DNA from: Yamagishiella unicocca
Taxonomy: Eukaryota; Chlorophyta; Chlorophyceae; Chlamydomonadales; Volvocaceae
Reading direction: 5' to 3'
Assembly: GCA_003116995.1 (NCBI GenBank)
Contig: BDSL01000039.1
Span: 558,001-622,000 of the forward strand
DNA: 64,000 bases
Made by a program: the position numbers and the translations under genes. The notes under the pieces were generated by a model. It was given only the letters and a program-made list of their open reading frames with translations. It did not search any database and was not told the DNA's origin. Numbering within the stretch: the first letter of the stretch is position 1; every line of letters starts with the position of its first letter. Below, piece by piece: positions 1 through 64,000 of this stretch.

Positions 1-1766
1 CGCTCGTGCACGCGCCGCGAAACGTCCTCACTGGCGACTCGCCGAATCGTGCACTACAGCTGCGACCATGACCGTGGCACTCCTGCCTCGAAACGGCGAC
101 TTAACAAAGCGGCCACGGCGGCGACTTGCCAAGCCCGGCCGACAACGGCGCCTGCATAAGTTAAGGACGACCCGCGGCGTGTGCACGAGCGATGATTTCG
201 AAGCGACGAAAGCGGGGGGGGGGGTTGGCCCCCCCCACCCCCCACCCCCTCGTCTTCGCGGACGCTGGCAGACGTTAAGGACGGCCGGTGGCGTGTGCAC
301 GAGCGACGAATTTAAAAAAAGAAGGGTGGTTCGCTTCGTCGCTTCGCCTCCCCCCTCCCCCTCCTTCGCCGTCGCGCGCGCTTCACGATGCAGCCGACGC
401 CGGCGCCGACACACGTGAAGAACGCTTCGCGGCGCGTGCACGGGGCGAAGCGGTTGCGCGTGCAGTTATGCCCCCGCCCTCGTCGCTTCGAGGTTGCGCG
501 TGCAGTTATGCCGGTGCTGGCGTCGGCGGCGTCGCGACGCGTGCGCGATGGCGAGGGGGGGGGAGGGGGGTGCGGGGGGGTTCGAGGGAAACCCGTGGAT
601 GTCCGAAAAAACCGTTTAAAGAGAAGTTTTGAGATGCATGCTGGAGAACTGGGTTGGGGATACGAAAGCCGAAGGTCGTAATATGACCTTTGGCGGCTAA
701 GCTATATCGGCTACGGTGATACGAAAAGGAGCGAGGACCCCACGCGACGCACGTTAAGTTTGCGCAGATTCAGTTTTGGGCGCTAGCAGGAAAACTGTGG
801 GAGTGGGTGCGCTATGGGAGAGCGGCCATCGCGGTCCGGTCCCAGTCCCAGTCCTATTCGGAGTCCCAGTCCCGACCCGCCCGAATACCGACCAATTGCG
901 TGAGGAAGCCGGGCATTACCAGAGGAGGTCCGCTGTCGTCCAGGAGAGGAGGCCGAAGCCGCGCCGCGCCGCCATGGGGGACGCGAAAGCCCAGACGCAG
1001 GTCCCGACGCCCGCAGACGAGAATGCAACGACTAGCAAAAAAATTACTAGAACAGAGGCCCAACCCAGCGGCGGAACTCACCTGGCCAGGGCCCAGAGCG
1101 GGTGGGGAAAGCGGTCGACGCGAGGCATGCGGGCGGGGGGCAGCAGGGGGCGTTAGTAACGATACCCAGGCGCTGAGCGGGTGGACAGGGGTCAAAGCAA
1201 CGAAGAGGCCCCAGCGGCGCGGCGAAAGAGGCGGAGGCAGGAAAGGGGAGGACGGTTATACGGGGAGACGGGTACGACGCGGGCTGGTACGGCGGCGTAC
1301 GGCGGTGGACGGTGGAGGCCTGTACGACGGAGGGAGGAAGTGAGGAAATATGGGGCGTAAGCGTGAAGATGCGGGGCAGGGCGAGCAGGCGAGGAGACGG
1401 GATACCGGGGGAGGCAGTGCGCGGTCCGGGCTGGTCGGATCCCCACAGCACTGCCACAGCGAGGACGGCGCCGCCACAGTGCGACGCCGGCGGCGAGGGA
1501 CGCGGGGGAGAGCGGCTGTCCAGGCGGGGGAGGGGGAGAAGGGGCTGTGGGAGGAGACAGAGTGCGAATGGCGTGTGCGCGGGTGGGTGAAGGGGCGGGG
1601 GGGGGGGAAAACGGAGAGCGAGGCGGCAGGAACCGTTTCCTAGGAGTGTTTCGGTCTTGGCTGGGGGGTTGGGGGCGTGGAGGGGGCGGAGGGGCTGGCG
1701 TGGGATGAGGTGCGGAGGGAAGGAGGTGCGGGGCGCGGAGGGAGGCCGGCGGCGGATTACAGGTGG
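1..1766. other. Gene-poor, repeat-rich left edge
   Basis: I see no supportable gene here. Open frames occur on both strands but are compositionally biased shadows. The stretch holds direct repeats: a roughly 50-base unit at 161-212 and again at 275-326 (TTAAGGACG followed by GTGTGCACGAGCGA), and a 21-base unit near 452 and 492. It also holds a long copy of dispersed repeat family R1 from 581. From about 1000 to 1750 the + strand is purine-rich with long G runs. Confidence 0.6.
581..942 (+). repeat. Dispersed repeat R1, longest copy (copy A)
   Basis: Begins with TTCGAGGGAAACCCGTGGAT, then GATGCATGCTGGAGAACTGG, a segment CGGCTAAGCTATATCGGCTA, and an end containing CCGACCCGCCCGAATACCGA. The same blocks in the same order occur on the opposite strand at 36068-36410, and partial copies are listed separately. 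It has no coding potential that I can see. It is probably a non-autonomous transposable element, but the termini and target-site duplications are not resolved. Confidence 0.75.
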
Positions 1767-2182
1767 TGTTGTACCACCAGTCCTTTAGAGGGGGTAGAGA
1801 TAACTACCGGTTGGGCGAAGTGCCAAAGATAAGCCAGAGCGAAGGGCTCCGCTGGCGGGCGGTCGTACAGCACGACCGGCGAACCCGCTACAGTCAGCGT
1901 TAGGCGAAGACCGCTAAGTATCAACCGATAGACAAGTAAGACGGAAGTCAAGGAGACTTCTACCAGTGACCAGTGTCACGGCGACGCAAAGGTGCGAAGC
2001 CCCGTGGGTCGACGTTCAGTAACGTCGAAGCACAAGTAAGCTGCAGTTAAGTTAGTTACGGCCAGATAAGGCTCCGGTCGGCAAGAGTAAGTAAGGTTAA
2101 GTGAAGTAAGGATAAACAAGAGGAAGTAAGCAGTGGGTAGGCAAGGGAGACTGACAGGCCTAACTGGTACCGTAATACAACA
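1767..2182 (-). repeat. 3' long terminal repeat of the chromovirus
   Basis: The 416-base segment has short inverted ends TGTTGT and ACAACA. On the minus strand it is preceded by a purine run (CTGGAGGGGGGATAGT, ending at 2183) that fits the polypurine tract, and the integrase stop at 2231 lies 48 bases upstream. No second copy of this LTR is present in the window, so the boundary rests on ends and context rather than on pair alignment. Confidence 0.75.
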
Positions 2183-2230
2183 ACTATCCCCCCTCCAGGA
2201 CGAAGCGTCCCCGCGTCGCCACAGGATTGA

Positions 2231-3745
2231 CTAAGAAACGTCACGCTCCCGGCTGCGAAACGCGTCAAGCACAGGTTTCATGTCAGGGGTAAAGTTGCGC
2301 GCAGGTTCCCAGCTGTTATGTTCAGACGAGTAGTTCTTCCACTTGACCAAGTACTCATGGACAGACCGGCGACGGCGACCTTTTCCTGGGCGGCGTATGC
2401 GGTGGTCCAATACACGCTCAACGGCAAACAGAGGTTCGGCGGCGGCCCAGGTTATGGGAGGCGGCTCAACTGCCGAGGGGTGTTCAGTGTCAGATGGTCC
2501 AGTGTCCATTGGCGCCCGGTACGGTCGCACCAAGGAAACATGGAAAGTGGGATGAATGCGCAAGTCCGCAGGCAGAATGAGTTCAACAGCCGCATTCCCA
2601 ACCATGCGTTTAACAGCGAAAGGGCCAATCCAGCGTGGCTGAAGTTTACGCGTACCCGACAAGGAGCGCAAGTTCTTCGTGCTCAGTAGGACCTGATCAC
2701 CCGCAGCAAAGGTGATGTCCTTCTTGCCAAGGTTGTAGTACGCCGTAGTACGCTGTTGCGCAGCCTCCAAGCATCGTTTGGCCTCAGACAGGCGGGTGAC
2801 AAAAGACTCGACGAAAGCCTTCGCTGCGGGCACCGGAATGTCAAGCTCACGGGACACAGGAGTCGCCGGGTGAAATCCGTAATTCAGGAAGAACGGGGAC
2901 TGCCCAGTTGAACGATTGACAGCATTGTTCATGGCAAACTCAGCAGCAGCCAAGTGTGTATCCCACGTGTCAGGGTGCAAGCCGGCAAAGTTGCGAAGTA
3001 CGTCACCTAGAGTGCGATTCATGCGTTCAGTTTGCCCATCAGTCTGGGGGTGGTATGCCGTGGACAGATTCACACGAGTACCGACCAAGTCACCCAAAGC
3101 GGCCCAAAACTTACTACCGAACTGCGGCCCACGATCGGAAACGACCGACTTAGGCACTCCGTGAAGGCGGACAACGTTGTCAAAATACGCACGGGCGGTT
3201 TGTTCAGCAGTGACAGTGGTGGTCGTAGGCACAAGATGCACCATTTTTGTCAAGCGATCGACCAAAACAAGCACGGCGTCGTATCCCCCCTCAGTTTTGG
3301 GCAAGGCAACGACGTAGTCAAGCGACACACTATCCCAGGGAGCGTCCGGAACGGGCAGAGGCTGAAGAAGCCCATGAGGTTTACCGGACAAAGGCTTGTT
3401 GCGTTGGCAGGTGTCACAGCGTTCCACGAAGCGCGCGGCGTCGCGAACCAGGCTGGACCACCAAAAGGTGCGGCGGACGAGGTCGACCAAGCGGGAAACA
3501 CCAGGATGACCGGAAAGAGGGTCCGAATGGCAGCGAGTCAGGATGTCGTGGCGAAGTTGATCATCGTTGGGCACAACCACCAGGCGCTGATCACCGGTGG
3601 TGCGAAGCCAAAGGCCACGCTCGCAGGTAAGGGAAGAGGTGTTATCGGCGTCAGTGAACCACAGGTCTGTTGCGTAAGCCGCGATAAGGCGCGAGGCGAA
3701 CCCTGAGACAGTAAGTTCCGAAGCGGCGGACTGGCGACGTGTAAC
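2231..3745 (-). pseudogene. Integrase with chromodomain (pol, 3' part)
   Basis: Zinc-binding HHCC module (HSDPLSGHPGV then CDTCQRNK), followed by the DDE catalytic core. The first Asp lies in SLDYVVALPK, the second in VVSDRGPQFG, and the Glu in QTDGQTERMNRTL. The C-terminus holds a chromodomain (FAVERVLDHRI, YLVKWKNYSSEHNSWEP), which in chromoviruses directs insertion to particular chromatin. The frame differs from that of the reverse transcriptase upstream. The switch coincides with a perfect 10-base tandem duplication, so the break looks like a simple recent mutation in otherwise well-preserved sequence. Confidence 0.9.
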
Positions 3746-5570
3746 GACGTGTAACGTGTACAGCCGAAAAGAGGGACGGGTGGCGACTAAGGGCGTCAGC
3801 AATGTTAAGGGTACCGGCAAGATACTCCCAAGTGAAGTTGAACCGGGCCATGAACTCCATCCAGCGAGCCTGCCGGCGGTTCAAAGTAGGCACACCCTGC
3901 AAGTAAGTGAGCGGCTTGTGATCGGTCTTAACCACAAAGGAGCGGCCCTCAAGATAGCAGCGCCACTCGCGAAGGGCGTGGACAACCGCAAGGAGCTCTT
4001 GTTCACCCGTTGTGTAGTTACGCTCTGCAGAGGAAAACTTTTTACTGGCAAAGGCAACAGGACGACCGTTTTGCAGCAAGACAGCACCCGAACCGTGTAA
4101 GGAGGCGTCGGTAAGCAACTCGACACGAAAAGGCGCGGAGTAGTCGGGAAAGCTCAAAACAATGTCCTCAGCGACAGCACGCTTAAGTTCATCGAAAGCA
4201 AGTTGGCAAGCAGGAGTCCAGGCGGCAGCGGACAGAAAAGCATTCTGGCGCGTCAGGGAAGTAAGGGGCGCAGCAACGATCGAGTAGCGCGCGACAAACT
4301 TACGGAAGTAGTTGGTAAGGCCCAAAAACTTGCGAAGCTCCTGGACACCGGAAGGGACAGGCCAGTCACGCACGGCAGCAACCTTACGAGGATCCATGCG
4401 AATACCATCAGCCGACACCACGTGGCCAAGGTATTCGACCTGCTCCTGCACCCAGTGGCGCTTGGAAAGTTTGGCGTAAAGCTGGTGTTTGCGAAGAACG
4501 TCCAGGACCATACGAAGGTGATGCAAGTGCTCTTCCTTGGTTTTGGAGTAAATCAGGATATCGTCCAGGTAGCACACGACAAACTTATCGATGTACGGCC
4601 TGAGCATACGGTCCATGCAAGCTTGGAAGGTGGCAGGGGCGTTAACCAAGCCAAAGCTCAACACGGTGTACTCAAAGTGACCAAAGGGCGTGCGAAAGGC
4701 CGTGGCAGGGATGTCGGAGTCAGCAATGCGAATCTGGTTGTAGCCCTGCTGCAGATCAATGGAGCTAAAGTAAGCAGACCCACGCAGTTTGTCAAGCAAG
4801 TCGTCGACGCGAGGCAAAGGGTAGCGATTCTTCAGAGTCACCGCGTTCAGGCCACGGTAGTCAATGCACATGCGCAGACTCCCGTCCTTCTTACCCACGA
4901 ACAGGATCGGGGCAGAGTAAGGGGACGTGCTGGGACGAATCATACCTTTAGCAAGCAAGTCAGTTACTTGCCGTTTAACCTCGTCGAGCTCCAAGGGACT
5001 CAAGCGATACATTGGACGCGAAACGGGCTGAGCGCCTGGAGTCAAAGGGATGGTATGGTCCACGGGTCGGACCGGAGGAAGCCCCGGGATCTCGCGGAAA
5101 ACGTCTGCGTATTCGCTAAGGAGCGACGCGACAGCTGGATCCTGCGTCTCGGCTGGCACAGCAGCAGCGTTAAGGTGAACAGTAGGGCGGACAAGCAACG
5201 CATGGGCACCCTTACGGAGCCATCGCATAGCCTCCTTACGACCGCAGCTCGTAACAGTGGGGCGCGCAGAGGAGCCCGAAGCGACGGAAGCAGAGGCAGC
5301 GAGCAAAGCAGCAGCGGCGAAATTAACGCACGGCGCGGCATCCGCAGCGGGTGGCCCCCCCTGAGCCGGCGACGCGAGCCAAGACACGCGACACGGCGAC
5401 CCACGGGCAGAGCGCAGCAACAACGAACGTGCAGCATAGTCCATAACAGCAAAGTGCTTTTGCAAAGTAGCAGAACCCAAGATGTACGAAGCGGCATCAG
5501 TCAGCTCGGCAAGCACGTACGGGTTAACAGTAAGGCGAAGGGAGCCCACAGAAAGGCGAAGCGTAACCTG
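3746..5570 (-). pseudogene. Reverse transcriptase-RNase H (pol, middle part)
   Basis: RT motifs appear in order: KKDGSLRMCIDYRGLN, YFSSIDLQQGYNQI, FGLVNAPATFQ, and the catalytic YLDD box in VVCYLDDILIYSK. RNase H follows, with a catalytic Asp in LLTDASLHGSGAVLLQ, a Glu in TTGEQELLAVV, and TDHKPLTYLQ. The frame is open for roughly 600 codons, so decay is light. It is out of frame with both neighbours. Confidence 0.92.
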
Positions 5571-6243
5571 GCCCAAGTAAGATAGCCTGCTTACCACCGT
5601 CAGCGAGGTGAACGTGCGACCAGGAGCACGGCCGAATAGGCAAACCAAGGCGGTGGACGACGGGAGCACCGATGAAGTCGTGGCTGGCACCCGAGTCGAG
5701 CAAGGCAGTAAGGGCGAGGTTGACAGCAGTGACAGGGATCACAGGCAACGAACCACCTGTCGAAAGGGAAGAAGCAACTGCCAAAGAAGAGACAAAGGGC
5801 TCAGAAGGCGGAGCGGAACAGGGCAGTGCGGCGTCGTACCAAAACTCGGCGGCATAAGGCAGGCCAGGCAGGGTAACGGTACGACCATCAACAGACAAGC
5901 CAGCAAACAGAGACGTACCGGCAGCAAAGCGACGAAGACAACGCATACCTGAGAGGAGCGCGGCGCTGCGCGCGGCGGCGTGAGCCGGAACCAAGAGGGC
6001 CAAGGCGGAGTCAGGTCGGCGACGCTTGCATGCACGGTAGTGAGAAAGCAATGAACGCAAGTGCGAAACGGTGGAGGGAACCGCCAGGATTGTGTGACCG
6101 CCAACATCAACGGAGGAGAAGGAACGACCGCGGGGCGCGAATAGGTTACAAGAAGAGTCGAAACCAGCGCAAACAGCGACGGCATCAAACGTGAACGGGC
6201 GACCCACGGAAGTCTCCAACTCAGTGAATGCAGAAGTAATGTG
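5571..6243 (-). pseudogene. Retropepsin-like protease region (pol, 5' remnant)
   Basis: Contains the aspartic protease signature LLDSGASHDFIGAP. The frame is open back to a TGA at 6244-6246, which lies inside a 12-base inverted repeat marking the edge of recognisable element sequence. One extra base around 5571 shifts the frame before the RT part. No zinc-knuckle or gag homology is visible upstream. Confidence 0.75.
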
Positions 6244-6289
6244 TCAACTGCATGAAGGGCACATGACAATGTGGGGCGACACATTACTT
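6234..6289. repeat. 12-base perfect inverted repeat at the truncated end of the retroelement
   Basis: AAGTAATGTGTC at 6234-6245 is the exact reverse complement of 6278-6289, separated by 32 bases. It sits exactly where chromovirus similarity stops. It could be a hairpin at the breakpoint or the end of another element. Confidence 0.6.
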
Positions 6290-6865
6290 TCCGGGTGGGT
6301 GCACGCATGCGTTTGGGGAGGTGCTGTGCGGGGGTGCGTGTCCTGACATACGGATGAGGTGTGCTGTCCTATCGCGCAGGTAGCATTGCGTCGGGAGGGA
6401 GGGTCAACAAGGGGACGTCCGGTGGGGTGCGTTTCGAGGCCAGGCGAGACCGGATTTGCAGATGAAGCCAGCATCGGCATGCAGTACGAATACCGCAATT
6501 TGCAGTAGGGTTGGGCGCAGGCTCGAAGGGTGGATGCGGTGTGGCGTGCCTCATGCCCAATGCTAGCTGCACATGCAATCGACCGTGATCGCAGCAGCCG
6601 TAACGTCCACTGTACTACATGCAGACCTGTGCGAAGTATCGCGAACCCTCTCTTAAGCATCGGATACGGGGTCCAAGTTGCTGGCAACTTGAACCAGATG
6701 CGCGATCAAGCAGCAGCATCTGAAGATCATAGTGGCCCAAACGCAAAGCGTGCGGGGATTGCAACGGCCTCGGCAATCCCGGACGAGCATAGCGGCAGCG
6801 ACACGGCGGACCGCAGGTCCCTAGCTTATCAGGCCAATCAAGCGGGGTTTTGCCGTCTGACTTAC
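6290..6865. other. Gap between the retroelement and the coiled-coil exon
   Basis: Probably intron sequence of the coiled-coil gene. A frame continuing from that exon stays open to 6615 but loses the coiled-coil character. I see no further feature. Confidence 0.4.
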
Positions 6866-7088
6866 TTATAATGGCCTTCCGCAGGAGGTTCTTCCCCTTC
6901 AGCAGCTCCGTAAGCTGTTGCAGCAGCAACAGGTTCGCCGCGCGATGATAGTCCAGTTCCTTCTTCAGGTCATCGTTCGGGCCGGCCTTCAGCTGCTCCT
7001 CCAACGCTAGAATGGCATTTCCAACCCTGGAGATGGCCTGGTCCTTCTCAACAATCGCCTGCCCAACTCGCTCTAGCTCATTGGCCAT
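6866..7088 (-). CDS. First coding exon of an unidentified coiled-coil protein
   Basis: Starts with ATG at 7088 (MANELERVGQAIVEKDQAIS) and runs for 74 codons of charged, heptad-like sequence (ELDYHRAANLLLL, QQLTELLKGKNLL). It then meets a strong donor, GTAAGTCAG, at 6865. The short coiled-coil N-terminus, rich in Leu and Lys/Glu, recalls the N-termini of algal Crinkler-like proteins, but this is only a resemblance and I do not name a function. No downstream exon can be identified. The next sequence to the left is a gap and then the chromovirus, so the gene may be interrupted or may continue beyond it. If the donor is not used, the frame stays open to 6615. Confidence 0.5.
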
Positions 7089-9691
7089 GGCTTGCCGACG
7101 CTAACTCCTACAGTAACAGCGCGTTTGGAGTCGCAGCGACAGCGTCTGGGGAGAAACTTCTACAGGCAGAAGAGCTCGAGAAAGGAAGAGAAGAGCACTG
7201 CAGGTTTGTTAGGATGACAAGGGTAGGACGCAGCTACTTCAACTGAGGGATTTTTTTAATCGGGATATGAATATAACAAGTATAGAACGCGTCGGAGTCA
7301 GAGCGGCCACAAAACGGCAGTTGTATGCGGCTATCAGGGCCTTGCGAGAAGCTCACGCACGGCAAGTGCGTGCCGGCAAGCGCATCGCGTCGCCGGTCCA
7401 TGGCTCGTCCTCAATCAGTGATTGAGTGGCGTCAGCGGGTCAGGCAGCCACGCAGACAGCCTAGCACATTCCGTGCGAACACACTCGCCTCGAGATGGAT
7501 CCGATGTACGCAAGCGCCACCGCCTTGGAGTTGAGCTGAATTGTCGGGCGGGAAGTCGTCGCCAAACACACTCACGCTCTTCAACATTGCGGCAAGCTAT
7601 GAAACCACAGTCCACTTACTAGACGCGAAACATCGGATTAAGGACCGGTCGGCTGCAACCTAGCCTCGAGGAGGCAACCTCCCAAAAAGCAACCGCAACC
7701 TCCAGTCGCCAACCACTTCTACAAAAAGCCCAACCTGATCAGTCCCCACCACCACCGCTCTCCCACTTAGTGGTGCCGTGAGGTGCCGCCAGGCGTCCTG
7801 GTCTTCCGACCCAACTGGCCAGCGGGCGGTCCCCAGCCATGTCTTTTCCGTGCCTCATATTCGTAACCGCTCATCCAGGCCACCTAGAACCAACATGCAT
7901 GCCCACCAGACTGCTCGTGAACACGCACACAGCGGCCTCACCTCCGCCTCTCCGTTCCAAGCGAGCATTCCCCACCCGGCACCCAAACAACATCATAATA
8001 GGTACTAGTTAGGCGCGGCGATGGAAGCCTAGGGTCACGTACGGCAACACAGAGGCACGTTCACCCTTCCAGCCCCGCCAGCAACAAAGGGAGCGGCTGA
8101 ACGTGGCTGCGTTGTGGGAGGCAGGAGGCGACTAGCGTTGAGCCACACAGTTGTGCGTGGCGTGACATACAAGAAGCGGCTAGTGGGGTTGCAGTGGTGG
8201 CGGCGGGCCGCTGCAAGCATGCTTCGCAGCTGAAGTAGATCTTACATATCGCAAAAACGTGCAGTTGTTACAGGCTAACGCGTCCTATGCAGCTCGCCCT
8301 GCCTGGGAAAGCTTTGCTTTGCTGGGAAAACTCCTCGGGACACGCGTTTGGAGGTGCATGCCGGATAACATGGTCCAGCCTGAGTGCTGAACATGTTTGT
8401 GTAAGCACTTGCACGCATGAGCGCAAGTCCATCTCCCACCACACTGCAGGTTCTACGGATGGGGGTGAGGGAGCTGGGTGAGATTTCCTCAGCTGCGCGG
8501 GTGGCTGCTGCTCGGATGCGTTCGTGACGGGATCGTGACGCGAGCATGATGACAAACGCAGGATCGATTTTTCTTTTAGCTGCGTGTACAATATCAGCAC
8601 CAATATCAATAGAACGTGGTGGTCTGTTCGCCAATATGCCAATACTGGGCAAGTGAGCTGGGCGTACCGTGTCAGTTACGCCTCAAAATACCGGTACGTG
8701 CAGCGTAAGAGGGACCGCGTCCGCACGGAACCCCACATCCCCTCTCCTGGACGACACGCCTCCGTGTGCGACTGGCAAGGCTATCAGGACGCGCTACAAC
8801 ACTCGCCTAACGGCGGCGCTCGCCGGACGGCAAGCCAGCGTCACGTCGTCGGCGTCAGACATATCTTGCAGGCCCTCCGCTGCCTCATGCGAATCCCTCC
8901 CGCTACCGCTCACCACGCGGGGGGTAATGCGCCATGTCGCTAAGATGTCACTCGCGGCCAGAGGCGGGGATCCACGTGCCGGGCAAGTGAGCCTTTGGCG
9001 CCCCCCCAAAGCTCCGGGTCACGGCAAAAACAATCTGACCAAAGAAAATACAAGAGGGGGCAGGATGCCCCAAAAATATAGTACACGTGCCAGACCACAA
9101 TGACATAGCAAAATCTTTGCTTGCTTGCTTTGATACCGGTGGGCTGAACAAACTGAGTACGTCGGGAAGGAAGCCGAACCAGCCAACCGCCGTGACCCCA
9201 CGTCACGGCGGTTGGCGGTTGCCGGACCGTCGCACATCGCGAGGCACTTTCGTCGCAGTCCCACCCTGCGCCCACGGCAACCTCCACTGTTGCCGCAAGC
9301 CAAAGCAAATGTCTCATGCGGTCCACTCTCCTTCAGAACACCGGCAGGGACCCGTTTGCGTGAAGAAACGTCATAAAAGTAGTTTTAGTAGCGACAGTTG
9401 AAGGGTTCGGAGACGGGAATGGCTGCGCCGTGGAAAACCGCAGCAAGCCCTGCCAGGGGGGGCTCCTACCAGCCCACTTGCCGGCCCACTTGGACACCGC
9501 CCGCCTTCCAGAGCCTCGTCGGGTGTGCTACGATGCTCCCGCACCGCCATCCGCCTGCTCCTCGCCCTCCGCACCGTGTCTCTAGTCTCCCCGCCAATCG
9601 TCACGCGTGGCGTGCAGCCAATTGCGGCGGAGACGACGCAAACCTGCTCCGCATTTAGTACATTCAGCTCCGCTCTACACAGCTCCCCCCC

Positions 9692-9750
9692 CCGCCGACC
9701 ATGCGCCACCTGACCTGTCCTTTCCGCGTCAACGGTTTTTATGCCACCCC
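9692..9750 (+). repeat. Dispersed repeat R2, short copy
   Basis: CCGCCGACCATGCGCCA, then CTGTCC, then CGCGTCAACGGTTTTTATGCC. The same block is at 14598-14655 and 59420-59476. Confidence 0.7.
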
Positions 9751-10025
9751 CCTCCTGGAGAGAGCAAGAGAGCCTAACGCTACTCGGCAGCGGCTGCAGG
9801 TGTTGGTGTGGGCTGCATACGGCGCGGTGGGGTTCCGGTTAGCCGGGGGGCGACTACCTGCTGACACACCACTCCTCCAGCAGCTGGCGTTCCGGGCAGG
9901 GCAGCGAGCCTCGTTCCGGGTCGTGTACAGGCCGCAGCCCCCCTCGCGCCCTCCCTCCTCTTCCCCGCCGCCCCCATGGCACACAGCACCGAAAGCAAGC
10001 GAGGCGAACGCCGCCTCAGAACGCA

Positions 10026-10155
10026 ATGCTCCAGGCGGTAACCAACCACGGGCCCGCCCTGGCCACGGCCACGGCCAAGGCGCAGCAACTGTATATAGAA
10101 GCGCTACAACAGAAGCGCCCGCCTCCTGGCCCCCGCCCAAACCCGCCCGCACAAG
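10026..10155 (+). CDS. Weak candidate plus-strand exon, unknown product
   Basis: An ATG opens a frame of about 43 codons with ordinary composition (MLQAVTNHGPALATATAKAQ) that meets a good donor, GTAAGC, after CACAAG at 10155. A second GTAAGG donor follows at about 10244. No homology was recognised and no partner exon was found. It may be chance in GC-rich DNA. Confidence 0.2.
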
Positions 10156-10625
10156 GTAAGCCGAGTTTCCGCCACCAGACGGGTCCCCACATGGCGCCGG
10201 TCCCAGCTCCCCACAAACCCTAAAATAATGCCACCACCAGCAGGTAAGGCATACAGGCCAGATTTCTAACCCTGGTACGGCGGCTACATGCACTCAACAA
10301 TCCTGGTGCTGCTGGCGCACTCGCCCCTTCACGCGCGCGCATTCCCCTCTCCTCTCCATCCCAGCCCTCGCCACACACGTAGCCACCTCCACCTTCACTG
10401 GTCCGACGTCACCCCACCCCCCGTCGGGTAACCGGGTCTCTTTGCTAAACCCGTAGGGCCGGCTGCCCACCGTGCCACACTATGAGCCCTTCCTAGCAGC
10501 TGTAATACCCCACACTGCCAGCCCTGGAAGCCCTGGCAGGCAATGCAGCCACCGTCAGCCACCAGCTAGCTCCTCCTCTCCCCCCCGCGCTCCCTCGCAC
10601 TCCACCTTCCTCCCTCAACCCTCCA

Positions 10626-13600
10626 TCACGCGCCCTCGTCCTCGTCCTCGCCCCCGCCCTCGCACGACACCACCGACCCAACCGACTCAAACCCCGACGA
10701 AGCGCCCAGGGGCTGATGCTGCGGCAGCAACGACTCGCCATCAGAACCGTCCCCTGCCTCCCCTGCGTCCTCCCCTGCCTCCTCCTCTGCCTCCTCCCCT
10801 GCCTCCAGGCCTCCGGCAGTGACGCTATTTGGGTCATCAGCTGCGGAGTCGTCGTCACCGTCCGCAGCCTTGCAGTCCTGCCCGCAGGAGCCCGCCGCCG
10901 CCGACCCTGCCACCTGCGACCCTGCCACCTGCGACGCGACCTCCCACGTCCCATCGCTCTCTATGACCTCATCTATATCCGGCACGTCGTCCGCCAGGCC
11001 GTCGTCATCCGCGTCATACCCCTCCACACCGCCGCCGCCACCCTGCTCACCCTCGCTGAGCAGACCGACGGCGCTGGCGCCATCTTCCCCCTCCTCGCCT
11101 GCTGCTGCTGCTGTTGCTGCTGCCGGAGATGAAGCCCCATGCGCTGATGTCGCCTCCTCGTGCCCAACACTCTCGCTGCCTTCCACCTCGACGCCTGCGA
11201 CCGACACAACCTCCTCCTCCTGCTGCTGCTGCTCCTCCTCCTCCTCCTGCTCCTCCCGGTCGTCACCTGCCGGCGCCAGCTCACCTCCAACCTCCACGCC
11301 GTCAACGCCGCCGTCGCCATCGCCGTCAACGCCGCCGTCGCCATCGCCGTCAGCCCCGATCGCGCACTCCCCACTGACCGGCGCCGACCAGGACGGCCGG
11401 AACTGCAGCCCGCTGCTAGCCCCGCCGCTGCTATTGCTGGCGCCGCCGTGGCTTCCCTGGAGCGCCTCATGGGTCCTTGGCTCCAACACCACGACGCCCT
11501 CTGTCTGCCGCCCGGCATCATCCCCCTCGTCATCGCTGCTGCCGCCGCTGCCGCTGCTGCTGCTGCTGTCGCTGCTGTCTCCGCCGTTGCCCTGGCCACC
11601 GCAGCCCGGCACGCCGGGGGCCCGCGGCGGCCGCTGCGGCGCTTCCGCCAACGACGCCAGGCCGAAGCCTAGCGCGAGACCCAGCCCGATTCCTCCACCA
11701 GGTGAAGACGCCAGGCGCCCAGTCATCGTCGACCCCGCCGGCAGCGAGGTCGCGAACGGCAGCGACCCGATCGACATTGGCACACGGGGCTCGGGGTACG
11801 GCGAGCCAGAGGCGGCGCCGTCGCCATCGCCGCCGCCGCCGCCGCGGCGCAGGCCGGACGGGCCGTGGGGTATCGCCTGGGGGCCCGAGGAGCCGCGCTG
11901 CGGCTGTGCCCCCGCCGCCTGGGCGATTGGCCCCACCGGTCCCGACCCGCCGTGCCGCAACCCACTGGGTGCGTCGGCATCCGGCAGCGCGCCGGGAGGA
12001 GCCGTCGCGCCGGCAGTGCCGGCTGCACTTCTTTGCTGCTGCGGTTGCTGCTGGTGCTGCGGTTGCTGGGCGGCGAGGAGGGAGAACGGCGACGGCGCAG
12101 TCGGCGAGGCAGGAGCAGCCGCAGTTCCGCCGGGAGCTGCCGCCTCCGCCGCTGTCGTCGGCGCCGGCGCTGAGGCCGCTTCGCCTCCGCTTCCACTTGG
12201 ATCAACTGCCGCCCCGCAATCCGACGTCCTTCCCGCGCCGTCGGCCGCCACCTCGGCATCCTCCTCAGTTCCGAGCTGGACGACCGCAGCCACGGACTGA
12301 TCCTCAGGCCCAACCGCCAGGTCGCGCCCTTCGGCCGTCCCCCCCGGCTCCGCCCCGGCTCCACTGCCGCCCGCCGCCACCGCCTCCCCGCCTCCGCTGC
12401 TTCGCGACCCACCAGCCGCGCCCCTAGAGACCCCAGACCCCGCCGCTTCCGCTTCCGCTTTCCCCTGCTCCTGGGTTTCGGAGCAGCCGCTCGGCGCCGC
12501 TTCTTCCCCTCGCCCCTCCCCGCTCTCTCCGCCCTCCCCAGCCGCGGCGAGGACGCCGCTGCCGAAGAGGCCGCCCGCCGCCTCGCCCTCGCCGTCGCCG
12601 CCGGCGGCGGTGGCCCGCTGAGTGAGCAGCGCCTCCAGCGCCGCTATCCGCTCCTCGTACGCAGCAGCGCGCGCCGCCAGCGCCGCCGTCTCCCGCTGCT
12701 GGTGCCGAATGAGGTCGTCCTTCATGCCCATAGCCCTCTGCATCGCCATCACCAGCTCCGCCGGGTCCCGCCGTGGCGGAGGTGGCGAGCCCCCCACCGC
12801 CGCCACCGCCGCCGCCGTGCCCGCCCCAGCGCCTGCAGTCGCCAGCGGCACCCCTATCCCTGCTGCTGCCGGCGATGAGGACGGCGCAACGCTCGTTCCG
12901 CTGGTCGATACGCGCGTGGGTTGGGACGCCGGCCCGACCGCATCAGCAGACTGTTGTTGCTGTTGCTGCTGTTGTTGCTGTTGTTGTTGCGTTTGCTGCT
13001 GTGACGTGGAGGTTGCTTCGCCGGCTCCCGCGTCCGGCGCCGTGAGCTCGCGGATGCAGGCCGCCGCGATGTGGTTGGCCAGCTCCGCGCGTAACCGGGC
13101 GTTCTCCATTTCGAGCGCTGCGGGGCGGGGGGCGCATCGGCATCCAGGGAGGTCAGAGGGGAGGGGTTGCGAGGAAAACCCGTGTACGAAGAAGAAGAAA
13201 CCGATTGGGACATGCGCTTCGGGGAGATGCATGCTGGAGAGCCTGGTTGAGGACGCTAAGAGGGAGGGAGGGAGGTGCCCCTCGTAACGCGGGGGGGGGG
13301 GGGGTAAGATGAAAACCCGTTGGCATTTGGGGGGGTTAGGATTGGGGTGATCAATTGCGCCTTTGCTCAAAGGGGCACCAAAGCATCGGCGGAGGGACGG
13401 CCCCTCAGCGGATGTTCCTGCACGGCTCTAGCGGCGTGCAGTTGCGTGCCGTTGCGTGCCGTTGCGTGCAGTGGCGCGGCAAAGGCAGCAGCACAAGGTG
13501 CGAGTGCAGGTTCAGCCCCGAGGCCGCCCGCAACGAAGGCGGCAGCGCCATCCGACACCAGGCAGGCGGGCGCCATCGAGCAGGCAGGCGAGCGCCATTT

Positions 13601-16600
13601 GACAGCAGGCAGGCGAGCGCCATTTGACAGCAGGCAGGCGAGCGCCTCTCACCGTTGACGCTGTCGGCAGGTGGCGGCGGCTCCGCATCCAGTACCGCCA
13701 CCGTGCCCGGAAAGGCCGTGGATGCAGCGCCTGACATGCGGCTGCCGCTGTGCTGCTGGAACTGGTAGTGGGACACGGATGAGCTGCCGCCCGCCTCCAG
13801 CCCCGCCCCGGGTCCGTGGTGCGGCTGGTGGGGGTGGTGATGGTGATGGTGGGGGTGGGGGTGGGGGTGGTGGGGGTGCGAAGAGGTGTGCGGCTGCCGT
13901 GGACCCGCGGGGACAGACGACACGCGCATGGTGCTGCTCAGCAGCCGCTCGTCCAAGTACGACAGCCGGTGCAGGTCGGCCATGGCCACGGTGATGAGCG
14001 GCACCGCGGGGGTGGGCACGCTGACGTGGCAGTGCGGCGGCTCCGAAGCCAGGCCGGCGCGGGCGAGCAGGTCGGAAGGCATGTAGCGAGCCACCTGCGG
14101 GGCCGGCGTGGGTGGTGGCGTGGGCGTGTGGGTGCACGGTAGCAACTTTTGTTTTTGAACGACGCGCCCTGCCCCCTCCCCAACCCCCACACGCAACAAC
14201 AAAAGCCCAGTTTTTCTCCCCCGTCGCTTAAGTCTTGCAAATAACACGCATTTCATGTCCCTATCCATCCCCCACCTGCGCCGAGAATGCCGTCCGCCTG
14301 CCCGCCTCCTTGTCCCTGAAGCGAGCCATGTGCTCCGCCAGCCGACCCGCCTGAACCGGGGGCGGAGGTGGCAGTCCGGTTAGCGGGGTTGGAAGGTACG
14401 ACTGAGTGGCGGGTGGAGGCAGCAGCTTCTTGTCGTACGCATTCTCTTTGTCGTACCGCCCCGTGTACCGGTCGCGGGGCGGTACAGGGGATCCCGGTGG
14501 TGGGTTGGAAGGTGGGCAGCGCGGCCGGGATACAGGACGCCTCTATAGGTTTGCCGGTAGCCCGCCCCAGTGCTCCAGCATGCGCCCACAAACTAGGCGT
14601 CCGCCGACCATGAACCAACTATCCTGTCCTCCTCGCGTCAAACGGTTCTCATGCCACCCCCGGGTCTCCTCGCCGCCCCCTCCAGGCCCTCAATCCTCCC
14701 CCCCGGGCTGCACACCTCCCGGCTGTTCTACCTGGCCGCAGTACAGCTGGTGCCACGCGGTGCGCCGTACCACCTCCGCCAGCAGCGCCCGGTAGGCGGA
14801 GGGCAGCCTGTGTGTGGCGGGACGGGTGGCCGGAGAGGCCGTGTTGGGGGGGGGTGGCGGGGGGGCCGTGTTGGGTGTGTGTGTGTGTGTGGCGAGCAGA
14901 CCCGGTTGGGCCGGGGGTACCGTGATGCGGCAGGAAGACCCGGTCGCTGGTGGCGCCACGACGCGGCGCCAGGAGGAAGACCGGGGGATAGCTCGCCACT
15001 CCCCTTTAGCCACCAAAAGTTGACCACCCCATCTGTCCAACACGGCCCCCGCAATGGCCATTTCCTCCATCACGTAAGCTTTCTGCTGCAGCTTGCGTGG
15101 CATTTCCTATCTTGACACCTCCTACTTCGCCACCGCCCCTCCATCCCACCCGTCCACGCTATCCCCCTTTCCACACCCAGCTATACCACCCATGTCGCGT
15201 AACCGGTTTTTATGCCCCCCCCCCCCCCCGCCCCGGTGCACCACACGCACCCCTCCACCCACCCAGCCTCCCCGCCCACCCACCTGTGCACCACCCTCAG
15301 CTCCCCGAACGCCGCGTCCTGGCGACCCAGCACCTCGTGGAAGGCCGCCAGCTTGTTCTTCATGTCGCGGATGCGGGACTGCTGGCCGGAGATGCGCTGC
15401 AGCTGCGACAGCACGTCGCGGCTCATGGCCACCTTGGAAGCCTCCACGCTGGCGGCGAAGGAGGACAGCTGGCTGTCGAGCTGGGCTAGGCGGGGCAACA
15501 CGCGGTTGCGGTGCCTGTGTGTGTGGGGGGAGGGGGGCGTGCAGGGAGGGGAGGGGTATGGAGAGGGGGGGGGAGGGGTATGGAGAGGGGAGGGGACGGG
15601 TATGGAGAGGGGAGGGGAGGGGTATGGAGAGGGGAGGGGTACGGAGAGGGGAGGGGTATGGAGAGGAGACGGGTATGGAGAGGGGAGGGGAGGGGTATGA
15701 GAGTTAACCCGCAGGCCGGCACTGAAAAGTAACACCGAGTAGGAAACGTTTGGTGCACTCGTTTGGGATTTCGTTCTGGGAGATTTGGTCTAGGTGAACA
15801 AAGCCGAAGGTGCAGGGAGCGAGGGGGCCGGGTTGGGGATGTATGGTCAGGATTAGTCTTGTGCGATGACGGTGTAGGGAGTGGGGCGGGACGGGGGATA
15901 ATAGGGCCCACGTGGCCAATGCTGGCCCTCCCCTTCCCCCCCATACACACGACACACCTCCACATGCCAGCCGCAGTCTTCCCATGGCGCCCCTTGTCCA
16001 CCCCCTCCCTCGCCTCGCCCCTCCGCTTCCCCTAGCCCCTCCCTCGCCGCCAGCCAGTCAACTCACGTCTCGTGGATGGACTCCATGGCCGCCGCCGCGT
16101 CATGCAGGGCGCCCTGCCGTATCCCGCCGCCGCCGGACCCCCACGGACCGCCGCCGCCGCCGGCCCCCCCGCCACCCGCCGCGTTGCCCAGCTGCCGTAC
16201 GACGTCCTCCACCAGCGCCCGCACAGTACGCAGGTCCTTGGAGAGGACCTGGTCGGGGGTTTCCGGAGGGGTGTTTGGGGTGTGTGTGCGCGTTTGTGTG
16301 TGGTGGGTTTTGCCACATGATTCGGACACCGGTCTCTGGCCCACCGCGTCCCTGCTGCCTCGAACCGCAGCAACCGTCCCGCCCTTTTCATACACCCTGT
16401 CCTTGTCCCAGCCCTCTCATGTACCAACTCCCTGCCCTAGGGCCTCTCCTGCCCCCCGGCCCTTACTGGAGCTCCTCCCCTCCTCCTCCCCTTCCGCCTC
16501 CTCTCCCTCCCCCTCTTCCCCTTCCACCTCCTCTTCCTCCTTCCCCCGCACCTGCACCATGCTGCTGTGCTCGTCCAACAGCGCCTCATTCTCTGCCAGC

Positions 16601-19600
16601 AGCCGCCCGAGGGCGTCCAGGTCAACGCTGGGGGCCTGCGGTGTGTACGAATGTTAGTACGAACGTTAGTTCGGACGCTCGTACGGACGTTCGTACGAAT
16701 GACAGTGCGAACGGTGTGCCAACGGTGTTGCGACAGGGCCGGGGCCAGCTAGGAGGGTAGGCGCGTCATGGTCGGCGCAGCCTACAGTTTTACGTAATGG
16801 TCGATACGACGTCGTAGTCGCTGTCACACCCCCCCTTGCTTCTGCTCCCTCCCCCCTGTACTTTGCGGTGGGCCCTCCACCCAGCTGGCCACCCAGGTGG
16901 CCGCATCCTCATCCCGCCCGTCCTAGGCCCAGAACCACAATACCGCCTCGCCGCAACCCCCGCCTACCAGTATAAGGCCCTACCGCGCAAACCACAGCAA
17001 CGTGCTTCACTGGCTTGGTGGGCATTCCTAACTGTCAGCTTACCCTACATCAGCACCCCCGCCTCCGCTCGGCATCCCCCCCACCTGCATGAACAGCCCC
17101 TACCGATGTGCCCGAAGACAATGCGCCAGCTATCGTACTACCTATGCCGTGTCACCGCCCTTTACGCCCGGCATCCCCCCCACCTGCATGAACAGCCCCT
17201 CCACGTCCTTCCGGAGCATCTGGAACAGCGCCTCCAGCTCCGCCACCTTGGCTCCGAAGCTGGCGTGGCTGCGGCCGCACGTCTCGGCCCAGTCGCGCAG
17301 CCGCTGCACCGGGTATAGGTCCGCCAGGTGCCGCGGAGGGGGCAGCACCGCGGCCCCGTCCTGCTGCTGCTGCTGGTGTTGCTGGTGCTGGTGTTGCTGC
17401 TGGTGCTGCTGCAGTTGCTGCTGGTGCTGCTGCTGGTGCGGTTGGTGCTGCTGGTGCTGGAAGGCCTGCTGCTGCAGTTGCTGCTGGTGCTGCTGCTGGT
17501 GCGGTTGGGAGGGAGGGGCATCCTGCTGCTGGGAGGGCTGGGAGGGCTGGGAGGGCTGCGGCTGGTGCGGGGGCTGCTGCAGCGCGGGGTGCAGTTCGAT
17601 GGTCTCCAGCGCCGCCAGGTCGGAGGGGAAGGTGGTCAGCAGCGTCGCGTGAACTGCGTGCTGGGCGTTGTACCTGGGGGGCCGGCACGACGAACGCGGG
17701 GGAGGGGGGTATGAGGGGGGGTGTTAGAGGGGGTGTTAAGAGGGGGTGTTAAAGGCGGGGGTGACTAAATGTATTGCGGACCTGCCAAGGGTATGTTGAC
17801 ATCAACAGACGGCGTATCTGTCCGTCGCCTTAGTAGGAAGCAGCTCCCAACGCATGCGGCAATACGAACCCCCGCCAGGTCGCTCATCAGCCTCCACTCC
17901 ACGGGTTTCCCTCGAACCCCGCCCTGCTTCACCCCGTCCCGCCCTGCTTCACCCCGCCCCGCCCTGCTCCACCCCGGGCATCCACGGGTTTCCCTCGAAC
18001 CCCGCCCTGCTCCACCCCACCCCGCCCTGCTTCACCCTGCCCCGCCCTGCTCCACCACCGCCCCGCCCTGCTCCGCGCCCTCCTCCTCCACTCGACACCC
18101 AACACCCACTTGTCCAGGAAGGTCTGGTAGCTGCTGAGGATGTAGCTGTAGTGCGCCTCCACGTTGGCGCGAGCGGCATCCGCGGCCCGAGCCTGCACCT
18201 CCTGCTCCGACAGCAGCTGCCGGCACCTGCGTTAGGTGCATTGGGTGGGCGAGATGAGGGCTTGTGGGTCCTCATCCGTCGGATCCAGCCCCGAGCCACC
18301 CCTCGCGCCCGGCCTGAGTTGTTGGACGGGTAGAGCCCGCTGCCTCCGCCCGGCTCCCCGCCCCGCCTGGCACAAGTCGTGGGGCACCGTCCGGTTTTCT
18401 TCCTGTTAACCGCTGGCCAGCGGCGCCCACCCGCCCCACCTTTCACCCAACCCCACCCGCCAAACACCTCACACACGCTTCGCTTCCCTGGCGCCAGTCC
18501 ACTCTCCACCCCAGCCCTTTCAACCCAGCCCTCCGTCGGTCCGCGAGTCCTCTCCCTGATGCCAGTCCCCTCCACGAGTTCCCTCCCTGGCGCCAATCCC
18601 CTCCCTGGCGCCGGTCCCCTCCCTGGCGCCGGTCCCCTCCCTGGCGCCGGTCCCCCCCTGGCGCCAGTCCCCTCCCTGGCGCCAGTCGCGCCGGTCCCCT
18701 CCCTGGCCCCAGTCCCCTCCCTGGCGCCCACCTTTGCAGCCGCGACTGCGCCACGTCCCAGTACGCCCGCGTGGTGGCCAGGTGGTGCTGGAAGTGCCGC
18801 TCGTAGTCGGGCAGGGCGCGGACCAGCGGGCTGGGAGCCAGGTGCAGCGGGTGGGCCAGGTTCACCTCGGCGAGGGGGGGCACTGGGGGCGGCAGGAGAG
18901 GGGTTCAGAGGAAGGGCAGGACACCCGGACAGGGCATGTGAGGAAAGCCCGATATCGACATAGGCTGCTGAGATTGTGCGCCAGGCGGCAAGTAGATGCT
19001 TCTATTCCCAAAGCGGGTGCGCGACACAAAGCCTAGGCTGGGAGGACGCACATGGCTGCAGCTTCAATCCTCCAACAAGACCCAAAGGCCCAAACGGCAC
19101 CGCCACCACCACCGCCACCACCATCACCACCAACCGCCACTTCCTGCAGCCCTGGTGTCATTGCGGGGACACCGCTACACCGCCCGGCCGGCGACGTCGT
19201 TACGGCAGACAGACAGACAGGCAGGCAGCTCGCCCGGCCAGCGCCGACCGGCCAGCGCCGACCGGCCAGCGCCGACCTGCCAGCGACGCCCGGCCAGAGA
19301 CGCCCAGCCAGAGACGCCCGCCCAGAGACGCCCGGCCAGAGACAGACAGGCAGGCAGGCAGCTCGCAGGCGGGATTGAGGTGGCGTCCTACCTTGCACTT
19401 GCAGCGGGGGCAGTGCCTCCGGCGGCGGCAGCGCCGCCCCCGGCTTCAAATAGGAGCGGCAGTAGAGGAACACAGGGTGGTCCTCCACGACGGCGACCGA
19501 GGGGTCCTGTGGGCCGCATGTTTGCAGCGGAAGAGGAGGAAAGCCCAGGCGAGCGGTGACGCCATGGGTGATGATGTGATGTGCACTGCGCGTGCGTGGT

Positions 19601-20560
19601 TTCCATGGCAATAGCTCACGCACATAGACACGGAGCGCTGGCGTAGCGGCACACAGGGTGCTGGCCGCAAAACGGTCGTGCAGCGAGCGGTGGCACGCAG
19701 GATTGTGCGGCAGCTGTCGTGTGGCAGGTGTTCGTGCGGAGAGGGGGGGGGCGCGCTGATGGGGCTCTTCGCGCCGCGCAGGTCCAAGGGCAGGCTTTAA
19801 AAGGGACAGCATACCAATTACTAAGGCCACGGCGTTGGGTGTGCTCGCGGTCACGGGTCAAGCAGCGGATTGCGACGGTGTAAAGTAATTCGGTGCTGTG
19901 AGGGCGAAGCAGCCCGGAAAGGCGGCACACTAGGGCTCGGCAACCGCAACCCATGCTTCGGGGCAGGTGCACTGTTGGGCCTGCCCGAAGCTGTCTGGCA
20001 AGAGAGCGTTCCAAGGATTTCCATCGAAATAACTGTTCGCAGGAACAGAGGAAGGACGGAATACTGCTGGTTGCTGGCCCGGGGCCAAGACCTTGGCCCG
20101 CGCGAAGGTGACACTGCGCTCACTCCTCACCACAGGCAGCCTGTACGCGCCCAATAGCTTCGTCGGGTCCAGACGGGCGCCCTGATACATGACAATCTGG
20201 TCCGTCACATCGATTCCTGTGAACGAGACCAGGGCGTGCTGCACCGCGTCCACCCTGAAGAGGATTTGCAATTCAGCGACGCGACACGTCAGCACAGGGC
20301 CGTGAAGCAATAAAAAAGGCAAGTATACAGCTGAATACCGCATACAATTGGTGGGACCCCGCGCACGTGAAGCGTTGCTGAAGGGCTAGGGCCACGACTG
20401 GGTGTTGCGGTTGCGTCCGGGCGTGAAGGGCACAAGTTCCGCAGCACAACGTTCATCATACTTTTGAAAACCTTAATCATGCTGCTCACCGCGTGGATGG
20501 CTGCACGTCCAGCTGCAGTGTCCGGCCGCTGTGGGCAACCAAGACGAGCAGGCTTGCCAT
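10626..20560 (-). CDS. ATG11: ATG11/FIP200-family autophagy scaffold (13 exons, 1,555 aa)
   Basis: Scaffold of the ATG1 kinase complex that starts autophagosome formation. Exons, 5' to 3': 20560-20490, 20254-20131, 19506-19392, 18882-18732, 18226-18092, 17673-17184, 16635-16552, 16248-16067, 15514-15284, 14807-14732, 14350-14276, 14094-13653, 13117-10626. All borders are GT-AG and phases match. Residues 1-100 form the ubiquitin-like N-terminus (MASLLVLVAHSGRTLQLDV, GARLDPTKLLGAYRLPV, HPVFLYCRSYLKPG). Residues 120-560 follow plant ATG11 motif by motif (ALPDYERHFQHH, CRQLLSEQEVQARA, ETIELHPALQ, LSKDLRTVRALVEDV, VLGRQDAAFGELR, YRALLAEVVRR). Exon 13 holds short coiled coils (LEMENARLRAELA, YEERIAALEALLTQ), a polyGln tract near 12950-13015 and a long acidic Ser/Gly/Ala tail. 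The C-terminal Claw domain expected in this family is not seen. The last exon could hide unrecognised introns. Confidence 0.92.
13171..13255 (+). repeat. R1 partial copy in ATG11 intron 12
   Basis: GAGGAAAACCCGTGTACGAAG, then GAGATGCATGCTGGAGAGCC and TGGTTGAGGACG. It matches the first half of R1 copy A and is antisense to ATG11. Confidence 0.7.
13560..13645. repeat. Tandem repeat next to the ATG11 exon 12 donor
   Basis: About 26-base units (GCAGGCAGGCGAGCGCCATT) in three copies, ending a few bases from the donor at 13652. Confidence 0.7.
14532..14655 (+). repeat. Dispersed repeat R2 in ATG11 intron 10
   Basis: Shares over 100 bases with 59351-59476: AGGACGCCTC, then CCAGTGCTCCAGCATGCGC, ACAAACTAGGCGTCCGCCG and the CGCGTCAAACGGTTCTCATGCC end. 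It is non-coding and lies wholly inside the intron. Confidence 0.75.
15528..15708. repeat. GGGGAGGGGTATGGAGA minisatellite in ATG11 intron 8
   Basis: About ten imperfect copies of a 12-17-base G-rich unit on the + strand. On the ATG11 strand this is a continuous C/T tract ending about 15 bases before the exon 9 acceptor. It could form G-quadruplexes and acts as, or replaces, the polypyrimidine tract. Confidence 0.8.
17070..17200 (-). repeat. Duplicated 5' splice site of ATG11 exon 6
   Basis: A 32-base block containing the last codons of exon 6 and its CAG/GTGGGG donor (17169-17200) is repeated perfectly 99 bases downstream inside intron 6 (17070-17101). The used donor is placed at 17183; the copy gives a second donor at about 17084. 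Confidence 0.85.
17899..18075. repeat. Tandem CCCGCCCTGCTCCA repeats in ATG11 intron 5, with two R1 end motifs
   Basis: Many copies of CCCGCCCTGCTYCA. ACGGGTTTCCCTCGAACCCC occurs at about 17901 and again at about 17984, in the minus orientation relative to R1 copy A. Confidence 0.7.
18588..18730. repeat. Minisatellite (TCCCTGGCGCCGGTCCCC)n in ATG11 intron 4
   Basis: Seven to eight near-identical 18-20-base units, directly abutting the exon 4 donor at 18731. Confidence 0.85.
19205..19375. repeat. Minisatellite (CGGCCAGCGCCGAC / CGGCCAGAGACGCC)n in ATG11 intron 3
   Basis: About nine 14-15-base units flanked by CAGACAGACAGGCAGG runs on both sides, ending near the exon 3 donor at 19391. Confidence 0.8.
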
Positions 20561-21054
20561 TTGCAGCAGGCGTTCTGAAGCTGCCCCTGAGTTTGGGCTT
20601 TGGGCCCTGCTAGAATATCTATGTCAGCATAGAGCACGCTGGTGCCAAATAGGCACAATCGCACAAAGCACGTAAGAACAGGCGTTGTAGAAACGTAATC
20701 AAAATTGACCAGTGATGATGCTGAGTGATAACAATTGTATATGTGTTAACGTATATCCTTTGTAATTTGCCAACCATAGGGTGGGGCATTTGCCTCATAG
20801 CTCCGTACATATTTTTGATAGGTTTGGCCCCTACGCCGTTTCCGCTGCCCCCCACCTCTACAGCAGGACCTGCTGCTAGTTAACGCTAAAATCTACCCAC
20901 TCTTTTCCCTTCCAACCTTGGGTCTTTACCTTTCTATGACTGACATTAAATACTCTTGCAACGTCTTTCCGCACGACTTAAATTGTGTTCGGGTTTATGA
21001 TGAGAACGCTTGCTAGCTTCAAGTAGCCGCGGACCCAGTAGGGTCCAGCGGGAG
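20561..21054. promoter_or_regulatory. Divergent promoter between ATG11 and the kelch-RING gene
   Basis: The two start codons face away from each other across 494 bases. This gap is less GC-rich than its surroundings (AT-rich around 20690-20760 and 20880-21000). No TATA box or known operator could be assigned. Both 5' UTRs must lie here, so the genes probably share regulatory DNA. Confidence 0.6.
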
Positions 21055-24000
21055 ATGCGAGCCAGGCTTCTCTGCCTGACTCTCTGCCTGGTGGCCGGTT
21101 TGGCGGATGAACTGCGGTGGGACAGCCCCTGGCCCTCCTGGGCACGTGCGCCCGAACCGCGGTCATTTGCTTCGCTGACAGGTAATGTCCTCTGGTGACG
21201 GAATGCGACGAGCGTCATCGTAAGCGCGCCTTCGTACCTCCCCGCAGGCTTCAGTAATGGCTCCAGCGTGTATCTGTATGGGGGCTTCTCTCATGCAAGA
21301 AACGCATGGCTGAGCGACGTATGGAGCCAGCAGTTCAACGCCTCTTGGGGACATTTTCTTATAGAAGATGGAGGTGTGTCCTGCGCAATGTTTCATTCGT
21401 GTTCTCCGGGTCAATCCAACGGCCGCCATGCGTCAATTCGGCTGCCTTGCAGACCTGCCCGGCCCCTTGGAGCATGCAACGCTGGTTGCGCTGGGCGACA
21501 CGCTCTTGTTAGCGGGCGGGAGGCACGGAAACGGCAGCTTCAGCAACACGCTATACAAATTGGACAACAGTAACTTACCCGCGAAATGGGCGGTCGCCCA
21601 GGTGCGCGATAGCTGCCGCACGCGGGGGGCGAACCGGGCTGCGACTGTGGCTGACGGTGACATACCGAAGGCCGGCATAATGGTTTAGTGGGGACATAAG
21701 GGGGGGGCGGGGAACCGGTGCGGGGTGATGCCGCCGCCAGATGCGCGTGCCTCCGCCTTCGTACATACTCTGCATGACTCGTGCAAAATGGGTTGGTAGC
21801 ACGAGGTATACGGGGCCCAGCACAGCCGCCGAAGGTATCCTGGGCGCGCGGGCGGGGCATGGGGCGAGGAAAGGGCGTGCACGTCTGGGGGGCGCGGGCG
21901 GGGCATTGGAGCTGGGTGGTTTACCCACATGGGTCCAGGGTAGAGCGCTAGGCAGCGCGCAGCGTGCGGCTCGCAGCGGGCAGCGAGCAGTCCGCAGCGC
22001 GCAGCAGCACCTGTTCGTATCCGGCGCTCGCGGTGGGCGGCACCCACGCGCTGCGCCCAGCTGTGGGCCTAGCCCCTGGCCCCATCCTCCTGAGAACAGC
22101 ATCATGCAGCAGCATTCTCGTTGAACACAGCGGCAGCAGCAGCGGTACTGGCAGGCAACAGGTGGGCACCAGGGGCAGGAGCAGCAGGTGGCGGGGCGCA
22201 CCCCTGCCTCCCCCCCGCCGTTGCTCCAGGGCCCCATTGTGCGAGCCTGCTGCAGCCTGACCGCCGAGTGCAGCGGCAGCGGCGGTCGCGAGGCGGAGCG
22301 ATATGGCGGCAGTGGCGCCGCCTAGCAGTGCTCGCGGGTGCCCCCCGGCACAACGCATGGGCGCCGCCCGGCACAACGCATGGGCGTTAACTGGGTCGGC
22401 CAGCCTTCCAGCCGGGCAGCTGGGGCTCACGCAGGCAGGAGGCGCTGGTGGCGGGGCCAATCCCTCCCTCACCCATGCGACACGAAGTACCTCCCGTGCG
22501 CGGTAGTTCCCATCCCACCCAACACCTCCTCGCGGCTCAGGCTGCCGGCCGCAACCAGCGGCAGAGCCAGTAGCATTAGCAAGCAGCACGAAGAGCGGCA
22601 GCAGCGCACAGAGCAGCAACGCCCGGGGCCGCTGTGGGGTGGCTTGCCACGCGCCCCTTCCTCCCTGCGGCACCCGGCCAGTCTGCCTCGGGTCGCAGCC
22701 GCAACCTCCTCCTTGCGGCGCATCCAACCATTTGGCTAGCCACGGGACCTGCCCACGTTGGCCTGCCCGCGCTGGCAGCTTCCTCAGAACTGGGTCATCG
22801 GGATTTACTTCAGGGGTGTCATTCGCCGCCGCCGCCCCTCAATTATCGGCCCCTGCAGACGCTCACCAGCGCCCCCCCCCCTTGCCCCTCCCCGCCGCGC
22901 CGCCGTTCCGTCAACGCAGACCGACATGCCGCAGCTGTACTGGCACTCGGCCGTGTCGTACACGGTGGATGGCTCGCCGCGCGTGCTACTGTGCGGAGGG
23001 CCGCTAACCGTGGATTCTGTGTACGAGCTGTCGTACGACAATGTAACGGCCGTGTATTCCATGACTGCCATGTAAGCCGCTGTGTTGTGCTGGCGTTTGC
23101 GCTGGTGGGGGGGGGGGGAGAGGAGGACAGGGAGGGAGGGAGATGGAATGCCAGGGGGGCAGTCCGTATCCTCCACGCCGGTGGTTGGCAGCCAGGAACG
23201 GCGGCGCAATATGGGGTGTGTAGCACCCACACATGGGTGGGGATGGTGGTTGGGATCCACACATGGGTGGGGATGGGAATCCACATATGGGTGGGGATGG
23301 TGGGTGCACTGGGCCGGCGGCGACGACGCTTGTTGGACCGCCCTGCGTGGCTGTAGCCAGCAGCAACTTTCATCAAGTACCCGCCTCTCTCTTTCTGAGC
23401 AGTGGTCACTAAAACCCTAACTCCCCCAATGACTCACATGGCCACCCACAGGGCCCGCCTGCCGCGGCCCGTGTTTGGGCATTCGTTAGCGGTTGGCGCG
23501 GACTCGCTGGTCTACCTGTCAGGCGGATTGCATAATCTCAACGACCGATGGGACGAGCTGCCGGTCCGTGCTGTGCCGCCGAGGCTGGGCGCGACAATGG
23601 CGGGGGCAGCGGACACGGGGGTCACCCCATCAGACCACGTGTATCTCTTCAACCGCAGTGCCGGCGTGAACGGCAACTGGTCGGACTTGGGATCGGTGAT
23701 GGGTCACGCCACCGCGTTCCACTCGAGCTGGATGCAGGGTAGGTCCCGGGCGGCGAGGGCGGCGAGGGCGGGAGGGAAGGATGCGGGCGGTAGGGAAGGT
23801 AATGCGGGGCGCCGTCGTCGTGGGCGCGGGTTTAGGCTTTAGGGTTTAGGGTTTTAGGGTTTAGGGTTCTAGGGATGCAGCGTCGGGAGCATCAGCCTTG
23901 TCTAGGGGCGCTCGGGCATTCTGGAGAGTACAAACAAGCGCGGCACGGGTCGTGTTTCACGCCTTCCTCCCTCCGCTTTCCGTTCTCTCTACATGCCGAC

Positions 24001-27000
24001 CCCCGGGTCTCCTCTTGGACCCACGGGCCCCCTCTTGAACCTACGGGTATCCTCTTGGACCCACGGGTCTCCTCTTGAACCCTTCCCCCTCTTTGTCCCC
24101 GTGCGCCAGGCTCGGCGCTTTTCGTCCACGGCGGGGCCCAGGCCCTTGCGGGGAGCGGCGTCTTGGCGCCGTACGGGCTGCAGGTCGTAGCGATGTCCGG
24201 CAACAGCACGTCGTACGATTTGGATGCCGTGCAGAAGGCGGCGGCCCTGTGGGGTGACGTGCAGCCGACCCAGCTGTCCGGCGCGGCGGTGTGGGCAAAT
24301 GCCAGCCCGGAGGTGGGTTGGAAGGCGGGCAGGGGGCATGGCGTGGGGCGGGGCGGCACGGCCATTTGAGTCGCATGCGGGGAGGAGGGGTGGCTCTGAC
24401 GGGGGCTTGCCGTTCCGCTGTATCCGCCGCCTCCCTGTACCGGACTGTGCCGCCTGCGCCGTCCGGACACCTTCATCTGCCCCACATTACACCACAATAC
24501 CACCCAGCACAGCATCACCCGTCACCCATCACCCGTCACAGCATCACCCGTCACAGCATCACCCGTCACAGCATCACCCGTCCCTTACCTCCCTTCCCCC
24601 GGGGGGCCCCGTCCCGCTCCCTAGTCCCCGTGCTTACCCTCACAAACCGCGCCCCGCCACTGCCGCCCCACAGCCGAGCGTCTGGCTCTTCGGCGGCTGG
24701 GCCACCCCGCAGCCCCTGTCGCTCGCGGCGGACACCTACCAGGCGCCGCAGGACAGCAGCCTCACGTGGCGCCTGGGTTTCGGAGCGGCTGGCTCGCGCT
24801 GGCTGGCGCCGCAGCAGGGCGGCATGGCGCCACGCAGCGGCGGGGGGGTGATGGCGGTGGCAGTGACGGTGGGGGGCTCGAGGAAGCTGCTCAGCGTGGG
24901 CGGCCGAGCGCTGGGCGGCTGGACAGGTGCGGTAGGGGGGCGTGGGTTTCGGAGCCCCGGGGTGTAGGGGGGCGAGGGTTTCGGAGCCCCGGGGGGCGAG
25001 GGTTTCGAAGCCCCGGGGTGTAGGGGGGCGAGGGTTTCGGAGCCCCGGGGGGCTGGGAGTAACCCGGGCAACGCTTGTGTGTGTGCGGAGAATAGGCCGG
25101 GCAGCGCGGCTTCAGCGCGGCCCAGCGAAGGGAGCGAGGTGGTCTGCCCTCCGTTTCCTACGTCGTGTAACCGAGCCTTCCCCCCCCCCCGGCCACGGTT
25201 TGTCGGCCGTAAATTCGCGGATTCTCTCACAATCCGCCCCTGACGGGTCTTCCTCGAACCCCCGGCTGACCCCCGGAACCTCCTGCCCTCCCAGGCGCCT
25301 CATCCTCCGGCGGCAGCTCCCGGTTCAACCTAGCAGACGTCGGCCTCCCGATGCCGCCCAAAGCCTCGCCGCGGGTAGCGGCCGAGTCGTACCAGTTGTA
25401 CGACATCTGGTTGATCGACCAGGCCACCGGCGCCCGCGAGGCGGTCTGGCTCTCCAACAGTACGACACTCGCTGCGTCCGCGGCCTGCGGCGGCGGCAGC
25501 GGCGGCGGCAGCGGCGGCGGCAGCGGCGGGTGCAGCTCGCTGCCGTTCGGCACCTCGGCCTCGCCGGTGTCGTGGGGCCCCCTATGGGACCGCCGCCTGG
25601 TCGAATACCTGCCCGTCAGTGGCAGCAGCAGCGGCAGCAGCAGCGGCAGTAGCGGCGGCAGTAGCTCGCAGGGCGGGGGCAATCAGGTGGTGTATATGCA
25701 GGCGGCGGAGGTACAGGAGTCCTCCGGGGCGGCGTTGCAGGTGGGTGGGTGGGCGGGCGGGTGTTGGGCAGCGTAGGTGGCGGGTGGGTGGGTGGGTGGA
25801 TGCAACGGGGATGGGAGGGGGTTCGGCGGGGTGGGTGGGAGAGGGTTGGTGGGAAGGGGGTGATGGGAGGGGGTGATGAGAGGGGGTGATAATGTCATTT
25901 TGTACGGGCGCAACTTCCCCCCCTACACACCCATGCACCCCCACCCCCCGACACGCACAAACACACATGCACATGCACACCGACACACACAAACACGCAC
26001 TTCCCCCCTACACACACACAGCGTCTGACCGTGTTGGTACGCCGGCCCCCCTCTTTCCTGGCCATCCCACGGTCCTCCCCCAGGTGGGCATCTGGGTCCT
26101 GACGCTCACAGCGCAGCAGCTGACGGCGGCGGACGGCCCCTTCACCGCCTACACGGCCACCTGGCAGTCGGTCCTGCCGCCCACCCCCTCGCCCGCCTGC
26201 TACCCACGCACCCTCACCACCGCCACGCACCTCACCGCCGCCGCCGCCGGCTCCGGAACCAGCTCCACGTTGTCGTACATCGCGGTCTTCGGTGGTCTGG
26301 CGCTCAAGGTGGTCACGAAAGACTCGCTGGCGGCGCTGCCACAGGCCAGCGTGTGTCTGCTGGAGCTGGCCGCGAACGGCAGCCGCTGGTTGACGCCGCC
26401 GGAATACGCGCCCTCTGGTGCACCGCAGGTAGGCGTCCGGAGGGGAACAATAGCTATCTCCGTGACCATCACAACAGGATGCAGAAATGTTTTTGGGCAT
26501 TTTCGCAAACACCTTCAGCAGTAAAAAGTCTGGACTATCAAGTTGTGTGTTGGGGGGATGCACGTTCTCCCATGGACCCTGCCGTACATGTCGCACACGC
26601 CGTCTTACGTGGGGAATCGGGCGCACCACACACCGCGGCTGCTTTTCATTTCTCGTTATCCTTGCATAACAGCTCCCTTGGCATCGTGTTGCACACCGCT
26701 GCTGCTTATCCGTTCTCGTTATCCTTGCATCACAACTCTAGTGGCATAGTCTTGCGCGCCCAGCTCGGTGGCAAGAACACTGTGTCGGCGCATAAGCCCC
26801 CCGCCGCAGCTCCCTCGCCGTCGGCGCGCCACCCCCGCCCCCCGCCACCCCCATTCCCTTGCCTTCCCACTCGAAAAAGCACCCGTCAATCACACCCCGT
26901 CCGCCTACTCAACAACACGTGCATCAGCACAAACTCCCAACTCCCAACTGCCAACGGTCCTAACCGACGCCCCCAGGCCCGCTACCGCCACGCCTGCGCC

Positions 27001-30000
27001 GCGCGCCCCGGCCTCGCCTCCTTCTCGATGACCTGCTACGGCGGGATCTCCGAGGACGGCAAAGGAGCGCTAGCCGACGCGTGGACGTTCTCGTGGCCTG
27101 CCGGCATATCTTCGCGCCTGTCAACCCATCTTGGCTCCTGGAAGCTGGCGCCTGCGAACTACTCGGCGGTGCGGCCAGGGGCCCGTGTTGACCACCTGAT
27201 GCTGCCCATGCGAGGTGCGCTGGGCGCGGGAGCGGGTGTGTGTTTTAAATATGTGTTTTCAGTATGCTGAGCTGCGCCGCGAAGGAGACTGAGCGCGAAG
27301 AGACCAAGGAATAAATATGTGTGTGTGTGCTTGTGTGTGTGTGTGGTGTAAGGATAACCCGTGTAAGAAGGAAAGACCGTCTGGGACATTATACGTTTGG
27401 AGATGCATGCTGGAGGACTTGGTTGAGATAGCCGTGGGTCGGGATGGGGGTGGGAAGGGGAGACCCGTGGGTCGGGAGGTGGGGGTGGGAAGGGGAGACT
27501 GGCTGTGGCGCTCCGCGTGTGTTGGGCGAGCGGGGTGGGAGATGCGGACCGGGGTGGAGGGGCAGTGGGTGGAGCTGTGTTTGGAGTTCCTGGCGTGGCG
27601 GGCCTGACGAATTTTCGGGGAGTGGAGGTGTCGCAATTTCTCCTGTGCTCCGGGCCTCATTTGCGCCACTCCCGCACGTCGCTCTGGCTCCTGAGCATCC
27701 TTCTCCCATATTGGTCTCGAGTATGCAGAGCGTTTCCTACTCGGCTGTCCTTCGAGTGCCGTATGCCGGCCAACGGGGCTCCTCTCTCAAAACCCCCAGT
27801 GCCGCACTCCCCCCGCACCTGTCGGTGCCCTGTCGACGCGCTGACATCCAGCCGGGGGGGACCTGCCTGGCTGTCTCCGCGTTTCGTCCCATGGGTCTCT
27901 CCCGACACGACACCCCAGCAAGTGTGCGCCGGTCCCCACTCTGAGCCCAACCCTGAACCCCCAACCCCCGACCCGCAACCCTGAACCCTGAACCCTGAAC
28001 CTTCAAACCCCAACCCCCAACCCTCGAACCCCCAACCCTGAACCCCCAACCCCCAACCCCCAATCCCTGAACCCCCAACCCTGAACCCTGAACCCCCAAT
28101 CCCTGAACCCCCAACCCTCAACCCCACCTCCGCACTACCAGGCTACAACGCCGCGGACGCCGACAGCACCTCCACCGCGGCGTCGAAGGCCGTCGCGCCC
28201 CTGTCCGTCTCCGACTACTCCCCCGTCATCCTGGTCGGCGGGGCCCTCAGCACCGCCGCCGCCGCCGAGGCGGCGCGGCGGGACGTTTGGCTGCTGGAGG
28301 CTTCGGGCTGCGTGGACCCGGACATGGGTGACCCCGTTGCTGCCGCCAGCGGCCCCACCATGCCGCAACAGGCGGCGCAGGTGTGGCTGTCCGTCCTCCC
28401 CAAGGCGGCCCCCGTGGGCGCCGCGGAGGACGACTGGGCGGTGGTGGCGGCAGGAGTGGTCAGAAGCGAGGTGGGCGGCGGGGTTGGGGTGGGGGGGTGT
28501 GCAAAGAAGACCCGTGGGCACGACCGTGGGAGGTGTAGCTGGCGCATGGACTTGGGATGCCTGGTTGTGCGCGCATGCTGGCGCCAGAGAACCACTCCCT
28601 CCTTACCCCAGTCTTCGCCCGATGTCAAGGGATCCTGTCATGTGACCGTTATATGTCGTTAACCCGGTCGTTATATGTCGTAAGGCTGACGCGCACGCGG
28701 CCTGCTGCCCGCACGTCCGCAGACGAGCCTGGAGATATGGTTGGTGGTTGCGAACCCGGATACGCTGGTGGACGAGCTGCGCGCCGTACGTGTGGTTTCG
28801 CCTTTGAAAGCAGGTGAGGCACCCAGCTGCAGAGGGGCCCGTTGAAACCCGCAGCCGCGTCGAGATCCAGGGAACCTTTCAGAGGCTGGATGCAGCTGCG
28901 GCTGGCTTTCCGCGGTTTGAGGGTTCGGGGGGTTTAGGTGTTTTTTTAGGGTTTTGACGGCGATGTACTATGTTGTGGGCGATCCACGTGGCGTGCGTGC
29001 GGTGTAGCTCCTAGTCGGGTCTTCCGGGCTTTCTTCCAACGCCGCGCCGAGCGACATCGCGCCTTCCTGGGCACGTGAGTGACCCCTTTCCAAACCCACC
29101 TGCCCCCTCCCCGCAACCTCCTCCAAACTAGCAACATCCCTTCCCAAACGTCGCCGTCCCGCGTTTGTCTTCTACCCACTCACCCGCCCGCCCACCCACC
29201 CGGCTCCCCTCACTGCGGCGACGACAGGCTGTCTGTCCACGTCCATCCGACCGTACTGCAGCAATCTGTCGTACGCGTACGACGCCGTCGCCAGCGCATG
29301 CTGGCCCGGCGCCGCCGTGGTGCCTTCCCTCGAAGTCAAGCATGCAGACAACCGGCCCCTGCCGGGCGACTCACTGACCCGCTCCATCGGGTTCGCATTG
29401 TACGACCCCAACGGCGTGGGTCTGCACTTCAAGGTGAGGCCTAGCCTGCACGGAAACCTGCCCGCAGCCAGCATCGGGCCCGGCTGGGGCATCGGGCCCG
29501 GCTGGGGCCCGGCCCGGGCCCCTGGGGGCCGTACCGTTGCGGCAGCAGATGTACGGCTGCGTGGGTGTGGCGCAATGCAAGCTATGGAGAGTGGCTAAGG
29601 CGGAGGCGCCCGGCAGTGTGGGGTAGCGAGGGAAGCCGTGTGGGAGGAAAGAGGAGAGGGGAGACTGTTGGTTGGTCGGTCCTCTTCACCATTCTGTTTT
29701 TCTCCGCCGTGATTCAGCATACGCTCTCTCCTCAACTCTCCCGGCCCGACGAGTTAAAATGCATGACGTGCGCGGGCATCATTGATACCCAGACAGGACC
29801 ACCCCCTGCAACCCTCTTATGCGGCCACGGGGGGGGGGAGGGTGAAAATATATCCAGAGGGGGTGTACACGACCAAGCCCCTGAACCCTCTCATACACCA
29901 CCAGATGCCGCCGCAGTTTACCATCAACAATGTACCGAACTAAAGCAACCGCACCCAACCAACCCCAACCAACCCAACCAACCAACCCAACCAAATAACC

Positions 30001-33000
30001 CAGCCAACCAACCCCAACCAACCAACCCAACCAAGCAACCCAACCCAACCCAACCCAACCCAACCCAACCCAACCCAACCCAACCCAACCCAACCCAACC
30101 CAACCCAACCCAACCCAACCCAACCAGCCCGCTCTCCGCACCCGGCCCCCCCTCTTGGCAGAGCTCTTCGCTTCCTAACGGTGCCTCCTACTACATCTAC
30201 GACGTCCGCCTACCGCCGGCCCTCAATAAGTCCGACCTGACGATTGTGTCGTACGGCAAACCGTACGTGGAAATTACTCGCAGCACGGGCTCGTCGCCCA
30301 ACATGTCGTTCGACGTCATCGACTTGGCTGCGACGGTACGCAAGCGGCGGGCACGAGGTCTGGGGAGAAGCCCAGGGTCGTGGGGTGTGGCAGGAGGAAG
30401 GGGGGGGCGGGAGTGGAGCTGGCAGGAGGGAGGGGTTAAGGAGGCGCCGGAGGAGGTGGCCGAGGTCAGGGAATCGGGGGTCGGGCGATGTGTGAGGGTA
30501 GAAAAACAAGGTGAAGGGGACGATGCCGCTCGGCCCGCAACGCACCCGCTGTCACCACATATTAGGCTATTGCGACGTTGAAGACGCCTCTGCCCTTGTC
30601 CACATCTTACCACACCCTGTCCACACCTACCTGCCGTATCTATCATACAGCTCTGGTGCCAGGCTCATCCCCCTCACAGCCGCCCCAATAGGCTATAGGC
30701 TGACGGTTTCTCGCCTGCCGGTCCCACACTGGTCGTATCCTAGCCTGACCGATACATTGCTTCATATGACCAAAACACATCTCTGCGCTACCCCCATCAC
30801 ACACCTTACCACAACCCTAGTACCTATACCAGGGCCCCCTCCCCACTCCCCACGGCAATCCCCCCCCCCCCACTCCCCACCCCAGATTCTCAGCGCCAGC
30901 GGCAAGTCATTGAGCAACATCACTACCGAGCTGCGCGTGCTGTACAACGGCTTGTACCGCAAGCGGAGCTGCTCGGGAATGGCCGAGCTGGGCAACGACT
31001 GTGACGTCGCCGTCAGCAACTCGCTCGGCAAAGTGAGCTTCACTGTCTTCCCCGTGAACCAGTCCCAGCCCGTGGCGGTGTCGTACGCGGTGAGTGCCGT
31101 ACGGAGCAGACTGGGCTCGGGCGGCGGGGCGCGGTGGGGCGGAGGCGGGCTCCCCGCCGGCGGCGGGGCGATCATAACCAACCCTGGCATGTGTTATACC
31201 AGCCCTGACATGTGTTCCTTCCTTTGGTGTTGGCGGGTGTAAACTGGACCCAATGGGGCAACCGCAGTGTACTAATGCGGCGGCATTTACTGCCGCATGA
31301 ATGCACGGGGATGGGGGCAAGGTACATTGGGGGGGTAAATAATATCCGCGAATCTACATGGGGGGATGCAGAAAAGAACTGGGGGAATCGACATAGTGAG
31401 GAATCCCATTAAGGGAGCGGCGTGGACTCGTGGCCACGTCTATGCAGTCTCGCCGCAGTGTTCGTCTTGTCTACAGCCTTTCCATCTCATGTTCCTCAAC
31501 TTGGACGACAGGGCTAAACCTGTCCGGCACCACCCGGCATCCCTCTGTCCCCCTTCTGAACCTCCACCACCCACCCACCCAGACACCCACCCAGACACCC
31601 ACCCAGACACCCACCCAGACACCGACCCAGACACCCACCCAGACACCCACCCAGACACCCACCCAGGCACCCACCCAGACACCCACCCAGACACCCACCC
31701 AGGCACCCACCCAGGCACCCACCCAGACACCCACCCAGACACCCACCCAGGCACCCACCCAGACACCCACCCAGACACCCACCCAGACACGGGCCATATG
31801 GGACCACGTAATCGCTATCTACCCCCCATCCACGAATCCCCCTATCTACCCCCCATCCACGCAATTTACGGTTTTCCTCGCACCCCCCCCCCCAATCCCC
31901 CAACCTACGTATTTTCCTCGCCACTGCCCAGCCACGCATTCACTCTCGACCCTTCCCTGCCCTGTCCTGTCCTGCCGCCCTTGCAGTTGATCGTCTGGAG
32001 TCCGACGCTTGACGGCACGACCTACGCCGCCGAGCTGCCCTCACACGTCGGCGCCGCAGCTGGCGGCTCCTCCACCATCATCGGCACCGGCGGCATATCC
32101 GCCACCCTGCTGTCTGACAGACTGAGCCTAGCCTACGCCATCACCTTGCCGGCAGCGGCCTCGGACAGCAAAGTCGACGTCACCTTCAACATCACCTTCT
32201 GGCCGCCGCCGGGCGTTCAGCTCCGCCTCCCCGCCAACAGGTGACCCCTGCAGCCGCCCATCCCCGGGGCTTCCTTCGCAACCTCCTCCCCCCCGCCCCG
32301 GTTTTTCTTGCCCTTACGTTGCTGTCCACATCGCCTAGCTTCCAGCAGCTCCCGGGTGGGGCTGCGGGGACGGAACCACGTGGCTCTGCGCTTCACCGGG
32401 AGCCTGGGGCTTGACTGTGCGTGGGTCGCTGCGTGTTGATCGCGAAGTCGAAAGTAGCTAGGGAGGGGTACCGCGGGAGCGGCACAGGGGGAGGGGTACC
32501 GGGCGAGGTGCCGGCTCACGCCCATGCGACCAGGAGGCTTCGGCTGAGGAGTCGCCAATTGACTGCAGGGGGGCCAAAGGTACTAGCATCGCTGCTGTTG
32601 CCGCCGCCACTCGCCGCCACCTCCGCCCTTGCTGTCGTACAGATTCGTACACACGTGCGGAGTGCGTGTCGCCATGAAGCGTGCAGCGCACACGCCTCCC
32701 GACTCCCCAACATGCTTTTATCATGGCGCAATGGATCCCAACTTGGGGGGAAAACCCTAATTCCCTCTCCCCCTCCGGGCCTACGTCGTGTAACCGGGTC
32801 TACTCGCCCCCCCCCCCTGGCACGCGCGTGTAGGCGTTGGTGCGCCACCTTCACTCGGTACATTGGACCCAACAGCCTGGATTCGAAATCGGCAGTAACC
32901 TTGAACGAGAGCTACTCGGCAAGGAGGATCAGCCAGCGCATGGAACCAGGATCCTACGCGTACGAGGTACGGCAGCCGAAAGCGTGAGGCCGCGGTACAA

Positions 33001-33819
33001 CCCGGCGACTTGACCCACCGCCCCCCTCCACCCTCCATCCTTCCGCCGTATTGCTACAGTCCGCACCGCTGGTTGGCGATAACCGCAACCGCCATAGTTC
33101 CAACTCCCAACCGGCACCAGCAGCTGATCACCAGCCCCGCCCCCCTAGCTCTGTTTTAAACGGTTTTTTCGGACATCCACGGGTTTCCCTCGAGCCTCCC
33201 TAGCTCCAACACCACGCACGCCCGCGAATCGCGGCTAATGAGGCACAACAAAACCCACCTGAACCCCCTTTCCTTCCCCCCACTTGGCATCTGCCCTCGT
33301 CCCTCTTTGTCCCTGTTTGTCAAGTAACGGTTCACCCTGCTCGCCGTATCCAGCCCATCCTGTCTCCCAGTCATGTTCTTCTTTTTCGCACCACCCAGCC
33401 CATTCACCCTTCCCTTGCCTGCCTGTCGCATGTCCTCCTCCTCCTCGTGGTCCGGTCCTGACACTCGCCGCCTTTGCTCGCTCATTTGGTCTTTCCATTC
33501 TCAGGTCAGTCTACTTCTCCCAATTTAGGTCGCACGTAACGGGGCGGGTTCACCTGTGTTGTTTTTTCGGTCGCATTCACGGGCTCTGGATAGGTTATGG
33601 GGCTTCTCTCCGTCTCGCCTCCATTGGCGTCGCATATTTTCACGAACAATATTCACTTCTTCCGAACAGCTTCTCCGCCAGCCGCCTTCCCTTACTCTTT
33701 TAGTCGCTTTCATAACACCTTTCCTTACCGCCTACGCTGCCATACCATCTCTCTTGGCCTGCCGACCGTGGATTCGCGGATGATTACCTATGACCCCCCT
33801 CGTGTACCCGCGTCTCTCG

Positions 33820-33891
<72 letters not shown>

Positions 33892-36800
33892 TTAACACAC
33901 ACACACACACACCCCTCCATCCGCAGATGCTCGACAGCAACCCTCTTTTCAGCCTGACGACCGGAGAGGCCACGGTTTCGGAGCAGGCGGTCGTGCCAAT
34001 CGACGTGTACATGTCGTCCATAACTTTCCGCGTCGTGTTTTCTCGCCTGGTGTGGCCGTCCTCCCTGGAGCCCAACCCCAAGGCCACCAGGATGATGGTG
34101 CGGCTGGGCATCGCACCGCCTGCCGTACCCGAGGGGCCGCTGATGCTGCCCGCCGCCGCCGGGCTGGGAGTGTCGTCCGAGATGTATTGGGACGAGCTGA
34201 TGATCGCGGACGACGGGCAAGCCACGTTCACCGTGATCCCAAAGTGAGTGCGGTTTTCTCAAAAGGCTGTTTGGTGGTGGCGGCTTTCAGGTTTCAGGTC
34301 CAGGGTACGGAAACAGGGGGTGGGGCTGGGGTGAGCGGCTGTTTTGTTACAGCGCCTCCTTTTCCGGTGGAGCGGGGGGGGGAAGGGGTTAGCTTTGGTG
34401 TGTGTGTGGCGGCGGGGGAGTGGCTGGCAGGCTCATGCTTGGTCCAGCCGCTGCCTGGCACGTCCGCTTACCCATCCTTATCACGCGCCCCCCATCTGTT
34501 ATCCGTTACGCCCCCCTCCCCCAATCTGTTCTGCAACCCTCCAAACCTCCCCTTCCCCCACCCCTCCCAGCACGCGCTACGTGGTGTTGTACCGACCCTC
34601 GGGTCTGTCCACGGTGCTGGCGCAAGAGTACGTTACGTCAGCGCCCTTCACGGTGGCTGGTTTGGGCGGCAACGACACCTTCGTCAAGAAGCTACCCCAG
34701 GCGTTGCTGTGCGGTCCGGAAACCACGACCTACATCCAGCAGCAGAAGGGGAAGTTCCCGGCGGATGACGTCAACCCCGGGGATGTCGTGTATGCCTTGG
34801 GTGAGAGCCGGCTTGATGGCGGGGGGGGGGTGCAAAAAGACCCGGCTACTCGAACGTGGGAAGCGCAGTTGGCGCACAGGCTTTGGGCACCTGGTTGCGT
34901 GCGCTTTGTGGGTGGGTGGGAGAGGGAGGGCAGGAGGCGTGGCGAGGGGCACGGCGGGGAGGGGAGGGAGAGGAGGTTTTGCGCGGATGGCGGTGGGAGT
35001 TGGCTGGGGGTGGGGGTGGGAAGGCCTGCCGTACTGGTCGCGAAACACAGCGCCATTGGCGTCGTTGTGTTGCTCGGCGCTACGTGGCGGTCGGATCGGA
35101 AGGCATCGTTGTTGTGTCCCTCCCAGCGGGCCACCACTGCAGCCCAGCACCACCACCTTCACCGCCCTCGGTTTGTGGGCCGTGGGATTCCCGGAACCTC
35201 TTATACCCCCCTCCCTCCCCCGCGCAGCGTGGGCTCCCTACGCCCGCATATCCTCAAACCACCGCGCGCCAGACTCGTCACCTTAGTCACCTCGTCACCT
35301 GTTGTACTACGCCTTAACGAAAAGGACTTGCAAGTGGATGTCCAATCTCGACACATCCTCGTAGTGCCCAGGGTACAACATCACCCCCCCCTTTCTGCCC
35401 TTCCCGGCATGCGACACGATCCCACTCGTACCCGGTGCGATCACACACGCCAGCAACCCCGTGCACCTCCAGCGACAACCCGCAGTCCCTGCCCCCCCCC
35501 CCCCCCCCCGCCCCGCCCCGTCCAGATGTCCTATGGCTATGCGCCCGCTACACTTCCCCAAGTCGAGCTACCGGTCCTTTGTTATGTAACCCCCCGGCCC
35601 CCCGTCCGCTGACTTTCCTCACAAAACCCTTCCCGCCCTGCCCCCCCCCCCGCCCTGGGGGTCTTCCTCGAAACGCCCCCCCCCCGGCCCCAGGCACCAA
35701 CTGCATGTGGATCATCTCTACGGGTATGCCCATCATGCTCCTGCGGCTGAACTACACGGGGCTGGGCCCCAACGACTACATCAATCTGCAGACGGACACG
35801 GGGTTCGTCATGAAGCTGTCCGACCAGGACGGAGTGTTCGCGATGAGGATGACGGCATCAAAGTGAGTGAGCGGCAGTGGGGGGTTGGCGGGCGGGCGGG
35901 CGGGGGGGGGGCGGCGCGGGTGATAGGGGCACGGCGCGGTCCGGCGCAATGAGAGACGGCGCCATTGGCGGGCGGTGGCGCGGACCCATGGGTCGGTCGG
36001 AGGAGCTCCGTGCACGTGCGCGTGAGGGTGAGCGTACGCAGCTGCAGCGGGCACGGACAGGCGAACGCCGGCGGACCTCATCTGGTAATTTTCGTCCGCA
36101 ACTTTATGGTCGGTATTCGGGCGGGTCGGGACCGTGCCGCGGCTGCCCGCTCTCCCGTCGCCGCCTCCCCCAGTTCTCCAGCTAGCGCCCAAAGCCAACC
36201 GGTTCCACGAAACGTTTCCTTGCGTCGCGCGGGGTCCTCGCTTCCTTCCCGCCGTAGCCGATTTAGCTTAGCCGTAGCCGATTTAGCTTAGCCGCTGATG
36301 TTCGACTTACGACCTTCGTCTTTCTATCCTCAACCCAGTTCTCCAGCATGCATCTCAAAAAGGCCTGTTCTAAACGGTTTTTTCGGGCATCCACGGGTCT
36401 TCCTCGAACCGCCCCCCACACACCCACACACACCTCCTCCCCGCTCACTCTCCTGCCGCCGCAGCGTCACCATCCGGTTCCGCACGGGCAGCGACAACAC
36501 CATGAGCGTCCATTTCACAGTGGAGTGGGAGGGCCAGGCCCAAAACACCTCCATGCCGCCCCAGTTCATCATGATGATCGCCGCGTCGTCAGCGGCGGCG
36601 GGGGCCATGCTGCTGTTCCTGTGTCTCTGGCACTGCGTGTTTAGGCCGGTGCAGATGAGGCGGCAGGTGGGCGCTGGGCGGCAGTTACGGCGGGAGCCGG
36701 CAGTTACAGCGGGGGTGGGCAGGGGTCCGGAGCAAGGAGGGTTCACCCGGGGGGGGTGTTCGGAGCAAGGGGCCCGGTCCTCAGCGCTCGACACCCCAGG

Positions 36801-39800
36801 CTTCGTGGCCCGTCATTGTGATCATTCCGACAACGTTTCTGGAAAACACGATCTCAGCCGCCGTCCCCGCAACCCCTCATGGCCTGACGAACTGACCCCC
36901 GCAACCACGGAACCCCCCCCACACACCCACCCGACCCCCCTCCTCGCCGATTTGACCTCTGCCCTCCGTCTTTCAACACCGTGTGACGCCGGTCTTCTCC
37001 TCCACCCCCCTGCGCCGCGCAGCAAGCCGCTGCCGCCCTGGCCGCCGCGGCCACCGCCGGTGCCGCCGCTGGCGCCTCGGGCGTGCGCAGCGGCGCCAGC
37101 CGCACCCGGGTGCCCCGCCGCTACCTCCGCATGATGGAGACCACCTCGTACTCCTCCAAGGACACCCTGGCCAAGGCCCCGGTCCCGAAGGTGGTGGTGG
37201 TAGAGGCGGCGGCGTCCAAGTCCGCCCTCACCGGCCTGTCGGAAGGACCCGCCACGACCCCCCTTCATGTGGAGGTGGGGCCGGGAGAGGGGCCGGGGGG
37301 GGGTGTTACAATAGAAGGACCGGCAACTCGACTGGGGAAATGTAGTGGGTGCATAGCCTTCAGTGCAGGGCCAAGGGGGGGGATTTAGGGTTGAGGGGGG
37401 GGGTTGGTTCGTCAGGCCATGAGGGGTTGCGGGGGTTATGCTGGGAAAGGAGGCGAGCAGCGGCGACGGCGGTTGCCGGTCATGCGAGTATACGGGTAGG
37501 AGGGGAAGCTGCGGGAGGCCCTTGAGGCGCCAGGGAGGGGACTGCGCGCCCGGTGGGGTGAAGCTGGTCGTACTGGTTTCGGGGCCGCGATGTATTTTTA
37601 TGATGCGCTGCGCTGCGCGTGAGCGCGAGCGCTGTTTTGGAAATAGCGAGTACCGGTGTCGCGGCGCCGTTGCCAGGGGCGAGACGGGTGGGGCTCGGTG
37701 CACACACCGGCTCAGCACCTTGCCACCCTCCGCTACCCAACCTCAGCCGCCCGCCTCACCCCCCTCTCATCATCCTGTCTGTGCATCCTCCTCATTTCGC
37801 ACCCCCCTCACCCCCCTCACCCCCCTCACCCCAAAGTGCCGTATCTGCCCCTCCGGCCCATCCCCATCCCCATCCCCATCCCGACCTCCATAGATGACCG
37901 TCATGTCGCCCAAAGCGGAACCTCCGCCACCTGCCGCCGCCGCCGCCGCCGCCGCCGCCGTCGCCGCCGGCACTGCCGTCGCCGTCGGCACCGTCATGAC
38001 CGACGCAGCGGATCCGCCCAGCGGCCCCGCCAGCCAGAGCGAGCCGGAGGCCGCCGGCGGGGAGGTCTGCTCCATCTGCCTGTCCGAGTTCGAGGACGGG
38101 GAGCGGGTCAAGCACCTCCCCTGCAAGCACTTTTACCACGTGGCGTGCATCGACCAGTGGCTGGGCCGCGACATCACCTGCCCCCTCTGCAAGGACAACG
38201 TGCTGGACGCCATGCGGGCGCTCTTCGGCCCGCTGCCGCCGAGGAGCGCCGTCCGACCCGGCGGCAGGGCAACGGGCGTGGGTGAGGAGGACGACGGCGC
38301 CAACGCAGCCGCAGCCGCAGCGGCGGGAGCTGCGAGCCCCGGGCTGGCGCCCGCCGCAGCAGCGGCGGATGGAACCGGCACCGGCGCCGGCGCCGCAACT
38401 GCGGATTTGGAGATGGTGGTCATCTTGCCGCGCCCGCCAGAAGTCTCCGGCGCCAGCGCTGCTGGCGGCGGCGGCAGCGGCGGCGGCGGCGAGGCGGGCG
38501 ACGGCCGCCACGATCCTGGTCTGCCCGGCAGCACAGGGCCCTGGGACACGGCGGCGGGGGGGCAGGTGGTGTTGGGGGGGGTGGGCGTGACGCCGCCGAA
38601 CGCGGGGCCGCCGACGGCGGCGCCCGGCGGTAGCGGCGGCGGCGGCGTCACGGCCGTCCCCGTCTCGCCGGCGCTGTTGGCGACGGGAGCGGCCGACGCC
38701 GCCGCCGCCGCCGCCGCCGACGTCCGTACGGCGTCCACTGCACAGTCCCGGGAGCTGCGGCCCATGCGGCGGAACATCAGCACCGACCTGACGACCGAAC
38801 ACTACGGCACCAGCACAGACTCCGACAGCGACAGCGAGTTCGACGTCGCCGCCGCCGCCACCGCCAACAACACCAACAACACCCACACCCACACCGTCGG
38901 CGGGGGACCCATCAACTCCAGCCGTAGCAGCCCGCCGGCAGCGGACCGGGCGTTCCAAGCCGTGGCTCACCCGACCTCCGGACAGGGACACCCGCACCAG
39001 TACCAGCACCAGGGCACGTCTGCAGCAGCGGGAGCCGGGAACCAGCTGGTGGTGCCGCCGCTGGGGCTCGCCGCCGCCTTTGGCAGCAACGGCAGCGGCG
39101 GCCGCGGCAGCGGCGGCGGCGCCGCCGCCCCCTCGCCGTACTTCGAGACCAGCGTGTTGACGCCTAGCCCTCGACCCGTCGTGGAGCACGTGCAGCGCTC
39201 GCCTTGCAGCGGCGGCGGCAGCAGCAGCGCCTTGCGCTGGGTGGGCGGCGGCTCCTCCCAAGTGATGCCCATGCCGCGGCCGCCGGCGCTGTCCCACGTC
39301 TCCACCCAGCACCGCCTGCCCCGAGCACAGGAGGCGCAGATGGCCGTCGCAGCCGCGGCGCTGTCGGCGGCCGCCGCCGGCGTCAGCGGCGGCGGCAACA
39401 GCTGGCGCACCGCCTCCACCACCTCCGCCGGCGACGGCGACGGGGTGTCCTGGCACCACCCCCACGCGGGGGCCTCACCCCACCCGCCGCCGCTGGATTC
39501 CCCAACCGCAACCGTCCTCAACTACCGGATCCACAACAACCCGCTGGCGGCGTCGTCTCCATCGGCCGGCGGCAGCCCACGCGCCATTGACCAGTCCGCC
39601 TCGGAGGAAAGCCACGCCGGTGGTGGTGGCGGCGGCGCGTCGGGTTCGCCGGGGGTGGTGGCTGTGATGCCGTACAGCCCCCCGCTCCAGGGGGGCCTGG
39701 CGCTGCTGCTGCCCCAGAACGGCCCCACCAACCCGACCGTTTCGGTGCTGTCCAGCAGCCACCTGATGGACCCAAGCCGGCGCAGCAGCGCCAGCAGCAA

Positions 39801-39969
39801 CGGCGGCGTAGGGACTGTCCAAGTGCGAGCTGCGGGCACGCTGGCGGTGCCCGAGGTGTGCGCGTCCGGCGATGACTTGATTCGAACGCCAAGCGCGATG
39901 GCGCGTACGGCCGGCGGCGCTGGTTTCGGAGGCGGTAACGGCCCCGCCGCCGGCGCGCACGTGGGCTGA
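21055..39969 (+). CDS. Kelch/CUB-like ectodomain, single-pass membrane RING-H2 ubiquitin ligase (23 exons, about 2,320 aa)
   Basis: Exons: 21055-21181, 21248-21373, 21453-21601, 22920-23071, 23452-23738, 24110-24312, 24674-24926, 25295-25740, 26084-26428, 26977-27214, 28142-28470, 28723-28813, 29228-29433, 30162-30335, 30886-31089, 31987-32240, 32834-32966, 33927-34243, 34571-34800, 35694-35862, 36465-36666, 37023-37274, 37894-39969. All are GT-AG and in phase. A signal peptide (MRARLLCLTLCLVAGL) leads into about ten kelch blades, residues 45-885, each with a Gly-Gly core (VYLYGGF, LLLAGGR, VLLCGGP, LVYLSGGL, LFVHGGA, VWLFGGW, IAVFGGL, MTCYGGI, VILVGGA). Residues 915-1390 are an unassigned beta-rich region, 1395-1510 CUB-like, 1513-1537 the membrane helix, and 1688-1728 RING-H2. 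A 590-residue Gly/Ala/Ser tail ends the protein. Inferred role: a membrane E3 ligase whose activity is linked to an outside or luminal ligand. A split into two genes is possible but not supported by the phases. Confidence 0.86.
23830..23875 (+). repeat. Interstitial telomere-like TTTAGGG array in kelch-RING intron 5
   Basis: Five to six units mixing TTTAGGG and TTTTAGGG, the telomere unit of chlamydomonadalean algae, about 90 bases after the exon 5 donor. Confidence 0.85.
24485..24585 (+). repeat. Minisatellite (CAGCATCACCCGTCA)n in kelch-RING intron 6
   Basis: Five to six tandem 15-16-base units. Confidence 0.8.
24940..25060 (+). repeat. Tandem repeat (GGGTTTCGGAGCCCCGGGG)n abutting the exon 7 donor
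   Basis: Four imperfect copies of a unit of about 19 bases with spacer variants. The array starts about 14 bases after the donor at 24927. Confidence 0.8.
27350..27430 (+). repeat. R1 partial copy in kelch-RING intron 10
   Basis: AACCCGTGTAAGAAGGAAAG, then GTTTGGAGATGCATGCTGGA and GGACTTGGTTGAG, matching the first part of R1. Confidence 0.65.
27946..28127 (+). repeat. Degenerate CCCTGAACCCCCAA array in kelch-RING intron 10
   Basis: Variants of CCCAACCCTGAACCC over 180 bases, C-rich on the coding strand, ending 14 bases before the exon 11 acceptor. It resembles a decayed telomere-type array (C-strand CCCTAAA). Confidence 0.75.
30037..30125 (+). repeat. (AACCC)n array in kelch-RING intron 13
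   Basis: About 17 perfect CAACC/AACCC pentamers preceded by looser AACC units, ending 36 bases before the exon 14 acceptor. Confidence 0.9.
31568..31790 (+). repeat. 12-base minisatellite (ACACCCACCCAG)n in kelch-RING intron 15
   Basis: About 18 copies, with ACAC/GCAC variants at the unit start. Confidence 0.92.
33820..33912 (+). repeat. (CA)n microsatellite in kelch-RING intron 17
   Basis: More than 40 dinucleotides with one ATATTTAA interruption, ending 14 bases before the exon 18 acceptor. Confidence 0.95.
36068..36410 (-). repeat. Dispersed repeat R1, copy B, in kelch-RING intron 20
   Basis: Reverse-complement match to copy A (581-942) over its whole length, including the CCGACCCGCCCGAATACCGA block, the CGGCTAAGCTAAATCGGCTA block (with a local tandem duplication) and the TTCGAGGAAGACCCGTGGAT terminus at 36410. 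Confidence 0.85.
36465..36666 (+). other. End of CUB-like module plus transmembrane helix (kelch-RING exon 21)
   Basis: VTIRFRTGSDNTMSVHFTVEW is the closing strand pair typical of CUB modules. Exon 20 (35694-35862) supplies the earlier CUB features CMWIISTG and NDYINLQT. After a short linker comes the hydrophobic run FIMMIAASSAAAGAMLLFLC, stopped by basic residues (FRPVQMRRQ), which gives an N-outside, C-inside topology. Confidence 0.8.
38068..38190 (+). other. RING-H2 zinc finger of the kelch-RING protein
   Basis: Spacing is C-x2-C-x14-C-x-H-x2-H-x2-C-x10-C-x2-C, with core pieces CSICLSEFEDGE, CKHFYHVACIDQWL and CPLCKDN. All eight zinc ligands are present, as is the Trp after the sixth ligand used by many RING-H2 ligases to bind the E2, so the domain should be active. 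Confidence 0.95.
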
Positions 39970-42900
39970 ATGAGGCAGCCCCGCGGCTGGCTTGTGGTGT
40001 GTTGATCCACCACGCGAGTGGGTGTGGGGGGGGGTGTGGGGGCGTGTCGGAGATTGGGGGGGAAGGCAGGAGTGGGTTACTCGTAGTGGCTAGGTGAGGG
40101 GGGACGGAAGCATTGGAAGGGAGCACGGGCTCGCACCACGCGGACGACCAAAGAGACACGCCGAGCAAGCGGACGCGCTTGGCGCGTGTTTGCTTGCGGC
40201 GCTTATGATCCGTACGGCGCGTAGCACCAGGGGTGTGCACGTAGCTGGTTAGGCACAATTTACGATATTAGGCTGCTGAGTGTGGTTGCGCATGTATGAA
40301 AGCTGGCGGTGCATGTGTGTCCTGTATGTGTCCTGTTAGGGCATATGCACGTATAACGTTTTACAAGAAGCGGAAATCTCGGGGAGCGCACTCCCTAGGT
40401 GTCCGTGCAGCGCAGGGTACAGTGCAGCGCAGTGCAGTGCCGAGTAGGGCACCGGCCGGCCTGGCGGATGTCCGCCCTCTCAGGATCACCGTTCGGGTGT
40501 GTGCGCTCTGCGCTCCGCCACCGTTTGGGGACGAAACGGACTAAACGGACTAAACGGACTACCGGTAAACAGACAGGCAGGGGGCCATGCGGGGTTGCCA
40601 GATCCCCGGGTTGCGGAGGCCATTGGTTGCTGTTGCAGACAAGATACAACACCGGGAGAGGCTGCTGCGCAGTCCGGATTTTGCAGACTCGCTCTCCGAA
40701 AGCCCCCGTCGTTGGAGTGGGAGTGGGAGTGTTAGCAGCAGCCAGCAACGCGCCCCGCCGGCTGGGTCGTGTGGCTGCTGGGAAGGTTCGGGGGTACCAG
40801 TAAACGCCGCCTGTTGTAGTTGGCTGCTCGGACCGGTTATTTGTTAACGCATGCATGGTGGTGGGTTGATCTCGCAAGGAGGAGTGTTTTGGGGGCCTCT
40901 GTTCGGGCGCCGCGCGGTACTACGGCGGCGCCGCCGCGTGCCGTACTGTGTCGTACACCGCGCAGCAGCAGCACGCTCTGGCGTGAAGGTGCACGCGGCG
41001 GGGTGGGAAGGGTGGAAGAGGTGGAGGGGAGAGCGAGCACCGTACCGCGACAACCGTCCACCCATACTCAGCGCAGCACGTGAAATGCGCTTGCCTCTGT
41101 GTGTCGTACAATGAGATTGCAATTGCATTCCGTGGAAGTTCATGCAGCCAGCTGGCGTGTTTTGTTGGCGGGGTTGGAACCACGCGGTCCTGCGTTTTTC
41201 GAGGGCCAACAACACGTGCGAGCCCTTCAGCGATGCGGTGCGGTGTAGGGTCGTACCGCGCGCCTGCGGGCTGTGCTTGTGTTTGCGTCTTCGGCTCCGG
41301 GACGTACAGGGCACAGGGCGACAAGTGCGGTGAGCAGCAGAGGTTAGAAGTAGTGAGGGTGAGACAGAGGGGGTGTTCGGGTGAGTCCGGGCTGGCACAG
41401 GGAAAGCCATTGGCGGGAATTGCTGCGACGTTATTTCTTCCTTGCTGCTATCTCACCCACGGACACCGGGACGGAGGGGCCTGTGCGCATAGCGGCCGCC
41501 TTACTCTCTGCGGTGGGGTGAGGGACTGAGGGTACGGACCAAAGGTGGGCGGTGGGGTGAGGGACTGAGGGTATGTACCGAAGGTGGGCGGTGATGCATG
41601 TAGGTCACGACGACCGTCCGACCTACCGACCAGCCGCGGGCACTACAGGTTGCATCTTGCCGGTCTGAGGACACACTGTTCATTCGCATGCGTTGTTTTT
41701 ATTCATCCATGTTCAAGGCAGTGTTTACGGGCGTCGTGTGTGGGTCCGGGTCCGTCTTTGGCTTGGCTGGTTCCGTAGCAATTAACACGGCGGCAGCTGC
41801 GTTTGGCAGGTTACATTCTGACCTCACTCAGTCCTCTCTGTGTCGCCCTGTGCTAGCGAGCTAGTAGCCAGCTAGCTAGCTATAAGCTAGCTTTCTGGAG
41901 TCCCAAGCTCGTTTCGGTAGACGGGTGTGACTCACATTTCACGTTTTGTGAATCCAAGCATAAGGGCCTGCGAGTTGCAACAATTGTTGAAGCCGATCAG
42001 GACGGACGTGTATGGTGCTTTTGTGCATGGAAGGGACAAAGCGAATGGGGCAGGACGATGGACAAATCGTATTGACCGGCCTGGGCCCCTAGCTACCCTA
42101 TTCGACGTGCAAGGGTTTTTTTCTGCCTCGGAGGCACTTCGTGACGGCCCCATGGCAGAGCTGTGCCTGTGCCGCAGTCCGCGTGTGCGCGTTCACGGTC
42201 ATCGCCACGTCGCTAGCAGGATGGCGACATGGCGGGGGCGATGTGCATGTGTAAGCTGATGACTGGAGAGCAACCAGGGCTGACGTCGGCGACTAGACAC
42301 AGGAGCAGCAACACGCGCGCCTGCACGTGACCATCGCCACAAGATAAGTGTCCACCGCGTGCTGCGTCCACCCTCCTGCTCGCAGCATGGTTCCCTGTTA
42401 TCATTCGAAAGGATACGGTACGACTGCTGGGTTGACCATGCATGCAGTACGAATCGGTTTGTGTCAGGGTAGGCTGTGCAAGTAAGTGGAGGCAGGCACC
42501 GCTGGCTGCTGCAAAGAGCGGCGGAGACGGAAGCCGAACCATGGGGCCCACCATTGCTCCGAAGCCCACATTTCCTTCCGGGCGGGACCACTGGATGGCT
42601 CCCTATCTACGACATCCCTTTCGGTGCTGGGACAGAGCTTTACACGGGGCTTTTATGCCCAGCTTAATATATAATGAAACAGAACAACTCAGACACCCTA
42701 AGGCCCACCGCAAGAAAAACGGATGGACCAGCCGCTTGCCAGGACAGATACCCTCGGCGCCCCGAATACCATTCGCGCGCGAAAACGCCCCATCCGAGAG
42801 GCCGGGCAGCAAATTAAACTTCAGCACGACGGGCACTCCCAACAAACCAACGCCAAGAGGACGGGGAGCGAGAACGCAAAGCCGGTGAATTATTGCCATT

Positions 42901-43923
42901 GCCGTGCTGCAGCGCGGCTGGACTGCTGTCAGGATATGCGACCGTTACACAGGACGGTTTGGCCACCTTGGCGCCTGACTACTAACGGTGATGCACGTGC
43001 ACGAAACCAGATCACTGAGCGAAAGAGAGACGACTTACGGAAAGGAATACTTACGACCTAAGGGTGCACTGATCATATGTATGCATGACGAATAGCAAAC
43101 CTGCTCTGCCAGATTAACTGAAGCTAACGGGCATGAAACAGCTAAAAGGCTAAGTCTAAGCCTACCGGCGGCTAGGCGCCACAACCGGTGCAACCTATCT
43201 AAATTGATATTGCATCGAAGGTGACGAGGCAGCAGCGCCGCCCTCCGCACTGAATGAGGCGAAAGAGTGTTGTTGCTGAATCTATGCAGCTATGCTACGG
43301 CCTTGAGCCCATGATGAAAATGCGTGCGCTCACTCCTAGGGCTTATCGCGCACGCTCGAATTTGCCGACGGCAGAACATGTTTTGGGGCGCAGCACTAAG
43401 TCCATTAATCTCTACGTAAATTCATGAACGGAACGGGGGCAACTGTCACCACTGTCGCCACTATCCCAACTATCCCCACTGTCGCCACTGTCGCCACTGT
43501 CACCAACGCCACGCTCACCTATCACCTTGTGTAAAGACGATACCCATGTGGGGGCTGTTGGCCGCTTAATAAGTTACCGTTGAAGTCATTACCTACCTTA
43601 CCTCGCTAGCTCGCCATGCACACAGTCTGCAGCATTCGTACAGATCGTACCAACGGAACGTGCTCGGAAGCTGGCACTTTTCCCTATAACTTATTACCGC
43701 ATTTGCACGCCGGTACTTCCAGTACGAATATATTTCTTACCCTGAATTGCAGTGCGGACGTCGTTGTAAATCCGATCGAGTGCGATCCAATACCGTCCAG
43801 TATTCGCCGGTACCTGGAAGTCTGCTAGACGATCTACGCCTGAGCACGGATCAATAGGCCCTTACGCAAACATACTCATGAACGCCTAAACTATAATAAT
43901 AATTGTACAACGACGCTCTCAGC
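39970..43923. other. Intergenic stretch without a convincing gene
   Basis: Contains the kelch-RING 3' UTR and the GH16 promoter, neither delimited. There is a roughly 40-base tandem duplication at 41511-41590, CTAGCTAG-rich palindromic sequence at 41855-41900, and CACTGTCGC-type short repeats at 43443-43512. An AT-rich TATA-like stretch (CTATAATAATAATTG, about 43889) lies just upstream of the GH16 start. Open frames such as 41927-42259 (+) and 42442-42888 (+) show no recognisable domain. Confidence 0.5.
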
Positions 43924-50078
<6,155 letters not shown>

Positions 50079-50630
50079 ACGATAGGTAGGGGCAAACCGG
50101 TATGGTGTGGGCAAGTAGCGGCGGACGCAGATCCATCCGGCTATCAGGGCTTGTATATCGGTAGCTTCACGTAGCGCCCAAGAAGTTGTATGTGCTCCTA
50201 CGTATATAGGATCGATGGTATCCCGTGTGCCAGATAGATATGCACGTACAGAAGTATTTTTACTTTTCGTAGTACTACTCATGTAGAGTTTCCCGTGGAG
50301 TTTACCGCGGGCTCCTCTTTATTCCTGACTCACCGGATAACTCCAGTAAGTGAACGATACGGCTGAGGGCGACCGGCGCTATTTGGACTTTACAACAGCT
50401 ACTACTCCCTTACCGGTATTTGCAAAGATAGACGGGTAGGTATAAACATCATGGTGTGTCGGGTTGGCAAGTGCTGTGCGAGCTATCCGGTGAGTCGGAA
50501 ATAAATTCGAATACATGGGAGCGTGCTCTAAGAATCCAGCAGCCTAAATCCAGCCTGCGAGCATGCTCCCACCGAACTTGCGCATTCCGCGCTCCTAGTG
50601 CATGCATTGGAACCTGCTGTGTTTACATGT

Positions 50631-50704
50631 ATGGCTGAAAGGGCCTCACCAGAGATGAACAATCATAATGGCTGAAAGAGCCTCACCAGAGATGCGCAAT
50701 CATA
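50631..50704. repeat. 37-base tandem duplication
   Basis: ATGGCTGAAAGRGCCTCACC unit at 50631-50667 and again at 50668-50704, with three mismatches. Confidence 0.9.
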
Positions 50705-51377
50705 ACCTTGGAGGGGGGTTGCTGTGTTTGGGCTTCCCCGGAAGGATTGGGCCGCTGTGGGGCCTCGACACCTTTTTTCTGCGGGTGGTTTCTGGTCGCC
50801 TTGTGCCTGAGGGGCCGGCTGACGCGATTGTGGGGTCGTGATCGGCCCCGGCTGTGTGGAGGCAGGGTTTCTCCTTGCTTCCTGATTTCCGTGTCCACGG
50901 GTGGGCGTGCCCTCCTTGGGGCTAGCGATTTCTGGGATGTATGAGAGGCGGGCGGTTAGTTGTTTTGGTTGTATCGTGGCGGTTATTCTGGTTGTAACTT
51001 GCGGGTGCTCCACTTCTGGTTCGTCGGTTGCTGGTCTGCTAGTTGGGTTGGTGGTCGGTTCCTGCTGGGAGAGCCTATAACGGCTATAGCGCCTATAGCG
51101 CAAATTCCCGCTGGGGTGCTGGTTGCTGCTTTTTTATTTGCCTCTGGGCTGTTGGCTGGTGTCGTGGTGTAGTGGTTTGTCTTTGTTGCAGTGCGGTTGG
51201 GTTTCTGCCTCTTTTGTCTCCTTCAGTGTCAGGCGATGTGCCCGACGGTTCTGCCTTTCGCTCCTGAACCCACTGTACGTAACGTGTACTACAACATAAC
51301 CGGACATGGCACGCCTTCGCTCCCTTGTGTAAAACCACGCTACAGGCCAAGCCAGCGCGCCAACCTTTCCGCGCCAA
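50663..51377 (-). pseudogene. Two overlapping open frames of a possible decayed element
   Basis: Minus-strand frames at 51377-51093 and 51103-50663 are hydrophilic and rich in Gln, Thr, Pro and Arg (QQRQTTTPRHQPTAQRQIKK; DQKPPAEKRCRGPTAAQ). They would join if one frameshift were allowed. The style recalls nucleic-acid-binding ORF1-like proteins of retroelements, but no zinc knuckle or other domain is visible. R3 overlaps the upstream end. Confidence 0.3.
51230..51296 (+). repeat. Dispersed repeat R3, copy 1
   Basis: CAGGCGATGTGCCCG, then GGTTCT, then GAACCCACTGTA and a TAC/ACAACA end, matching 62104-62165 at most positions over about 65 bases. Confidence 0.65.
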
Positions 51378-52090
51378 CCTTTCCGTTCCTTGACCCGCGG
51401 TCCGCCACCCCCAACGACTACTCAGCTACAGTATTCGGCGGTGTGTCACACCTGTATGTGTGTTACTCTTTAGTCCCCTTACTTGGCGGGGTGCAGCTCC
51501 TCGCCACCGCAGCCGCTGGTCGCCGCGCTTGCTGTTGGTCCGGTGCCGCACGGTGCCGCCGCCACCGCCGCTGCCAACCGAGCCAGTAGTCGCGGCCGTG
51601 CCGCCGGCCGCTAACCTTGCTCGCGGCGTCGGTCGGCTGGACAGCCTACACGAATCGAATTCAGAAGTTCAGCGCCGTCACCGCCGGTGGCTGGACGTAA
51701 TCATTAGAAAATACTCCAGCCATACAGCAATCATACATTGTCAAAGCCATAATACAGAGAGTAACTAGAAAACAAAGTTTAAAGGAAAGGTCAAAGGCGG
51801 CCCAGGGGGCCAGACACCATTCTACCTGCGTCCCCTCTTGCCTGCATCGCTACTCTACTGGCTGCCTGCCTGCCTACCTCAACAATCCACCGCCATCCAG
51901 GCAACTATACACCCCGACTCAGGCTTTTTTTTGCCTGACACATACGCGATGTATTCTGCATGTCCGCATTTCCGCGCTGCGCCCTCCCGCGTGCACTCTC
52001 CCCCGGACGACGCCAGAAACACGCAGCCACCGCATATCCAGCCATCCAGATACTTGCCCCGGCCCCCTGGCTAGCCCCCTACAGCTTCAG

Positions 52091-53490
52091 CTAATGCCGC
52101 CTGGGGCTCTTCGCCGCCGGGCCGCTGCTGCACACCCGGCAGAGCAGCAGTTTCTTGGCTAGCAGCTCCACGTCATCTGGCTTGCACTTGGCGTGGTAGG
52201 CGGTGGGGCAGCGCACGCACGCCATGATGGCTGCACCCTCGCCGCTGCCCGTGCACACAGCGCAGGTGTGCAGCGGGCAGCGGAACTTGGTCCCAGCGGC
52301 GCCGCCACCCCGGCCGGCGCCGCCACCGCCACCGCCACCGCCCCGGCCTCGACCTCGAACTCGCCCAGAGGGGCTGCGCGCGTCGCTTCCGGCGGCGCCG
52401 GCGGCGGCGCCGCCGGCGGCGGTGGACTTGGTGAAGGGGTGTGCAGCCGCGCACTCCGCGTGGTACCAGCGGCCGCAACTGGCTTGTCCGCACTTGACGA
52501 GTCCGGCGGAGGTGGCGGAGCCGTCGGCGGCGTCGCGGCCGCAGACGGTGCAGGGGTGCGCGTCGCGGAAGCACTGCTCGCAGACGGCCTTGGCCTGTGG
52601 GGGGTCGTTGGGGGGTCGTTGGGGGGTCGTTGGGGAGTCGTTGGGGGCCGATGGCGCTCAAGTCCAAGCCCGTCCCCCTAACGTCGTGCGTGGTGTCGCC
52701 GTACTGTCGTAGTACCCCATGGGCGCTTTTTGCGGCCGAGGCGACAGGCGGGGCTGTCTGGACCACCGACCACCGGTTCTCTGACGGTTCGTCCAAACTT
52801 CGACGTGCTCGCACATGCGTGAACCAGCCGCCCATCAACAGCGCCGTCAGACGCCACAACCCTTCATCAGGTGTACGAACAACCGCCTCGCATGAAGTGA
52901 AGTGGAGTGAAGCTTCTGTGGAAGTGCTCGCCGCAACCTCCAGAAGCTTCCCTAGAAGCTTCCAGAAACTTCCTCTACGCGACGATACGCCGCTGCCGCT
53001 GCCGGGACCGCCGCCGCCGTTGCGCACCTGTTCGTACTTCTCCGGCTTGACGGGCCCGGCGCAGGCGGTGTGGAAGGTCCGCCGGCAGGGGCCCTCGCAG
53101 CCCCAGTGGGTGCCTCCCGCCGCCATGCCGCGAGCATCAGCATCCGCAGGCAGCGCCCCGAAGCACACCTGTTGGCCGGGTGCGTGCGGCCCGGAGGCAT
53201 GTGTTGAAGTATATAAATTCTTGGGGAGGGCGGTAGGGTGGTGAAGGACGTGAAGGCGAGGTGTACCATCAGCAGGGGTCACGAGTTCGAGTCGCAACAA
53301 CAGTGGAATTTGTAGCCCCCCAAAAGTGGTGACAAATAGATGCAGGGGGGCTGGATTCTCGCACCCACCGTGCCATCACCGGCGAGACCAAGACGGCAAA
53401 GCAATGAACCACCACGTAACCGCCAACTTACCATGCACACCACTAGCGGCAAAACGCTAAACCGCCACGTAACCACCAACTTACCATGCA
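52091..53490 (-). other. PHD zinc-finger cluster (EDM2/NSD-like) at the C-terminus
   Basis: First finger: CM at the end of exon 9, then VCFGALP, WGCEGPCRRTFHTACAG. Then VCEQCFRDAHPCTVCG, KCGQASCGRWYHAECAA, FRCPLHTCAVC, MACVRCPTAYHAKC and LLLCRVC. The order (Cys/His-rich linker, CG.WYH..C, F.CPLH.C..C, C.RCP.AYH..C) matches the extended PHD arrays of plant EDM2 and animal NSD proteins. A Gly-rich insert interrupts the last finger pair. Confidence 0.88.
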
Positions 53491-56400
53491 CACCACTAGC
53501 GGCAAGCTAGACACCGGCCGCTGTTTGCGCTTGGCCCCTCCCTGGATCGCAACCTGGCCCTCCGCCGAGCCCACGGCCCGACGCGGACCAGCCACGGGGG
53601 CGGGAGCGGGGCTGGCTAGCGGGGCCGCGGACGGCACTCCTGCACCGCAGGCGCTGGAAGCTGTGGGGGTAAAACAAGCAGAGGGAGCCGCGGCCGCTCC
53701 TAGCCCTGCTGGCGCTGAGGCGGCGGTGACGGTGGGTACGGCAGCGCCGCCGCCAGCAGCGGCGGCGGCGGCCGTGGGATCCGGCGGCGCAGCCAATGGC
53801 ACGGTGACGAGAGGAGCTGACGCGGGAGCCGCCACTCCAGGGGGGCCACCAGATGCTGACGTGTGCAGCGGGCCGGCGCCTTGGCTGCCGACGGCGTCAG
53901 GGATGGGGGGTGATGCGGCCCACTGAGGGCGTGGGCGCGGGGCCGGGGTGGCGGCAGCAGCAACGATGCTAGCGGATCTAGCGGTGCTAGCGGTGCTAGC
54001 GGCGAGTGGGGTTGTGCCGCCAGTGGCGGGCGGGGTGGTGCTGACGAGGACAGCGGCGGCGGGCTCTGTCAACTGAACACCCTTGCCAGCACTGTCATCG
54101 CCGTCGCCGCTGCCGCGCCTGCCGCCCTCGCCTCCTCCGCCCGGGTCGCTGGTTCCCTCATGGCGGCCCGCGGGGGCTGCCGCGGTGGCGGGGGTGGCGG
54201 AACAAGCCCAGGCAACTGCGGCGCTGGCTGCGGCCAGCTTGTTTGCCTGCGAGGCACCTTGCGCCGGGGGCAGTGCGCATTCAACGCCCACGGGTGCGCG
54301 TGCAGCCCTCGCCGGCGCCACTGACGGCGCCGCCGTCGCCCCAAGCGCGTCGTCCAGCCGTGACGACAGTCTGCGGCTGGGAGCAGGTGGCTGCCCAGCG
54401 GGGCGCTCAGCGGACGGCTCCCCGACCCACGGGTCATCCTGGCAGCTCCCCTCGCACTGCGGACCCGCGACGAGCAGGGGAGCCAGCGGCGGCGGACGCC
54501 GACCGACGTAGCCGCCTGGCGGCAGTGCCGGCGCCGCCGCCGCCGCCGCCGCCGGCGGCCCAACCCCGGAGCTCCTGCGCTCCGCCGCCGGTGCCTCGAT
54601 GGCGCCTTCCGGCCCCTCAGGGCTCGCCACCACCACCACTCCTAACGTCGCCGCCATCACGGTGCCATTCGGCCCGTCATCCGCCCGAGTCGCCGCCGGG
54701 AGTATGGTGACGATGGATGGGCCAGAACCCGCCGTGCCAACCCCCGCCGCCGCCGCCGCCGCCGCCGCCGCTGACACCACGTGGCTGAGCGCAGCGTGCG
54801 CTAGCAGCTGTGCCGGACCCACCTCAAGCAGCGGCTCACCATCAGACCCATCGCCCGCTGCCGCCGCCGCGCTTTCTTCCGCCACCGTATCTGCTGGCGC
54901 CCCCAGCGGCGCAAACTGAAGGATCGCCGCGCCTTCTTCCGCCACCGTACCTGCTGGCGCCCCCAGCGGCGCAAACTGAAGGACGGCGGCGCCGGCGGTC
55001 GCGGCGGCAACCACGCTGTCGTACAAGTGCCGCCAGAGGCGCGGTACGTCACTGGCGCCCAGCGCTGACGCCGCCGCGGGCGCCGCCACGACGCCAGCAG
55101 CAGCAGCGGCCGCAGCAGCAGCTGGGCTTCGCGGCGTGGTTTCTAGGATGTCAGCCAAAGGCTCCTGGCGACCCAGCGGCCCGGGGTCATCATCTCGCTG
55201 TGATGACTGCGGGCGATGCTCTGCCGCCGCCGCGTGTGACTTCGCTCCTCCCGCCTTCTGCAACTCCGGAGCGACGGGCAGCGTGGGCATCCAGATTGAT
55301 GACCGGGATTCGGCCGGAGTGAGTGAGGCGGCGCCGCCGCCGCCGGTGGCGCCGACCTGACCATGATCCGCCGAGCAACTGCAAGAGGAGCGGCTGACGG
55401 CCCCAATGGCTGCGCTGGTGGTGGTGGTGGTGGTGGTGGTGCAGCAGCAAGCGCTGGTGGTGGTGGTGTTGCTGCAGCTGCAGGCACCGCAGCCGGCGAG
55501 CGCCGCCGAAGCCCGCGGATCGGAGAGAGCGGAGCGCAGGAGGTCAGTGTACGACATGTACGGCTCTACGGCCGTCTGACGCGAGCCCCTGGCGCAACGG
55601 CCCCAACCACCGGCTGACGTGGGTTCAGTTGTCCCGCCTGCAGCTGTAGCAGCAGATGAATGTGGTGGCGGCGAGGACACCCACGGCAAACACAGAGTGT
55701 TAGCAGGAGAGCATCTTGAAAGGTATAAGGCCCATGGAAGGTATAAGGCCCATGGACGGTAGAAGGCCCATGGAAGGTAGAAGGCCCATGCCTGGCGCAA
55801 CTCGCCGGCTTGCGTCCGCGAGGAACCGACCAGCGCCCTTTCCATCGCGCGCCCCCTCGCCTCCCCAACCAGACCGCGCTCAGGCCCCCGCAATGAATCC
55901 ACCCACCCGCTGCCGTCGCCAGCAGTGCCGCTTCCCGATGCTGCCGCAGCCACCGCAGCATCCGGAAGCCGTCCAGCCGCAGAACCTGAGGCGGCGGCCG
56001 GGCGGGAGGGAGCGAGGGGGTCGTGGGTGCCGCCGGAACTGACCCCTGGGCTTACTTGGTCAGCCCAGATGGGCGGGGCCGCTGCACCACCCATACCTCC
56101 GAAACCACCAAGTGGCCGCTAGCTGGAGACAAACAACGGAGGTCGTACATGCTCGTACTCCTCGCCCGTACCTGTCGTACAGCTCGTCGCAGGTCCGGGC
56201 CGCCCAGCTCGGCCCCAGCCAGCGCCAGGCGGGTTGCGGCGCGCAGCACCCTCGGCTCGCTCCAGCGGCCGCTCCACTGCTCCTCGACGGCGGCAGGGTC
56301 GGCGGCGCCGTCGGCCGCGACCATCGCGTCGTCAGCGGCGGTGGAGCCATTGGGCGCCGCCGTCACCGCGGCGCCGCCGCCGCCGACGGAATCCTGTAGG

Positions 56401-59400
56401 GCGTGGTCGCCGTCGGGGCGCCGGCGGGGACGGCCGCGCCGTCGCGGCGTCTCCGGAGCGCCGTACTGCTGCTGCTGCTTCGGCGGCGGCGGCGGCGGCG
56501 CCGTCTGCCTGACGCCGCCGCCGACACGGCCCGGAGGATCAAACCCACCGCCGTCGGCGGCGGCGCCGTCAGCGTCGTCTTCATCACTGCCATCTAGCAG
56601 CCTTGCATCCACGTGCGCCAGCAGCATGCCGCCGCCGCCGCCAGCAGCAGCCCGGCGGCGGTCACCGACGCCCGCGGCGGCGGCGGCAGCCGCCACAGCA
56701 CCGTCGGCGCCAGCCAACACACTCGCGCCCCACGGCAACGCTGCCGCCTCCGCCGACGGCACCGTCGGCGCCTCTTTCAGCTCCGAAACCGGCTGCTGCT
56801 GCTGCTGCCGGCGGCGGCGCTTGGCACCCACCAGGAGACACGACGAGAACACGGGCCCCTCCGCCCTGCGCACCACCTTGACTTGCCTGCTGACCTCCCC
56901 GACGATTTCCTCGCCATCTAATACAGCGCCGCGAAAGCCTCCCGCCGTCACGGCGCCACCGCCGCCGCCGCCGCCGCCGCCACCACCAGTGCCGTCCAGC
57001 TCGGCGAGCGGCCCCTCCTGCTCCCGGGCCCGCTTCTGGCCGCCGCTTCCCCGGCGGCGGCGGCTGCGGCCCTCCTGCAGCGCCTCCAGCCGGTTGAGCA
57101 TCCGATCCATGACCAGCTGCACGGAGAGGGTGATTCGCTCCGCTCGCACTGCCGCCTCCACTCGGAGCAGCACGCTGTTCATCACCCGGCGAACCTGCGG
57201 GGAGGAGGAGGAGGAGGAGTAAGGGGGGGGGAGGAGGAGTACGGGGAGGAGGAGGAGGTGAGGAGTACGGGAGTAAGGGGAGGCGGAGGAGGAGGAGGAG
57301 TAAGGGGAGGAGGAGGAGAAGGGGAGGAGGAGGAGGAGTAAGGGCAGGAGTGAGGGCGTGTAACGGTAGCCAATAAAACGGGGGCGCGTGCGGCATCAAT
57401 CGAGGGCGGTGCTTGCGGTGCATTGCAAGTGGGATGATGGGCGATAAAGCCCAGCCAGAGAGACCCACAGTCACGTGGCGGAGGTCTGTGTTGTTGGGGT
57501 TGTCATCAAAACGTGCCGATAACCGCCTAGCAGATGTATGCCGCAAGAATGCCGGCCGGCGCATCCACTGTTGGCCCAGCACGACAGACCGCGCAGACAG
57601 CTGGCTGGCAAAAATGCCCAGCCAACCGAGTCACTAGGCAGCCTACGATGTCCATTCTTGGGTCTCAAATCCAACCCACCTGCCGCCAAATCCAACCCAC
57701 CTGCCGCCAAATCCAACCCACCTGCCGCTCCTCGTAGCTCACACGCGGGGCCAGCGCCGATGACATGCCGCTGCCGTACTGCGCCGCGCCGCCGCCGCCG
57801 CCGCCGCCGCCGCCCCGGCCCATTCCTCTCCCCCTGCCTCTCCCCCGCCCCCGCCCGCGCCCAGCCGCCCCCAGCCTCCACGCTCCACCACCGCCCCACT
57901 CTGCCCCTGCTGCCCCTGCTGCTCCTGCTGCCCCTGCTGCCCCTGCTGCTCCTGCAAATGGCCGCACCCCCAGCTGCTCACGTGCTGCGCTGCGCGACAC
58001 GAACCACAGCATGCGCCGCATGACGGCCGCCACCGCGGCCTCCATCGCTGCCTGGCGGCGCATCGCCCGCTCCACACCGTCCAACAGGTCCTCCATCACA
58101 CGCGTCACGATGCGGCCGATGGTGGCATCACTGGGGCCGCTGCGCACGATGGGCTGCGAGGCTGCGGGTTTTGAGGCAGGTGGATGGGATTTGAGGGTTT
58201 GAGGGTTTGAGTGTTTGAGGTTTCGAGGGTTTTGAGGGTTCGAGGGTTCGAGGGCTCTAGCGGGGCCGGCTTTGGTGCGCAATACCGCTACCGACCAACT
58301 GTGTTTACCGCAACCAACAACCGTCTAACCTGCGACGCCGGTACGGTCGCGGGGTGCCTTGAGGCCGCCCCCTCCAGACCTCCAGGTTGGAAAGCTCCCG
58401 TAGGCTGCGGCTCCTCCCGTGGCTGCTCCTCCCACGCCGGTGCTCGGACCCGTGGGTCCGTCGACGATGCGAAGCGCTCGGGTAAGCAGCTGGCCGGTCT
58501 CCTCCAGCAACAGATCCTAATCAGGACAGGAGCCGATTGAGGAGTCAGCTTAACGTCGATGTCCATGGCAGGCCAGTGGGGAGGGACCAAAGAGGTAAAA
58601 ATACAGATTGTTCAGATTATGCACCTTACACCTTGCGGCGCGGTGAGGTGGTAAGCCGGTTACGCGGCGGTTAACGGTAACGGTGGCCTTGGGGCAGGTG
58701 GGTGGGTGCGGTGGTGGAGGAGGACAGCTTGTGAGCCCAGCTGCAAGGCGCGACCTGCACCCCACCCCGCCCTCGCCCCCGCCCTGTTTTAAACGTTTTT
58801 TCGGACATCCACGGGTTTCCCTCGAACCCCGCCCTCGCGACCTCCAATTTCTCCAGCATGCACCTCGAAACGTCGTTTTCAAACGTTTTTTCTCGCACCA
58901 ACGGGCCTTCATTGTTTTGACCCCTGTATTTCCGCTTAGCTATATCCCGTCGGTCCTAACGCCTCTTGCCGCTACCCCTCACGCACGCCTCGCGATGACG
59001 GACGTCGCTAACTGTTATCCGCTCTGGTCAGGTGGGTCCTCCGGTCGCGTTAAGCAGCTCGACCTTGTGCGTCTCGTCCGTTCCGTTTTACCGCGCGGCG
59101 TGTGCGACCCTTGCTGTCACCGCGGTTTCCCAACTGGCTCGGCGGCTCGGGTCAAGACACAGGACAGTCAAGCTCGCTCTCTGCTGGCATCTCACGCCTC
59201 TCCGGTAACAGTTTTCGGACCGGGAGACGGGCTGCACCGCCACCAGCCGCGGAGCACCCCATGCCGCCCGCCTGTTGCTCCGTCTTCCGCGTTCCACGTT
59301 GCCGCCATTGCATTTATTCGTTTTCTTCTCGTTTCCTTTACACAGCCACGACGGGACGCCTCCACAGGTCTGCCGATAGTCCGTCCCAGTGCCCCAGCAT

Positions 59401-62400
59401 GCGCACACAAACTAGGTGTCCGCCGACCATGCGCCAACTATCCTGTGCTTTTCGCGTCAACGGTTTTCACGCCACCCTCGCTCGCGACCTGCCCCTCCGC
59501 CCCGTCAACGGTCGTTTTTGCACGCCCCCGGGGTAACCGGTAACCGATTTTTATGCCCCCCCGGTAACCGATTTTTATGCCCCCCGGTAACCGTGTTTTG
59601 ATCTCCATGCCATCCCAGGTAGGGGTACGAAGCACTCACCTGCGCTCGTCGTAGCGCAGCCGGGTGGATGCCCCTGAGGATGAGCGCCGCGCTCTTGCCC
59701 GCCATGTCCGCGGGCCTTACGCAGTGCTTGATGCCGTTGGCGGCGTAGGAGTCGTCCGACATAACGGTGACGCACCTGGAGACGGAGGAGGAGCGGGCAA
59801 GGAGGGAGGAGGAGCGGGGGGGAGGGGGAGGGGCACCGGAGTTTTGGACGAGCCAGCGTGTCAGGGGTGTCGAGGGGAAGGGAGGGTCTCGAGGAAGACC
59901 CGTGGATGCGAGAAAGCCGTTTAGGAAAAGACGTTTAAAGATGCATGCAGGAGAACTTGGGTGAGGATACGAAAGAGGAAGGTCGTATGCCGACCTTCGG
60001 CGGCTAAGCTAAATCGGCGGCGGCTAGACGAAAGGAGGCGAGGACCCTGCCCGGGGGGGTCGGGCGGATTTAACCGAGGGCGAGGGAGCGGATGCGGTTT
60101 CGGAGCGAGAGGGAGACGACTTGTTGATGGCTGGGGAGTCATCGAGGAAAGGATGACACAAAAAACACAAACAAGGTCTGCAGCCGTACTGTTTGGCGCT
60201 GTGCCCCCGTCTATTGCTCCCATGCCCCCTCACACGCTCTCCCTGCTCACCCTCGCGGCATCGGCACGAAGAATGCGTTGTTGGTGGCGCCGAAAAGGTG
60301 TCCGCCGAACGACAGGCGGCTGTCAGAGAAGAGGCGCACCGAGTAGATGGGGCGGCGGAAGCGAGCGGCGTCGTCGAAATGGCTCTGCGGCGGCGGCGGC
60401 GGCGGCGGCGGCGGAGGTTTGGAGCAGGCTTAGCAGCCAGCGGATGGCCGGCCTAGTGTGAGGGTGATGTGGCGGCGGCGGAGCTGCTGATGTACGGCAC
60501 TGGGTATCTTCTCTCGCTCCTAGATCCCCTGGTGCCGCCATGCCACCGCATCGCATCCTCCACAAGTCGATGAAGGGGCGGCACCACTATCGGCCGAACA
60601 TTCTTCGCCTGGTTTGGCGGTCTACGAACAAAAGTGACGTAACCACGTAGTATCAATCGACTCCCCCGCTCCTCCTCCTCCTCCCCATCGTCACCTCATC
60701 ACGATCATCTGTACCGCATCAATCCGCGTCACCAGCCACTAGTACCGCTCCAGGGGTGTACCGCATCAATCCGCGTCACCGGCCACCAGTACCGCTCCAG
60801 GGGTGTACCGCATCAATCCGCGTCACCGGCCACCAGTACCGCTCCAGGGGTGTACCGCATCAATCCGCGTCACCGGCCATCAGTACCGCTCCAGGGGGTG
60901 TACCGCATCAATCCGCGTCACCGGCCACCAGTACCGCTCCAGGGGTGGCTCCGCACCTGGATCCCCTCGCTGCCGTCATGGTACAGGTTGAGGGCGATGC
61001 TGTCCACGAAGCCGCGAGGGATCACGCCGCAGCCCACCAGTGGGCACTCCACCTGGGCGGGCGGGTGGGTGGGTGGGTGAGGGTTAGCGAATACCCGGGG
61101 GAACAAATGGGGCCGGGGAGGGGTAAAAGGAAAACCCGGGTCGGGGGAGGGGGCGAGGGATTACCACGAAAGAACCGGTAACACGACTGGGGAATGTAGT
61201 GGGTGCGGGTGCGGGGGAGGGGGGGCGTTGCAACAGGGAGCGGTGATCGGCGACTGGTTGGGGGTGAGGGTTGGCGCCAGCAGCACACGCGTGGCAGTTA
61301 AGAAGGTTGAAAAGGAGCGCAAGCAAGAAAAGTGATTGGGGGGTGCAAGGAAAACCCGTGTATCTGGACGGGACGGGAGGGCTGCGAAATCCCCGCGGCG
61401 GTGTACACGCGTACGGCACACCCGCTTCTCAGGCCCCACTCCACCCCACCCACCAGCTGCCTCATCCACCGCAGCGGCTGCGGCACGTCCACACGGACGC
61501 CTCCTGCGATGCGCGCGTGGGGGTGCGCCAGCTGCTCCCGGGTCCACAAGTACCTTGGGGGGGAGGGGGGAGAGGGTTTGGGAGGAAACCAAAGGTTGGA
61601 GTACCGAGGTGGGTTTCGAGGAAGACCCGTGGAGTACCGAGGTGGAAGGGCAACAAACTGATGATTTCGCAGGATGATGGGAGGGGAGAGGGGGGGGGGG
61701 CACAAATAGGAGGAGGAGAAGGGCAATGAGGGTGCGGAGATGGGCGCGTGGTGGGAAGTGGAGGAGGGGGATACACGCATCGATCCCCGCTGGGAACACC
61801 ACCACCACCACCGTCAAAACCACCACCACCGTCAAAACCACCACCACCGTCAAAACCACCACCACCGTCAAAACCACCACCACCGTCAAAACCACCACCA
61901 CCGTCAAAACCACCACCACCGTCAAAACCACCACCACCGTCAAAACCACCATCACCGTCAAAACCACCACCACCGTCATAACCATCACCACCGTCAAAAC
62001 CACCACCACCGTCAAAACCACCACCACCGTCAAAACCACCACCGCCGTCAAAACCACCACCACCGTCATAACCACCACCACCGTCATAACCACACCACAC
62101 ACACAGGCGATGTGCCCGGTGGTTCTATCTTTTGGTCTGGAACCCACTGTAACCGTTACAACAACACACCCTCGCCGCCCTCCCCGCCGCCGTACCTCGC
62201 TCCGAAGAACATCTTGGTCCTCTTGAGCGCCCCCCCGCCTCCCCTGGCTAGGGAGCTGTGCTGGCAGTCCGCCGGAAGTACCCCGCTGCGAGCAAGCTGG
62301 TCCGTGCCGTCCGCCTCGTCCTCCAGCCGCAGTAGCTCCCGGTCGCCGAACAGCTGGTTGTAGGTGACCACACCCACCGGCAGCAGCCCAGGAGGGGGCG

Positions 62401-63484
62401 GGTCGGTAGGCGGGAACAACGACGCTGCGGTGGGTGCGGAGGTGGCGGCGGCGGCGGCGGCGGCGGCGGCAGGGACGACCGGGGCGGCGGCGGCGGGTGC
62501 GGAGGTGGTGGCGGCGGCGGGAGAAGGTGATTGGGGGAGGGTACCGGCCAGAGGCTCCGCGGCTGTAGCAAGGACGGCGGTGCAGGCGGAGGCGGTAGTG
62601 GTGCCGCTCGGCGGCTCTCCAGCCGCCGGGGGCTGTGGGAGGAAGGGTTTCGAGGTCGGGGCGGGAAAGGCTGCGAGGCCGCTCGACGGCGCCTGGTCGT
62701 ACATGTCGTACGTGCGACTCACAGCACTGCTGCTGGAGGCTGGGGCCGCCGGGGTACCGGTGGCGGCGGCGGCGGCGGCACCCTCGCGTGCCCCGCCGAT
62801 GGTGTGGCGTTGTACGGCAACGACGTGGGATGAATGGGAGTGACACACATCAGCGGCCGGGGCGGCGGCAGGTGCGGCGGCGGGTGCGGCGGCGGGTGCG
62901 GCGGCGGGTGCGGCGGCGGCGATCTTGGAGGGTGGCGGCACGGCGGCGTTGGCGTCCGCGTCCATCGCATCGGCGCCCTTCGCCACTGCCGCTGCCGCCG
63001 CCGCCGCCGATGCCGCCGATGCCGCCACCGCCGCCGATGCCGCCGATGCCGTCGCCGCCAAGTCGCTCGCAGCAATCGCCGTCCCGGGCAGGTGATGAGG
63101 CGGAGGCAGGCTGCCGCCGCTGCCGCCGCTGCCGCCGCCGCCGCCGCCGCCGTCGCTCCTGGCCTCCTCCCTGTTCGCGTCCAGGCCATCAGCACCCGCA
63201 GCACCCCCGCCGGCTGCCTCAACTCCACCGCCGTCGTCAGCTGCACCAGGGAACGGCGCGCCGCCACCGCCGCCGCCGCCGCCGCCGGTGTTGCCGCCAG
63301 CCGCAGCAGCAGCAGCGTCGGCACGACCGCTGCCACCTTCCGCATCCACGTCAGCTATAGCGTCACCACTGCCGCCGCCGCCGCCGCCGTCAGCTACCGC
63401 GCGTTGTCCCATATCGACGTCGGCGCCGCCGCTTCCGCCGCCCCCGGCCCCGTCGCCGCCGCCGTCAGGTCCCTCGTCCTCCGA

Positions 63485-63541
<57 letters not shown>

Positions 63542-64000
63542 CAAGCGGCCCATCACCCCCTCCAGCGCCGCCGCTACCGCCTCAAGCGCCGCCAGCTCGT
63601 CATCCACGTCGCCGTCGACGTCGCCGCCGGCGTTGCCGCCATCGTTGCCGTAACCGTCGACGTCGTCGCCGCTGCGGCCAAGAAGCCTCCCGCCGTCGAA
63701 ATCCTCGCCCACACCCGGCTGGCGGCCCTCTTCGCCGTCCCCCGCCACACACACCCTCTCCAAGAGCTGCGGCGCGACTGGTGTAGCGGCAGTCGCAGGT
63801 GCCCCGGCGACTGGTGTAGCGGCAGTCGCAGGTGCCCCGGCGACTGGTGTAGCGGCAGTCGCAGGTGCTGGGGCAGAGGCCTCATGTACCATGACCGCGG
63901 GATAGGCTGCCTGCGCAGCGGCCGCCGGCTGTGGGGCCTCGGCTCCTCCGTTGGACACAGCCGCCAAGGGTTCCCCGCCGCCTCCGGCGCCCTTGCCGGC
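52091..64000 (-). CDS. ALKBH5-like dioxygenase fused to EDM2-like PHD fingers (5' end outside window; at least 2,390 aa)
   Basis: Exons, 5' to 3': edge-62196, 61553-61454, 61052-60957, 60384-60251, 59775-59640, 58516-58330, 58161-57722, 57194-56172, 56118-53485, 53168-53028, 52594-52091. All are GT-AG and in phase. Exon 1 is Ala/Gly-rich and ends in LKRTKMFFGAR. Exons 2-5 encode the ALKBH5-type 2-oxoglutarate/Fe(II) core: VIPRGFVDSIALNLYHDG, the HFD metal motif in SHFDDAARF, RRPIYSVRLFSDSRLSFGG, GCVTVMSDDSY, the distal His in IKHCVRPADM, and LILRG. Exon 7 carries an RG-rich stretch and exon 8 an AT-hook (RRRGRPRRRP). Exon 9 is 878 codons of low complexity ending in VVCM. Exons 10-11 form PHD-type zinc fingers. 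Likely a nuclear nucleic-acid demethylase-like protein that binds chromatin. The domain calls are strong; the single-gene model across exon 9 is less sure. Confidence 0.8.
53408..53505 (-). repeat. Duplicated 5' splice site of ALKBH5-PHD exon 9
   Basis: A 45-base block holding LPLVVCM and the GTAAGT donor (53461-53505) is repeated with two mismatches at 53408-53452. The donor next to the exon (GT at 53484) must be the productive one, because the reading frame stops before the second. Confidence 0.85.
54870..54985 (-). repeat. Coding tandem repeat in exon 9 (AAILQFAPLGAPAGTVAEE unit)
   Basis: An 18-19-residue unit occurs twice in frame (ending GTVAEEG and DTVAEES), a recent in-frame duplication of about 54 bases. 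Confidence 0.8.
55722..55795 (-). repeat. 18-base coding repeat in exon 9 (WAFYLP units)
   Basis: Four copies of GGTAKAAGGCCCATGGA-type units encode WAFYLP, WAFYRP, WALYLP, WALYLS. This aromatic, hydrophobic insert is unlike the surrounding Ala/Gly/Ser sequence. Confidence 0.75.
56408..56452 (-). other. AT-hook motif
   Basis: TPRRRGRPRRRPDG in exon 8 carries the GRP core flanked by Arg residues, typical for minor-groove DNA binding. Confidence 0.7.
57667..57729 (-). repeat. Triplicated 5' splice site of exon 7 (21-base units)
   Basis: Three tandem 21-base units each contain CGGCAG/GTGGGTTGG. The donors (GT at 57721, 57700 and 57679) are 21 bases apart, so use of each would add VGWIWRQ in frame. 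Confidence 0.9.
58786..58915 (-). repeat. R1 fragments in ALKBH5-PHD intron 5
   Basis: One terminus (TTTTAAACG through GGGTTTCCCTCGAACC, 58786-58828) is followed directly by the diverged first part of a second copy (TTTCTCCAGCATGCACCTCG to 58915). Confidence 0.7.
59351..59476 (+). repeat. Dispersed repeat R2 in ALKBH5-PHD intron 5
   Basis: Matches 14532-14655 (GGGACGCCTC, CCAGTGCCCCAGCATGCGC, ACAAACTAGGTGTCCGCCG, CGCGTCAACGGTTTTCACGCC). It is followed by tandem GGTAACCGATTTTTATGCCC units (59535-59600). Confidence 0.75.
59888..60055 (+). repeat. R1 copy in ALKBH5-PHD intron 4
   Basis: CTCGAGGAAGACCCGTGGAT, then GATGCATGCAGGAGAACTTG, GGCGGCTAAGCTAAATCGGC and GGCGAGGACCCT. Confidence 0.8.
60710..60946. 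repeat. 47-base minisatellite in ALKBH5-PHD intron 3
   Basis: Five copies of TGTACCGCATCAATCCGCGT plus CACCGGCCACCAGTACCGCT plus CCAGGGG, ending 10 bases from the exon 3 donor. Confidence 0.95.
61797..62091. repeat. 18-base minisatellite (ACCGTCAAAACCACCACC)n in ALKBH5-PHD intron 1
   Basis: About 16 copies. It keeps long frames open on both strands and produces spurious HHHRQN, TTTVKT and GGGFDG proteins. Confidence 0.95.
62104..62165 (+). repeat. Dispersed repeat R3, copy 2, in ALKBH5-PHD intron 1
   Basis: Matches 51230-51296 (CAGGCGATGTGCCCG, GGTTCT, GGAACCCACTGTAA, ACAACA). Confidence 0.65.
63770..63876 (-). repeat. 33-base coding repeat in ALKBH5-PHD exon 1
   Basis: Three units encode APATAATPVAG in frame. 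Confidence 0.85.

Follow-up and report, generated by a model that had tools for sequence, protein, structure and literature searches.

A predicted single-chain kelch, CUB and RING-H2 membrane ubiquitin ligase of volvocine algae

Gene structure and homologues

The window, a stretch of 64,000 nucleotides from Yamagishiella unicocca, contains a gene of 23 exons whose GT-AG joins give a single open frame of 2,320 residues, in agreement with the phase-matched exons of an earlier note made from the letters alone. In order, the product comprises a signal peptide, a kelch region, a divergent beta-rich middle, a CUB-fold module, one membrane helix, a linker, a RING-H2 finger and a low-complexity tail. 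The gene is found in volvocine algae, and its predicted product is most likely a ubiquitin ligase that crosses the membrane once, in type I orientation.

21055..39969 (+): whole gene; 23 exons with GT-AG introns throughout, one frame of 2,320 aa, homologues matching in frame
Exons 1-8 (+): 21055-21181, 21248-21373, 21453-21601, 22920-23071, 23452-23738, 24110-24312, 24674-24926, 25295-25740
Exons 9-16 (+): 26084-26428, 26977-27214, 28142-28470, 28723-28813, 29228-29433, 30162-30335, 30886-31089, 31987-32240
Exons 17-23 (+): 32834-32966, 33927-34243, 34571-34800, 35694-35862, 36465-36666, 37023-37274, 37894-39969
21055..21111 (+): signal peptide, residues 1-19; as the earlier note had read it, the N-terminus being hydrophobic in this protein and its homologues, judged by eye
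21112..28812 (+): kelch region, residues 20-915, exons 1-12; Pfam PF24681/PF24981, ten conserved diglycine strands, fold match of the first propeller
28813..34703 (+): divergent beta-rich middle, residues 916-1389, exons 12-19; low conservation, low-confidence beta model
34704..36549 (+): membrane-proximal CUB-fold module, residues 1390-1506, exons 19-21; fold match
36550..36663 (+): membrane helix and borders, residues 1507-1544; conservation, with residues 1507-1536 identical in all five proteins
38068..38190 (+): RING-H2 finger, Cys1688-Cys1728; pattern, Pfam match, solved relatives
38191..39966 (+): low-complexity cytosolic tail; conserved motifs ELRPMRR (1916-1922) and RAQEAQMA / AAAALSA (2106-2113, 2115-2121)

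GC content at the third codon position is higher than at the first and second positions in every exon (0.54-0.92). Twenty of the 23 exons are matched in frame by all four homologous proteins, and exons 16, 17 and 12 by three, two and one, respectively, with weak match scores for several of the middle exons. Intron 5 holds a short run of TTTAGGG-type telomere-like repeats (23838-23868, +). Elsewhere in the window, frames at 2231-6243 (-) resemble, by eye, reverse transcriptase/RNase H and an integrase with a chromodomain, as in a Ty3/gypsy-like LTR retrotransposon, and a Cys/His-rich frame at 52173-53375 (-) resembles a PHD finger, also by eye.

Protein searches recovered homologues from four genera: Edaphochlamys (HYH03_014612, 2,359 aa), Chlamydomonas (CHLRE_16g651400v5, 2,553 aa), Astrephomene (Agub_g7745, 2,536 aa) and Volvox reticuliferus (Vretimale_2421, 2,148 aa), all of them gene predictions themselves. 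Each is a single protein with precomputed matches to both kelch and RING, and the five proteins, with pairwise identities of 39-50% over the full alignment, all have the outer part followed by the same helix and the same RING. The claim that receptor and ligase halves lie in one chain is thus upheld, by the single frame here and by the four predicted proteins; absence of any orthologue with both halves, which the earlier note had named as fatal to its reading, is not what was found (4/4 homologues have both). From SEPEAAGGE to NVLDA, a segment that takes in the RING and the border upstream of it, the window protein is identical to that of V. reticuliferus. With about 8,000 candidates scored, the matches listed contain, besides these four homologues, two further RING proteins, which lack PF24681/PF24981.

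No second copy of the gene was found in this genome with the CUB/helix exons, the first-propeller exons or the RING. This locus was the sole match both for the CUB/helix exons (three candidates scored) and for the first-propeller exons (residues 19-436), in a six-frame search that overlooks short exons: a PF24681 family search gave 53 matches, this gene's own exons not among them. Fifteen other RING matches in the genome have at most 47% identity. Four RING-H2 matches on small contigs (C189, C504, C514 and C597) have an equal score of 48.4 bits, as if from a repeated element or duplicated contigs.

Outer domains, membrane helix and RING-H2

Repeated diglycine strands and a propeller fold identify the kelch region. 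The earlier count of about ten blades agrees with the ten diglycine strands found, which are retained in all five proteins, and with the Pfam kelch match. A first six-bladed propeller (about residues 30-430) is backed by the fold match, and a second is probably present, judging from the remaining strands. The attractin-type kelch family PF24981 matches all four homologue pieces (best 4.4e-21), the general kelch family PF24681 scoring higher, and falls below the cut-off in the window protein. The predicted kelch model has a mean pLDDT of 41 and is fair only across roughly the first 200-270 residues. A comparison with viral structures reached TM-scores of 0.19 at most and was left out of account. 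Invariant residues number 203/896 in the kelch region (42-50% pairwise identity) and 46/480 in the poorly predicted middle region (916-1395), with pairwise identities of 17-80% for the stem. The membrane-proximal module has the beta-sandwich of a CUB domain in fold comparison of its predicted structure, and does not reach the Pfam cut-off (CUB_2, best E 0.0054; score shown 16.1 bits against a cut-off of 23). Cys1392 and Cys1425 are its only invariant cysteines; many CUB domains are without one of the two disulphide pairs. The proposed kelch and CUB-like exterior therefore stands for both modules as folds, the CUB below its Pfam cut-off. Both folds serve in binding, more often of proteins at surfaces. 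The retention of the diglycine strands in all five proteins, together with the invariant kelch residues, shows that the outer part is under selection.

Conservation within the protein peaks in the helix and its borders, ahead of the RING (41/65 residues invariant) and the kelch region. A run of 30 residues, SMPPQFIMMIAASSAAAGAMLLFLCLWHCV, is identical in all five proteins, and 36 of the 38 residues of the helix and its cytosolic border are invariant (95-100% pairwise identity); the next longest invariant run, within the RING, is of 10 residues. The predicted model has one 36-residue helix extending into the cytosol, at low confidence (47-63 by block). A membrane helix kept merely for its hydrophobicity normally exchanges residues, so near-invariance here, unusual as judged from general knowledge, implies a contact. 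Small residues are a usual packing face of a helix, and this one contains the small-residue stretch AASSAAAGA. The earlier note had taken the kelch surface to select the targets; that is not supported by the data here, and conservation rather suggests that the most constrained contact is the membrane helix. The invariance could instead serve self-pairing or sorting.

The single clear hydrophobic helix and the strong enrichment of N-x-S/T sequons in the outer part only fit a type I orientation that puts the RING in the cytosol. Outer sequons number 22, 29, 20, 22 and 42 (window protein, then P0001-P0004), against shuffled means of 8.0, 11.1, 8.3, 7.8 and 11.7; this is 2.4 to 3.6 times expectation, and 0/500 shuffles reach the count in each protein. 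In the inner part there are 5, 6, 3, 7 and 3 sequons against shuffled means of 2.9, 3.0, 2.0, 3.7 and 2.9, an excess of 1.0 to 2.0 times, with 76, 34, 158, 30 and 297 of 500 shuffles reaching the count; the two homologues with 34 and 30 of 500 thus show a slight inner excess as well.

The RING-H2, described earlier as intact, is indeed so: its C3H2C3 metal-binding pattern is complete, and PF13639 matches well over the cut-off (9.7e-14, 51.8 bits against 27.3). Pairwise identity over the RING is 74-95% in the five proteins. The nearest solved relatives include RNF165, RLIM, RNF13, Arkadia and EL5, with ZNRF3 lower down, and AT5G66160 is also among the matches. RNF165, RLIM, RNF13 and EL5 are active ligases, and what we take to be the E2-contact positions of such relatives (Ile beside the second Cys, Trp and Pro) are present. 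Between the helix and the RING, the linker has 6/136 invariant residues and 68% of its columns gapped, and such variability fits a flexible reach and not tight positioning. A single cytosolic YLRM, a sorting-type sequence (Y-x-x-hydrophobic), is found in four of the five proteins. In the tail, the motif RAQEAQMAVAAAALSA at 39322-39369 (+, residues 2106-2121) is nearly invariant in all five; we know of no function for it.

The tail (38191-39966, +) has no lysine across 588 residues, with 28 arginines, and the tails of the five proteins (518-677 residues) hold 0, 1, 1, 0 and 2 lysines. Lysine deserts have been reported for ubiquitin-pathway proteins (PMC10169902). Relative to arginine, lysine is rarer in the tail than in the same protein's outer part in four proteins (P 0.0002, 0.018, 0.0003 and 8e-6) and not in Chlamydomonas (P 0.257). 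The whole inner part holds 5-8 lysines per protein, three of them within the RING. Two Ala/Ser/Gly/Pro-rich open frames of the window, at 10626-13427 (-) and 53443-56118 (-), of 933 and 891 aa, are lysine-poor like the tail, the first having 5 lysines, 38 arginines and a lysine-free run of 529 residues. The poverty of the tail in lysine was therefore rejected as a strong sign that the ligase acts on other proteins, other frames of the window being lysine-poor too and Chlamydomonas showing no such deficit.

Comparison with known membrane ligase systems

RNF43/ZNRF3 and the plant RMR proteins have the layout of the PA-TM-RING proteins. In a review that counts 49 predicted human transmembrane RING proteins, PA-TM-RING members (GRAIL/RNF128, RNF13, RNF167 and others) combine a signal peptide, an outer domain, one helix and a RING-H2 in one chain, and are described as the only ones with an extracellular or luminal domain (PMC4021871). 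ZNRF3/RNF43 are targets of R-spondin action (PMC12752501 and PMC8513608). The algal protein has the same single-chain layout (its signal peptide judged by eye), and RNF13, AT5G66160 and ZNRF3 are among the matches of its RING. In contrast to these proteins, its outer part is kelch plus CUB, and it is far larger and has a long low-complexity tail; Pfam scans of the window protein and homologue pieces gave no PA match, kelch and CUB being found instead. The union of receptor and ligase in one chain is thus no new idea, being anticipated by the PA-TM-RING layout (PMC4021871). Kelch, CUB and RING-H2 together make a combination of domains that is new for a protein type already known: among the matches listed in the open-licence literature, with abstracts represented by their opening lines, no description of the three in one chain was found. 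An open-licence search with the gene names gave no papers, and the word "kelch" does not occur in a review of transmembrane RING proteins or in a survey of plant RINGs.

The propellers of MEGF8 and attractin are of the kelch type. Three papers (PMC8513608, PMC12752501 and PMC13161197) describe for MEGF8/attractin (ATRN, ATRNL1) with MGRN1 an arrangement that the algal protein resembles in one chain: an exterior of six-bladed propellers and CUB, a beta-rich module next to the membrane, a helix extending into the cytosol and a RING ligase inside. The MEGF8 helix runs inward, which positions MGRN1 beneath Smoothened, and similarity between MEGF8, ATRN and ATRNL1 peaks in the helix and the cytosolic helix (PMC13161197 and PMC12752501). 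The algal helix is likewise the most conserved part. The membrane-proximal M-Stem of MEGF8, however, is described as a new jellyroll without close relationship to known ones (PMC8513608, PMC12752501 and PMC13161197), whereas its algal counterpart is CUB-like, and the algal RING is fused and not recruited. No M[AS]SRP was found in the five proteins for the MGRN1-binding motif MASRPF(A), the looser MASxP occurring once, in one homologue (P0004), and Pfam scans of the window protein and homologue pieces list no EGF-like or PSI repeats. Membership of MEGF8/attractin was rejected on the missing motif and the fused RING. Independent evolution, which the earlier note had supposed, is likely though not proved, on the grounds of the motif's absence in 5/5, the lack of EGF/PSI matches and the RING-H2 relatives.

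The kelch substrate receptors LZTR1 and KLHDC2 of cullin-RING ligases are cytosolic adaptors of multi-subunit ligases, whereas the algal propeller is outside the membrane. Plant ATL ligases have a membrane helix and RING-H2 as here, but are not known to have a large outer domain. Also in the green lineage, LOG2 and GDU1 provide membrane-tethered ubiquitination with a single-pass partner, but as two chains with an MGRN1-like RING and no kelch/CUB receptor described, in the part of PMC13161197 concerned; the pairing of a recruited RING with a single-pass adapter therefore also occurs outside animals, because plant LOG2 works with GDU1 (PMC13161197).

A candidate receptor-ligase and its alternatives

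The best explanation, about as likely as not, is that the product acts as an E3 ligase of type I membrane topology, binding a partner by way of its helix and outer domains and attaching ubiquitin to it. Outside, a kelch propeller, probably joined by a second, would be followed by a variable stalk rich in beta structure and by a CUB close to the membrane; inside, the variable linker after the helix would hold the canonical RING-H2. The protein would sit beside a partner membrane protein, gripping it via the near-invariant helix together with the outer domains, and with an E2 the RING would ubiquitinate the cytosolic side of the partner, which would then be taken up or degraded. The outer domains may set which partner or ligand switches the ligase on, as in RNF43/ZNRF3 or MEGF8-MGRN1; given how fast the outer part evolves, a single conserved protein ligand is not obvious. 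We infer E2 binding and activity, cell-surface location, partner and outcome alike. More tentatively, this may be a volvocine one-chain switch like MEGF8/attractin-MGRN1, evolved independently of animals, in which a kelch/CUB receptor would remove specific membrane receptors by ubiquitination, the frozen helix recognising targets in the membrane and the fast-evolving propellers tuning the response, so that kelch/CUB and RING would have come together at the membrane twice. If right, the gene would represent an undescribed class of algal receptor-ligases able to set the sensitivity of cells to outside signals, in a lineage used for studying the origin of multicellularity, and the natural fusion would give independent support to the animal model of propeller/CUB receptors bringing a RING to membrane receptors. 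The frozen helix offers one short segment as a direct handle for finding the partner, and the Chlamydomonas homologue CHLRE_16g651400v5 makes the proposal testable in a genetic model.

The chief rival, possible but rather unlikely, is a sorting receptor like RMR, whose outer domains would bind soluble cargo or wall material in the Golgi or vacuole lumen while the RING-H2 regulates the receptor's own traffic. The YLRM sequence in four of five proteins would suit this, and the invariant helix could serve as a signal for pairing or sorting; however, PA is missing from the Pfam scans of the window protein and homologue pieces, and kelch and CUB are more often surface protein-binding folds. Its plant-lineage precedent lies in the RMR (Receptor Membrane RING-H2) vacuolar receptors; AtRMR1 and -2 owe their TGN localisation in part to dimerization (PMC5085694).

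Somewhat less probable again is an adhesion or matrix receptor whose RING tags only itself and so controls its own lifetime. The fast-evolving, sequon-rich outer part is as in cell-surface adhesion proteins, and RING ligases often self-ubiquitinate; the few inner lysines (5-8 per protein) speak against it, albeit weakly, since other Ala/Ser/Gly/Pro-rich frames of the window are lysine-poor too. A Golgi or endosome quality-control ligase, reading unfit membrane helices with its own helix while its outer domains matter little, would account for the helix being the most conserved segment, but the diglycine strands kept in all five proteins and the 203/896 invariant kelch residues make it improbable. 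Lastly, although the gene models here and in the homologues are predictions, an artefactual fusion of two adjacent genes is rejected as very improbable, with the same join in all four homologues found and with exon 21 alone running from the last part of the CUB module through the helix into the beginning of the cytosolic portion.
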